Part shown: piece after piece, positions 1 through 64,000 of the stretch | Numbering within the stretch: position 1 is the stretch's first letter | How the letters are laid out: each line of letters opens with the position of its first letter | Assembly: GCA_032622095.1 (NCBI GenBank) | Contig: CP136062.1 | Location: forward strand, 159,894,875-159,958,874 | DNA: 64,000 bases | Direction: 5' to 3' | Source of the DNA: Siphonodentalium dalli | Lineage: Eukaryota; Mollusca; Scaphopoda; Gadilida; Siphonodentaliidae | The notes under the pieces: generated by a model | Told to the model about the DNA's origin: nothing | Seen by the model: only the letters and a program-made list of their open reading frames with translations | Databases searched by the model: none | Made by a program: the position numbers and the translations under genes

Positions 1-1770
1 GTGAACAACTGCCGAGCTATGTTACACTGTAAAGTGCTGACACTTCCAAACACACTTGATGAACAAAAGAAGCTGATTGGCTACCTGGTTAACCTGGAAG
101 CTCACGGCGATCCTGCGTGGGATTGTCTCGAAAACCAGCAGAAATGGATCCTTCAACAGCTGCAGGAATGTAAGGTTGAACATCTAGCGGAAGAAAATAT
201 ACAGCTGGAAAACAATGATAGCAAGTGCTTCACGCCGCCGAAATGGAAACAACTTCGTTCATCTGCCATAACGCCAGGTATGCGAAATTCAAGCTATTCT
301 TCAGTGCCGTCACCCGACGTTATTGGATGGAAGTTCCGTACACCTAATAAAGTGATGTTTATAGAAGAACTTACAGAGATTATGATAGAATGCTTCCCTG
401 ATTTTTGGAAACTTGGTCAGGCATATCTATCTGGTGAATTTAATGCTAAGGACATAGATGATAAAAACAATAAAAACGACTCGTTGCGACATTCCAAATT
501 CAAGGAAATGGTCCTTCAAGCGATTAATTGTTTCAATAATTTAGTTCGTGCTGCGTTTTTGCCAGAGACGATGTCAACTCTTCCCATAGATGTGCGAAAT
601 CAGTATGGACTATGGACGAATGGCGCCGCGTCTGTTCCAGGCACATGGCTGCCGCATTGTGTCAGGTCGATTAGGTTGTGTGCGACATCACTGCTTAGAT
701 TGGACATGTTCAATGAGGTCAGTGAATCCATTCAGGAGTTGACCTTTGACATGAGAACGAGCTGCATGTTCATTTTACTGAAACAGTCAATCGAGGATGC
801 GAAATCGCTGAGTGAAAGTGAAAGTTGGAATGTGGACATGGATGATGAATTTGGCGGAACGACGCAACTGCCGGTTTTATTTGAGAATATTGTCAATGAA
901 ACTATACAGCACCTGCATGAAGTCGTCGTTCAAGTTAAATCTGGCGAATCGGAAATCTTCAACCAGCGGACCAATCAGAAAGAGGCAACATCTGCATGCG
1001 GGGAATTATTGCGAACATTTTCTGGTTGTTTAGATAGTCTTGCATTTGAGCAAGTTGCGGAAGATTCGACTGGAGAGGACAGCAGTAAATGCGATGATAG
1101 TTTGACTCAGCTCTCCCACAGTAAACGACTTATTATTATGCTTAGTAACTGTAACTATACAAAAAGTCATGTCATTCCTCGACTTATCGAGAATTTCAAC
1201 AAACATGGATACGTCGAGATGGAGAGAGTGCAGAAAGAAGCAGACAATACCTACTCGGCACTCGATGAAAAACTGTTTGAGGCGTACATCGAAGAAAAAT
1301 CTAATCCGATAGTTGGAATAATTGAGCATAACATGCTGAAAGGGAAATTTGATTGGTCGAAAGCTAGAAAGCCTACAAGTGTGCGAAATTACATAAAGGA
1401 GATATATTTATCCTTAATTGCCGTTCACGCAGAGGTTTTTACAATATCGCCAGGTTTTGTGGATCGAGTTGTGTTTAAGGTTATTGAGGCTGTGGTTGAG
1501 GAAGTTAGCAGACTAATTATCTGTGTTACTCACTTTGATAAGAGCGGCGCACTTCAGGCTTGGCTCGATTTGCTAGCACTACAAGACGGCTTGTTGATGT
1601 ATTTAACGAATACTGCTAAGCAAGCATTGAAGGAAGGGTTTGATTATCTACCCAGAATGCAACAGGAGGACAAGAGACAGGTGGATGAGTTATTGAACAA
1701 ATTCAAATCGCAATCACATTTCCAGCTTATGTGCTTCAAGAAAAGTTCTGGAAATCAAAGTGAATGCTGA
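1..1770 (+). CDS. EXOC2: Exocyst complex component 2 (Sec5), 3' part of gene
   Basis: This 589-codon frame is open from the first base, so the 5' end is outside the window and the initial GTG is not a start. The protein matches roughly the last two thirds of EXOC2 (about 920 residues in vertebrates). Recognisable blocks are GDPAWDCLENQQKWIL near residue 37, the FWKLGQAYLSGEF block near 136, IVGIIEHNMLKGKFDW near 438, the AVHAEVFTISPGFVDRV block near 474, and the C-terminal ELLNKFKSQSHFQLMCF, which ends as in the family. EXOC2 is a subunit of the octameric exocyst that tethers secretory vesicles to the plasma membrane and is a RalA effector; the Ral-binding N-terminal region is not in view. 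No intron interrupts these 1.77 kb, unlike vertebrate EXOC2. The stop is TGA. The frame has no frameshift and looks functional. Confidence 0.95.
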   Translation: MNNCRAMLHCKVLTLPNTLDEQKKLIGYLVNLEAHGDPAWDCLENQQKWILQQLQECKVEHLAEENIQLENNDSKCFTPPKWKQLRSSAITPGMRNSSYSSVPSPDVIGWKFRTPNKVMFIEELTEIMIECFPDFWKLGQAYLSGEFNAKDIDDKNNKNDSLRHSKFKEMVLQAINCFNNLVRAAFLPETMSTLPIDVRNQYGLWTNGAASVPGTWLPHCVRSIRLCATSLLRLDMFNEVSESIQELTFDMRTSCMFILLKQSIEDAKSLSESESWNVDMDDEFGGTTQLPVLFENIVNETIQHLHEVVVQVKSGESEIFNQRTNQKEATSACGELLRTFSGCLDSLAFEQVAEDSTGEDSSKCDDSLTQLSHSKRLIIMLSNCNYTKSHVIPRLIENFNKHGYVEMERVQKEADNTYSALDEKLFEAYIEEKSNPIVGIIEHNMLKGKFDWSKARKPTSVRNYIKEIYLSLIAVHAEVFTISPGFVDRVVFKVIEAVVEEVSRLIICVTHFDKSGALQAWLDLLALQDGLLMYLTNTAKQALKEGFDYLPRMQQEDKRQVDELLNKFKSQSHFQLMCFKKSSGNQSEC

Positions 1771-2217
1771 CTCATTGATAACCGTGCTTGTTAAAATGGC
1801 GATGTCTGTTACAATGTCCATATTGGGCTAAATAGAGTCGATTTAAAAACTGATGATGATCTTTGAAAGTAATATCTTTGTAAGTTCTATGTGAATTAGG
1901 AGATAAACGTTGTTATTGAGACAGGCTATGTTTATCTCATTGTAATACAATTCACTTAATAATTAACCGTTTCTTTACTGAATTTTAATTGACAAGTAGA
2001 TCCCTTAGGAAATGTTCAGATTAATAGTTGATGAACTTATTATCTGAACATTTCCCACCAATGAAAATTAATCCTTCTACACCTGTATTATCTTTTCGTC
2101 ATACATCCATGATCCTTCCAAATAAATAATGGACTATTCCAATGAATACTTTATTACTTTGTAACTGTTCAGATAATTAGTTCATCAAACGGCCATAGGC
2201 TGAACTTATTATCTGAA
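1771..2217 (+). other. EXOC2 3' flank / probable 3' UTR
   Basis: AT-rich sequence after the EXOC2 stop. A possible polyadenylation signal (AATAAA) lies near 2121. Two short inverted repeats built on GTTCAGATAATAAGTTCATC occur at about 2010-2055 and 2167-2218 and could form stem-loops. Part of the stretch (about 2080-2165) is imperfectly repeated at about 2455-2555, on the other side of the hairpin MITE. Confidence 0.5.
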
Positions 2218-2436
2218 CCCTGCAGGGAGCCCCACACATATATAGAAGCATATAGAAGAGTGTCGTCTGCTCATGTTTGTCTGGGGCTCTGTATGGGTGA
2301 AATTATTAAATTGTTAAAGAATACAAGAAAAAATTATTAAAATTGTAAAAAATTGTTAGGCCAATGCATTCTCTTATATATGCGAGGCGACCTATGGTCG
2401 ACTCGCATATATAAGAGAATGCATTGGCACAGGGTA
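2218..2436. mobile_element. Hairpin MITE family B, one-sided copy
   Basis: Matches the second half of the complete copy at 21175-21633, including the CCCTGCAGGGAG block and the AATTGTTAGGCCAATGCATT entry to the terminal hairpin. The hairpin (about 2355-2430) is a near-perfect palindrome reading GCCAATGCATTCTC, TATATATGCGAG, a short loop, and back. The first terminal hairpin is missing, so this is a truncated copy. Confidence 0.75.
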
Positions 2437-2860
2437 AAAAAAAAGGAATCATTGTACTTGTATTATCATTTTGCCTGTCTGTTGCTTATATTTTCAGAAC
2501 ATCCCTCCAGATGAATAATAGACCATTCCAATGTATACTATTATACCTGAGTGGGAGAATCCATTTAGTAAAGAAAGGGTTAATAAGAAACTGCATTTTG
2601 ATCGACATTCCATGCAATGGATTTAGACCTCAATCAAATCTCTGTGTACTGTATGTTCCATTGGGCTACTCAGACTGAGCATGGCTCGAAACAACTTAAT
2701 AAAAAATTGCTAAAACAGTCAAACTCTGGCAAAAATGTTGGGGTGGGCCCGATTTTCTGTGTCAACTTTTGCACATGGCTATAAACTCATATACCAAGAA
2801 AAACTGAATTGTCAAATTGCATCGGCCGGTATAAACGGCTAAGTTATAGAATATCAGACC
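2437..2860. other. Intergenic, no gene seen
   Basis: No coding signal. The first 120 bp are a diverged duplicate of the EXOC2 3' flank. The rest is unique AT-rich sequence. Confidence 0.5.
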
Positions 2861-3086
2861 CAAGCCTTGAAATAGGGTGTCTGTCATTTGCAGAATGAGG
2901 TCCCCAGAGGGTGAATTTAGTGATGCTACCCCGCATAGCGGGCTAGCACACCAAATTCACCTCAGCAGAATGAGGTTCCCAGAGGGTGAATTTGGTGATG
3001 CTAGCCCGCTATGCGGGGTAGCATCACTAAATTCACCCTCTGGGGACCTCATTCTGCAAATGACAGACACCCTATTTCAAGGCTTG
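2861..3086. mobile_element. Hairpin MITE family A, complete hairpin-of-hairpins copy
   Basis: Begins CAAGCCTTGAAATAGGGTGT and ends with the reverse complement. Inside are two inverted copies of a hairpin with stem GAGGTCCCCAGAGGGTGAAT and a variable GATGCTAxCCCGCATAGCGG loop, so the element is a palindrome made of palindromes. Almost identical copies lie at 40259-40512 and 48423-48676. Short reading frames across it are by-products of the symmetry. Confidence 0.85.
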
Positions 3087-3370
3087 ACTCCATATTTGCG
3101 ATAGATTTGTTAAATCAACTTTGGGAAACTTATTGTCCTTACTAGAAAGATGAATTGCACCAGAATTCTAAAGATCTTATTCTGAAAGATTATCATCAGC
3201 TTATTAAAGAGAAACAAGTCAGAATTTAATACATTATTGGAAAGAGCTCAAAGAGACGAATAGATCGCTACTATTCTTCTTTTGAAAAAAATTAATTGTT
3301 CATAACAGGAATTTCGAACTGATTCTTTTTATGAGATATTGAATTTCTGTTAAGAGAAACTGATTTTTAG
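3087..3370. other. Intergenic, no gene seen
   Basis: AT-rich; no reading frame, repeat or element recognised. Confidence 0.4.
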
Positions 3371-3609
3371 TTAAAGGGGTACTGTGCACTAAATCCGGCC
3401 ATTTATGGGGCCATCTCCTTTTATACCAAACAAAATATATGCAACAAATGAATGAATTTGAGCCATGGATTAGTGCAAAATACACTTGTGTGCTCTATGA
3501 ATGGTGCAAAAAGTATGGTAATTATAATGAAAGCTAGCTGATATGCCCAGGCTATTTAGGGATTTCTCCGTCTGGGCAGAATATACAGCGTCTGGACAAA
3601 CTATTGTTC

Positions 3610-3775
3610 GACCGGTCCAAAAACATGCCTATATGAGCGAGGTCAAGGTCGCACTTGAAATTGGACCCTCCCATATTGTGCCCGGGATCAAAGTATATGA
3701 GGTAGGTCAAGGACACGGTCACACATGAAATTGAACCCGCCCATATTGTTCCCCGGATCAAAGTAAGCCTACATA
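3610..3775 (+). repeat. Two tandem ~75-bp units
   Basis: Two diverged copies containing GGTCAAGG..CAC, TGAAATTG, CCCGCCCATATTGT or variant, and GGATCAAAGTA. They look like units of the GTCTGTCCG/GAGTTATGCCC dispersed repeat family. Confidence 0.5.
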
Positions 3776-3817
3776 CCAAATTTGAGTCGGATCGGTCGAG
3801 CAGTGTTCGAGTCTATA

Positions 3818-3862
3818 ACACACATACATACATACACACATACATACATACATACATACATA
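3818..3862 (+). repeat. (CATA)n microsatellite
   Basis: About 45 bp of CATA/CACA tetranucleotide repeat. Confidence 0.9.
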
Positions 3863-4338
3863 GACAGAAGTTCCAAAAATTATAATAGCAACCACCAAGG
3901 GTGCTTATACCTTAGGCAGGTGAATGACGTCATATATTTTTTTCTATATCCATCAGTGATTTTTTTAGACAGCGGGTATGGATTTTGGAGAAATTATCAC
4001 GTGACTTCCAGTTAGCAACAATGTGGAGATTGCAAAAAACGCGGATGAAAATTAAAGTAACTAATTCATTACTTACGAAGACTTCACATGTGATTTAGGT
4101 CTATTAATTTCAATTTGACCAATTTCTTTGGTTAGCTTAATGAAAGTGAAAAATGAAGACGTCATGACACGGTTTCTGACGTCATTTTGGATTTGTGGGC
4201 CAGCATCCAGACAAGATTGCACAATCCACGACACGTCTTGTCAATTTGGCATGTCATCTCCGTTGTGACCACTGCGTGATATTTCATAAATTATTCTTAG
4301 CGCTATGTCACCGATAAAAGCCAAATTTGAGTCACAGC

Positions 4339-4908
4339 CAGGGTTCGCGCTTGACTGAAATTTACTTTTGCCAAATGAAAATATTTTTTGCCAAATTCTT
4401 TTAGAAATTTCCAAATGCTATCACTTTCTGCAAAATCGAGTTTTATATTTCTATAAGCTCTGTTTGGAAAACTTTTGTTATCAATAGGAAAGCAGTTAAT
4501 TATTAATTCTCGCCTCTCTACTCTCTACTGTGGTTTATCATATAACAACAAGCCAATTACCGAACAATACGATTGTTGAAGGGTTGCTTCACCAGAAGGG
4601 CAAATAGAAAAGAGGATTATCTATATGTAAACACCACAACAATAAATTATATAGTAATATCATCTATACTAATGCTATCAGATTACCTGAATTTTGATAA
4701 AGTTGTTAAACATTTTCTAACCTTATAGACCGCAGCTAATTGCAATGGTTTCCTGAAGTTAATTTCACGAGTGACCAATTGTTTTTTTTGTTTTTTTGAG
4801 AATTTAAAAAGTGACTTGCCAAAACTTTTGCCAAATGAAAATATTTTTTGCCAAATGTAAATTATTTTTTGCCATTGGCAAATTTGGCAAGTGGCAGCGC
4901 GAACCCTG
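4339..4908. mobile_element. hAT-like MITE with CAGGGTTCGCGC termini
   Basis: Starts CAGGGTTCGCGC and ends GCGCGAACCCTG, with TTTGCCAAATGAAAATATTT motifs repeated in both arms. CAGGG ends suggest hAT. The flanking 8-mers do not match, so either the target duplication has decayed or one flank was lost. Nested in the TTAA element at 3371-5176. Confidence 0.6.
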
Positions 4909-5232
4909 ACATGCCAACTTGACAAGACGTGTCGTGGATGTGTGGTTGCTCCACTACGTGTCACTTACGATTCATATTAGATGAGTCATAACCCACAACT
5001 GAGACTCCAGTCATTAATTTATTATCATTATAATTACCTTATTATTTGCATCATTCACAGAGCACACATGTGTATTTTGAACAAATCCATGGCTGAAATT
5101 TGTTGCATATATTTTGTTGAGTATAAAAGGAGATGGTCCCATAAATGACCGGATTTTGTGTACAGTACCCCTTTAATAGGAAATGTGTCACCTCTTTTTT
5201 GCCAGGAAAGTGGCATTTTTCAGGTATCACTA

Positions 5233-5682
5233 TCAGGCCTGAAAGTATGGTACTGGACATTTGCAGAATGAGGAATGAGGTCCCCAGTGGGTAAATACAC
5301 CGCACAGTTGGCTAGCATCACTAAATTTACCTTCTGGGGACCTCATACCTCATTTTGCTTAGGCCTCATCTTCTCTGGAAGGTATTGTTATTATCAAATT
5401 AACAAGTTTTTGTTTAGTTTCTGCAGAAAGCTTCTTTTTCTTTTTTAGTTTAGTTTCTCTATTTCTCCAAATTGGCAGATGACACAATGCATAATTGAGG
5501 TGCTCAATGGGTGCACATCACAATCTTCACCATCTGGGAACTTAAATCGGTGTCTAGGTCTCCCATAGCAGATGCAGAATGAGGTCCCCAGAGGATGAAT
5601 TTTTAGTGATGCTAGCCCACTGTAAATTCACCCTCTGAGGACCTCATTCTGCAAATGTCCGCCACCATATTTTCAGGCCTGA
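5233..5682. mobile_element. Hairpin MITE family A, full-length 450-bp copy
   Basis: The ends are TCAGGCCTGAAAGTATGG and CCATATTTTCAGGCCTGA. Each end carries a family A hairpin (about 5266-5355 and 5576-5656). The centre is T-rich (GTTTAGTTTCTCTAT) and is shared with the copies at 19109 and 46930. Confidence 0.8.
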
Positions 5683-5987
5683 TTATTATACGAGAAAACA
5701 GAAAAGAAACAATACATCCCGATATAAACGAATTCAAGTGTGTTTCATGGACTTCCTCTTAACAAAAAATTCAACGGCCACAATTCTTGTAAAGAGAAAT
5801 TATTTTTTGTTACCAATTTAATTAGTTGGTTTACGAACATGCCGACAACTTTTTTTTTATCAAAATTGCAAAAAAACAAGTTTAAAAAAAAATAATTTTA
5901 AGCCCATGGCGTGCAGTTTATGTAAGACTTCTCACAAAACCATTCTATTTGTCATAATATCATGGGAAAATGAGAATAATTGAGATA
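5683..5987. other. Intergenic, no gene seen
   Basis: AT-rich with A/T homopolymers; nothing recognised. Confidence 0.4.
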
Positions 5988-6297
5988 TTAAAACTCTTTT
6001 AGTGCCAGGCTTATTTTGTAGGTTTAGTGCCAGGGAATCTTACGTTTTTCATGGGCATCAAAATTATTACTATGAATACTTGGTGATAGTTTTGAGTTAA
6101 AACATGCCCCTACGGATTTATCCAGTTTTTTTTTAAATTCGCTATAGCATGCTTAAGCATACCCAAAACAAAATTTCCTCAGAAAAAGAAGAAAACAAAC
6201 TTTTTTATTTTTTTTAGGGCCGATTTTATCGGCCCTGGCAATCTACAGACCGTAAATTAGGGCCGATAAGATCGGCCCCTGGCACTGAAAGAGTTAA
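5988..6297. mobile_element. TTAA-flanked MITE (CTCTTT-AGTGCCAGG ends)
   Basis: Left end TTAAAACTCTTTTAGTGCC, right end GGCACTGAAAGAGTTAA. An internal hairpin GGGCCGATTTTATCGGCCC lies near 6217. No reading frame. Confidence 0.65.
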
Positions 6298-7415
6298 TGT
6301 GTTTTATTTATTTTTATTAACAAAAACATTATTTATAGTGAATATACCGGTATGAGATTTGCATTCACCAAGATCCTGTGGAATAATCGCCAAAAAAATT
6401 CAATACTCCATCTAGGATTTTTCCCTGATGTTTATAAATCCACTAATAAAATTTCTGTGGTCTTAAGCAATTGGATAATAAATATGTACAGTATGTTTAC
6501 GTATCATCTTTATGAGTTTATGCATTGATATGTAATGTCCTGGTTTAATAGTTATTCAGCCCAATATAATCTTTGAAACAGACAGATCCTCTTTAATTTA
6601 TTGTGCAAATAAACATTTATACATGAAATATTGCTCCGAGTTCATAGAGGGGTTTTATGTTATATTTAGCGGGAATGGTGACTTAGTCAGTAAGATGCAT
6701 AACACATTAAGATGTCATTTGCCGATTGCACATTACAGGGAGAAAACCCATGACCTGGAACTTCCGGTTTAGCAAAGTGCTAGATTTGACTGTATTTTCC
6801 TATCTCAAATATTGTAGACAGCTGGTATTTGCAGGATTTCTGACGAGAATATTAAACATTTGGGGAACATGGGTGGTCGATTACTTTCAGTTTGTTCAAT
6901 TGTGTTGTCTTCCTCATATAAATTGGCTAGTCTATGGTGTTTTCGGTAGTTTTTTATGTCCGTTTGGTTTGTAAATCTATGGGCGTGGCTGCATGATTTC
7001 TGTATCGTTGTTGATGATGACTGTTGCATCGCCGCTGACGAATTTGAGATGAATAAAAAAAGAAATAAAATTGTTGATAAATTAATTGTACCTCACAGTG
7101 AGCCTGAGTGGCTAAATATATACAGTACAGATCGGTCGCTGACTGACTGAGTCAGAATGATGGTGATACTGATAGGTTAGAACTGAATTAACATTCAATG
7201 CATGGTAAAGTTGTTTTACTTTAGCTGGAATTGAGGTTTCCATTCAAGATTACAATATACATGTAATATCCAGTTATGAGAGGCCAAATCAAATGTATTC
7301 GTGATTTACATTTAGTTCTATTCACAGAGGCTTGTAACAGACTCCACTGCCTGCCACCCCTTTTAATTTGATTTGATGTTTTATTGGCAATGACATACAA
7401 AAAATGTATGTGAAT
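6298..7415. other. Intergenic, no gene seen
   Basis: AT-rich. Several frames of 60-80 codons exist without recognisable protein features, and I judge them chance. No repeat matched elsewhere in the window. Confidence 0.4.
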
Positions 7416-7512
7416 ACAGTAATGCCCTAAGTAATCGACCCCTTAACCACAGCAGAATTATGGGTAACTTTTCAGGATTTAGTCGGAAATATGGCTTGTT
7501 GCCATTCATCGG
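7416..7512. mobile_element. Partial Tc1/mariner-like MITE
   Basis: Left arm only of the family complete at 7648-7832: begins CAGTAATGCCCTAAGTAATCG, followed by the CACAGCAGAATTATGGGTAA block, and breaks off after GGAAAGCTCTC. Confidence 0.65.
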
Positions 7513-7647
7513 AAAGCTCTCGGTGATTAAATAATAACCACAAATAACTGCCTAAGCATATTGATTTGTTAAAGATTGATTTAGGCATAATCAGCTTAAT
7601 ATGTGAACGTACCGTATCCTACCATAAAGATTGTATGTGATATGTGG

Positions 7648-7832
7648 TACAGTAATTCTCTAATTAATCGACTCCTTGAACACAGCAGAATTATGGGTAA
7701 CTTTTCAGGATTTTCAGCTCTCGGCGAGAGCTTTCCGATGAATGGCAACAAGCCATATTTCCGACTAAATCCTGAAAAGTTACCCATAATTCTGCTGTGG
7801 TTAAGGAGTCGATTAATTAGATCATTACTGTA
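7648..7832. mobile_element. Tc1/mariner-like palindromic MITE
   Basis: 185-bp near-perfect foldback with ends TACAGTAATTC and ATTACTGTA; the arms contain CACAGCAGAATTATGGGTAA. TA at both outer ends fits a TA target duplication, as in Tc1/mariner elements. Another copy is in NOP14 intron 2 (31312-31528). Confidence 0.8.
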
Positions 7833-7972
7833 TTAGGCGACACAAAATAAATATGGTTGTGGCTTGGAAATATTATCTGGATGGTTGTACGCACACATGG
7901 TTGTAATTCTCATAGGTACAGCTAGTAAGGGACGGTTGTTGAATTCAATGGCACCACGTATATATAGAACCT

Positions 7973-8083
7973 CCAATTCAATTTAAAACACACAGGGGTT
8001 TGTTTGTTCGTTAATTTGGGGCAAATTGTTTTTAAGCCTTTACAACATACAAACCCCAAAAGTTGTGTGTAAAATTGAATTGA
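7973..8083. repeat. Short foldback repeat
   Basis: Imperfect inverted repeat: CAATTTAAAACACACAGGGG pairs with CCCCAAAAGTTGTGTGTAAA. Confidence 0.55.
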
Positions 8084-8631
8084 AGTGTGCAGGCTGTGCC
8101 AATAAAGTCAACCAGCCTTACCAGCAGAACCCATGATAATTACATTTGGTATATAGCAATTATTAATTTGGGTGCACCGGTACGTGCTTTTGGAAATGGA
8201 AGTACAACTGTACAATGTAACGCCCCCCCCCCCCCCCCCCCCCCCACCCCAACTAGCATGTGCTTTGAAATAATGATGCTATCACCTAATCATTCTCCCA
8301 GACCCAAATATATTAAAGGGCATGTAGTCCCAGTTTTACAATTTGAAATTGGTCTATCACTTTAATCATGCATGGCACACACTTTTGATTCAATCCAGTC
8401 ATTGAACTATTATACATAACATTATTATGGGGATAATTAAAACACATTATACCAAGTCTTTTATAAATAGTATCCTTATCAGTCATTATCGGTGCCCGCT
8501 AATGCAGTGAGGATGATGCCGAAATGATTTTTGTGATAGGCCGCCGTAACTGAAGTTATGCCGATTCATGCAATTGAATATTCCATTATGGATTATGCAG
8601 TCTGAATCCTTAATGATTGTGACTGTAAAAC
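8084..8631. other. Intergenic with poly-C tract
   Basis: No gene. A poly-C run lies at about 8222-8247. Confidence 0.5.
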
Positions 8632-9782
8632 TTTAAAGGATGTCGCAATTGGCTTTTATCTACTGATTGTTTATACAGAAACGACATAGACAATCAGAGC
8701 TAAAAAATGTGTATATATGGGTAATTTGACCCAGGGAATCTTATTAGATAGGTCTCGTTGACATCAGATGTCTTAAAAGGGCACTGATAATTAATTTAAT
8801 TAAATAATTAATTATATACCCAAAATGGTTGCAATCTGGTTGGTGAAAATTGAAACATGGGGATAAATTGACCCGCAGAGTGTCATGAGATAAATGCCGT
8901 TGACCTGAGACGATTTTAAGGGGAAAATATGAGCAATAAAGATCGTTCCTTGTGTAGGAATATTGGTACAGATGGGTAACCTGACCAGGGGAATGGCATG
9001 GGATATGCGCATCTTCTCATGTTCCATCCATGAATAATGGCTGAGAATAAAACATTGCTTAACTTTGACCGTAGATGACTTAAAGGGGGGGGGGGGGGGC
9101 TAATAGATTATGTGATAAATAAAGAGTGTTTATTATCAGTCAAGAAGAAATGTGGGAAATTGGTGGTAAAACCATTGTATGATAGGAAGAGTATAAGTCA
9201 GAGGTCACATGTATGTCGCATCGTATTTATACAGGTCGTAAATGGAATCAGGATAGAGGTGTTCCCCACATACATGTATCTTCTGGAATTATAATAAATG
9301 CTCTTTATTGATCATATAATATATTAGTCCCTCTTTAAGTCATCTGAGGTCAAAGGTAAGTAATGTTTTATTCTCAGTCATTATTCACTGGATGGAACAT
9401 GAGAAGATGCACCTACTAGTATCTCATGCCATTCCCCTTGTCAGGTGACCCATCTGTACAAATTTCCCTACACAAGAAATACTCTTTATTGCCCCTTTGA
9501 ATTGTCCGAGGTCAACGGCATCTATCTCATGATACTCTAAGGTCAATTTATCCCTATGTTTCAATTTTCACTGACCAGATTGCAATCATTTGGGGTATAT
9601 AATTAATTATTTAAATAAGTTAATTATTAATGCCCGTTTAAGACATCTGATGTCAACGGGACCTATTTAGTAAGATTTCCTGGGTCAAATTACCCATATG
9701 TACAAATTTCAGCTCTGGGGGACCAGTCGTTTCTGTATAAACAATCCGTAGATAAAAGCCAATTGGGACAGCCTTTCAAATT
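8632..9782. mobile_element. Foldback element, ~1.15 kb
   Basis: Long imperfect palindrome. The left arm (8632 to about 9050) and right arm (about 9300-9782) pair over blocks such as GGGTAATTTGACCCAGGGAA / its complement, AATTAATTATATACCC and CATCTTCTCATGTTCCATCC. The outer ends are AAAGGATGTCGCAATTGGC and GCCAATTGGGACAGCCTTT. A poly-G run (9088-9101) lies towards the centre. No transposase. Confidence 0.75.
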
Positions 9783-9835
9783 TTACACTGTGTGTCGCTA
9801 GTAGTCCATCGTGTGACATCACATGAGGTAAATAT

Positions 9836-9920
9836 TGTTAGGCCAATGCATTCTCTTTTATATGCGAGGCTCTTTATATGGGAGACTCGCATATATAAGA
9901 GAATGCATTGGCACAGGGTT
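9836..9920. mobile_element. Single family B hairpin
   Basis: One terminal hairpin (GCCAATGCATTCTCTTTTA and its inverse) followed by GCACAGGGT. The sequence after it (TTTCGCAAAATTTCAGGAAG) recurs after the hairpin at 37525, so the two are relatives. Confidence 0.7.
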
Positions 9921-10128
9921 TTCGCAAAATTTCAGGAAGCTCCAGTCATGATTTTTTCATTGAAATGACAATAAATTGGAAAATTTCCAGCTATAGGGAA
10001 CCAGTTGGAAACATCCAGATTCACCCCACCTCACCGAGACCCTGTAGGGCAGAATAAACCCTGAAGGCAAGTTCATGCGAATGCGATGTGACTGTTGCAT
10101 GTGATATGACTATTCTGAAATGAACCCT
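9921..10128. other. Intergenic, no gene seen
   Basis: Spacer between two MITE relics; nothing coding. Confidence 0.4.
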
Positions 10129-10300
10129 TTAACCCTTTCATGACAGGAGCAGCACTGGTGCAGCAATAAAGATACTGTGCCAGTGTATTATCTTACCGTA
10201 TATATGCGAGCCTCGAATATATAACAGAATGCACTGGCTTACAAGGTCAGGGTAAGTATTGTTAGGCCAATGTATTTTCTTATATATATGAGGCTCCCTA
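10129..10300. mobile_element. Family B relative with TTAA start, degraded
   Basis: Starts TTAACCCTTTCATGACAGG; has one complete degenerate hairpin (about 10179-10235) and half of a second. Related to 37337-37530 and 51577-51822. It lies about 200 bp beyond the IRAK4 stop codon, so it may fall in that transcript's 3' flank. Confidence 0.6.
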
Positions 10301-10500
10301 TTGATTATTGAATGATGGTTATTGGTTCCTGATAAAAGAGACATTCTGTTTCATTGTACATGTATTGACTAATTAACTTGTATTTCAAAAGAGTGTCTTT
10401 TTATAATTTGCTAATGCATAGCCGCATGTTACAAAACTAACATAACTGAAGCCTTGAGATATAAATTAATTTGAAACCATTTTGATGTTTCAATAATGAG

Positions 10501-12120
10501 TTATTCTGGAATTGATTCAATCGCATCAATAACATCTGATACAGTTTTTCGCTTCTTTTTTCTGTGCTTATAACAATCCTGTGCTACTTTGAACAATATG
10601 TCAACTGTATTCGTTGGCCATGCTCCTGCTGTCGTGTCCAGCATATCAGATATATCATCATCACAGTTCTCTTCAACATGACTTTTTAGGTTTTTCTCAA
10701 CCCGTTGACTGTCATAAACTGGTAAGCCTGTTAGAATTTCAAGAAGGACAACCCCAAAACTATACGAATCCAGCTTAGCCGAAATATCGTAAGTAATAGC
10801 TTCTGGTGCCAGGTAGGCTGGTGTGCCTATCACAAATGTTGTCTCTTTCTCAGTTTTGCCAGAACCACTTGGACCAGCTCTGGCAGTTGCGAAGTCAGCA
10901 ACCTTTGGTGTATAGTCTGAATCTAGAAGGACATTGGCAGTTTTTATGTCTCTGTGTACGACTCCTTTCCCATTAAGAAATGCTATTCCTCGCGCTGTTC
11001 CTTTGACAATTTTCACTCTTATATTCACTGATAAGGACTTTTCATTTGTTTTCTTGGTTAACCTCTCTTCCAGTGATCCATTCGACATGTATTCAGATAC
11101 TAAACATCTTTCATTTTGCTCATTACAGAAACCAAATAGAGAAACTATATTATGGTGTCTGTATTTGGATAGATTAAACAATTCAGTTTCGAAATTCTTG
11201 TCAACATCTGAAGTCATAAGTTCCTCCTTATCTGTCTTCAATCTCTTTATCGCAACTTGGCCAGTCACTTCTTGTTGATTATTCACATCGTAGAAAATCC
11301 CCAGATACACTGTGCCAAATCCACCTGCACCAATAAGCCGCCCTCCATTTTCCAAACTTCTGTCATCAAAATTATTTGTTATGAATAGCAGTTTATTTAA
11401 TGAGACTTTCACTGTTCCAGAAATATCTTCGAAATTTGTTCCTTGTGTATTCTGTTTCTTTTCATCCCCACAAGCAGCCGTAACTTGATCAGATGAGTTG
11501 ATTGATGGAATGCTCTTGTTGTCGTACATTGAAGGCTTTCCGCTATAAGCTGTAATATTTGGAAGGGTCTTCAATAAGCTAGCATTATTATCACTACTTG
11601 TGTCGACACTCTGGTTTTTGAGATTGAACTTAACTTGGTCATAATCTTTGTATGTATTCGAACTTTCCATCAGATTCTGGCATTGTGGACCTTTAAATTG
11701 AGGTTGATTTGACTGGCCATCTGTTTCATTATGCCTAACAGTGTTATTGATGTTCATATTTTTGTGTGTAGTCATATTCATCATGTCTGTAAGACACTGG
11801 ACGGCACCATCAAGTCGTGCTCTCCGCAGAACTGCTATGAGATGCCCAAGAGTCGGATTCTGTGTTCCCCAATCGTCAATCACAAGTCTTGCTGGATCTT
11901 TCCTATTGCCAAAACGTTGTAAATTTTCCATTGTGTATCTAGGATCAAAATCTTCATTGTCGATTGCAAGATTTTCTTCATTCAAAACTTGGGGAATTTC
12001 TGTGGCGAATTTTTCCCAAGCTTTGCCAGTTTCCAGTCTAGCACACATACGATTTATGTAAGAAAATGGAAGCTTCCTCACTTTAGTGTCCATTGTCACC
12101 TGTTGTTTTGGTCTGTTCAT
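10501..12120 (-). CDS. IRAK4: IRAK4-like kinase (death domain + kinase), intronless
   Basis: 539 codons in one uninterrupted frame. Residues about 12-113 form a death domain, with RKLPFSYINRMCARL and the DDWGTQNPTLGHLIAVL helix typical of IRAK4/Pelle. A serine/asparagine-rich linker follows, then a protein kinase domain (about 255-538): Gly-rich loop GAGGFGT from 264, catalytic Lys292 in VAIKRLK, HRD at 389-391 within HRDIKTANVLLD, activation segment with TTFVIGTPAYLAPE, and DSYSFGVVLLEILTGLP. IRAK4 binds MyD88 through its death domain and phosphorylates downstream IRAKs in Toll/IL-1 receptor signalling. Odd points: the magnesium-binding DFG is DFA (409-411), and the gatekeeper position (342) is Ser instead of the Tyr of vertebrate IRAK4. 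The first ATG gives an MNRP start resembling vertebrate IRAK4. A Pelle-like relative is possible, but the domain order fits IRAK4 best. Confidence 0.93.
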   Translation of the reverse strand: MNRPKQQVTMDTKVRKLPFSYINRMCARLETGKAWEKFATEIPQVLNEENLAIDNEDFDPRYTMENLQRFGNRKDPARLVIDDWGTQNPTLGHLIAVLRRARLDGAVQCLTDMMNMTTHKNMNINNTVRHNETDGQSNQPQFKGPQCQNLMESSNTYKDYDQVKFNLKNQSVDTSSDNNASLLKTLPNITAYSGKPSMYDNKSIPSINSSDQVTAACGDEKKQNTQGTNFEDISGTVKVSLNKLLFITNNFDDRSLENGGRLIGAGGFGTVYLGIFYDVNNQQEVTGQVAIKRLKTDKEELMTSDVDKNFETELFNLSKYRHHNIVSLFGFCNEQNERCLVSEYMSNGSLEERLTKKTNEKSLSVNIRVKIVKGTARGIAFLNGKGVVHRDIKTANVLLDSDYTPKVADFATARAGPSGSGKTEKETTFVIGTPAYLAPEAITYDISAKLDSYSFGVVLLEILTGLPVYDSQRVEKNLKSHVEENCDDDISDMLDTTAGAWPTNTVDILFKVAQDCYKHRKKKRKTVSDVIDAIESIPE

Positions 12121-12230
12121 GGTTTGTTCGCTGTGAAATGCAGAAAGAAGACGATAGTTTATTATTTTTGTCGAGTTTTCAGAACCAGGAAGTATCTGTA
12201 ACTAAAAATAGATTCATGGTTTCGGTACGT

Positions 12231-14062
12231 ATAAAAGCCGAACACAACCGAACACAACCGAACATAACCGAACACAAGTCCAAATAATGGGAAATATAAC
12301 GAATAAAGTTCATAGGCATGTGCATTCATGTTCACACTATTACTATACGAAGTTTGGTGGAGTTCGGGCCAATAATAATTGTTTTATTCGATACTTTGTA
12401 AAACGCGTTTTGTGTTCGGCATAGAAAAGCCGAACACAAGTTATAATTTTGTCGTGGATTAGTCTAACGGCTGTCTATAGCTAGGTGATAATTAATATCT
12501 GACATGGTCACTAATCCGAAAGGCTTTAATTGTTGTTGCATGATGGCGGTATCTCACCTATTGTAGTTCAGTGTTTTGACAAATAGTTTCAGTGTTTATT
12601 GGCGCCTACTATTATAGAAACATGCTTTTGATAGGCCCCGTCGTGAAAGACAACAATTGTAAAAACGTTGAGTGACAAATAAGTTTTCCCGCTAGTACAC
12701 ATACCTTATGCACTCGTCACATGAAGCAAAACTTGGTGTAAACAATATTTATACACAATACAAAACAAGATGAATATTTTACAAAAATGCTAATGGGTGA
12801 TTATGGGTGATTGGAAAGGGATGAGACAACAAGCCTGTTGTGGCTTTTTTGTAAGTCCTCTCCCAAAACTTGACGAGAAACATGAGTAGGACTGAGAGTC
12901 AAGAAAAGGTGAGCGAATAAGTTGGTAAATGTTTTAACAGTGAGAAAGGTCTCCTGGTATACAATAGACAAATGCTTAATTTACGAAGAGGTCGCAAACA
13001 TGCAGACATGTCATAACCAATAATTACAAAAATAAATATTTATGTAACTTCATGGAAAGGCTACAACTCAAAGTGTTTAACGTTTGACGATACCGAAAAA
13101 CGGGGCTATTGCCAAGAAGCCATGTCAGACAAAAAGAGTAAAGACATGCAAAACTAGATCAATCAACCCCAGCAAACGTCAAAAAGTATCTTGAGCGCAA
13201 AATAAATAATCTTCATTCCTTTCATATCACATTCCTGTCACATCAGACACATTTTTGAAAATAAAATAAGATCTTAAATTCATGCATATCAGACTTTTAA
13301 AAAGATACAATACGAAACGCTCTTTATTCGTATTCAACATATTTACTACTTCTTAGAAGTCCGGGGCGTGCTGATATGTTCGCATTTGTCCAGTATGATC
13401 CATCTAAACTACCATATTGTACGAATGTACTTGTAATAATAACGGGGTGGGGATAAAACATTTTAGTGAGAATGCAGACGAAAATGGACAACAATACGTT
13501 TTTCTCGCGAATAAAGCCTGCCAAATCCCATCTGGCAGATATTACTTATCACCTATCAGCGGATAAACTAATCCACGAGACAGAAGTTTGTGTTCGGCTT
13601 TTCTATGCCGAACACAAACGCGTTATACAAAACATCTAACAAAACACTCATTATTGAAGCAAACTCCACCAAACTTCGTATATATAGTAATAGGTTGAAC
13701 GTGAATACATATGTCTGAATTTACAAGGTGGTCGTATATTTAGTAGACTCTAACTCTATATAGAGTTATATATCTCAAACGCCAGCTAACGCCACATCTA
13801 TGTGTTAATTAATTACCGGTGACTGCATGAGTGTCGAACATAAGCTAGCTAGCTTGTGTTCGGCTTTTCTATGCCGAACACTAAACGCGTCTTACAAAAT
13901 ATCGAATAAAACACTTATTATTGGCCCAAACTCCACCAAACTTCGTATATTAATAGTGTGAACATGAATACACATGCCTATGAACTTTATTCATGAACTT
14001 TCCCATTATTTGTACTTGTGTTCGGTTATGTTCGGTTGTGTTCGGTTGTGTTCGGCTTTTAT
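12231..14062. mobile_element. Foldback element with CCGAACACAA iterons, upstream of IRAK4
   Basis: The terminal inverted repeats are about 205 bp (12231-12440 and 13856-14062). The extreme ends are ATAAAAGCCGAACACAACC-type sequence followed by 3-4 tandem CCGAACACAA units. Inner blocks contain CAAACTCCACCAAACTTCGT and the hairpin GTGTTCGGCTTTTCTATGCC. A third arm-like copy lies at 13588-13730, and an inner inverted repeat (about 12455-12500 versus 13540-13585) suggests nesting. The left end sits about 110 bp upstream of the IRAK4 start codon, so any proximal promoter lies in or beside it. No transposase frame. Confidence 0.75.
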
Positions 14063-14404
14063 GAGCTCCCCATGTTTTTCCCCAACACGTCATTTCGAAA
14101 AATGCCCAATGAAAATTGAGCTTATAGCTGTATTTCGGAATGAGATGAGTGGATAACTCTCTTGACTTCCGCTTTGATTTGTTGTTTTGCGGAATTAAGC
14201 ACGTGGTCTAAATCATTCATGAACTTATTTCTACCGGTATCTTCAAATTGATTTCGATCCAACAATAAGAAAAAGAAGAGTCTAGTATGTTTCTTCCTTT
14301 TGAAACTTACCGTATTTCAGCAAATTATATTCTGACCCAACATTCGAATTTTTGAAGTTGAACTTAAATTTGAAATTCAAAGTTGTTGGACCCACAGCTC
14401 AGGT
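14063..14404. other. Intergenic, no gene seen
   Basis: AT-rich, no recognisable coding or repeat content. Confidence 0.4.
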
Positions 14405-14562
14405 TAGTCCAACAAATTAGACTATTCAGATTAAGATATAATTTAATATTTTGACATTTACGATTATCTCCATCCTTATAAGGAATTATGAGGAATTAAG
14501 ATAACATAAATGTCCAAATATTAAAATATATCTTAATCCGAATCGTCTAATTTGTTGAACTA
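14405..14562. mobile_element. Small palindromic MITE
   Basis: Inverted repeat with ends TAGTCCAACAAATTAGAC and GTCTAATTTGTTGAACTA; arms AT-rich (AGATATAATTTAATATTTTG and its inverse). Confidence 0.7.
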
Positions 14563-14639
14563 GCCCGGGGGGTTATAAGTTATAGACGATTGGTACCTTG
14601 GACGTTTCGTACCCACGGGTCGATTGGTACCTGGACGTG

Positions 14640-15012
14640 GAATGGGAAATCGGTGGCCGAGAGGTAGCGTACTGGTCTCTCATGCTATCGTACCGGGGAT
14701 CGCAACCTGGTCAGGGTGTTCTGACAAAAATCAGAACTCGGTCAGATACCAAGTTTGTCAGGCTGAAAAGTCTCATTCGAGACTTCACCCCATTACAACA
14801 CTTGTCCAGGTATGTTGTCGTGGGTGCAGTACGCTGTCCGATCGGGCGCGGACATTAATGGCTGACCCGTGTACACGCCTCGGTGTGTGCACGTTAAAGA
14901 ACGCTACTGGAGTCACCACAGGGTTATAAAGTTACTCGACCGTGGTAGCACCTGGACCTCCACATAATCGTCAGCACATTAAGGGCGATGGAGTATCAAG
15001 TAGATAGATAGA
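14640..15012 (+). mobile_element. tRNA-derived SINE
   Basis: The head has a pol III A box (TGGCCGAGAGGTAGCGTAC) and, about 35 bp on, a B box-like GGGATCGCAACCTG. A body with GTGCACGTTAAAGAACGC follows, as in invertebrate SINEs, and the tail is (TAGA)n. It is too long and too diverged to be a tRNA gene. Inserted between GGTACC iterons of the Mutator-like element. Confidence 0.7.
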
Positions 15013-15667
15013 CGTTTCGTACCCTGTGGACGATTGGTACCATTTCAGTGTGGATGATTGGTACCATATAAAATTGTGTTACTTATATTTAAAGTTACTT
15101 GTGATAGTGTTTTACAGTTTTATTGGAATATATCATATTTATCATATACAGTATTAAACTGACGACAAATAACAACAAATCAAGTGAAAACAAAAGAAAA
15201 CAATATTATATAGTAGCACACTGTTTAAATTATGATCTATCAGTCTAATTTAAGAAAGTTGTCGATATAGTACAGTACCGGTACTATGATATACCCGTAG
15301 ATACACACAACAATATTAAAAGAAAACAAGTGCAACGATAAAACACTTAGATATCAATTCATGGCAACATATACATGTATAACTGATTTACAACGACGAA
15401 GAAGCTTTTGGTGCGAAGAGTTTGGAGCATGATGTTAGCAGCTGGCTAGTGGAAAGTCGCTTGGATCCATCTTCATATTCAGCCCAAAGCGTGAAGAGTT
15501 GTGCCTGGTTTTTCCGATGTCGGAGCCTCTGTTACTGCTTCAATTTATTTTCACCAACGACCTTGACGTTTATGTCAGTGATCACAGTCTCGTTGAATAA
15601 CTGGGGTATCAGGATGTAGAATGGGATGTTGCTGTTTGCCCTTACCAAATTTCCCTACCCTAATTTC

Positions 15668-16174
15668 TCATGAGTTTCTCCTGTGGACCATTCGGTACTT
15701 AACCATATCGAATTCGCAGTTGCGGGTGTCTTTTGGTCGTCGTTTCTGTCGATTTTGATTTATTTGTCGGATGAGATTTTGTGGCTTTGGTAGGTCGATG
15801 TTCGGATCAACCTGAAACTCTGCTTGGAGGATGCCTTCTTCTATCGTTGATGCTGGAATAAACATATTGTCATCATCGCTGGCCTTCACTCTAGCTTTGG
15901 TTGACATTCGGATGGATGCGATGTTATCGGGTGCGTGGTTATGGTACTGTGGGCCAGGGCTGAAGACTTGGTCCTTCTGGGATACAGTTGCTCGACATGG
16001 ATCACTGTTAGAACGATGGGAGCACCACCAATATTTTGATGCTGTTGTCTGTCCTTTCATCGTATAACTGTACCCGTCGGATGACAATAACATGGGTTTT
16101 CCTCTCTTCGTGCCTCTGTCAATCACAGTGAACGGATGTGTGTCGTCGTCGACCACTCTAGAATTATCCGCCAA
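15668..16174 (-). CDS. FLYWCH zinc-finger protein of a Mutator-like element (fragment)
   Basis: 168 codons. Residues about 12-82 form a FLYWCH-type zinc finger: FTVIDRGTKRGKPMLLSSDG, then YSYTMKG, WWCSHRSNSDPCRATV and a final HNHAPD pair, giving the Cys-Cys-His-His order. The rest is polar and ends in a basic stretch with RQINQNRQKRRPKDTR. In transposons this domain precedes a Mutator-like transposase and probably binds the element ends; here the frame stops before any DDE domain. It lies between GGTACC iterons that look like its cognate ends. Probably a relic; expression is unknown. Confidence 0.65.
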   Translation of the reverse strand: MADNSRVVDDDTHPFTVIDRGTKRGKPMLLSSDGYSYTMKGQTTASKYWWCSHRSNSDPCRATVSQKDQVFSPGPQYHNHAPDNIASIRMSTKARVKASDDDNMFIPASTIEEGILQAEFQVDPNIDLPKPQNLIRQINQNRQKRRPKDTRNCEFDMVKYRMVHRRNS

Positions 16175-16780
16175 TTTATATATTCTTTATTGTGAGTTAT
16201 CATTGTGAAAACATTTTAATTTTGATCCACGACCAGTTATCCTCAGATCAAATCCTGGTGATTACAACTCGGTGATTACAGCTCGTTAGTGATTAAGAAT
16301 CAAGACACCTTTATGATTTATCGCTAGCTAAAACAAACACGCGCTGTGGCCAAACAATTCACCGCATAACCAATCATAAAGGAAAGATATTGGGCCTGTA
16401 CGTTGCTGCAAAAGTTACAAATATTGACATTAAAGACTCACCAAAGAGATAAATAAGTATACTAAGATTAATACAATATTCACTTATTCATTTTATGTAG
16501 ATGTGTTAGAGGCCAATTTATATTATAATCGTAATTATCTAAGGCTATTTTACACTTAAATCTTCTGCAAAAAGGTCCAATTGTCTACAGAAAGTCAAAC
16601 TACTGATATAACACCATAATATATACATATATATTCGTAAAACATTAAATAAATCATCTGGTACCAATCGTCTTCCCTGCCTTGGTACCAAACGTCCAAA
16701 CCAGACTGGTACCAATCTTCCCGTGGGTACAAAATATCCAGGTACCAATCATCCAAGGTACCAATCGTCTTGTTTCCCCA

Positions 16781-17790
16781 GGGGGTGTATTGGAATCTGT
16801 ATTGTGTTTTCCAACAGCAGACCACCAATGGTGTATTCCCATCAGTGTTGTTCTATGTTTGCGAATGACAGGTTACCAAGACCGAATACCATGAAACTGT
16901 CCTCGGCGAATCGAACACCTGAGAACTGGTGCGGGAACACTGTGCATGTGACATCATGTTTGCAGGTCTAGATTCTTACTCCCTGAATTCTGGAAGTGAA
17001 AATCCAAACTTGCGAACATGTTCTTGGTCTAGCTTTTCTTGGCCTGTTCTCTGGTGTTTGGGTCACCAAGAGCTTATTCGCAACCTGGTCATGGTCTTCT
17101 GTCTTGGTAACAGGTCTGTTCAGTTGCAAACAAACATGATCACCAATCCGAATAAACCCCAAGATGTGACACGGGTGTCACTATGAATTGAAACAATGAA
17201 AACAAGCCCGAAACATACCAAGAAGATGTTCTCCTTTCTGGATTCTCATTCCCCGGTTATCTGGGAGTGAAAATCCAACTCCGCAAACATGACATCACAG
17301 TGTTTGTGGCTAGTTCTCGGTGTTTGAGTCACCAAGAACCTGTTTGCGGTATTCATAATTGGTTCTTGAAGATTTGGATACTGATAACTGGTCACAAATA
17401 CCGTGATACCATCCTGTTCGGGGGTTTGGTTTCTCGTCAATCCCTGAAAACTGGTGATAATACTAACATGTTCGTGGTGTTCAAATCATCACTTGAGTGA
17501 TGAAAAAGGCTTGTGCTGTCTGTACCAGGCCTTCCTGCAGGGTGGTCACCCTGGTTTGTGCAACTGACTTAGAATTCCAACCCAAGAGGCATGAATGGTG
17601 GATGGTGTTGCTGGTCTGTTCTTGCTATTTGAACCAATTGCAGATCACGTCTTGGTGCATTGTCCACCCCTTGCCCTTAGTTGAATCCTGCACAATTACA
17701 TAATTTATATTTGGAAAAGTACCCTTGAGTACCGTACTTCGCAACCCCTGGGTCCACCATTTGAAAATTGAGATCACATTTTAATTGCCA
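16781..17790. repeat. Intergenic with degenerate direct repeat
   Basis: No gene. Two diverged copies of a ~280-bp unit share GTGAAAATCCAA, GCGAACATG and GTGTTTGGGTCACCAAGA-like blocks (about 16930-17110 and 17255-17345). The short frames here have no protein-like features. Confidence 0.45.
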
Positions 17791-18207
17791 GAATGAGGTC
17801 CCCAGAGGGTGAATTTAGTGATGCTATCCTGCACAGTGGGCTAGCATCACCAAATTCACCCTCTGGGGACCTCATTCTGCTCAGGCATCATCTTCTGGGA
17901 AATATCTTTAGTCTCAAATTAACATTGTTTTTAGTTACTTTTTCCCTTCTGAGAAGTATCTATATCCCCTATTTTGCAGAAGATAAAATGCAATCGAGGT
18001 GACTAATGGGTGAACATTACCAACTTCAACTGCCCAAGGAAACTCAATCTGATCCTAGGTCTCCCATAGCAGTTGAGGCCTAAGCAGAACTGGGATTCCC
18101 AGATTGTAAATTTGCTGATACTTGCCAGCCATGCGGGAAAGTGTCACTAAATTCACCCTCTGGGTACCTCATTCTGCAAATGACAGCCACACAATTTGCA
18201 GGCTTGC
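17791..18207. mobile_element. Hairpin MITE family A copy
   Basis: First hairpin at 17791-17882, second (diverged) at about 18085-18178. The right end is ACACAATTTGCAGGCTTG; the extreme left end has been lost. Confidence 0.75.
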
Positions 18208-19108
18208 CAAAGAAGGTGAATGTCAATAAACCCCTTGATGACAGGGTTGATAAATTGTTAACAACTGTAACTACACATAGGCTTAGTAATCAGCCACTGA
18301 ATTAAGTTTTATTCAAATCTGCTTTATTGAACCACCAAGACGTACATGATCTTCGCCCAGTCTGAGTAAACTCATACCTAAATATTCATTACAACATTTC
18401 AAATATAGAGTCAACGTTCACCCAGACTGATCTTCGCCCAACATGGAGACTATTCTTTACAGACCAGGAATGCATGTTGCTGGATATTTATTATCTGTAC
18501 ATTGAACCAATTATTTTGAGACTTAAGAATTTCAACCCACTAATCTGTTCTTGGAGCTTGAGTCATTAGGTGTTTACATGTAGCTCTTATTGAATCAATT
18601 CTAATCCACCTTAAAACAGCGAAAACATACCGCGAATAGACCTGTCACCTGTCATTTCACCCCTCACGTTCATTGACATATATTGACATGTGGTTTTAAA
18701 TTTTATTGAAAACTAAAATACTCTTTCTTTAAAATAACAAGCTTATTTAAGTTCCAGCCAGGAACGTGGTGGCAGCAGGGGGCAGAGTGGGGGGGGGGTC
18801 GTTTTTTTATATTCATTCAATATTCCAAATTCCAATCAGTATTTGTGAAATTAGTTGTTTTCAGACAATATGTCAAATATTTTCACATGTTTCAATAGCT
18901 ATCAGTTGGAGATTTTCAACCATAGGGAGTATTATTAAGTTGGCAATTTCCAACGGCTGGAAAGTTTGAGGTACATGTAGCAAGGGCTTTCAAGAAATTT
19001 CAAACAGCTTCGATCTAGAGGGTGATGTTAACACTAGTGGTGTAGGGAAGTGTATTTTAAATTTTACACTGGACACCCCCTCCCCAACAGAGACCATCTA
19101 GCCATGAC
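18208..19108. other. Intergenic, no gene seen
   Basis: AT-rich with a poly-G tract at about 18789-18798. No coding signal or recognisable repeat. Confidence 0.4.
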
Positions 19109-19509
19109 CAGGCCTGAGAACATGGTGCTGGACATTTACAGAATGAGGTCCCCAGAGGATGAATTTAGTGACATTACCCAACACTGTTGGCTAGGATCAC
19201 TAAATTCACCCTCTGAGGACCTCAATCTTCTTAGGCCTCAACTTCCCTGGAAAGTATCTTTATTATCAAATTAACATGTTTTATAGTTTCTTTAGAATAA
19301 TTCTTTTTCTTTGTTAGTTTAGTTTCTCTATATCCCCAATTGGTAGACCACGCATTGCATAATCAAGGTCCCCAATAAATGCATACACATCATAATATTG
19401 ATTATTCACCATCTGGGAAACTTAAATCTGATTCTAGGTCTCCTATAGCAGATGAGACCATGAGGAATGAGGTCCCCAGAGGATGAATCGCTAAATTCTG
19501 CAAATGACC
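19109..19509. mobile_element. Hairpin MITE family A copy, right-truncated
   Basis: The left end is CAGGCCTGAGAACATGGTGC, followed by a complete hairpin (about 19139-19230) and the shared T-rich core. The right hairpin is collapsed to GAGGTCCCCAGAGGATGAA followed by TTCTGCAAATGACCAG. Confidence 0.75.
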
Positions 19510-21174
19510 AGTGGGGGGTCTGCAAAAAAATAGCACATATAGGGCCCAAAAAGTTTTTTTCCGACCTCGAGGGACCCACCACCCCATTTTTGCAACAACA
19601 AAAAAAAATTTCCTCTAAAATTTTGGGGACCCACCCCCCGTTTCTCATGTTTTTATCATAATTTCAGAGGTTTTTTTTAGCCGTTCTTCAATAACTGTGT
19701 TAACTGCCTTACTAATTGGTTAACACAGATCAGAAAAACGAAAAATATACTGTATTTCCATGTGTTTCCTGGTGTTTTCAGTATCTAACAACAATATTAA
19801 TTAAGCATTGTGTAGGTACACTATATGTCACAAATTGCCCTAGACCCCATTATAGCCTTAATATATTGAGTGTGTTGTGTCTGACAGAGAACACTGGCCA
19901 GTGTAAATAGTGGTAAACAGGTCAGGGGTTCCACAATTATATGTGCATGATCAAAGAACTCTTTAGTCTTATCCAACAGGATGGGGTGGGGAGGGGAATT
20001 GTTTTTTGGTTATGTATACACATAGATATATGGTTATTATACTGCCCGATATTAGTTGGCGGGTATATAGTTGACGTCTCGAGCCGTCTGTCCGTACAAA
20101 CATTTTGAATTTTAACTCAAGAGTCAGTTGTCATATTTGATGCCCTATGACATGGTGACGGACCAGAAATGGGGTACGAATATGCATAATATCGCGGGTT
20201 GTGACCACCAATGCCTACCAGAGTTATGGGCCCTGTTCGACTTTATGAAATTCAGTCCATACAAAGTTTTTGCAATATAAGTTAAGTGTCGGTTTTCAAA
20301 TTTTGATGTGGTTTGGTATGGTGATAGACCAGAATGAAGAATTGAATGTCATTTCTCAATGCATCTGAATGCATCACATTATTTCAGTTCATCTATTTGT
20401 AAGTGATAACAGTATACAATTAGTATTTTAGTTTCGTCTTGTTGAGCAGTAAAGCTCCCAGATGAAGTTCGGAAATTCAATGAGAATAGCGTCACCTTCA
20501 TTTGGGATTGTCTGAGCAGTAAACAGTAATGTCATTCATCATAACCAATTCAGTTTTATTTGGATAATTGTTGCAAATTAACATTACTTGCAATCATTCA
20601 AGATGAGAAATAACCAGAAGGAATGAATTTGATTACATGCCAGAACAAGACAGTATTTCAGACATTAGAAATTTATGAGATACCCTTTTCAATTTCATGT
20701 TATGCAACAATCAGGTTAATGATATCTACTAGTAGTCATCATTGAGTATTCACCATGTAGTATCCAATTTGTGATAAGAGTTTTTTTGTTTTATTACTTT
20801 TATTCAGATAATACAACTGGGTAATATATTAATTTTGTTACTAAATATTTCTTCCGTTGATCATAAGTTTCCTGAACGTTAATACGGTGGTCCACTGTGA
20901 AGTGGTCCGGGATACTGTGAAATCCAGAATGTTGCTAAATCTGAGGATAAAGAGTCACTTTAGCTGCCTATATAGCCCTATACCAACAAGCATTGTACTA
21001 ACATGCTTACAAACAACATTACATGGTCAGTACTTGTAAATTGTTTGAAAAAAACCCATTTTGGAAAAAAATTACAAGCACCATTTTTTCCGCCTCTGGA
21101 CCACCCACCCACCCCGACCCTATATACGGAATTTTTTTGCAGACCCCCCCCACCCTTTATTTCAGACCTCATTT
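19510..21174. other. Intergenic upstream of NOP14
   Basis: No gene seen. At about 20060-20350 are two or three units of the dispersed GTCTGTCCG ... GAGTTATGGGCCC repeat family. Two homopolymer-rich blocks at about 19515-19640 and 21040-21150 resemble each other (CCCAAAAAGTTTTTTTCC-like and polyA/polyC runs). A promoter for NOP14 could lie here, but I see no clear core element. Confidence 0.4.
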
Positions 21175-21633
21175 GTTACCCGCCATATCAAATCCAGTCG
21201 TAAGTCGGGATTTTTTTTACCCTGTGCCAATGCATTCTCTTATATATGCGAGTCGACCATAGGTCGCCTCACAATATATAAGAGAATGCATTGGCTTAAT
21301 AAATTTTTACAATTTTAATAATTTTTTCTTGTATTCTTTAACAATTTTATAATTTCACCCATACAGAGCCCCAGACAAACATGAGCAGACGACACTCTTC
21401 TGTATGCTTCTATATATGTGTGGGGCTCCCTGCAGGGTAATGGATGTTTTTTATTTTATGTCCTAAAAATTGTAAGAAAGATTTATTTAAAAAAAATGAT
21501 AAAAAATTGTTAGGCCAATGCATTCTCTTATATATGCGAGGCGACCTATGGTCGACTCGCATATATAAGAGAATACATTGGCACAGGGTAAAAAAAATCC
21601 CGACTTCCGACTGGATTTGATATGGCGGGTCAC
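21175..21633. mobile_element. Hairpin MITE family B, complete copy, 26 bp before NOP14 ATG
   Basis: Outer inverted repeats GTTACCCGCCATATCAAATC and its complement, then CGGGATTTTTTTTACCCTG, then a hairpin at each end (21225-21297 and 21514-21587). The core contains AGCCCCAGACAAACATGAGC and CCCTGCAGG. The same outer repeat flanks the element at 45594-46930. The right end is 26 bp before the NOP14 start codon, so the element makes up the proximal 5' flank or the end of a 5' UTR intron. Confidence 0.85.
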
Positions 21634-21640
21634 ATTTCAG

Positions 21641-21655
21641 CATATTCTCTTGCAG
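21641..21655 (+). promoter_or_regulatory. Possible 3' splice site just before NOP14 ATG
   Basis: CATATTCTCTTGCAG directly precedes GAAC-ATG. It has the pyrimidine tract and CAG of an acceptor, so NOP14 may have an upstream non-coding exon spliced here. If so, the MITE at 21175-21633 is intronic rather than promoter. Confidence 0.4.
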
Positions 21656-21659
21656 GAAC

Positions 21660-21845
21660 ATGGCAAAGAAAAATAAATCCACAATTTCGTCAGATAGTGT
21701 GAGAGGTCGTCAGAAGGGGAAGAATGTGAAGATTAACCCATTCGAGGTGAAGGTGAACAGACAGAAACATGATGTGTTGGGGAGGAAGGTTTCAAAGCAT
21801 GACAGAGGACAGCCTGGCTTATCAAGGTCTAAAGCTAATAACAAG
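21660..21845 (+). CDS. NOP14: NOP14 exon 1
   Basis: 62 codons from ATG; contains NPFEVKVNRQKHDVLGRK and GQPGLSRSKANNK. Donor AAG|GTTATA, which is weak. Ends in phase 0. Confidence 0.92.
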
Positions 21846-24800
21846 GTTATAATCCTATTTATTATATGCTCAACAATAGATTATAGAAGAAATCGCTAAC
21901 AGATAATAATCGTTATCCACCGCTAGCGGTGAAGATATATAAAATTACACTTTCATTGTAGCTTTGTCGTTACGGACGTCTATGATGTAACTGATATTTC
22001 TTGAATAACTATCAACAAATTGTAAAATGTTAACCATATATAGTAGCATTAGTATAATTCTATTACGAAGTATTATATTTGAATGTGACCCGGTTATAAT
22101 GGGTATATGCACAGCATGTTTAAAATTAAAATAAAATCTAGTGTTTTTGAGTGGATACCGAATATTATCTCATTCGTAATCGCGACAAATGTTTATTTTT
22201 CACTCTTTGCAAGCAACTCGCGAAAAATAGACATTTCGCGACCTGATTTCCATTCTGTCCTAAGTGCATTTTTTGTGTTTCGATTTTTAAATTTCAAAGT
22301 TCTGGAAATTGGTTGTTATTAGACTTATGGTGGATATCCTGGTATCTGCCGAGAAATCAGTATTCATTCTGCCAATAACCATCAACTTCGATAAGGAGAT
22401 GCTCTTTCTTATGATATTTCGACCAGATTCGGGAGGTGGGGTGCGATTTTTTGCATTTAGCACAATATGGACTCAGTCTTAGTAGAATATTTTTCGTGGG
22501 ACACTATGGAATCGGAAATTTTTTCAGGACCGGTCTGTTCCAAGTGGTGATTATAAAAGAGATAATACGCACTTGGGACAACATGAAGAAATATTTAGTC
22601 TCAATTTACCGTATAACATGATAGAATTAGAGATTACAATGTGAGCAGAGTGTGATATGTGCGCTCTTTGGAACAGTTAGCCAGCACATCGACATAGAAA
22701 CAAGCATTTTGAATTGGTGTTGTATGGAAAGCACGCGAATCTTGATGATATATTGCATACGTAATGTTGATATGGCTTCATGGAATGTACTCTTCGTTAA
22801 TGTTACATTGCAAATTTGACGCGTATATATTAGTCCAGGAGATATTGGTCGACATCTGCACCCCCACCAGGACTCAACTTCACCCCACTAATTTTCTTTC
22901 GTAATGTCTCCTCTAATTTGTTTCGGTTGTTAACAAGAAAAAAAGTGGCCGCAGAGACTCCAGACAAGATGGCGTCCATCGTGGCGGCCATTTTGTTTAT
23001 ATGCATCAGGTCTCTTTGATTATAGTAAAGATTATATAAAAAGCGGTCTTGTTTTCCACTCGATTCGTTATGCTAATATACAACCCTCACAAATTAGCCA
23101 AAAGTCCGACACCAGAATCCAATATGGCGGCCAAGATGGCCCTGAAATGTGAATATATGCTATTTTTCTTACATTTTACCACCTTTCGTTTGTCTCTATG
23201 GGAAAATATTGGCAACTTGGAGTGAATTTATACATTTATCGTATAGAAGAGTCATTGACGAACACAATGGGATCATAATATACATTCATAGCGGGATAGT
23301 TTTGTCCAATAACAAGTTTCCCAAATGCCGGTATAATAGGTCAAAGCCGAACCAACACTAATAATGCGATGTAATGTTTCGAATCAATGAAAGTTATTGC
23401 TATCATAACAACACCCATGCATATATATGTGCAGGAGATACTCGAGCTAGGATTTCTCTTATACCTGAGTTGTGGAATATTTATCCAAATCCAAGACGGC
23501 TGCCAAAATGGCCACCAGAAATAGAAAAATCGCCAAAAATTGTGGTGAAGTATAGTTAAGTGACAAGCGTATGCAGAATGAAATTAACAGAACTTTTGAA
23601 TTGTTTGCGAGATATTTGATTTTAGCTACCCCTCCCCCAAACAAGTGTTTGATCGAAAAATTATATATTTTTGATAACGATTTTACAGCAGTTTATCGGA
23701 TTCCCAAATTTCTAACATTAGGGGTCACCATATGTTCTTCTTCCTATTTACGTATTTATACAAGGTTCCGATTTCGTGGCTATATTTTTATTTGACCGAA
23801 CCATCAGTAAGAGTACCCATTTCTGGCAATTGGCACTCCATATACCACTACTAAGATTTTCGCGATTTCGAGTCGCCATTTCGACGACCTATACTTTGAA
23901 ACTATCACAAATTTAGACGAAATAACACAATGAGATAATGATAACATATATCATTGTGCGTATGTTATACTTTTTTTCTGGTTCTTTCCCAGTATAAACC
24001 ATCTCGCAGTTTTTACCAGCATCTTAAAATAACCTATTGTGAGTTGGGAACACTTAGGCGAAGTACTTTCATTATACCATATCAAATAAAAGTTCCCCAG
24101 ATCTAAAATGGCGCCCACAATGGCGGAAAGATTTTGAAAAATCACCGAAATTCCCTCATATTCACATCATTGGGCATTATTTTCGAGACAACTGCACACA
24201 TGCGGACAGTTGATTTGGAAATACTGAGGTGAAGTAATTACCTTGCATCTCATACAATAAATTGTTTTCCAAATCGAAGATGGCGGCCAAAATGGAGACC
24301 GAAATTTGAAATCAAGCTCACATTCCTTTACTTTCTTACGATGGTCGTTATTGTTACGCGAATTCTGCCCACAATTACATGTTCATATGGAACATTGATA
24401 TGAAGTATTCATTTGAGTTTGGCAAACTCTCACAGTCAAGATGGTGGCCAAACTGGCGACCAGAAATTGAAAAGAAGTCGATATTATCACATACTAATTT
24501 CAACTTTTTGTCATTATATCGATACGTATGGACGATACTGTACATACTATAGGTCATTTATTAGTTTCAACATAAGTCGTAGCCTTCTGGAAAGATGAAA
24601 ACCCACAATTAATCATCGCGATGTGGCATTTCAAAACCCATTGTCCACCATAAGCGCCCATAATGGCCATTTAGGTGCGCCAAATAGCCATAGTATGGCC
24701 TCCAAAAATCAAAACAACAGTACCTGAGCTTATTCTGATTTGCCACATTCAGCATTATCTGCATGGACCAGTTTCCGTCTCTTCGTCAGATTAATCTATC

Positions 24801-27800
24801 TCCATCACACCATCACAGTTTTCTACACTTCTTTTTAGAAAGGTCCCACTAATCGGAATATTTCAAACAATACATATGCCGGTGTCCAGCTCATGTGTTT
24901 GTCTCGAAAGTTGGGAATTCTTATCCTTATTCTTGGCGATCTTCATTCGTGGTATAGCTTATGGTATAATTCAGATGCTACATATGGGATCTGAGTGTTA
25001 TTTTGTGCGATAAACTAGAAAGGAATGTGGTCGATGCGTATACTAGCTTTCAGAAGGACCTCGCTATCTGCGTATTTTCAGCTTTGGTGACCTAATGGGG
25101 ATAACAACATATACACCTGGTGATCTTACCAAACAGCCACTTCTCAATATATGGATCATCAATTCACATACTCATCTAATGCACTGACGTACCCGGACAA
25201 CTTATGTATATGGCTTCGAATGTTGAATGCCAGACATTTGACGGATGCCTTTCTGCTAAGACGTAGAAGACCATAATGCATAACATACCCACACGTCTTG
25301 ACCATGAACAAATGAAAAATCTTGTTGCGCACAGCAATTGTCTCATCGAACAAATTCAAGCAGATAATAACAATACGCACGGTGCTAGTTTGTGGGCATT
25401 TGTCATGATAGTGGAATTGAAATTGGACCATGACTGCACCGCCCTTCTTTGGATATGTTTTAGATTCAGACATGATCTCATGTGTGGCTTTGCTTTCCTT
25501 GTATGTTAAGATTGTTCCCATCCGTTTGGAAGCCGTTCACAATCAACTGGACCAGGCGTGTACCACTGGCTACTACTATATAAGCCCCACCCAGACTGGG
25601 GTGTAGTCTTAAAGACGATGCCTTTCATAGTTGGTTGATATGTCATACACACACTGGGTGGTGGTCGGTATGGTTCAAGAAAGTACAAATGCCATCAACA
25701 CAAGGGTGAAATGTTCAACGCGAAGAACATCCAGAGGAATGTTACGTTGATGAGATCTTGCATTCAGTTCAACATACGTTGGGTACACCAAGTGATTTCT
25801 TGGCAACATCACCATTCCGACCATTTTACAATGGCCAATTTATTTCATTCCCACTATCATGGCGTATGTCCACAAACTAACACCGTGAGTATTGTTCTTC
25901 TCTGCCGGGAGCTATTCGACGAGACGACTGCGGGACATCACACAGTTTCCTTAGGATCATGGTCAAGAAATGTGGGTAGTCGGTACATTATGGTCTTCTC
26001 CTTAGCAGATATACATCTATCCAAGGGAATTAGACAGCTAGCAACCTTCGAAACAATGCCGAAGTTGTCCACATATGCCAATGCGTTCGCTAAGTTTGTG
26101 AGTTGACGAACCATCTATTGAGAACTGACTAGCTAATTGGTTCGCCAGGTGTACGTGTCGTTATCCACATGGGGTATGAGACACATACATAGAGATGACA
26201 TTATGCAAGTTTGTATACTCATCGACCATATGCCTTTCTAGTTCAAGATGACGCACAAATCCCATATTTAGTATATTTAAAATCGTAAGCTAGACACCTG
26301 AGAATGAATTGTTTGAAACGTTATGATTAGAGGGACCCTTCTCCCAGGAGGTGTTGAATACTTTGTCGGTGTGAGCGACCCAGATTTACCAGACAAAGAA
26401 ATGGAAGCTGGTCCAGATAATTATGGACGTGATGTGGCAAATCAGAATCTGTTATCAGGTAATTGTTCTAATATTACTGTTCGGCGCACCTACGGTTACG
26501 GCCATTATCGGTGCTAAGTGGAGAATGGATTTCGAAATGCCACATCGCGATATTAATGGTGGGTTTTCGACTTTCCAGAAGGATACGAGCCATTTTATGC
26601 ATTTTGATACGTATTAAGTTAAACTAATAGATTGTTTATGTACAGTTTCGTCCACACATATTGATATTATGACAAAAAGTTGAAATTAGTATGTGAAAAT
26701 ATCCATTTCTTTTCAATTTCTGGCCGCCAATTTATCCGCCATCTTGACTGTGAGTATCAATTGCCAAACTCAAATGAATACTTCATATCAATATTCCATT
26801 TCAACATGTAATGGGGGGTAGAAATCGCGAAACATTAACGCCCATCGTAAGAAAGTATAGGAAGTTAAGGAATGTAGGCCTGTTTTAAAATTTCGGTGGC
26901 CATTTTGGCCGCCATGTTCGATTTGGAATTTTTTTTCTTGTACCTCAGTATTTCCAACTCAACTGTAAGCATGGGTGGAGTTGTCTCGACAATAGTATCT
27001 AATGATGTGAGGGCATTTCGGTGCCATTGTGGCGCCATTTTGGAAACTTTTATTTGGATATGGTACAATGACAGTTCTTCGTCTAAGTGTTCCCAATTCA
27101 CAATAATAAGCAGGTGTGGAGTTGTCGTGACAATAACGCTCACTGATGTTAAAATCAGCGATTTTCTGCAATTTTTCTAATTATGGTGGCCATTTTGGGT
27201 GAATATTCCTCAACTCAGGTATAAGAGGAATCATAGCTCGATTATCTCCTGCACATATATGCATGGGTGTTGTTATGATAGTAATAACTTTCATTGATTC
27301 GAAACATTACATCGCGTTATTAGCGTCGATTCGGCTTTGACCTATTATATCGGCATTTGGGAAAACGGGATATCGGACAAAAATATGCCACAATTAATAT
27401 ATATTATGATCCCATTGTGTTTGTCAATGATTCTTCTATACGATACATGTATAAATTCACGCCAAGATGCCAATATATTCCCATAGAGACAAACAAAAAG
27501 CGGTGAAATGTCAGAAAAATAGCATATTTTCACATTTCGGCGGCCATCTTGGCCGCCATATTAGATTATGGTGTCGGACTTTTGGCTAATTTGTAAGGGT
27601 TATGTATTGGCATAACGAATCGAGCAGAAAACAAGACCGCATTTGATATAATCTTTACGATAACGGCGATCAAAGAGACCTGGTGCATATAAAATAATGG
27701 ACGCCATGATGGGCGCCATCTTGAATGGAGTCTCTGTGGCCACTTTTTGTTCTTGTTAACAACCGAAAAAAATTAGAGGAGACATTAAGAAAGAAAATTA

Positions 27801-30800
27801 GTGGGGTGAAGTTGAGTCCTGGGGTGCAGAGGTCGACCAATATCTCCTCGACTACGTGTGTTTCTTTTCGCGGGAAAAATTTTCTCTGTTCGATCGCAAC
27901 TTGAGTTGCAACCTGTTCGATGTGAGAGAATTTAGCAAAATATTTCAGTTCCATCCTGTAGTAAGTGACAGTTCGTAAAGCCGAACTGCACATAGAACAA
28001 CATCGATCTGAATAATTATCTGTTGTATCTGAAACTCAAGATAGAATTCATCTTTGTTTTTAAAAGACAGGATATAACTGGCTTTATAAGTATTTTTTAG
28101 TTATAGGACATAATGGTTCTAAGAAATAGTGTTTTTATGCAGAACGGACAGAAAAGAATAGCTAATATCGCCGCGAAAACAACAGATACCGCTTAGGGGC
28201 CGGTACCGTTAGACGCGGAATTTGATGCCGACTCCAACGATACCCATACGGACGTTTCGTACCAGCATGTCACTTAGGACAGAATGGAAATCAGGTCGCG
28301 ATTTGTTTTCGTCACTCATGAGATAATTTCCAGTATCCACTAAAAACACTAGATATCTTCTATTTATTTGTATGCTTTATATCCACATTGAACATAAAGT
28401 AATAAAAACATCTTATTATAAATTTTACCTTCTGTAACAGGGGGTGGGCCAGGATACCCACCGATATAATGCAGAATGGGGTCCCCAGAGGGTGAATTTA
28501 GTGATGCTAGCTCGCTTGCCTTTCATTTGCTAATTCACCGTCTGGGGACCTCATTCTGCAAATGAAAGGCACACTAAACTCAGGCTTGATGCAGCTTGTT
28601 GTAGTCCAATGGTAGTTTTCTGTTCAACTTTTCACCCAACAATAGATCAAACATCTACATGACAGTAGTTGTATTCCCAGAGGGAAATGACATTTATTGC
28701 AAACATTAATTTCTTTTATGGTTTTGTCCTTCAGATCCTTCGGCTTCAGTTTGAAATAATTCTGTTTTGTAGACACAATTTATTGTATCGAAACTTGAGG
28801 CAACGTGTTAGATTTCCTAGGAGAGAGACAGGAAAAAAAATTAGAATATTCTAGGAATTCTGTCGCAGACAACTGGTCGCACAGAATTGCATCCATTTAA
28901 GAATGTAATATACCGGTTGTTTTAAAGTTTATGTTCATACATGTAACACTATATTTTATTGTGCATAACGGCAGCTATATGCAAAATCTACACTGGATTT
29001 TATTTGTATAAACTGCATTGGATATCTAAAATTCTAAACATAATCAATTGAGTTCCACATCTAGTGACCAAGCAACTTGTAGACAGCCCATATATTGTGG
29101 ATACAAATTACAAATTTATGCGGCGATTAATCACCGTCACGGGTTGAGATCAAAGCAGCAAACGTCTATTCTGAATGGCATAAATCCAAAACTACCTACG
29201 TTGGCAACTTTGTGCTTCAATGACAACGCAATAACGCTGATTCTAAAATATCCGAATCAGCGGACCAATTCGGTGTCAATATCAAAATTTGTGACTGATA
29301 TCAACATCGAATCTAATCTCGAATATTCACAGGTCCTTAACATGTACTATCGGGATCCAAATAAACAGACCAGTACATTTATTAATTTTTCAGGAAAAAT
29401 CCACCCTGTATGGTCCTTATTTGGGTCTGTTTGTTTATTAAAATCCACCCTGTATGGTCCTTATTTGGGTCTGTTTGTTTATTAAATTCTGACACCATAA
29501 TGCTACCAATAATCAAATGGAATTGTAAAATGTTTGTGATGATCGTATATTTTCTTGAAAATATTGCAATACATGTTGCTTTTCTTGATAGTATAACGGA
29601 AGTTGTATATTTAACCCTTTACCCAACAGAAGGGCCCTGTGCCAATGCATTCTCTTATATATGCGAGTCGACCATAGGTCGCCTCGCATATATAAGAGAA
29701 TGCATTGGCTTAACACATTAAAAATTATAAAATTGTTAAAGAATGTAAGATTTTTTTTAGGCCAATGCATTCTCTTATATATGCGATGCGACCTATGGTC
29801 GACTCGCATATATAAGAGAATGCATAGGCACAGGGCATAACTGTAACTATCACAATGTGGTCAAGGAGCCGGTTCCAATGATATCCATATTTGTATGGTT
29901 CTATTGAGACAGACCGAAGATATTTTAGGCTGTTGAAGCTTTATTTGGCCGGTTTGTTGGGTAAAGGGTTAAGCAGGTATAGAGGAAGTTAAATGCTATT
30001 ACTAGGTTTGTTCTCTCCTGGAAGCTGATTGTGTTGTACAATGGTCAAGCCGTCCCCAGAGGGTGAATTTAGTGATGCTAACCTTGACAGCGGGCTAGCA
30101 TGATCAAATTTACCCTCCGGGGACCTCATTCTGCTTAGATATAAGCAGAATGAGGTCCCCAGAGGGTGAATTTAGTGATGCTACCCTTGACAGCGGGATA
30201 GCATCATAAAATTTACCCTCCGGGGATCTCATTCTGCTTAGTCTCATCTTTTGGGAAGTATCTAGGAGGCCTAGGATCAGATTTCAGTTCCACAGTTGAA
30301 GTTAGTGATGTTCACCTCACCCATTTGACACCTCAATTATTCATTTTATTTTCTACAAATTAGGGGATATAGAAACTGAAAAGAAGGGAGAAAGTAACTG
30401 AAAAGAATGTTAATTTGAGACTATAGATACTTTTTAGAAGATGAGGCCTAAGCAGAATGAGGTCCCCAGAGGGTGAATTTGGTGATCTTAGACTGCTGTG
30501 TGGGTTAAATTCACACTCTGGGTACCTCATTCTGCGAATGTCAGACACATTATAATCCAGACATGTTTGTTGTGATTTATTCTTCTTTCTTCAGAATGTT
30601 AGTTACTTTATAAATATGTTATAGTGACTATTAAAGACATATTATGGACTTGTTCGGGTGCGTGAAACTGATAAGTTAGTACTCAGGCATTATGCCAACC
30701 TGGGGAATGTAGCATTCTACTAACTTCGCCGAAATTTCGAAGAAGTCGACCATATCACTCCATAGAAAACATCATCTGAACTATGCTCAATTGTAAATAT

Positions 30801-33800
30801 TTACATCTCCATTCAGGACGCAACTATTCCCGATAAACTAACACAAATGATTTCGCCATCTAGAGTCATTGCATTTAATTAATATATCAGAATGACGGTG
30901 TGTGTATTGTCAATTTGGATTAATATTCGTAAAAATAACTACTTTGAGCAAGATTATTCTCCATTTCTATTTGATCACCCTACAGGAGTGTTTCACATCA
31001 CTTTAAGCTTGAATATCTGTATAAGAAATACAATGCATGTTCTTCAAATGTATTTCATGTACAACATCCTAAGCTGGTTATACATCCAGAGTTTTTCACT
31101 TCCAGAGAAAAGAAACATTGTTGAAAGAGTATAAAAACCGATTTAAATCGAACACGTTTGTGGATAAGAGGATAGGAGAGGGCGATATGAATCTGTCTTT
31201 AGAAGATAAGATGGTGAAGAGATTCGCTGCTGAGAAACAGGTACGTCTATTACATGGCCGGGAGCCTCGTGATTTACTCTAAAATGTCCGCAAGCTATTA
31301 GACTAATGACATACAGTTGTGCCCTAAATAATCAACTCCTTAACCACAGCAGAATTATGGGTAACTTTTCAGGATTTAGTCGGAAATATGGCTTGTTGCC
31401 ATTCATCGGAAAGCTCTCCCCGAGAGCTTTTCAATGAATGGCAACAAGCCATATTTTCGACTAAATCTTGAAAAGTTACCCATAATTCTGCTGTGGTTAA
31501 GGAGTCGATTACTTAGCGCATTACTGTATCCCAACAAATATTTTCAGATCCTGTAAAAATTGGATATCAAACAAATTTATTTTTAAGGAGATTTTAGCTT
31601 TCAAATTTCACAAACCTTGAAATATGGTAACCGAAGTCTCTTGAACACCGATATCTTCTCACCAGTCACATATATATCGGGACGGGATTCATACTGAGCT
31701 AGCAAAAGTTGATGCATAGCTCATTCACTATCTGTTTTGGTTGAGTTATATACTTGATGAAGATGATGAACACATATTTTGGTGTGAGACATCTTGCCGC
31801 CATTTTCAAGCAAATTATGGCATCATGCCCAATAAAATTATACCTGTGTTTGGGATCCCACCCTCTCTGAGAATTAGGGTAGGTAGGTAGATTTTTTTCT
31901 TCTGTGATATTTGGTTACATTTATTTGTGATTTTATGTGAACTGGTCACTAACATATAACTCATGTTATACAAATGGCAATGGGTTGGTTTTGGATGAAA
32001 AACATCATTTCGCTATCCCAATATCTTGGCTGGTGTTTGTAGAAGCAGACTTGGACTACTTGGTCAATTGCCAATGTGGGGGGGGGGGGGGGGGTCATGT
32101 ATTTTATAGCCCAATAAAACACACCATACAGTGAAACGCAGACACATCTTAATGACCTCAATATATAAATATAGTTCATATTTTAGTTGGGTGTGTTCTT
32201 TTTAATGGAAGGAAATTTTGTATTTGTATTTAATTTTCAAAATATGAGCAATGAAGCTTGTATAATGACTGTCCATAATGTGTCAGCTTGTTGGGCCTTA
32301 TGCCATTTTCAAGCAAATTATGGCATAAGGCCCAACAAAATTATACCTGTGATCGGGATCCCACCCTCTCTGAGAATTAGGGTAGGTAGGTAGATTTTTT
32401 TCTTCTGAAGTACATGTATTGTGGACATTGAAATTGTATTTGATCTGAAAGTACTTAGGATGATAAAATTCTATGTGTATCAATTAAGTTTAGGTATATA
32501 ATCCAATAGAGTGTCAAAATATATTAATTTGATAATTTTATTTGACAAAAACTCAATATCTGGGCATAGAGGTGATGTAGATTTACTGTAGGCCCAATAA
32601 AATGTTTAGGGAAAGAACCTTTAAGAAAGGGTATGTAGAGAGACCCCAAACACATATTTTTAATTTTGGCCTATGTTCCCATTCCTGAATTATAAATATG
32701 TACATAGTCTGTGTGTTTTACTCTAAATCCTGTTTGCTGCTTGGTCAATAGTCCAAGTCTGCTTGTACGAAAACCAGCTAAGATATTGGGACAGCGAAAT
32801 GCTGTTTTTCGTCCTAGATCGCCTCATTGCCATTTGTATGACATGAGTTACGCCCAGGGTTGGTGGTGTGAATTCTGGTCTATTTTACTTGATTTTACAA
32901 ATCGGTACCTAATGCTATATATATCAGAAAGAGTGACATCTTATGGTGATAATGGTGTATAATAATCTAACTTTCATGCTAAATTATACACAGAATATTC
33001 CAGTTTATAAGGACTAACATCGGTTTGTTTACGTTTTAACTGAAAGCCGAAGTGTTCCGTAATATTCTCGGCTAAGTTCGGCTTCTACACAATTGTGATA
33101 TTTGGTTACATTTAATTGGGATTTTATGTGAACTGGTCACTAACATATAACTCATGGTAATGGGTCGGTTTCGGACAAAAAAATTACATTTCGCTATCCC
33201 AATATCTTGGCTGGTTTTTGTACGAGCAGACTTGGACTACTTGGTCAATTGCCAATGGGGGGGGGGGGGGGGGGTCATGGTTTTATAGCCCAATAAAACA
33301 CACCATACAGTGAAATGCAGACACATTTTATTGACCTACAATATATAAATATAGTTGATATTTTAATTGGGTGTGTTCATTTTAATGGAATGAAATTTTG
33401 TATCAAGGTTCACCACCACAATACAGAGGTCAAGTTCGATTTTGGGTTCTGGCCACATATTGTATGCTGAGCTACGGCCCTTAATGGATAGTTTTTATAT
33501 AGAGCTTAATCACATAAGTCTCCAAGCGCTTGGGTGAGGAACCCTTATAATTTTTTTTTTTCTTATAACAATCTGAGCTAGGGATCTTCTATTAAATTAT
33601 CATTTGTAAAGATATAATTTATTTGTTTTTAATTTTCAAAATATGAGCAATGAAGCTTGTATAAATTGCCTCTTTTTTAGAAATCTGAGCGAGGGAGCTT
33701 GTATAATTTACATCTTTTTTAGAAATCTGAGCGAGGGAGCTTGTATAATTTAGCTGAGGAGGAGGAGCTGACACATTATGGACAGTCGTTAGCTGACATA

Positions 33801-36800
33801 GAGAAATTTGAAGAACCTTCGATCTCTGATGAAGAAGATGATGAAGAGAAATATCAGAATGGTATAACATGTTATTGGCTCTGTTTATCCACGGAACAAA
33901 TTTAAATGGCTATTGTTGCAGTTTTTGTCAAAAAATCATCGCAAAATTCACATTCTCCTATTAGAGAAGCAACGATCTACTAACTCTACTAAGTAATTTA
34001 GAATTAAAGGTACTCAATTCGATCAGACGCTCCTAAATTATTAATAACCACTTGATTTTAGAGTTATCCATCTTCATCCACATCATCGCCCGTTTGACCA
34101 CTTGCTTCTGGGCCACAAACAATAGAAATAACAAACTTCAAAAATTGATATCTGATCACTCTGAGCTTTGATGTGTGGGTTCCTCAACTTGAATAAAATA
34201 TTTTTTACCCCCGAAGCCAAAGAAATAGTAATTTAGGAGTGTCTGATCGGATTGAGTACCTTTAATTATTCTCTATACAGATAAAACTGCAAAGTAGATT
34301 CTACTTAGCAGCTTTATCTGTATAGTAGGGAATAATTAAATCTAATTATGCTGGAAATTTCTATGGAATGATGTAATTTCTAATAAAATCTTTATATTTC
34401 AAATTTAAAGCTGAACTGTACGGGTAATTTGGTTGTTTGCTCTTGAAACTTAACTCGTTTAGGAAGAAAAACGGATATATCCGTTTCCCAAAACATTATC
34501 TTCAGGACGGGAAATATATATATCCGTTTCCCCACTTCATGCACTTGTTATCAGCGAATGATTCTTTTATACTTAAATGTTTTGTGGATAGTAACATGTA
34601 TTCAATATAGGCCGATCACTCAGTCAGGCGTCCAGGAAGATGTAACCTATTTTTGGCGTCACGTGGGGGTTGCGTGCCGTGATTAGTGACGTCATTGTTC
34701 CAAAATGGCGGTGCCCAGTAGCCTAGGCCGTAGACAAGTTTTCAGTTGGCAATTACCATGGCATGTGAATCTTGACCCCTTAAGCGGAAGGAACAAGAAG
34801 CAAGGGCAATTTAAATATATTCCTGGATCCTATTTGTTTCAAAATGTCGCATGCAGACATCTCGTATAGCGAAATTACAGCCCCCCAAACGCATAATTTT
34901 CCGAAAAATCGGTTGCCATGTCAACCGGTCGCAACATTGAATAAACGCATAAATTGCTATAAAGTTATATAAAAGTAAGCATTTCTGCAAACAATCACGT
35001 CTTGAGTAATGTTTTTTCAACAGAATCACGTCCCAAACGAGTTAAAGGTACGGATAGCCTTCGTGGTGGGTATAGCTGTTGAAATAGTCACATCCGTTAA
35101 AACTGCCGTAAACAGAAAGATTAATAAAATACAGACAGATATTCTTATACCAATAATAAATATTTTGTAAATTGTTATGTAAACAAAAAGCCAAAAATGT
35201 TACAGAACCTGGCTTTTGTCTACCTAACACAGCATACAAACTTGGCATTAATATACTATTTACTTGATATTTATCATTGGTATATAAGAACAACATTACA
35301 TATGTCTATACTTTAATATTCTTTCTGTTTGCGGCAGTTATAAGGGGTGTGAATATTTTAATTTGTCTTGTATATTATGGATTCATGGTGTAACATGGAA
35401 TGTAAACTCATACAAGGGCATTTCAATCCTATTTAATATATAAGTCTCCACTATTAACTCTTCAACTAAAATAGATAATACTAATTAACATTCAAAAATT
35501 AACATAGATCACCGACCAACAAACTAGGCTCTCTCAGCCTCGCTGGTCCATAAATGAAAATAAAGTAAACATTTTTATTTTAAAGAAATGGGTAACGTTC
35601 TCTGTGGGTAATGCTGTAAAAATATGCAAATTCGTTGAAACCGTGATACTAGTATCTAGTAAGCAGAAAGAATGTTAAAATATAAAAATATTTTATGCAT
35701 ATAGTGAACTATACCAATCATAACTATTGCGTAAATAGCAGGTTATCTTCAAGATCTATGCTGTGTTATGTAACAAAACGCCATTTGCATAACACTGTGC
35801 AGATCTTATTGATAGCATGCTATCTACGTGATATTTATGATTGGTACAAGTCACTATAAAAACAAAATATGTCTACATTTTAATATTCTTTCTGTTTATG
35901 TTGGTGTTAAGTTAAAGACAAGAGGTGCCCCTGATGTGGTATGACATTCACTATGTACATTTTAAAAACTTCAAATTCGTGCGAGATCCATCTGTTTGGT
36001 TGGCGCGAAATATTCTGTCGCAATATTTCGTTAGAAAACCAAACCTCAGTATTCAAAATTTCGAATACAACAATATCGAATCAAATCGAAGCTTCACGAC
36101 GATTTTGAATCAAATCTAATACTCAAAGCTTCGCAGGCCCCCAATAGAATCTGAACAGAAGTGAACAATTAACTATAAACTATGTTAATTTGAGACTATA
36201 GATACTTCCCAGAAGATGAGGCCAAAGCAGAATGATGTCCCCAGAAGGTGAATTTGGTGATGCTAGCCTGCTGAGTGATGTCAGACCCACTATTTGCAGG
36301 CTTGATCTTGAAAAATATTTATTTGTTTCTACTATTTCTCTAACTTTAATAGCAAAGATTGTAGCAGAGGAGCATTTTGGTGGATTCCTCAAGAAAACTG
36401 ATGATGAAACGGCAGAAAGGAAGACGTGGAAGGAGAAGATGGAAGACCTTATATCAAAATCGAAAAAAGAAAAGGTACGTTTTGTTTTGTGATAATATTA
36501 ATAATAGTTTTGTTCAATGCGCTCTAAGACACTCTATACATAGACAGAACACAACGCACATCTTAATCGACAATCGTCAATCGTTTATCAAATGAGTTGC
36601 CGACGGCGCAAGGATATATTTCACGAAAGCGGGGCTTTTGTTAAATGTGACTATGTGCTATCCGCAAAGTTTGATAAAACATTCTTGATTATGATACAAA
36701 TTGTGTCGAATAAATTTGATCCATGACTGTAATGATCATTGATGCTATAACTACCTTTATTGCGATTTAAGTCTTGACAAAAAAACAGTAATTATCTGTG

Positions 36801-39800
36801 CAACACCCAGAATGGATTGTTGACATCAAATACATCATCGTTTTTGGCAATAATGTCAATGTGAAGTATTTCTGGCGTGTATTCCTCTTGTAGTATACAA
36901 AACTATGTATTCAATGGCTTGGATTACGTTGAATGCATATGCCTCGTATCAACAGGTGTGGAATAAAATTTATTACATAGGGCACTATGACACTGTTTGA
37001 GAGAGATTCTAACTAAGGTTTGCGATGTATGAACATAAAGTGACAGTTAAATTATATAAAACGACTTTACAGTCATGTGTGAGTACTGTTTAATTGTTTG
37101 TGTAAGTATCGTATAATGGCTGGTTTGCTGGGCAACACATAATCTTTTCCACGACATTCACCATTTTCATTGATCCACCCTCTAAGGATAAAATTCGATC
37201 TGCAATGTATATGTGTAATGTGTGCACATCAGGGGTTAATCATGCTGACAACATTCATCCACAGCCCGCCGAGTACTCTTATAACGCATGGGTGATACGA
37301 AGCAGTCATCATATTAAGAGCGGCCTTGCTTAATTAACCCTTCCATGACACGAGCTGCACTGGTGAAGCATTAAAGTTCCTGTGCCAGTGCATTCTCTTA
37401 TATAAGAGAATTCACTGGCTTATAAGGTCAATGTAAATATTGTTGTAAGCCAATACATTCTCTTATATATGCGAAGTTTCTTATGGGAGACTTGCATGTA
37501 TAAGAGAATGCATTGCTATAGGTTTTTCGCAAAATTTCAGGAAGCTCTATACATGAAAGATATAAGGGTGACAACTTGGCGCAAGATATGAATAGCATAT
37601 CACTTTACAGTCACACTCCACTTAATTCAAAATCAGGCCACTGTTAGGGAACTCAGCACTCCACCGGTGGGCATTGAACTCATATGGATGTGTTAGCAGT
37701 GAAGACCAGCCGTATACTCTAACCACTGGACTAGCCAGCTCCCCAATGGCTATCGATGTTTGACAGCGAAGACAAGCAAGCCCGAATTTAGTGTGTTTAA
37801 TATTTACCGAATGAGGTCTCCAGAGGGTGAATTTAATGACACATTATCACACATCGTGCTAGCATCATCAAATTCATCCTATGGGGACCTAATTCTGCTT
37901 ATGCCTCATCTTCTGGGAAGTATCTATAGTCTTAAATTAACATTGTTTTAGTTACTTTTTACCTTCCTTTAGTTTCTATGTCTCCTTATTTGCTGAAGGT
38001 AAATTGCATAATCGATGTGACTAATGGGTGAACATCACCAACTGGGGAACTTTAATCTGATCCTAGGTCTCCCATAAATTGTTAAGGCCTAAACAGAATT
38101 AGGTCCCCAAAGAGTGAATTTGGTGATACTAGCCAGATGTGCGGGGTAGCATCAATAAACCACCCTCTGGTGACCTCATTCTCCAAATGTCAGACAGAAT
38201 AAACTCAGACTTGACTGGACTGAGGGGAGGAAATCATTGGAATTAGCTGGTCCATCCAAATGGTTATCTGATTTCTATGGAATTCCTGTTTATTGTGTTC
38301 AAAAATTTGTTCTTTTGTGGATGTTTTCATTTAATGATATTGTTTACCTTTTACAGTATGAGAGACAGGCTGAAAAAGAGAAAGCTGTTGAACTTACTGA
38401 GAAACTAGACGAGGAATGGAAAGACTTGAGATCGTTGATGGGTAAAATTGGGGTACGTATGATCTGAGGTTATCGATGTCAACAGGCAAGAATGATAAGG
38501 CCAAAGAACAATTATCTGTGGTTAGGCTTTCCCAACTGACTCTTTTGTACCCCCCCCCCCCCCCCCCGACATTTCATCGGAAAACTATAGTAATGACTCT
38601 AGTCTGTCTGTCCGTCCGTCTATCCATCCTTCCGGAAATTTGTCTGAGCCTTATTCTGACATTTTCTGGTAATTTTTTTTTAAACTTGGCACATATATCA
38701 ATAGCATGGGAACCTGCGCACATGCAATTTTGAGTTCAGTCGGACTCATCTTGGTGGAGTTATTGCCATTTTTCGACATAGAATCGTACATCCTGGATTT
38801 CGACATAGAATCGTACATCCTGGGACGCATCTTGTGTCCAAACCTATATTCCGTCATTTTCCAGTAATTTTTTTTTAAACTTGGCACAAATGTCAACCAG
38901 TATGGGAACGTGCACACCTGCGATTTTGAGTTCAGTCGGACTTATTTTGGGAGTTATTGTCATTTTTCGACAAAGAAATGTTTTATGTTTTTTATTTTAG
39001 ATATATTGACCCTTTCTCGACACATTGAAGATGTGCAATATATTTACTTTGTATCATATTCGTGTAATTAATTCCTCCTACAGTTTGTAGTATAAGGATC
39101 TGAAACCCATAAATCCTTCAAACCTACCACCTCCTTTGGGGGACATTTTGATCAGCGACCTTTTGCTACCCTAAAGATTTCTCAGTCAAAGCATTTTGTT
39201 TATTTCAGTTTATAAACAGGCAATCAAAATTAATAGCTCAACCTTGGCAGATAAATATTAGACATGAAACGCCATTAGATTATGTCAAAACGAAAAAATG
39301 TATTAAAAATTTACCTTTATTAAGCCTTCCTACTGACTTATTTTCCAGACTAACCCCAACCAGACATTTGATTCATTATGAGGCTATTGATGGGCAACAG
39401 GTTATATCAGGGTGATACATAATATTTTTTATGATAGTAGTGGAAACTGGCAGCCTTAACCCTTTACCCAACAAACCGGCCAAAAACGGCCAAATAAAGC
39501 TGCAACAGCCTAAATTATCTTGGGTCTGTCTCAATAAAACCATACAGATATGGATATCATTGGAACCGGCTCATTGACCACATTGTGATGGTTATAGTTA
39601 TGCCCTGTGCCAATGCATTCTCTTATATATGCGAGTCGACCATAGGTCGCATCGCATATATAAGAGAATGCATTGGCCTACAAAAAATCTTTTTTTACCA
39701 TTTTTTCTTACATTCTTTAACAATTTTATAATTTTTAATGTGTTAAGCCAATGCATTCTCTTATATATGCGAGGCGACCTATGGTCGACTCGCATATATA

Positions 39801-42800
39801 AGAGAATGCATTGGCACAGGGCCGTTCTGTTGGGTAAAGGGTTAACAGTCTTATAAATTACTTTGTGTATTTAAAGGTACTCAATCTGATCCGATGGTCC
39901 CCATATCATCAGATTCCAGCAACAACAACATTTTTTGAAATGCTGCTTCAGTTATCAGAATCGATTAAATTAACAACAGTCAACAATAGTATAAAACAAT
40001 AGTATAAAATTGCCCAAAAACTGTTATTTATCAACATTTTGTTCAACGAAATATTTCCGGTTTGTCAAACATCTGACACAGAAAAGCCACCTGATTTTAG
40101 AGTTATCCATCTTCATCCGCAATTTTGGTCCGAGACAGTCTTCTCGTTGACTTTTTACTAGGGCACTAAAAATTATCGGTGGTGAAAATAATGGATTTTA
40201 AAATATCATATCTGATCACTCTGAGCTTTGATGGGTGGGTTCCTCAAATCGAATCAAACAAGCCTTGAAATAGTGTGCCTGTCATTTGCAGAATGAGGTC
40301 CCCAGAGGGTGAATTTAGTGATGCTACCCCACATAGCGGGCTAGCATCACCAAATTCACCCTCTGGGAACCTCATTCTGCTGAGTTGTAAGCAGAATGAG
40401 GTCCCCAGAGGGTGAATTTGGTGATGCTAGCCCGCTATGCGGGGTAGCATCACTAAATTCACCCTCTGGGGACCTCATTCTGCAAATGACAGACACACTA
40501 TTTCAAGGCTTGTGCATCTTTAATACTTTCCTCTTATTTCAGCATAGGACAGATGATGAGAAAACAGTCACTAAGAATACAGATGATTATGATATAGCTG
40601 TGAGAGAACTCAAGTTCGAGATTAAAGGAAAGGTATGTATCAATAAGTAGAAGATTTCTAGTGTTTTTGAGTGTCGGGATTTTTTTACCCTGTGCCAATG
40701 CATTCTCTTATATATGCGAGTCGACCATAGGTCGCCTCGCATATATAAGAGAATGCATTGGCCTAACAATGTTTTATCATTTTTTTAAAATAAATGTTTC
40801 TTACAATTTTTAGGACATAAAATAAAAAACATCCATTACCCTGCAGGGAGCCGCACACATATATAGAAGCATATAGAAGAGTGTCGTCTGCTAATGTTTG
40901 TCTGGGGCTCTGTATGGGTGAAATTATAAAATTATTAAAGAATACAAGAACAAATTATTAAAATTGTATAAAATTGTTAGGCCAATGCATTCTCTTATAT
41001 ATGCGAGGCGACCTATGGTCGACTCCAGGGCCCAAGCTAGGGATTGAAAACAGGGAGAGATGAAGTCTCCCTCTGCAGATTTTAGGGAGACTTTAACCAA
41101 AACAGGGAGACTTATAAAAAAGATCAATTTTCAAAAATTACTTTATTTATAACATCAATAAATAATACTGATTAGTGCGGAATTAGTTCTCTGATGTAAC
41201 TGGACTACAACACCTTTAACACGGCCGGTCATAACACAGCCACCATCAGAACCAACACCTATGAATTTTAGCTTGTCGATGTCGTGTTTCTTGAGCGTTT
41301 CCAGAATTACATTCACAAGTACGTCGGCTGTCGCAGATCCACTGGTAAGTTCCACGTTCTCAAGAAGGCAAGTCTTAACAACACTGTTGTGGAAGTACTG
41401 AATATATATCAGCAACCGCTTCTGATTTATTCTATCTGTGCTTTCGTCCAGAATGATGCAATAGCTGTCGGCCGATCTCACTTCCGAAAGTTTTTCCTGG
41501 AGAATAACATCAGCGAGCGCGCTTTGGAATTGTTACAGGGAATCATCTGATTTGTAGGTCATGTGTTTTCCTTGAATGGTCTCGACGCCCAAAGAACTAA
41601 CCAAGTCTATGATGTGTGAAAACTCTTCCTTTGGTAGTTCCCTTTTGGCGATGTGATAAGCGGATTTGATATACGTCAGAATTTGTTGTTCGTCTTTGGT
41701 AATTTTCGCAATGATGAGTTTCTGCATTGGCATTTGTTTGGCGAGCTGGCTTTTTGTCACTGCTGTAAGATGGGTGTCCGCTAAAATGAACAATAAGGAC
41801 TAATCAAGGAGTTGTAAAGGCTAGTTTTATTTATTAAGCTTTAAATTAATGAATAGGCATGCCAACGTCGACCGTATAATCCGATTAAAGCCATAAATTG
41901 GATACAATAGAAATTAATGCGTTTAAACAAAGACCTGTAGAACTTACATATACCATATACCCGTCAGGTAATAGCTGCATTGTGTACATGCAATTAATTT
42001 ACGAAGTTAAAACGAAAACACACGTGTTACGCGCGGTATTTTAATAGAGTTTTAATTTCGTGGTAAAATCCGATAAATGTGACAAGTAGGATAGCTGTGT
42101 TACGATAGAAATTTATGTGTTCTTAACACATACCAATAGAGCTTATAATATACCCAATCAGGTTCTTTCAATACCTGCATTGTTACTAAGTGCATGCAAT
42201 GAATTTACGAAGTTAAATCGAAAACGCACGTGTTACGCGCGGTATTTTAATAGATAGAGTTATCTTTCGTAGATATAATTTTAATTTCGAGTTGAACAAA
42301 ATAAAAGAGTTATCCTTCTTCAATAATCGATACCAAACTGGTAACAATTTTGTCAGATTAGATTTGGCATTCATGGTGGATAATCGAAGTGTATACTTAC
42401 ATAAACCGTGTCGAGTGTGATTTGTAGTTTTAGCAGGAACAGCATGCCCTCGAGCGTATGCCGTTTCCAGCTTTGCAGCGCGACACACAGAACAATGCCA
42501 CTTATCATCGTCGTCTTTGACATACCATTCAAAGGCAGTCTGCACGAGTTTTTTACAATGTTTTTTACTTGGCGATTCTGATTTACATTCGGCATCGAAT
42601 TTCCGTTTAGAAGCCGGAGAACTCTTCAACCAAGATGAAAGCGCCATCTCGAATGAGAAACTGTTATGAAATGTCTATCGTGACTCGAGCATATATATGC
42701 GTGTTGGCTTACAACAACAGTTGTGAACAGATGTTGGCGGCTTTTGAAACAGTTGCCGCAAAAGGGTTGTTTTGATAGAAGTGTTAACAAACATTTGCTT

Positions 42801-45800
42801 CGATCCACTCACTACTACCCATGCGGTGACTATCGTTAATTAGAGTTTGTTTGTGACACTCAAGATGTAAAGATGATGCAAAACATGAAAAGTAATCAGC
42901 CGTCATGTCTATCAAAACATGCATGTTTTCTAATATTCACACGAATATAGGCGACTTCAAATAGATCGGGTCGGGATTGAGTGTGAACAATTTCTTTGAT
43001 CGGAAAGGGATATTTCTAAGGAAATATTTCGCCCAATGGTACAGAGAGATAGAACAACATTATGACAGATGTATTTTAATACATTTTATTGCAAGATAAG
43101 CAAAATTTCCATCTGTAAATCCAAGACTAGTTTGGAGGTTTTCAAAATTTAGAAGGCGACTTCGATTTCGCCTCGCGGACATCCGAGGGCGACTTCGCCG
43201 GCCTGAGGGCGAGAATCTCGCCCCCTAGCGTGGGCCCTGGTCGACTCGCATATATAAGAGAATGCATTGGCACAGGGTAAAAAAATATCCATGACATTCT
43301 TTAAATCTGAATTACGACACCGAAAATTATCTCATGAATGACGGAGACAAATGTTTAATATTAGTTCAGTCACAATTGACGTAATTTATGGTATCCATTC
43401 TAAAACACTAGATTTTCTTTTTATGACACATGTTTCCAAAAAAATTCACCATTTACAACAATATATTTTATCCTACCCACCTTAAATCGATGCACCAAAG
43501 TCAACAACTGGTCTGGATCATGCCATGAATGTTTACTCTGACTAATGCCCATAGAGATCATATTCCACTTGTACAAAACCTTTAAACTTTTTGAAGTTTT
43601 GTCAGGGAACCTTATAAAGTCGAAAAAATAATGTGGGGATAATACTTCTTAGTTATTATCTGTTCCTTAATAATAATATACTTCAATGTAGATGAAGGTC
43701 CCAACTCGAAATTTCACGATTTAAGTGACTTTATGAGCGATTTTGATTTGCGTTGCGTTGGAATTTCTCCTAGGTAATTAATTCAATGTTTATTGCGATA
43801 TCGGCTCACATAAGTTACAAAGCATGCAATTTTCAGTTGGAACATTAACCTTCAGGGAAGTACATTATTAAGGAACAGATACTAACTAAGAAATATATTT
43901 ACAAGTAATTTTTTCGACTGTATAAGGTTCCCTGTCAAAACTTCAAAAAGTTCCAAAGTTTTGTACAAGTGGAATATGATCTCTATGGGCGTTAGCCTAA
44001 CACCAGAGTAGAGATTCAAGGCATGATATACAGCTGGTCCAATTACTCTGTCTTACTTCACGGCCCACCGCAGAGAAATATAGTTCCCATATTAATCCAC
44101 TGATTTCCCTGTAAGTATGTCAAATTTAAACACACAATGTGATATATAATATTGAAAGCATTGTTAACTCTACCGATTCTCGAGGTTTTAAAAATATTAC
44201 TGCTGCCCATTTGTACATGTAAGTGAAATTGTCCCTCGTGCACAGGATAGTATTAAAGCGAAAATCTCTATTTCCCCTACTTGAGGCTAACAATATTTAT
44301 CTACTGGTCATTTTGTTTCATATTTTTCTCTTTTCCAGGCGACTGACCGACTCAAAACAGATGAGGAAATAGCGAAAGATGAGAAAGAAAGACTCGATAA
44401 ACTTGAGGTAAGTTTTTTTATCACTTAAAATAATCAACAAACCAGTAGATCCTCAGTGTGTCTTCTAACCAGACAACTTTGGCAATTCTTTCAACAATTG
44501 GAAAAATCATGTCTGACACAATGTTTGTTGCAACTTTCAGACTAAGCACTTAAATTGTTCTGAAAGTTTAGTATGAATTTTTTTATTTTAAGGCAAGAAG
44601 TCTAATATATTTGGTCAAATATTTGGACTAAAATAGCCATTGATCCAGATTGATAAGAAATTTTCCAGTTATTGGGGCATTAAATTTACTAAGAATATCT
44701 CAGACTTGGTTATTTTGGATCTATTTTAAGGGGGAGAGGATGCTGTTGTAAATTATAGTATGAAGAATATTGGAGATACACCATGAGATTTGTTACAACA
44801 ATTTAATCGCACTTTGTTGAACTTCTTTGACACCTCCCACATTAATTCCACGTCCCTGTCTGGTGTATCATTTCAGTTATGTGACTCATTAGAATTAATG
44901 CCATCCTGTCATTTCTATTATTAAATGCTTATTCCTAGAATTATGTTGTTCTCCTGCTATGTGCTATTTACAAATCTGTATGACACACGTGTGTGATACA
45001 CGTCACATATCGTAAATGACGTTTTTCTCAACCACGAAACCTGAACTACAAAATAAAAGCATTATCACACGTGAAAAAACGATCCATGTATGTGCCTGAA
45101 TAAACTTTGTAAGTGTTTTTTTTTAACTCATGGATTCTAGTATGGATGGTGTGTAATAAACACAGAACGACACATATGTTAATGGGTTTGTTGATACAGC
45201 ACTTGTGCCATCGCGGAAGAAGAAAAACACGAGCTGTGCCTCTCTTTCTATCTTTCCACGCTGACACTTATGCCGTACCAACAAACCCATTAACACACTT
45301 GTGCCATCACTTGTGTCGTTCTGTGTATTTCTTATATTATTATTTTATTATGTGTTTTAACAATCTTACTATCAAGCCTCAAAAAACGGTGCTGAACATT
45401 TGCAGCATACATATTTTTTCTTTTTTTGATTTTGATATCAGATTTTCCATCTTCTCCTTCCACGTCTTCCTTTCTGTCGTTACATCATCAGTTTTCTTGA
45501 GGAATCCACCAAAATGTTCCTCTGCTACAATCTTTGCTATTAAAGTTAGAGAAATATTTAAATATTTTTCAAGGTCAAGTCTGCAAATGTGACCCACCAT
45601 ATCAAATCCAGTCGTAAGTCGGGATTTTTCACCCTCTCTTTTACCCTCTCTTTACCCTCTCTTACCCTCTCTTATATATGCGAGTCGACCATAGGTCGCC
45701 TCGCATATATAAGAGAATGCATTGGCCTAACAATTATTTATCATTTTTATACGCCCGTTTGAAAAAACGGCCGTATTATAGTATTGGTCTGTCTGTCTGT

Positions 45801-48800
45801 CCGGGCGTCCGTCCGGGCGTCCGTTAACCTGGTTTCCGGATGATAACTTTAGTTAGAGTGAACCAAATTTAATAAAATTTGGTATGTGGATTTATTAGCC
45901 GAAAAGTAAGTTCAAGTTCGAATTTGGGTTCCGCCCGCCAATTTTAACCGGAGTTATGCCCCTTATTTGACGTTTTTTGACTTAGAAAATCCTTGAAATT
46001 TGTTGTCCGGATGATAACTTTAGTATAGTTTATCGGAATGAATCCAAATTTGGTATATTACTTTCTCCCACCAAAACACAGGTCAAGTTCGAACTTGGAT
46101 TCTGTCCGACCATTTTTGGCAGAGTTATGCCCCTTTTTCGACTCAGAAAATTCAGTTTTACTTATGTTTTTTGGTTTCCGGATGATAACTCGATTTTGGA
46201 ATGTTTATACGAGAGTTATGGCCCCTTTTTTTGACGTAATTTGACTTAGAAAATCCCTGAAATTTGTTGTCCGGATGATAACTTTAGTTAGAGTGAACCG
46301 ATTTCAATCAAATTTGGAGAAAAGACAGCTCAAGTTCGAATTTGGGTTCCGTCCGCCAATTTTCACCGGAGTTATGCCCCTTATTTGACGTAATTTGACT
46401 TAGAAAATCCCTGAAATTTGTTGTCCGGATGATAACTTTACTAGAGCTTATCGGATTCAATGATAATTTACTGTATTACTTTCTCCCACCAAAACACAGG
46501 TCAAGTTCAAATTTGAGTTCCGTCCGCCAATTTTTACCAGAGTTATGCCCCTTTTTTACCAGTTTCCGCCGACCCAAGAGAGAGCGTATTTTGCACGCCC
46601 AGCGTAGCTCTTGTTTTAAAATAAATGTTTCTTACAATTTTTAGGACATAAAATAAAAAACATCCATTACCCTGCAGGGAGCCCCACACATATATAGAAG
46701 CATATAGAAGAGTGCCGTCTGCTCATGTTTGTCTGGGGCTCTGTATGGGTGAAATTATAAAATTGTTAAAGAATACAAGAAAAAATTATTAAAATTGTAA
46801 AAAATTGTTAGGCCAATGCATTCTCTTATATATGCGAGGCGACATATGGTCGACTCGCATATATAAGAGAATGCATTGGCACAGGGTAAAAAAATCCCGA
46901 CTTACGACTGGATTTGATATGGCGGGTCACAAATAGTGTGTCTGACATTTGTAGTATGAGGTCCCCAGAGGGTGAATTTAGTAATGCTGCCATCACAGCG
47001 AGCTAGCATCACAAATTTCATCATCTGGGAACCTCATTCTGCATGACCTCGTCTCAGATTTAAGTTCCCAGATGATGGAAGGTGGTGATGTGCACCCATT
47101 TGGCACCTTGATTATGCAATGTTTCGTCTGCCAATTTGGGGATATAGAAAAACTTAACTAAAAAATAAAAAGCAGCTTTCTAAACTAAAAAACCAAGTTA
47201 AAATTTGATAATAAAGATACTTTCCAGGTAAGATGAGGCCTAAGCAGAATGAGGTCCCCAGAGGCGTTATTAAAATAACTAAATACACCCTCTGGGAACC
47301 TCATTCTGCAAATGTCTGGTACCATATTTTCAGGCCTGGTAGTAAGATTGATAAAACACATAATATATGTATATTATAAACAGGCAGACAGAATGAGGCG
47401 GATGAAAGGCATCACTGAGGAGGACGAAAACATCCAGAAATCTTCTCATAAATCGGCAGAAGATCTCAATGATGGGTAATAAATACATCACATCATAATT
47501 TAGCTTATCTTACAAACAGTTTCTTTTCCCTCAAATACATGCAGAAATGATTAGGCATTTCTAATCCCGTATCATGAATAGAAAGCCGGCATTGATGGCA
47601 ACAGTAATGGACTATGATAGAGAGATTTCCTTCATTTACAAAAAAATTAACCTGAAAATTGTTAATTATTTATATTCTGTTACAGAATCAGACATTTACA
47701 AATGTACTTTCAAATCAATTGATGCGTACCTGATGTTAATGGAGAAAAACACTTGAAAAATCTGTGGCATTCTACAAAAATGAATATTTGCTAAAATATG
47801 AACAAAAGTTATAAAGTTTTAGATTATTTTGAGATTTGCCAATTTTAATCCTTTTCATATCCTTTCAAGTTTTGCATTGGATAAAAGTGTGAGGTTCCAC
47901 TTGGCATATAAAGATGGGAAGATTTTAGAAGAGGAGCCGGAAGAAATGGAAGGCGTCGATGATAAAGATGCTGATAGTGGAGGCAGCGATGAAGACCAAA
48001 CAAATGGTATTAAAGATGCTCTATCTCTTCCTATAACAAGTTTTATATAGCTTCCTGGGTATAAAATAATAAATATGAATTGAATCCCCTGTCTGGAAAT
48101 GCTTCAGTCAATTAATATTGATTTTGTTTCAAATTTTATGGTAATCTATACCATACAACAAATTTGGGAAAAATTTACAGCTCGCGTTTGTTCGGAATGT
48201 TCCTTGTGGGGTGACTAAAATTCTAAAAATATTAACAAATTATCCCACTTATCGCATTATTTAAGAAAATATTGATATAAAATCAATAATAATTGATAAA
48301 ATCGTTTCCAGGCAGGTGTCTTTGACTCATATCTATTATTTTATACACCACAAACTATACATCTTTAACCCTTTCTATACTAAAGCATCATTGATGAAAA
48401 TATTGTTCATTGTGATGAGGGACAAGCCTTGAAATAGTGTGTCTGTCATTTGCAGAATGAGGTCCCCAAAGGGTGAATTTAGTGATGCTACCCCGCATAG
48501 CGGGCTAGCATCACCAAATTCACCCTCTGGGAACCTCATTCTGCAGAGGTGTAAGCAGAATGAGGTCCCCAGAGGGTGAATTTGGTGATGCTAGCCCGCT
48601 ATGCGGGGGTAACATCACTAAATTCACCCTGAGGGGACCTCATTCTGCAAATGACACACACACTATTTCAAGGCTTGATGAGGGAGGCATATATTTGAAT
48701 TAATATTTATTCAAATTATTTCTGAAGAGGCAAGTATTCAAATATAAGATACTAGCTGAAACAGGGTCCCGTCAGCGTCGGATGTTGAGGTTGAGCTCCT

Positions 48801-51800
48801 TGCTCAAATTAACAAACATCTTTTATATTTTTTTAAAACAAAAATTTCAAATAAACTAATTCTGTTATAACCTCCGCCAGGGTACCCTGAGTCACCACAC
48901 CAAATTTGGTTGAGATCGGTATAGGGGATCTGGGAGAAAAATCCGAACAGACAGACGGAGACAGACAGATCCTACTCTTTTATATATATATATAGATTTA
49001 TTGGAGTCCCTTATTCAGCAGCGACACTAAATTTTGGAAATTTACTGCATAAGGACCACTGGCCATCTCATATAGCATTATATCCAAATTAACAGATTTG
49101 CAATAAAAGTTGTGTGGATACAGTATTACTGATGAAGATATGGAAACTTCATTTGTAAAATTGATCTAAGGCCAAAAAAAAAATACCTGTGTTTAGGGTT
49201 TCCCTACCTACCCTAGAAAAAGGTGCCTACCCAAAACTTTTTATTGAACTGTAGACACCTCTCCTACAAAAATGTTTAGAAGTTTTATTAGTCTAGTGTT
49301 CTGACTAATTCAAGATAGCAATATTTAGTTATGAACCATTCAATTTTATCTGAATTATGAAGCTTTCTAGATTAAATTGTCAATGATCCAATGGAATTCA
49401 GAATAAAAAAAATTTAAAAAAATCCCTACCTACCTACCCTAATTATTTTAGACCATGTAACTCTAAACACAGGTATTATTTTGTTTGGCCTAACCTCAGC
49501 CTCTGAGTACCATACATTGAGCTTTATTCAACATGGTTGTGCTTTGTGCTTGGGATGGTAGTGTATTTATATATTTATTTATGATTGGTAACAAATATGT
49601 CAGAAGCACAGGGGACAAGGCATACCATGAGAAACTAACTGATTTGTTTATTTAACCTGGTGCAGCATTAAATATCCTGTGCCAGTGCATTCTCTTGTAC
49701 ATGCATATGCGAGTCTCCCATAGGAAAACGATATCGCATGATATATAGAAGCCGCTGTTACTTTCATGTCCCATTTATTGATTTAAGTATGTTTATGGAG
49801 GATTTGGATCAAGCGTTAAATAGAATCTACAACTCGTCCCCAGTTTATAGAGAAATTTACAAAACTTGTCTCATTTTGTAAATTTCAATATAAACCGGGG
49901 ACGAGTTGTACATCCTCTATTTATAAATTTAATGGAGGGGTGATGATAATAAATCAACATTAGGGGAGCAACCGGAGAGAATGGAAAGTGTCAATAAAGA
50001 TGCTGATTGTGAAGGAAACTATGAAAACCCAATCAGATGGTCCAAATTCTATTAAAAATATAACATAATTGAAAAATAAAAATAAAACCCTCGCGCCTGC
50101 ATTGATTTGAAAAAAAATGCCTGAGAATCATACATGTATATCTTTTTTTGTTTGGCCTACGACATGAGCTTTCTGGTGGAAAATTATAACACATAAACTA
50201 ATCTGTTATGGTGGGTTTCTGAAACTCCTTTGGTATGGATGTTCAGTTCGATCATGTTCAACATCACAAGGGTTTCAATGAAGTGTTGCTTATGTTCACA
50301 TTTTGCCATTTAGTTGTATTTTCCATTTGTTTACTTTAAATTTGCATTGCATCCTTTCCATATTTCCGTTTGGCACCATGGGGGTATGTCAGCTACCATG
50401 GTTCAACCTCTTATTGTCCCCCAAAAAATTTATTTTCGGGGGACTATTGTAATCAGCCGCGTCAGTCTATGTGTTCCGTCCGTCCGTGCATCTGTCTGTC
50501 TGTCTGTCCGGAGTTATAACACCAGTAATGATCATCTGATTTGATTGAAACTTGGTATGTAGGTGTCTCAACCAAGAACACAGGTGCTCTGCAATTCTGG
50601 GTTTGATCCGATGTTCTTTTATGGAGTTATTTCCCTTTTTTTTACTTAGAAAATTTCTCACTTTTTCGGTTTCTGGATGATATCTCAAGTTTGGATGCTT
50701 TAATTGCAAATAATGTTTTTATTTGGATCAGTCATATCAAGATACAGGTTGAGTTCGAATTTGAGTTTGATCCAAAGATTTTTCCTTGAGTTATGGACTT
50801 ATTTTGACTTAGAAAATTTTATTTTCTTCTTTTTTCTTTGGTTTCCAGATGATAACTCAAGTTTGGATTGTTTAATTGGAAATTCTGTTTTTTTGTGGGT
50901 CGTTCATATCAAAATACAGGTCAATTTCGAATTTGAGTTTGATCCAATGATTTTTCCCAGAATTATGGGCCTTTCGACTTTGAAAAACATTTTTATAATT
51001 TTCTGTATGAGGGTACCTTCATGGTGTAATCAACTCCTCCTACAGTTTTGATCGTAGATATTTGAAACTTCAGAGTATTGTTACCCACATATTGGAGATG
51101 TGCAATATGTATATAAATTATTTCTTTACGGAATTATTAACCCTTTCGACTTAGAACATTTCAACATTTTTTTTAATTTCTTTAACAAAGCGGCGTCGAC
51201 TTGCCACATTTTCGGGAGACACTGTGGTCGGCTGACCTTTTATATTCATGTTGGTTGTACTTTCATAAGGTGATGAGTCTGATGAAGCTGAAGTTCAAGA
51301 AGCAGATGGCAGTGGTGATGATGATAATGAAGCAGACGACAGCGGTGATGACGATGATGCTGATGAGGAGAGTGACGATAGTTTTGCTGATATCGGGTCT
51401 GAACCTGAGGATGCTGACAGCGACGCTCAAATGGAATCTGATCAAAAGAAAACTCTCAGCGAAAAGAGGAAGAAATCCAGCTTAGTGAGTTGAGGAGTGT
51501 TTTGACAAATCTGTTGCTTCCATTATGCTGTGCATTAATAGTGTGTTGTGATGAAATTGAAATACAGTCAACATCATTAACCTTTCCATGACTGAAGCTT
51601 CGTAAAAAAAATTAAAAAAACCTGTGCCAATGCATTATCTTATATATGCAAGTCTCCTATAGGGAGCCTCGCATTTATAAGACGATACAGTGGCCTAATA
51701 TTTATCTTGACCTTGTAAGCCAGTGCATTCTCTTATATATGTGAGGCTCCCTATGGGAGAGAATGCACTGGCACAGGATCTTTAATGCTGCACCAGCCCA

Positions 51801-54800
51801 GCTTCCATCCTGACAGGGTTAAGGCATTCAGCTGGCTGCGATATGTCCATTATACTGTATTCATGAACGCACCCAATAGCAGTTAAGGCCTAAGCAGAAT
51901 GAGGTTTCCAGAGGGTGAAGCTTCAAATAGTGTATCTGTTATTTGCAGAATGAGGTCCCCCAGAGGGTGAATTTAGTGATGCTATCCTGCACGGTGGGCT
52001 AGCATCACCAAATTCACCCTCTGGGAACCTCATTCTGCTTTGGCCTCAACTGCTATGGGAGACCTAGGATTATCAGATAGATGTTCCCCAGTTGAAATTG
52101 GTGATATTTACCCATTAGTCACCTCGATTATGCAATATAGTTTCTGCAAATTTAGGGGATATAGAAACTGAACAGAAGGGAAAAGTAACTAAAACCAATG
52201 TTTGTTAATTTGAGGCTTTTGATACTTCCCAAAAGATGTATGAGGCATAAGCAGAGGGTGAATTTGGTGATGTTCATACATTAGTCACCTCGGTTGTGCA
52301 TTATATCTTCTGCAAATTAAGGGCTATAGAAACTTCCCAGAAGGGAAAAAGTAACTAAAAACAATGTTAATTTTATACTACTTCCCTGAAGATGAGGCCT
52401 AAGCATAATGAGGACCCCAGAGTGTGAATTTGGTGATGTCCGCCCATTGTGTGGGATAGCATCACTAAATTCACCCTCTGGGGGGCCTCATCCTGCAAAT
52501 GACAGACACACTATTTGCAGGCTTGATTGTGACCAGCTTACTGAAATTATTTCTATTTTGTAAACAGGACAAAAAGAAAATGATAGAAAAAGCTAAAGCA
52601 GAGATTCCATATACGTTCAAAGGTAAATATAGCTAAATAAAGCTAAAGCTGAGATTCCATATGCGTTCAAAGGTAAATATAGCTATATAAAGCTAAAGCA
52701 GAGTTTCCATATGCGTTCAAAGGTAAATATAGCTATATAAAGCTAAAGCAGAGATTCCATATGCGTTCAAAGGTAAATATAGCTATATAAAGCTAAAGCA
52801 GAGATTCCATATACGTTCAAAGGTAAATATAGCTATATAAAGCTAAAGCAGAGATTCCATATACGTTCAAAGGTAAATATAGCTAAATAAAGCTAAAGCT
52901 GAGATTCCATATGCGTTCAAAGGTAAATATAGCTAAAGCAGAGATTCCATATACGTTCAAAGGTAAATATAGCTAAATAAAGCTAAAGCAGAGATTCCAT
53001 ATACGTTCAAAGGTAAATATAGCTATATAAAGCTAAAGCAGAGATTCCATATGCGTTCAAAGGTAAATATAGCTAAATAAAGCTAAAGCAGAGATTCCAT
53101 ATACGTTCAAAGGTAAATATAGCTAAATAAAGCTAAAGCTGAGATTCCATATACGTTCAAAGGTAAATATAGCTAAATAAAGCTAAAGCAGAGATTCCAT
53201 ATACGTTCAAAGGTAAATATAGCTAAATAAAGCTAAAGCTGAGATTCCATATACGTTCAAAGGTAAATATAGCTAAATAAAGCTAAAGCAGAGATTCCAT
53301 ATACGTTCAAAGGTAAATATAGCTAAATAAAGCTAAAGCAGAGATTCCATATGCGTTCAAAGGTAAATATAGCTAAATAAAGCTAAAGCAGAGATTCCAT
53401 ATACGTTCAAAGGTAAATATAGCTAAATAAAGCTAAAGCTGAGATTCCATATACGTTCAAAGGTAAATATAGCTAAATAAAGCTAAAGCAGAGATTCCAT
53501 ATACGTTCAAAGGTAAATATAGCTAAATAAAGCTAAAGCAGAGATTCCATATACGTTCAAAGGTAAATATAGCTAAATAAAGCTAAAGCTGAGATTCCAT
53601 ATACGTTCAAAGGTAAATATAGCTAAATAAAGCTAAAGCAGAGATTCCATATACGTTCAAAGGTAAATATAGCTAAATAAAGCTAAAGCTGAGATTCCAT
53701 ATACGTTCAAAGGTAAATATAGCTAAATAAAGCTAAAGCTGAGATTCCATATACGTTCAAAGGTAAATATAGCTAAATAAAGCTAAAGCAGAGATTCCAT
53801 ATGCGTTCAAAGGTAAATATAGCTAAAGCAGAGATTCCATATGCGTTCAAAGGTAAATATAGCTAAATAAAGCTAAAGCAGAGATTACATATACGTTCAA
53901 AGGTAAATATAGCTAAAGCAGAGATTCAATATACGTTCAAAGGTAAATATAGCTAAATAAAGCTAAAGCAGAGATTACATATACGTTCAAAGGTAAATAT
54001 AGCTAAAGCAGAGATTCCATATGCGTTCAAAGGTAAATATAGCTATATAAAGCTAAAGCTGAGATTCCATATACTTTCAAAGGTAAATATAGCTAAATAA
54101 AGCTAAAGCTGAGATTCCATATACGTTCAAAGGTAAATATAGCTAAATAAAGCTAAAGCAGAGATTCCATATACGTTCAAAGGTAAATATAGCTAAATAA
54201 AGCTAAAGCTGAGATTCCATATACGTTCAAAGGTAAATATAGCTAAATAAAGCTAAAGCAGAGATTCCATATACGTTCAAAGGTAAATATAGCTAAATAA
54301 AGCTAAAGCTGAGATTCCATATACGTTCAAAGGTAAATATAGCTAAATAAAGCTAAAGCTGAGATTCCATATACGTTCAAAGGTAAATATAGCTAAATAA
54401 AGCTAAAGCAGAGATTCCATATGCGTTCAAAGGTAAATATAGCTAAATAAAGCTAAAGCAGAGATTCCATATACGTTCAAAGGTAAATATAGCTAAATAA
54501 AGCTAAAGCTGAGATTCCATATACGTTCAAAGGTAAATATAGCTAAATAAAGCTAAAGCAGAGATTCCATATACGTAAATAAAGGTAAATAAAGCTAAAT
54601 ATAGCTAAAGCAGAGATTCCATTTATGTTCAAAGGTAAATAAAGCTAAAGCAGAGATTCCATATACGTTCAAAGGTAAATATAGCTAAATAAAGCTAAAG
54701 CAGAGATTCCATATACGTTCAAAGGTAAATATAGCTATATAAAGCTAAAGCAGAGATTCCATATACGTTCAAAGGTAAATATAGCTAAATAAAGCTAAAG

Positions 54801-57800
54801 CAGAGATTCCATATACGTTCAAAGGTAAATATAGCTAAATAAAGCTAAAGCAGAGATTCCATATACGTTCAAAGGTAAATATAGCTAAATAAAGCTAAAG
54901 CAGAGATTCCATATACGTTCAAAGGTAAATAAAGCTAAATATAGCTAAAGCAGAGATTCCATTTATGTTCAAAGGTAAATAAAGCTAAAGCAGAGATTCC
55001 ATATACGTTCAAAGGTAAATATAGCTAAATAAAGCTAAAGCAGAGATTCCATATACGTTCAAAGGTAAATATAGCTATATAAAGCTAAAGCAGAGATTCC
55101 ATATACGTTCAAAGGTAAATATAGCTAAATAAAGCTAAAGCAGAGATTCCATATACGTTCAAAGGTAAATATAGCTAAATAAAGCTAAAGCAGAGATTCC
55201 ATATACGTTCAAAGGTAAATATAGCTAAATAAAGCTAAAGCTGAGATTCCATATACGTTCAAAGGTAAATATAGCTAAATAAAGCTAAAGCTGAGATTCC
55301 ATATACGTTCAAAGGTAAATATAGCTAAATAAAGCTAAAGCAGAGATTCCATATACGTTCAAAGGTAAATATAGCTAAATAAAGCTAAAGCTGAGATTCC
55401 ATATACGTTCAAAGGTAAATATAGCTAAATAAAGCTAAAGCAGAGATTCCATATACGTTCAAAGGTAAATATAGCTAAATAAAGCTAAAGCTGAGATTCC
55501 ATATACGTTCAAAGGTAAATATAGCTAAATAAAGCTAAAGCTGAGATTCCATATACGTTCAAAGGTAAATATAGCTAAATAAAGCTAAAGCAGAGATTCC
55601 ATATGCGTTCAAAGGTAAATATAGCTAAATAAAGCTAAAGCAGAGATTCCATATACGTTCAAATGTAAATATAGCTATATAAAGCTAAAGCTGAGATTCC
55701 ATATGCGTTCAAAGGTAAATATAGCTATATAAAGCTAAAGCAGAGATTCCATATACATTCAAAGGTAAATATAGCTAAATAAAGCTAAAGCTGAGATTCC
55801 ATATACGTTCAAAGGTAAATATAGCTAAATAAAGCTAAAGCAGAGATTCCATATACGTTCAAAGGTAAATATAGCTAAATAAAGCTAAAGCTGAGATTCC
55901 ATATACGTTCAAAGGTAAATATAGCTAAATAAAGCTAAAGCAGAGATTCCATATGCGTTCAAAGGTAAATATAGCTATATAAAGCTAAAGCAGAGATTCC
56001 ATATACATTCAAAGGTAAATATAGCTAAATAAAGCTAAAGCTGAGATTCCATATACGTTCAAAGGTAAATATAGCTAAATAAAGCTAAAGCAGAGATTCC
56101 ATATATGTTCAAAGGTAAATATAGCTAAATAAAGCTAAAGCTGAGATTCCATATACGTTCAAAGGTAAATATAGCTAAATAAAGCTAAAGCAGAGATTCC
56201 ATATGCGTTCAAAGGTAAATATAGCTAAATAAAGCTAAAGCAGAGATTCCATATACGTTCAAAGGTAAATATAGCTAAATAAAGCTAAAGCAGAGATTCC
56301 ATATACGTTCAAAGGTAAATATAGCTAAATAAAGCTAAAGCAGAGATTCCATATGCGTTCAAAGGTAAATATAGCTAAATAAAGCTAAAGCAGAGATTCC
56401 ATATACGTTCAAAGGTAAATATAGCTAAATAAAGCTAAAGCAGAGATTCCATATACGTTCAAAGGTAAATAAAGCTAAATATAGCTAAAGCAGAGATTCC
56501 ATTTATGTTCAAAGGTAAATAAAGCTAAAGCAGAGATTCCATATACGTTCAAAGGTAAATATAGCTAAATAAAGCTAAAGCAGAGATTCCATATACGTTC
56601 AAAGGTAAATATAGCTAAATAAAGCTAAAGCAGAGATTCCATATACGTTCAAAGGTAAATATAGCTATATAAAGCTAAAGCAGAGATTCCATATACGTTC
56701 AAAGGTAAATATAGCTATATAAAGCTAAAGCAGAGATTCCATATACGTTCAAAGGTAAATATAGCTAAATAAAGCTAAAGCAGAGATTCCATATACGTTC
56801 AAAGGTAAATATAGCTAAATAAAGCTAAAGCAGAGATTCCATATACGTTCAAAGGTAAATATAGCTAAATAAAGCTAAAGCAGAGATTCCATATACGTTC
56901 AAAGGTAAATATAGCTAAATAAAGCTAAAGCAGAGATTCCATATACGTTCAAAGGTAAATATAGCTAAATAAAGCTAAAGCAGAGATTCCATATACGTTC
57001 AAAGGTAAATATAGCTATATAAAGCTAAAGCAGAGATTCCATATGCGTTCAAAGGTAAATATAGCTAAATAAAGCTAAAGCAGAGATTCCATATACGTTC
57101 AAAGGTAAATATAGCTAAATAAAGCTAAAGCAGAGATTCCATATACGTTCAAAGGTAAATATAGCTAAATAAAGCTAAAGCAGAGATTCCATATGCGTTC
57201 AAAGGTAAATATAGCTAAATAAAGCTAAAGCAGAGATTCCATATACGTTCAAAGGTAAATATAGCTAAATAAAGCTAAAGCTGAGATTCCATATACGTTC
57301 AAAGGTAAATATAGCTAAATAAAGCTAAAGCAGAGATTCCATATGCGTTCAAAGGTAAATATAGCTATATAAAGCTAAAGCAGAGATTCCATATACGTTC
57401 AAAGGTAAATATAGCTAAATAAAGCTAAAGCAGAGATTCCATATGCGTTCAAAGGTAAATAAAGCTAAAGCAGAGATTCCATATACGTTCAAAGGTAAAT
57501 ATAGCTAAATAAAGCTAAATCAGAGATTCCATATGCGTTCAAAGGTAAATATAGCTAAATAAAGCTAAAGCAGAGATTCCATATACGTTCAAAGGTAAAT
57601 ATAGCTAAATAAAGCTAAAGCTGAGATTCCATATACGTTCAAAGGTAAATATAGCTAAATAAAGCGAAATCAGAGATTCCATATGCGTTCAAAGGTAAAT
57701 ATAGCTAAATAAAGCTAAAGCAGAGATTCCATATGCGTTCAAAGGTAAATATAGCTAAATAAAGCTAAAGCAGAGATTCCATATACGTTCAAAGGTAAAT

Positions 57801-60800
57801 ATAGCTAAATAAAGCTAAATCAGAGATTCCATATGCGTTCAAAGGTAAATATAGCTAAATAAAGCTAAAGCAGAGATTCCATATACGTTCAAAGGTAAAT
57901 ATAGCTAAATAAAGCTAAAGCAGAGATTCCATATACGTTCAAAGGTAAATATAGCTAAATAAAGCTAAAGCAGAGATTCCATATACGTTCAAAGGTAAAT
58001 ATAGCTAAATAAAGCTAAAGCTGAGATTCCATATACGTTCAAAGGTAAATATAGCTAAATAAAGCTAAAGCTGAGATTCCATATACGTTCAAAGGTAAAT
58101 ATAGCTAAATAAAGCGAAATCAGAGATTACATATACGTTCAAAGGTAAATATAGCTAAATAAAGCTAAAGCTGAGATTCCATATACGTTCAAAGGTAAAT
58201 ATAGCTAAATAAAGCTAAAGCAGAGATTCCATATACGTTCAAAGGTAAATATAGCTAAATAAAGCTAAAGCTGAGATTCCATATACGTTCAAAGGTAAAT
58301 ATAGCTAAATAAAGCGAAATCAGAGATTACATATACGTTCAAAGGTAAATATAGCTATATAAAGCTAAAGCAGAGATTCCATATACGTTCAGACATGCGT
58401 TTCAGAAGTTAAAACATGGATGGAGATCAACAAACTCAAACTTAACGAAAGCAAAACTGAAATTATGCTTTGTGGAACTAACGCTCGGTTGAAGGGGGTC
58501 AGTCTTAATGCCACGCTCATCGGCGACAGTGTAATTGAATTTTCTGATGTTATTAAAAACCTCGGTGTGACCATCGACAAAAACTTCTCAATGTCATCTC
58601 ACATCAGCAACCTATGCAGGTCCTTATATATGGAGCTCCGGCGCATTTCGCATGTACGTCCATATATCTCCGAACAATCCACACAAATATTGATGTCCTC
58701 ATTTGTGTTATCCAAAATCGATTACTGTAATTCTATTTTAGCAGGACTCCCAGATTATCAACTTCACAAACTTCAAAAAATTGTTAATATTGCTGCAAAA
58801 ATTGTGTGCCGTGCAGGCAAATTTGATCATGTTACCCCACTGTTGTATAAATTACATTGGCTTCCCATATTTGAACGAATTGTGTACAAACATGCTACTT
58901 TGTGTTATAGAAAGTCGGATATTGATAATGCTTTGCCACCATATATTGATACATTGTTGGTCAAATATGTACCTGCTCGACCACTTCGATCACAGGATGC
59001 GAATGCAATGGTTGTACCTAAACGAGATCTGATGTACTTTGGTCGCCGTTCTTTCGAGGTCTACGGGCCGACCATTTGGAACAACCTTCCCAAAGAGGTG
59101 AAACAGTCTGACTGTTTGGAAACATTCAAATCGGCCCTAAAAACTCACCTATTCATCTCCCATTTCGGACAAATAACATCAGAAAACGTTGAGGAGACTT
59201 AATTATTGAAATACATGCATATTATTTATTGCGTATATGTTATAGTGTGAATGTGTGTGACTGCGTTTGTGTGAATTGTTCAGCGCCATGAGCCATACGG
59301 GATATGGCGCTATACAAATACTCTATATTATTATTATTATTAAAGGTAAATATAGCTAAATAAAGCGAAATCAGAGATTCCATATGCGTTCAAAGGTAAA
59401 TATAGCTAAAGCAGAGATTCCATTTATGTTCAAAGGTAAATATAGCTAAAGCAGAGATTCCATATACGTTCAAAGGTAAATATAGCTAAAGCTGATTTAT
59501 TTATGGTTTATATATGCTATTCCATTTTATCACATAATTTGGCCATAAAAGCAGTTTCATAATTATCGGTAATAGACACGTTTAATATCAGCGCGTGCGA
59601 TGACGTCACGGCGTTCTTCAAATAACTTGCGATCGCTGTAGTTTATGATTGTTGTTTTCGATGAATATTTCGCGTTGCTTCGGGTTTATTTGATCATGTG
59701 ATAAAAGGTATCTCACACTCGTCCTATTTTATACGTAATTTATCAACCTCGTCCTCTAAATTCTATTTGAGCCTCGGTAAACCTCGGCTCAAATCGAATT
59801 TAGTGAACTCGGTTGATAAATTCCGTATAAAATAGAAACTCATGTGAGATCCTCTATGTGTCTAATTGTTCGCATCGATAATATCTCTCTTCACATGTTA
59901 TGGTTATAAATTAATAAACTTAAGAACCACAAGTAATTTTCTTAAGTGATTGAGATGCTCATGAAATATCACAATATTTTTAGCACTAAATAATTATGAT
60001 GAACTTTTAACCATTTTATACACGATGTATTCTGTTATTGGTCTGTCCTTCTGTCCGTCCATCCGTTCGCTTTTTTCGTTTCCAGTTGATAACTTTTGCA
60101 AGTCTGAACTGAATGGAAATGAAATTTGGTATGTGAGTTCAAGTTCAAATTTGGGTTCCGCCTGCCAAGTTTCACCAGAGTTATGTGCCCTTTTAGTTGG
60201 AATTTGCACTCAATTTTCATTCCCGGTGATAACTTTATTGAGACTAAACTGAATGAAATCAAATTTGGTATGTGAGTTTATTAGCCTAAAATGCAGGTCA
60301 AGTACGAATTTGGGTTTCACCCAAAAATTGTCAACAGCTATTGTCCTTTGTTGGAATTACCACAGGCGTATTTTGTCACAATTGATTGTCTTGTTCATGT
60401 TATTTTTAGCACCAGATAATTATGATGAACCATTTTTCATGTTATTTTTAGCACCAGATAATTACGATGAACTTTTGATGTTACTTCATGGTCACACCAA
60501 TGAAGAACAAACTCTGATAATCGAGAGAATACGAAAATGCCATCATGTTAGTCTTTCCGAGGGAAATAAACAGAAATTACAGGTAATTATTAACCCATTT
60601 ATTTTAACCCTCAATAGATTCTTCCATTGAGTTATAAGAGTATACATTGGAACGGTTTACTATGCCCCCATTGAAGGTTCGGGCATATAGCTGAGGGTTC
60701 GGACCATATGTCTGTCCGTCCGTTTGATCATATCACCTTGTAACTCTGGTGTTAATTATCGGATTTCATTGTCCTTCGGCATGGTGATAGCACAGGATGT

Positions 60801-62349
60801 GAATAAAGGATACCATCATACTACGAGTGTCGTCCATAAATTTTTGCCAGAGTTACTGCCCTTGTTTAAGACTTTGGGGGAGATTTGTGAGATTTGTGTC
60901 CGAAAGAACATTTTGGCTTGTAACTTGGCCAAGGATCATCAGATTTAATTTATGGCCCTTGTTTGACTTGTGAATTTTGTCTTTTGATATTTTTGAAAAT
61001 TTCAGTTTGTAATTCAGGCATGGGTAATCAGATATGGTTGTACTTTGACATGATAATAACCCAGCATGAGTTAAAGGATACACACATACTATGGGTTTTG
61101 TCCATCCATTTTTACCAGAGTTACAGCATAGGGGAATCTCTTAATTTTTTTGTTTCCTTATGAAATTTTCAGCTTGTAACTTAGACATGTATCATCGAAT
61201 TTGGTTGTGCGTTGGTGTGTTGGTAGCCCAGTTTAGGGGGAAAGGATGCCCACTTCTTAGATAAGAAAATGAAAAAATTTCATCTACACCAGCTGTCCAT
61301 ACAAATATTTAGTTGCTATTGCCAAAAGTAACAAAGTCTATTTAATATTACAATTAATGATCAATAATTAATTTTCCATTTGAAGCCACACCATCATACC
61401 CCAAAGACCCAACCACCCCCATGAATCTTTTCCTGACACACACTCTGACTCACAACTGAGACCGTTTATGACATCAACACTGTAACTTTTTGACGTTCCT
61501 TATTCTATATCATTCTATTCATTGCTCAGTAAGAATTTAACTCCGTCCCAAGTTGAGCTACATTTTTTTTTCACTGATGCTACAGTGATTATTATTTTCT
61601 ACTTGACTGATGCTATGTAGCTGGATTATTTTACTGGTGATGGCAAGGATCATCAGATTTAATTTACGGCCCTTGTTTGACTTTTGAATTTTGTCTTTTT
61701 TTGATGTTGAACATTTCAGTTTGTAAATCGGGCATGGATCATCAGATATGGTTGTACTTTGGTATGATAATAACCCAGCATGCGGTTTTGTCCATTCATT
61801 TTTACCAGAGTTACAGCCCTTGTTTGACTAGGGGAATTTCTGAATTTTGTTTCCTTATGAAATTTTCAGCTGGTAACTTGGGCATGTATCATAAAATTTG
61901 GTTGTAACTTTTTGACCTTCCTTATTCTTTATCATTCTATTCATTACTCAGCAAATAATTAACTCCTTCCCAAGTTGAACTACAGTGTCATTGACACTTT
62001 CATTTTTTTTTCGCTGATGCTATAGTAATTATTTTTTGTACTTGACTGATACTATGTAGCTAGAGTATTTTACTGGTGATGTCAATTTGCCTGTCGCTTT
62101 AATTAGTTTTTTTTTACTTGACAGACTTTGTTTTGCCTGACACTACAGTATTTCACTGACCTCGGGATCCAGGAGCCTCCAGAGCTGAACCTCATGGATA
62201 AGTTAACGCCGCATCTGTATGCGCTGACTCAGCAGTTTCCAGGGCCGGCGACGTTAGCAATACTTGACCAGATATCAGACAGGCAGGCAGAGTTCAAACA
62301 AATCTGTGATCGAAAAGCAGGCCGTGGTCTGTATCCAGGTCTAGATACT
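21660..62349 (+). CDS. NOP14: NOP14 nucleolar protein, coding exons 1-13 (3' end outside window)
   Basis: NOP14 is a core protein of the small-subunit processome needed for 18S rRNA processing and 40S assembly in the nucleolus. Thirteen exons join in phase to 564 codons: 21660-21845, 31106-31240, 33723-33861, 36353-36474, 38357-38452, 40543-40632, 44339-44407, 47384-47475, 47870-48006, 51270-51484, 52568-52622, 60452-60582, 62125-62349. Family landmarks in order: NPFEVKVNRQKHDVLGRK, TLLKEYKNRFKSN, YNLAEEEELTHYGQSLADIE, EEHFGGFL, ELTEKLDEEW, HKSAEDLNDG-FALDK, an acidic stretch, PYTFK-APDNYDEL, ERIRKCHHVSLSEGNK, and a DKLTPHLYALTQQFPGPAT block. The human protein is about 857 residues, so roughly 290 C-terminal residues are missing to the right. 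All introns are GT-AG. Introns are long (up to 9.3 kb) and full of transposons, and several exon edges are tandemly duplicated (see separate entries). No frameshift in the reconstructed frame. Confidence 0.93.
25159..25521 (-). other. Reading frame on left palindrome arm, 120 codons
   Basis: I do not recognise the product. The frame reads outward from the palindrome centre and contains HYHDKCPQTSTVRIVIICLN followed by LFDETIA. A similar peptide is encoded on the right arm. The likeness may be only that of inverted DNA arms, because the frames diverge after the FDET motif. Probably not a functional gene. Confidence 0.25.
25711..26106 (+). other. Reading frame on right palindrome arm, 131 codons
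   Basis: Mirror partner of the left-arm frame, with HYHGVCPQTNTVSIVLLCRE followed by LFDETTA. It also reads outward from the centre. Unrecognised; possibly the remnant of a protein once encoded by the foldback element. Confidence 0.25.
28469..28588. mobile_element. Hairpin MITE family A, single hairpin
   Basis: GCAGAATGGGGTCCCCAGAG paired with CTGGGGACCTCATTCTGC, then CACACTAAACTCAGGCTTGA. Only the right end is preserved. Confidence 0.75.
29397..29484 (+). repeat. 44-bp tandem duplication
   Basis: Two nearly identical copies of a unit containing TCCACCCTGTATGGTCC and TTATTTGGGTCTGTTTG. They lie inside a 145-codon frame with no ATG start, which I do not regard as a gene. Confidence 0.8.
29611..29972. 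mobile_element. TTAA-type MITE with two internal family B hairpins
   Basis: The ends are TTAACCCTTTACCCAACA and its complement, with TTAA on both sides and CCC termini as in piggyBac-type elements. Inside are two complete family B hairpins (29637-29710 and 29759-29834), then a unique arm with GGAGCCGGTTCCAATGATAT. The copy at 39456-39845 is the same element in opposite orientation. Confidence 0.85.
30043..30567. mobile_element. Composite of family A hairpins
   Basis: Three hairpins in series (about 30050-30135, 30145-30240, 30455-30535) with the T-rich core between the second and third. The right end is CACATTATAATCCAGACATG. This appears to be a copy inserted in, or recombined with, another. 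Confidence 0.7.
31106..31240 (+). CDS. NOP14: NOP14 exon 2
   Basis: 45 codons, KETLLKEYKNRFKSN to MVKRFAAEKQ. Acceptor TTTTTCACTTCCAG, donor CAG|GTACGT. Phase 0 at both ends. Confidence 0.92.
31312..31528. mobile_element. Tc1/mariner-like palindromic MITE
   Basis: 217-bp foldback, ends TACAGTTGTGCCC and GCGCATTACTGTA, arms with CACAGCAGAATTATGGGTAA. Same family as 7648-7832. Confidence 0.8.
31910..33405. repeat. Triplicated intron 2 segment (direct, inverse, direct)
   Basis: The block GTGAACTGGTCACTAACATA ... GACTTGGACTACTTGGTCAA ... poly-G ... AACACACCATACAGTGAAA occurs at 31938-32200 and 33126-33400. A partial inverse copy (GGTCAATAGTCCAAGTCTGC) lies at 32741-32850. In the first copy it runs straight into exon 3-derived sequence. 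In the second, about 215 bp of other repeat (33405-33620) intervene before the same exon 3-like sequence. Confidence 0.75.
32219..32290 (+). pseudogene. Chimeric fragments of NOP14 exon 3
   Basis: 32219-32264 repeats the degenerate copy of the exon 3 acceptor region (TATGAGCAATGAAGCTTGTA, also at 33642). It is followed without gap at 32267-32288 by 22 bp that are the exact reverse complement of exon 3 at 33766-33787 (GACTGTCCATAATGTGTCAG...). Two pieces of one exon are thus joined head to head, about 1.4 kb upstream of the real exon. Confidence 0.8.
33629..33754 (+). repeat. Tandem duplication of exon 3 acceptor, 42-bp period
   Basis: TCTTTTTTAG followed by AAATCTGAGCGAGGGAGCTT occurs twice, with acceptor AG at 33679-33680 and at 33721-33722, exactly 42 bp apart. 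A decayed third copy starts at about 33633. The upstream acceptor would put the second copy's TTT-TAG in frame as a stop codon, so only the downstream acceptor yields NOP14. Confidence 0.9.
33723..33861 (+). CDS. NOP14: NOP14 exon 3
   Basis: 46 codons plus 1 base: KSERGSLYNLAEEEELTHYG to EEKYQN. Acceptor CATCTTTTTTAG, the second of a tandem pair. Donor AATG|GTATAA, phase 1. Confidence 0.92.
34014..34265. mobile_element. TTAA-flanked MITE (AGGTACTCAAT ends)
   Basis: The ends are TTAAAGGTACTCAATTCGAT and ATCGGATTGAGTACCTTTAA. A relative, truncated on the right, lies at 39871-40258; both contain GATTTTAGAGTTATCCATCT. Confidence 0.8.
35100..35340. repeat. Foldback repeat
   Basis: AAACAGAAAGATTAATAAA on the left pairs with TTTAATATTCTTTCTGTTT on the right; inner arms around ACCAATAATAAATAT also pair. 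A related palindrome is at 35664-35900. Confidence 0.65.
35664..35900. repeat. Foldback repeat, second copy
   Basis: AGCAGAAAGAATGTTAAAAT pairs with CATTTTAATATTCTTTCTGT; inner arms ACCAATCATAACTATTGCG and its inverse. Same family as 35100-35340. Confidence 0.65.
36186..36306. mobile_element. Family A MITE remnant upstream of NOP14 exon 4
   Basis: Contains CAGAATGATGTCCCCAGAAG, GGTGATGCTAGCCTGCTGAG and the right end CACTATTTGCAGGCTTGA. It ends about 46 bp before the exon 4 acceptor AG. Confidence 0.7.
36353..36474 (+). CDS. NOP14: NOP14 exon 4
   Basis: 2 bases plus 40 codons, KIVAEEHFGGFLKKTDDE to SKSKKEK. Acceptor CTAACTTTAATAG, donor AAG|GTACGT. An inverse copy lies at about 45400-45560. 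Confidence 0.9.
37337..37530. mobile_element. Family B relative with TTAA start
   Basis: Starts TTAACCCTTCCATGACACG. Has a short hairpin (CATTCTCTTATATAAGAGAA) and a second long hairpin (about 37446-37520). Followed by the TTTCGCAAAATTTCAGGAAG block, as at 9938. Confidence 0.7.
37640..37742 (-). mobile_element. tRNA-derived SINE head
   Basis: On the minus strand: TGGCTAGTCCAGTGGTTAGA (A box) and, about 40 bp on, TGAGTTCAATGCCCA (B box-like). It is not a tRNA gene: the arms do not pair as a cloverleaf. Confidence 0.55.
37803..38213. mobile_element. Hairpin MITE family A copy
   Basis: Two diverged hairpins (about 37808-37898 and 38092-38190) and the right end AATAAACTCAGACTTGA, 143 bp before the exon 5 acceptor. 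Confidence 0.7.
38357..38452 (+). CDS. NOP14: NOP14 exon 5
   Basis: 32 codons, YERQAEKEKAVELTEKLDEE to LMGKIG. Acceptor ACCTTTTACAG, donor GGG|GTACGT. Phase 0 at both ends. Confidence 0.9.
38598..39010 (+). repeat. Dispersed GTCTGTCCG / GAGTTATTGCC tandem-unit repeat
   Basis: Two ~200-bp units, each with ACATTTTCTGGTAATTTTTT or a variant, AACTTGGCACA, GTTCAGTCGGACT and TTATTGCCATTTTTCGACA. The same family occurs at 45748-46617, 50440-51250, 60040-60330 and 60700-62080. I recognise the style from marine invertebrate genomes but cannot assign a transposon class. Confidence 0.6.
39456..39845. mobile_element. TTAA-type MITE with two family B hairpins (inverse copy)
   Basis: TTAACCCTTTACCCAACA ends, TTAA at both flanks, unique arm first (ACCGGCCAAAAACGGCC) and two hairpins (39607-39677, 39748-39820). 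Reverse-complement homologue of 29611-29972. Confidence 0.85.
39871..40258. mobile_element. TTAA MITE relative, right end replaced
   Basis: Starts TTAAAGGTACTCAATCTGAT; shares GATTTTAGAGTTATCCATCT and GATCACTCTGAGCTTTGATG with 34014-34265. The right end stops where the family A MITE begins, which suggests insertion or deletion at that point. Confidence 0.65.
40259..40512. mobile_element. Hairpin MITE family A, hairpin-of-hairpins
   Basis: CAAGCCTTGAAATAGTGTGC to ACACTATTTCAAGGCTTG, two inverted complete hairpins around TGCTGAGTTGTAAGCA. Ends 30 bp before the exon 6 acceptor AG. Close copy of 2861-3086 and 48423-48676, so it probably moved recently. Confidence 0.85.
40543..40632 (+). CDS. NOP14: NOP14 exon 6
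   Basis: 30 codons, HRTDDEKTVTKNTDDYDIAV to FEIKGK. Acceptor CTCTTATTTCAG, donor AAG|GTATGT. Phase 0. Confidence 0.88.
41026..43239 (-). mobile_element. hAT transposon with intact ends and 8-bp target duplication
   Basis: 2214 bp. The ends are CAGGGCCCAAGCTAGGG and CCCTAGCGTGGGCCCTG. The 8-bp target GTCGACTC is duplicated at 41018-41025 and 43240-43247, the hallmark of hAT. The insertion cut a family B hairpin loop. The transposase gene on the minus strand is broken and truncated (see next entry), so the copy is not autonomous. Confidence 0.92.
41155..42647 (-). pseudogene. hAT transposase (DUF4371-like), two exons, broken
   Basis: Exon 1 (42647-42401) begins MALSSWLKSSPASKRKFDAE and holds WYVKDDDDKWHCSVCRAAK, an N-terminal zinc-finger-like region as in ZMYM/ZNF862-related hAT proteins. 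The donor is T|GTAAGTATAC. The intron acceptor TTTTAG leads to exon 2 from 41780 (DTHLTAVTKSQLAKQMPMQK), and the phases fit (1 plus 2). The frame meets one in-frame TAA at 41533-41535 after YKSDDSL and then continues in the same frame with LADVILQEKLSEV, SADSYCIILDESTD (the first catalytic Asp region of hAT) and FIGVGSDGGCVMTGRVKGVV (second catalytic region). It stops at 41155 without the C-terminal catalytic Glu and dimerisation domain. Stop codon plus C-terminal deletion mean it is inactive. Confidence 0.82.
43278..44338 (+). other. Rest of NOP14 intron 6
   Basis: Remnant of the outer element to 43414, a foldback at 43504-44040, then plain AT-rich sequence to the exon 7 acceptor. Confidence 0.6.
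43504..44040. mobile_element. Foldback element, 537 bp
   Basis: The arms pair, e.g. GATCATATTCCACTTGTACA (left) with its complement (right), and AGGGAACCTTATAAAGTCG with CGACTGTATAAGGTTCCCT. The ends are CAACTGGTCTGGATCATGCC and GGCATGATATACAGCTGGTCC-like sequence. Confidence 0.75.
44339..44407 (+). CDS. NOP14: NOP14 exon 7
   Basis: 23 codons, ATDRLKTDEEIAKDEKERLD to KLE. Acceptor CTCTTTTCCAG, donor GAG|GTAAGT. Phase 0. Confidence 0.9.
45372..45600 (-). pseudogene. Inverse copy of NOP14 exon 4 between MITE ends
   Basis: On the minus strand the sequence reads intron 3 tail (CTTGAAAAATATTT, CTCTAACTTTAATAG), then exon 4 (IVAEEHFGGFLKKTDDVTTE ... ENLISKSKKEK), with only a few substitutions. 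It stops at the exon's last codon. The flanks on both sides are family A ends: AAGCCTCAAAAAACGGTGCT with ACATTTGCAG at 45374-45408, and TTTGCAGACTTGA (inverse) near 45575-45590. The acceptor is kept and the donor is replaced by MITE sequence. It lies 9 kb downstream of exon 4, antisense in intron 7, so it cannot be spliced in sense. Confidence 0.85.
45594..46930. mobile_element. Family B composite, interrupted copy
   Basis: Outer repeat GTGACCCACCATATCAAATC at the left and its complement at the right, as at 21175-21633. The left hairpin is damaged and preceded by repeated TTACCCTCTC. The core is interrupted at 45748-46617. The right hairpin (46812-46887) is intact. Confidence 0.75.
45748..46617. 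mobile_element. 870-bp insertion of GTCTGTCCG-type repeat
   Basis: Sits precisely in the family B core: the left flank TTTATCATTTTT and right flank AAAATAAATGTTTCTTAC are contiguous in the intact copy at 40780-40810. Begins ATACGCCCGTTTGAAAAAAC (5' hairpin with GGCCGTAT) and ends with GCACGCCCAGCGTAGCTCTT. Inside are about five ~125-190-bp units with GTTGTCCGGATGATAACTTT and GAGTTATGCCCCTTATTTGA. Class unknown; no TIR and no protein. Confidence 0.7.
46930..47337. mobile_element. Hairpin MITE family A copy upstream of exon 8
   Basis: Hairpins at about 46955-47043 and 47245-47312, T-rich core between; the right end CATATTTTCAGGCCTGG lies about 46 bp before the exon 8 acceptor. Confidence 0.75.
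47384..47475 (+). CDS. NOP14: NOP14 exon 8
   Basis: 30 codons plus 2 bases, ADRMRRMKGITEEDENIQKS to SAEDLNDG. Acceptor ATATTATAAACAG, donor GG|GTAATA. Phase 2. Confidence 0.9.
47870..48006 (+). CDS. NOP14: NOP14 exon 9
   Basis: 1 base plus 45 codons plus 1 base: FALDKSVRFHLAYKDGKILE to GGSDEDQTN. Acceptor CATATCCTTTCAAG, donor AATG|GTATTA. The join NDG-FALDK fits the family. A decayed copy lies at about 49960-50060. Confidence 0.9.
48423..48676. mobile_element. Hairpin MITE family A, hairpin-of-hairpins
   Basis: CAAGCCTTGAAATAGTGTGT to its complement; two inverted hairpins. Very close to 40259-40512. Confidence 0.85.
49167..49493. mobile_element. TIR MITE with GGCCAAA...ACCTGTGTTTAG ends
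   Basis: Left TAAGGCC then AATACCTGTGTTTAGGG; right CTCTAAACACAGGTATT then GGCCTAA. CCCTACCTACCCTA blocks sit inside both ends. Related pieces occur at 31840-31905 and 32340-32406. Confidence 0.75.
49818..49921. repeat. Hairpin
   Basis: ACAACTCGTCCCCAGTTTAT pairs with ATAAACCGGGGACGAGTTGT, loop about 40 bp. Confidence 0.7.
49960..50062 (+). pseudogene. Decayed copy of NOP14 exon 9 3' end
   Basis: Matches exon 9 from the GAGGAGCCGGAAGAAATGGA block through the donor region: here GGAGCAACCGGAGAGAATGG, TAAAGATGCTGATTGTG and AACCCAATCAGATGGTCC, then ATTAAAAATAT like the start of intron 9. The donor GT is disrupted (GGTCC) and a frameshift is present. It is about 2 kb downstream of the real exon, in the same orientation. 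Confidence 0.75.
50440..51250 (+). repeat. GTCTGTCCG-type dispersed repeat, several units
   Basis: Starts near GTCTGTCTGTCTGTCCGGAG, then three ~180-bp units each with TTTCTGGATGATATCTCAAG or a variant, TTTGATCC and TTATGGACTTATTTTGACTT. Confidence 0.6.
51270..51484 (+). CDS. NOP14: NOP14 exon 10 (acidic)
   Basis: 2 bases plus 71 codons: GDESDEAEVQEADGSGDDDD, acidic to DSFADIGSEPEDADSDAQ, then basic SEKRKKSSL. Corresponds to the acidic linker of NOP14. Acceptor TACTTTCATAAG, donor TTA|GTGAGT. Phase 0. Confidence 0.85.
51577..51822. mobile_element. TTAA family B element, complete
   Basis: TTAACCTTTCCATGACTGAAG to CATCCTGACAGGGTTAA, TTAA on both sides, two hairpins (51619-51693 and 51717-51775), the second lacking part of one arm. 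Confidence 0.75.
51885..52527. mobile_element. Composite of family A MITEs
   Basis: Several nested pieces: TTAAGGCCTAAGCAGAATGA, a complete hairpin (51944-52038), the core twice (AGGGGATATAGAAACTGAAC and a variant), and a last hairpin (52408-52497) with right end CACTATTTGCAGGCTTGA. Confidence 0.7.
52568..52622 (+). CDS. NOP14: NOP14 exon 11 (mini-exon)
   Basis: 18 codons plus 1 base: DKKKMIEKAKAEIPYTFK. Acceptor ATTTTGTAAACAG, donor AAAG|GTAAAT. The AEIPYTF block is the family's conserved LPYTF motif. The last 34 bases and the donor are the founder of the 50-bp array that follows. Confidence 0.92.
52589..58388 (+). repeat. 50-bp minisatellite made of NOP14 exon 11 end + splice donor
   Basis: About 115 tandem units. 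One unit is AGCTAAAGCAGAGATTCC + ATATACGTTCAAAG (exon 11 end) + GTAAATATAGCTAAATAA (donor and intron start). The first unit is the real exon-intron border. Some units are 40 bp because one AGCTAAATAA block is missing, which reveals a ~10-bp substructure. Diagnostic variants are CAG/CTG before AGATTCC, ATAC/ATGC before GTTC, and AAATAA/ATATAA. Nearly every unit keeps AAAG|GTAAAT. Unit length 50 is not a multiple of 3, and the intron part carries in-frame TAA. Confidence 0.97.
58389..59342 (+). mobile_element. 5'-truncated CR1/L2-like LINE inserted in the array
   Basis: Starts inside the reverse transcriptase (VSEVKTWMEINKLKLNESKT) and continues to a stop at 59200-59202. The 3' tail contains GGATATGGCGCTATACAAAT followed by (ATT)n, typical of the CR1/L2 group. 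The array breaks at CGTTCA and resumes at AAAGGTAAAT, so the insertion left at most a 1-bp target duplication. Confidence 0.88.
58390..59202 (+). pseudogene. LINE reverse transcriptase, C-terminal part
   Basis: Open for about 270 codons: NLGVTIDKNFSMSSHISNLC, SFVLSKIDYCNSILAGLPDY, LHWLPIFERIVYKHATLCYR and RRSFEVYGPTIWNNLPKEVK are the standard thumb and C-terminal motifs of CR1/L2-group non-LTR elements. The catalytic FADD box and endonuclease are missing, so it is a dead fragment. The open frame suggests recent insertion. Confidence 0.88.
59343..59494 (+). repeat. Remaining 50-bp/40-bp array units after the LINE
   Basis: About three to four units, with the ATTTATGTTC variant and short 40-bp spacing, ending at AGCTAAAGCTGATTTATT. 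Confidence 0.9.
59495..60396 (+). other. NOP14 intron 11, right part
   Basis: A hairpin (59710-59850, TATTTTATACGTAATTTATC and its inverse), AT-rich spacer, then GTCTGTCCG-type repeat units (60040-60330). Confidence 0.55.
60392..60475 (+). repeat. Tandem duplication of exon 12 acceptor, 42-bp period
   Basis: CATGTTATTTTTAG followed by CACCAGATAATTATGATGAA occurs twice, with acceptor AGs at 60408-60409 and 60450-60451, exactly 42 bp apart. Both keep the frame: the upstream acceptor would add 14 residues (APDNYDEPFFMLFL). Confidence 0.92.
60452..60582 (+). CDS. NOP14: NOP14 exon 12
   Basis: 2 bases plus 43 codons, APDNYDELLMLLHGHTNEEQ to SEGNKQKLQ. Donor CAG|GTAATT. The alternative acceptor 42 bp upstream is also in frame; the shorter form fits family length. 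Contains ERIRKCHHVSLSEGNK, strongly conserved in NOP14. Confidence 0.92.
60583..62124 (+). other. NOP14 intron 12
   Basis: Mostly GTCTGTCCG-type repeat units. A block with GATCATCAGATTTAATTTA and CAGATATGGTTGTACTTTG occurs at about 60930-61050 and 61648-61770. A second block with CTTGACTGATGCTATGTAGC occurs at about 61525-61645 and 61948-62085. These are local direct duplications. Confidence 0.6.
62125..62349 (+). CDS. NOP14: NOP14 exon 13
   Basis: 75 codons: TLFCLTLQYFTDLGIQEPPE to KAGRGLYPGLDT. Acceptor TTTTTTTTACTTGACAG. An AG at 62147-62148 would drop the first 8 codons in frame, but those residues align with the family's KLFGFLLEY segment, so I chose the upstream site. Donor ACT|GTGAGT, phase 0. 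The next exon is not found before 64000. Confidence 0.88.
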
Positions 62350-62419
62350 GTGAGTGTGTGATAGTTAAAGCAGGCCACTGTCTGTATCCATGTCTAGATA
62401 CTGTGAGTGTGTGATAGTA
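62314..62419 (+). repeat. Tandem duplication of exon 13 donor, 53-bp period
   Basis: AAAGCAGGCCGTGGTCTGTA ... GTCTAGATACTGTGAGTGTG is repeated 53 bp on (second GTGAGT at 62403) with a few changes. Use of the second donor would cross the in-frame TGA of GTG-AGT-GTG-TGA. Confidence 0.9.
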
Positions 62420-62547
62420 AAAGCCATCTGGCTTTTTAAGCCTCAAATTATATGTATTATTGTTGCATTCTGGCAATCAAATTAGGTCAATAAATGGATG
62501 AAATACATTTGCGTCTGAAAGACATATTGTCATTGGACAAGTCAGAT

Positions 62548-63012
62548 TTAAAGCCCCACTTAATTTTCGAGTCACTGATTATTTTTTTTATACTGACTAT
62601 GCCATAAAATATGATTAAAATACTATAATTCATCACCATTTGAAACATCTGTGTCTCAGAAGATGCCCGTAGAGAAATAGAAAACAGCTGAAATCATAGA
62701 AAGATTCCCCCCGTTTTGGCTCCCAAAATGCAACAGAATTCAAACTAAAGATGAATTTTCAATGAAAGGGGATCAACTCTATATTTAAGTTATAGAGTTA
62801 TTCCCCCTCCAGTGAAAAAAAAACAACTTTTTACTACAATCTGAGATGATAAAAACACGTTGGTTACTCAGCAAAAACAACATGTTCACAGTTTATTACA
62901 CCGGATAAGTTGATAATACGACGTTTTAGAGCCTCCTCTTTCAAATGGTATATAATATGGCATATATTTTATATATGTGATCTGGGGGTTCGAAAATTAA
63001 GTGGGCCTTTAA
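62548..63012. mobile_element. TTAA-flanked element, 465 bp
   Basis: TTAAAGCCCCACTTAATTTT to AAATTAAGTGGGCCTTTAA, TTAA at both ends. No reading frame. Confidence 0.75.
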
Positions 63013-63039
63013 TTTCATGCTGAATATCAGGGATGGGGT

Positions 63040-63190
63040 AATGGTAATGCATTTCAATGCATTACTTTTTTTTAAGAAATGCATTGTAATGTGTAAGGCA
63101 CTTTTTTGCGTTACATATAATGCTAAGTAATGCATTACTTCACCAAAAAGCATGTAATTCAATTACATTTACATTACATTTGAATTACAT
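63040..63190. repeat. TAATGCATT-rich low-complexity repeat
   Basis: Many overlapping AATGCATT, GCATTAC and ATTACATT words in both directions. Confidence 0.6.
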
Positions 63191-63952
63191 TAACATACCT
63201 GGCTGCCTTGGTTGTATTTGAATTCTCAAAGCAAAGCGTAAACATTTTTATACAGTAATACCAGCATCTTCAAGACTGACTTCCAATTTCACATCACAAT
63301 CTCAAGTTGGATTTTATGCTTTAATTGACTACTTGGTGCTTTATTGTCATTCCTGTAGCATAATATTTATATTGGTCTAATAATGTCCCAAAAATAAATA
63401 ATGACATATACACAAGAACAAATTAATCATTGCAAGCATCTCCCTTATATTTGGTTTATCAAATCATCAGTTTAAGTTAGTGCAGATGATAAATGAACAT
63501 ATGTTTGTCTGTCTTGATGACTCTATTCATGGACTGCAGCCAAATTTTAGTACTTGATGAAAGCCGTCAATCATTTTAAGCTGACTTCAATTAGAAGAGA
63601 TTAGTCACTAAACTAACTTATGTGCATTTTTCCTTTATTTTATTTCCAAATTCAATAAAAAATTTAAATTGTTTTTCATATTTTCAGTCGTGATACACTG
63701 GATGCAATGATTCAATTTGATTTGAAATAAAAAAAACCTGATTTGCGGGGCCTACTAGACACATTTTAAGCATTCAGAGTACTTCGGTGGATAACTAAAT
63801 TAAATTATTTAAGCTACATAATATTTTGAATATCAATCAGAAATTGAGAAACAATTCTTACTTTGTTGTAAAAAGGCGACTGATGAATCACATGACAAGA
63901 AACTTATTGCCTGCTATTATGCCCTGAGAAGATGACAAAATCAACCATGAAT

Positions 63953-64000
63953 TTAGTGTGTCTGACATTTGCAGAATGAGATCCCCAGAGGCCAGAGGGT
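63953..64000. mobile_element. Start of a family A MITE, cut by window end
   Basis: TAGTGTGTCTGACATTTGCA then GAATGAGATCCCCAGAGG. By analogy with exons 4, 6, 8 and 11, the next NOP14 exon may follow soon after the element. Confidence 0.7.

Follow-up and report, generated by a model that had tools for sequence, protein, structure and literature searches.

A 50-bp tandem array across the exon 11 donor of a NOP14 gene, probably a greatly enlarged mirage minisatellite

How does the spliceosome choose among more than 100 near-equal donors, and how could so many come to lie in one intron? Both questions are raised by a NOP14 gene in the 64,000-nt stretch of DNA analysed here (the window), which offers a natural experiment on that choice.

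Exon 11 of NOP14 and the array at its donor

Exons 1 to 14 of the gene, joined via the first donor of the array, encode an open 590-aa NOP14 with a Pfam Nop14 match at E=1e-165; intactness is established for this part only, as the joined model loses frame between exons 15 and 16, where exons were not located. Exon 11 (55 nt, DKKKMIEKAKAEIPYTFK; 52568-52622, plus strand, as for all coordinates below) is a real exon by its open frame, by the phases through exons 1 to 14 and by Pfam, and the IPYTF/APDNY junction of the exon-joined protein is aligned with the NOP14 chain 5oql_B. The array starts with the last 34 nt of the exon, its exonic portion, and the true donor of intron 11, AAAG/GTAAATATA (52623-52631), ranks third in strength among 18 donors under a gene-internal position weight matrix. 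The preliminary description had taken the 50-bp unit for the exon 11 border and its first copy for the true donor, and the reading frame, the 590-aa product and the Pfam match bear this out. All 14 matches to PF04147 at E<=10 lie on C2, inside this NOP14 gene, one of them on the minus strand (E=0.25) and probably due to chance; judged from sequence, the gene seems to be single-copy.

The unit comprises 34 bp of exon and 16 bp of intron, and the array starts in exon 11 and spans 6.9 kb, including one insertion of 0.95 kb. Its main part (52589-58391) was resolved by TRF into 117.6 copies of period 50 with 94% matches, nearly all units carrying AAAG/GTAAAT. The insertion (58392-59343) has a 277-aa open frame and an (ATT)n end and is LINE-like by eye only, with no Pfam match, and beyond it the repeat scan and donor spacing trace the array, mostly as 40-bp units, to about 59492 (59344-59492). 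The tandem donor array described earlier is real, but extends past the end given for it, 58388, since the repeats resume after the insertion. Over 52568-59510, AAAGGTAAAT occurs 120 times, the real donor counted, and GTAAAT 122 times; successive donors are spaced by 50 (108 times), 40 (10 times), 42, 10 and 1001 bp, the last of which spans the insertion, so that no skipped donor is seen. At 113 of the 122 GTAAAT sites the sequence is AAG/GTAAATATA, the same as at the first donor, and strength therefore cannot choose among the array donors.

A search of the 2.2-Gb genome for a 33-mer unit core, with up to 3 mismatches allowed, gives 119 matches on the forward strand and none on the reverse; the window alone contains 119 (52601-59454), so every match belongs to this array. 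A 201-bp query across the exon-array edge gave 95 rows among the best 40 of 46 candidates scored: 57 lie in the array, and in the remaining 38 the similarity is confined to the initial 49 bases of the query, which belong to a dispersed repeat upstream. It is very unlikely that the copy number is an assembly artefact and the true array much shorter or longer. Long tandem arrays are difficult to assemble, and near-identical gene segments that may be unmerged haplotypes stand tens of kb apart in this assembly; against this, the array consists of ordered unit variants, 40-bp units and block duplications instead of identical copies, the insertion anchors its far side, and similar border duplications recur at other genes.

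Duplicated borders in NOP14 and in other genes

Five of 36 NOP14 borders are duplicated, namely the donors of exons 11, 13 and 18 and the acceptors of exons 3 and 12; the preliminary description had missed those other than exon 11. The exon 18 donor forms a second array of 23 donors, in which CAACAGGTAAGT occurs once and CAACAAGTAAGT 21 times, and the other three are smaller. The 3' splice site of exon 3 (33723-33861, from the reading frame) lies in 2.7 tandem copies of 42 bp (33639-33752), where use of the upstream AG leads to an in-frame stop. The donor of exon 13 (62149-62349, from reading frame and alignment) lies in 2.3 copies of 53 bp (62305-62424), and its second donor likewise leads to an in-frame stop. 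At exon 12 (60452-60582, from the Pfam profile and reading frame), the repeat scan found a 42-bp segment with the acceptor of intron 11 and the beginning of the exon in two tandem copies (60397-60480), and a diverged old copy of the same border, TTTTTAG/CACTAAATAATTATGATGAACTTTT, was recognised by eye at 59975-60010. The upstream AG (60408-60409) is in frame with the real one (60450-60451) and adds 14 aa. Exon 12 could carry these residues, as in the cases described in PMC9225289 exon definition merely reduces the upstream preference at duplicated 3' sites.

In a first self-similarity scan of NOP14 (40-bp windows, lag 25-200, 30/40), no border excess was found, with 5/36 borders against 16.7% of intronic positions. 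At lag 25-65, a class picked after looking at the NOP14 data, the values are 5/36 against 379/47,686 intronic positions (0.8%), the control omitting border-touching arrays and 60 bp around exons. Border arrays are more frequent in NOP14 than in the other genes examined. Blind duplication is a poor predictor of this difference, but the repeat class was chosen post hoc.

Borders in CCT, kinesin and proteasome genes were taken as the ±20 zone around HMM match ends, with lag, window and threshold as in the lag 25-65 test, in 30 of 53 CCT, 30 of 123 kinesin and all 20 proteasome matches; minus-strand loci were read in contig orientation, so that the "acc" of L083 is really a donor. At 24/30, duplications were found at 4/44 CCT borders, 1/60 kinesin borders and 1/38 proteasome borders (2/38 at the looser 22/30), and at 849/56,462, 3,899/77,388 and 1,841/48,775 intronic control positions, respectively, which may include unannotated exons. 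The CCT count leaves out L003 and L004, whose matches are very long, as well as six near-identical copies, and becomes 4/56 if all 28 are kept; the proteasome count leaves out L064, a whole-length match. Only the kinesin and proteasome tests were blind, the CCT repeat lists having been seen before scoring. Kinesin borders are duplicated less often than introns (1/60 against 5.0%), and the pooled genes give 6/142 borders against 6,589/182,625 intronic positions (3.6%), so border enrichment as a general claim is rejected. No border-specific process is needed to explain the duplications outside NOP14, and the lack of a border excess there fits a blind duplication process. A 61-bp tandem copy in a CCT gene, not at a border, is present in L005 and absent from the near-identical L006.

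Probable origin of the array and likely choice of its first donor

The array is best read, at a probability of roughly 0.8, as a minisatellite of the kind termed mirages in lancelets, grown very large from a border-crossing duplication and barely visible to splicing through exon definition. The seed would have been a short tandem duplication across the exon 11/intron 11 border. The 7-mer AGCTAAA in exon 11 occurs again in the intron at a distance of 40 bp, consistent with a first unit of 40 bp; a further 10-bp repeat (AAAGCTAAAT/AAAGCTAAAG) would extend this to 50 bp. Slippage or unequal exchange could then have amplified the unit to about 121 copies, and the insertion would have landed in the array later. 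Variation among the 108 50-bp units is limited to 13/50 sites. That no GTAAAT is skipped might suggest selection on the donor motif, but this comparison is powerless, with only those 13 sites variable and the units cut at GTAAAT by construction.

Exon 11 is flanked by two long introns, of 1,083 and 7,829 nt, and is therefore probably under exon definition, in which case the donor nearest the upstream acceptor, that is the first copy, would be chosen. In the minigene part of PMC9225289 (Carranza et al.), in which identical 5' splice sites stood 52 nt apart under exon definition, the upstream site was exclusively used in five minigenes; these were transfected constructs with two competing sites, against 120 in the NOP14 array. 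For human transcripts the same source gives an upstream preference of only about 60% at near-equal sites and, where no strength filter is applied, a downstream preference in about 60% of events, and the classical intron-centric experiments that it describes favour the donor closest to the 3' splice site. The long flanking introns and the minigenes make it likely that the first donor wins by exon definition, one of the options offered in the preliminary description. Masking of the later donors by RNA structure was rejected as a candidate, as unpaired probabilities are much alike from the first donor to the thirteenth (0.05-0.16) and do not discriminate among them.

The array would then be near-neutral intron sequence that barely disturbs splicing, and residual use of later donors would be expected to yield NMD substrates. 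An in-frame TAA (52634-52636) lies in a stretch common to all later donors and, by translation of the joined exons, ends every transcript using a donor after the first; the earlier claim of such a stop holds in all six later donors translated, which meet the same one. The same exon-definition logic would let smaller mirages survive at other exon borders of the genome.

This shared stop would also suit a regulatory array, in which leaky later donors and/or intronic polyadenylation give non-productive NOP14 RNA and array-bound U1 snRNP shifts the balance. U1 near poly(A) signals blocks premature polyadenylation (telescripting), and the common unit joins a strong donor with AATAAA from intron position +14. 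Donors of at least the strength of the exon 11 donor, itself included, number 120 in the array, a density of 17.4 per kb; two further stretches of the gene have 6 and 5 of them, or about 0.2 per kb. AATAAA occurs 99 times in the array region (about 121 units) against 68 times in the 51.8 kb of remaining gene. However, a single 50-bp unit fixes donor and AATAAA together, and the counts track copy number and are not independent evidence of selection; within the unit, AATAAA is by eye not followed by a GU-rich stretch, and the exon 18 unit consensus has no AATAAA. A regulatory role is unlikely, and it is slightly less likely still that the more than 100 near-identical U1 sites, most with AATAAA, set NOP14 output, with array length tuning productive splicing against intronic polyadenylation or NMD and ribosome assembly thus varying among individuals with array length.

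Recursive splicing, in which each AG/GT serves as acceptor and donor and the array is removed stepwise, has a precedent in the tandem array of dual-specific AGGT sites of polyubiquitin UBC described in PMC10809524, and AGGT occurs in nearly every NOP14 unit (the 120 AAAGGTAAAT). Scored as 3' splice sites with the gene-internal matrix, however, the 122 array sites average -3.0, and only one, which lies next to the insertion's (ATT)n end (59346), exceeds 5.7, the lowest score among the 18 real acceptors; these acceptors are the training set of the matrix, and with leave-one-out scores of -1.1 to 18.1, 6/122 array sites exceed -1.1. Together with a unit that is stop-bearing and not a multiple of 3, unlike those of UBC, this computed scarcity of acceptor-like sites speaks against the recursive splicing proposed earlier, which is most improbable.

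Comparison with known border-spanning repeats

An expanded exon-intron border of this size in a ribosome-assembly gene was earlier taken to be undescribed, but the kind is known from lancelets, where the minisatellites termed mirages span exon-intron borders in Adh3, the globins BflGb6 and BflGb9, TnC and PGBD5 and, in the cases described, are reported without disturbance of splicing (PMC3087553, PMC3902484). As in those genes, the NOP14 units span the border and contain AG/GT signals in many copies, both 5' and 3' borders are affected, and the real exon copy is intact. In contrast to BflGb6, described with 6 and 3 units in two haplotypes, NOP14 has about 121 copies, 23 donors on a second exon and duplications at five borders of one gene. 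New relative to the lancelet mirages are the size, the second array on exon 18, the three smaller NOP14 duplications and their counterparts in the CCT, kinesin and proteasome families; in the literature searched, no border-spanning repeat arrays were found outside lancelet genes. The genome gives a bantam microRNA match in which TGAGATCATTACGAAAACTGATT can be read, although its score of 50.2 bits falls short of the curated 61. Bantam is known only from protostomes, and the genome is therefore probably that of a protostome; a genome search with PF14830, the haemocyanin domain of molluscs, found nothing, a miss that does not show absence. The NOP14 array thus extends border-spanning arrays to a probable protostome, at a far larger size than in the lancelet cases known from these sources.

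That borders outside NOP14 are not hit in excess suggests no special mechanism behind mirages; these may be ordinary minisatellites that happen to cross a border, tolerated as exon definition ignores intron-side copies. The NOP56 repeat of SCA36 is likewise an intronic expansion in a ribosome-assembly gene, but it is a hexanucleotide disease expansion whose unit, unlike that of NOP14, is not known to contain splice signals. In UBC, as described, AGGT likewise lies within each unit of a transcript's tandem array, but the units are coding, in frame and used as 5' and 3' sites, whereas those of NOP14 contain stops and poor 3' signals. Border duplication is a proposed route to new introns as well: in the intron gain described for potato RdRp (PMC4974935), as in NOP14, a border-crossing duplication supplies new splice sites, whereas the NOP14 copies lie inside an existing intron, with no new coding exon or intron evident.

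NOP14 and the exon 11 donor array

The genome comprises 2.23 Gb in 9 contigs, of which C2 carries the window, and contains a match to the bantam microRNA in which the mature sequence can be read; the bantam family is, to our knowledge, protostome-specific, and a lancelet origin is thus unlikely. NOP14 lies on the plus strand from 21660 to approximately 18 kb past the window's end, and 19 exons were placed using Pfam matches, open frames and splice phases. A permissive Nop14 search of the genome returned 14 matches, all on C2 within NOP14, one of them a weak match on the minus strand. Exons 1-14, joined through the first donor of the exon 11 array, encode 590 aa without a stop and match the Pfam Nop14 profile (4-591, E=1e-165), bearing out the earlier proposal that the first copy is the real coding donor. 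The exon 11/12 junction, IPYTFK-APDNYDELL, aligns with IPYTFPCPQSHEEML in chain 5oql_B, a fungal NOP14. Past exon 15 the joined model loses frame, and one or more missed exons there are the probable reason; intactness is therefore claimed for exons 1-14 only.

Intron 11 spans 7,829 nt and intron 10 spans 1,083 nt. A 50-bp unit (34 nt of exon and 16 nt of intron) runs on the plus strand from exon 11 to 58391 in 117.6 copies, where an insertion of 0.95 kb interrupts the array, which then continues in mostly 40-bp units to about 59492. The insertion contains an open frame of 277 aa and ends in (ATT)n; it appears LINE-like by eye and has no match in Pfam. AAAGGTAAAT occurs 120 times within 52568-59510, with donor-to-donor spacings of 50 bp (108 times) and 40 bp (10 times), and the satellite of exon 11 donors reported in the preliminary description is therefore real. 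The commonest exonic part (53 of 122) is identical to the 34 nt at the 3' end of the real exon 11. A 33-mer unit core matches 119 times genome-wide and 119 times in the window at up to three mismatches, and therefore no copy of the core exists elsewhere at that threshold.

Unit variants are shared in blocks, including a four-site variant that occurs three times, each followed by a 40-bp unit; this is typical of minisatellite turnover. AGCTAAA is present in exon 11 and again in the intron 40 bp away, and twice in the 50-bp unit 10 bp apart, a spacing from which a 40-bp founder unit may be reconstructed. AATAAA starts at intron position +14 of the common unit and occurs 99 times in the array region versus 68 times in 51.8 kb of the remainder of the gene. 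From its sequence, the array is predicted to be a natural arrangement of U1 sites next to poly(A) signals, but this pairing may be meaningless because one unit fixes both.

Predicted splicing of the array

On a gene-internal donor matrix, the exon 11 donor ranks third strongest of 18. Sites of at least equal strength number 120 in the array region, the real one included; two further stretches of NOP14 have 6 and 5. As had been proposed, transcripts from later donors, six of which were translated, meet one shared TAA (52634-52636), giving a 449-aa product, and would be expected targets of nonsense-mediated decay. Skipping of exon 11 leads to a stop. In Carranza et al. 2022 (PMC9225289), exon-defined minigenes with two identical donors 52 nt apart used the upstream donor alone in five constructs, and the upstream preference among near-equal donors transcript-wide was milder, at ~60%. 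The minigene geometry is nearly that of the exon 11 array (52 versus 50 nt spacing), and use of the first donor is predicted by this analogy. Stepwise removal of the array, put forward earlier as recursive splicing, would need its AGs to serve as acceptors; these score poorly on a gene-internal acceptor matrix (mean -3.0), on which one of the 122 sites outscores the weakest real acceptor, and this argues against stepwise removal. The array is most likely near-neutral, with exon definition allowing splicing to tolerate it.

Repeats at other borders

The exon 18 donor also lies in an array, of ~1.2 kb (C2:159975127-159976327; 6327-7527 of L002, a NOP14 locus beyond the window), with units of mostly 53 and some 40 bp. 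It holds 23 GTAAG[T/C]G donors including the real one; 21 copies read CAACAA/GTAAGT versus CAACAG/GTAAGT at the real site, which scores highest among six array donors scored. Shorter repeats occupy the exon 13 donor (53 bp, 2.3 copies), the exon 3 acceptor (42 bp, 2.7 copies) and the exon 12 acceptor (42 bp, two copies), the last with an older, diverged copy ~0.45 kb upstream by eye. Intron 11 is therefore duplicated at both ends. The upstream exon 3 acceptor and the second exon 13 donor each lead to a stop, and the upstream exon 12 acceptor adds 14 aa in frame. The effect of exon definition is weaker for acceptors than for donors in PMC9225289, and by analogy a real isoform would be more likely to arise at the exon 12 duplication.

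Intron 14 (691-3351 of L001, also NOP14) contains long-period tandem arrays (~128-163 bp and multiples) with no link to a border. A dispersed repeat, MITE-like by eye, has GAGGTCCCCAGAGGGTGAATTTAGTGATGCTA-like arms in tandem pairs at 2890-3037, 30052-30241 and 40288-40483 of the window and at 1474-1669 of L002.

Borders inside tandem repeats of 25-65-bp period number 4 of 44 in CCT chaperonin, 1 of 60 in kinesin and 1 of 38 in proteasome subunit exon loci. Pooled without NOP14, 6 of 142 borders (4.2%) compare with an intronic background of 6,589 of 182,625 positions (3.6%), the border rate being higher than background in CCT genes and lower in those for kinesins and proteasome subunits. At 5 of 36 the rate in NOP14 is higher, with the caveat that this gene was the reason for the test. 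Tandem duplication is frequent in the Siphonodentalium dalli genome and, on this sample, shows no preference for borders. Of two near-identical CCT segments (L005/L006), one has a tandem copy of 61 bp that the other lacks, which suggests that duplication is still ongoing.

Read by eye, the CCT cases comprise a donor with 11 copies of a mainly 39-bp unit (L027, 1570-2049), 5 of which have lost GT (ATAAG or GCTAAG), a donor in two copies (L023), a donor whose second copy has lost GT (L030) and an acceptor in two copies (L009). Also by eye, a kinesin donor (L062) is present in three copies, and a proteasome subunit donor (L083, 1137-1558, minus strand) has a 58-bp unit with seven donors, VTMG/GTAAG. 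CCT segments are doubled at L005/L006, L013/L014, L016/L017, L018/L019, L025/L026 and L029/L032. The two members of a pair are separated by tens of kb up to about 170 kb and are 96-99% identical over their best aligned blocks; they are recent segmental duplications or haplotypes left unmerged in the assembly.

Comparison with known border repeats

In a survey that covered most papers by listing, published border-spanning arrays were found in lancelets only, besides a potato case in which a border-crossing duplication produced a new intron; further cases may be in the literature. The lancelet arrays, termed mirages, are described as tandem repeats spanning exon-intron borders (PMC3902484). They are of the same kind as the exon 11 array, and the earlier view that such an expansion is undescribed is not supported: the array is a confirmed feature and a very large example of the known mirage kind.
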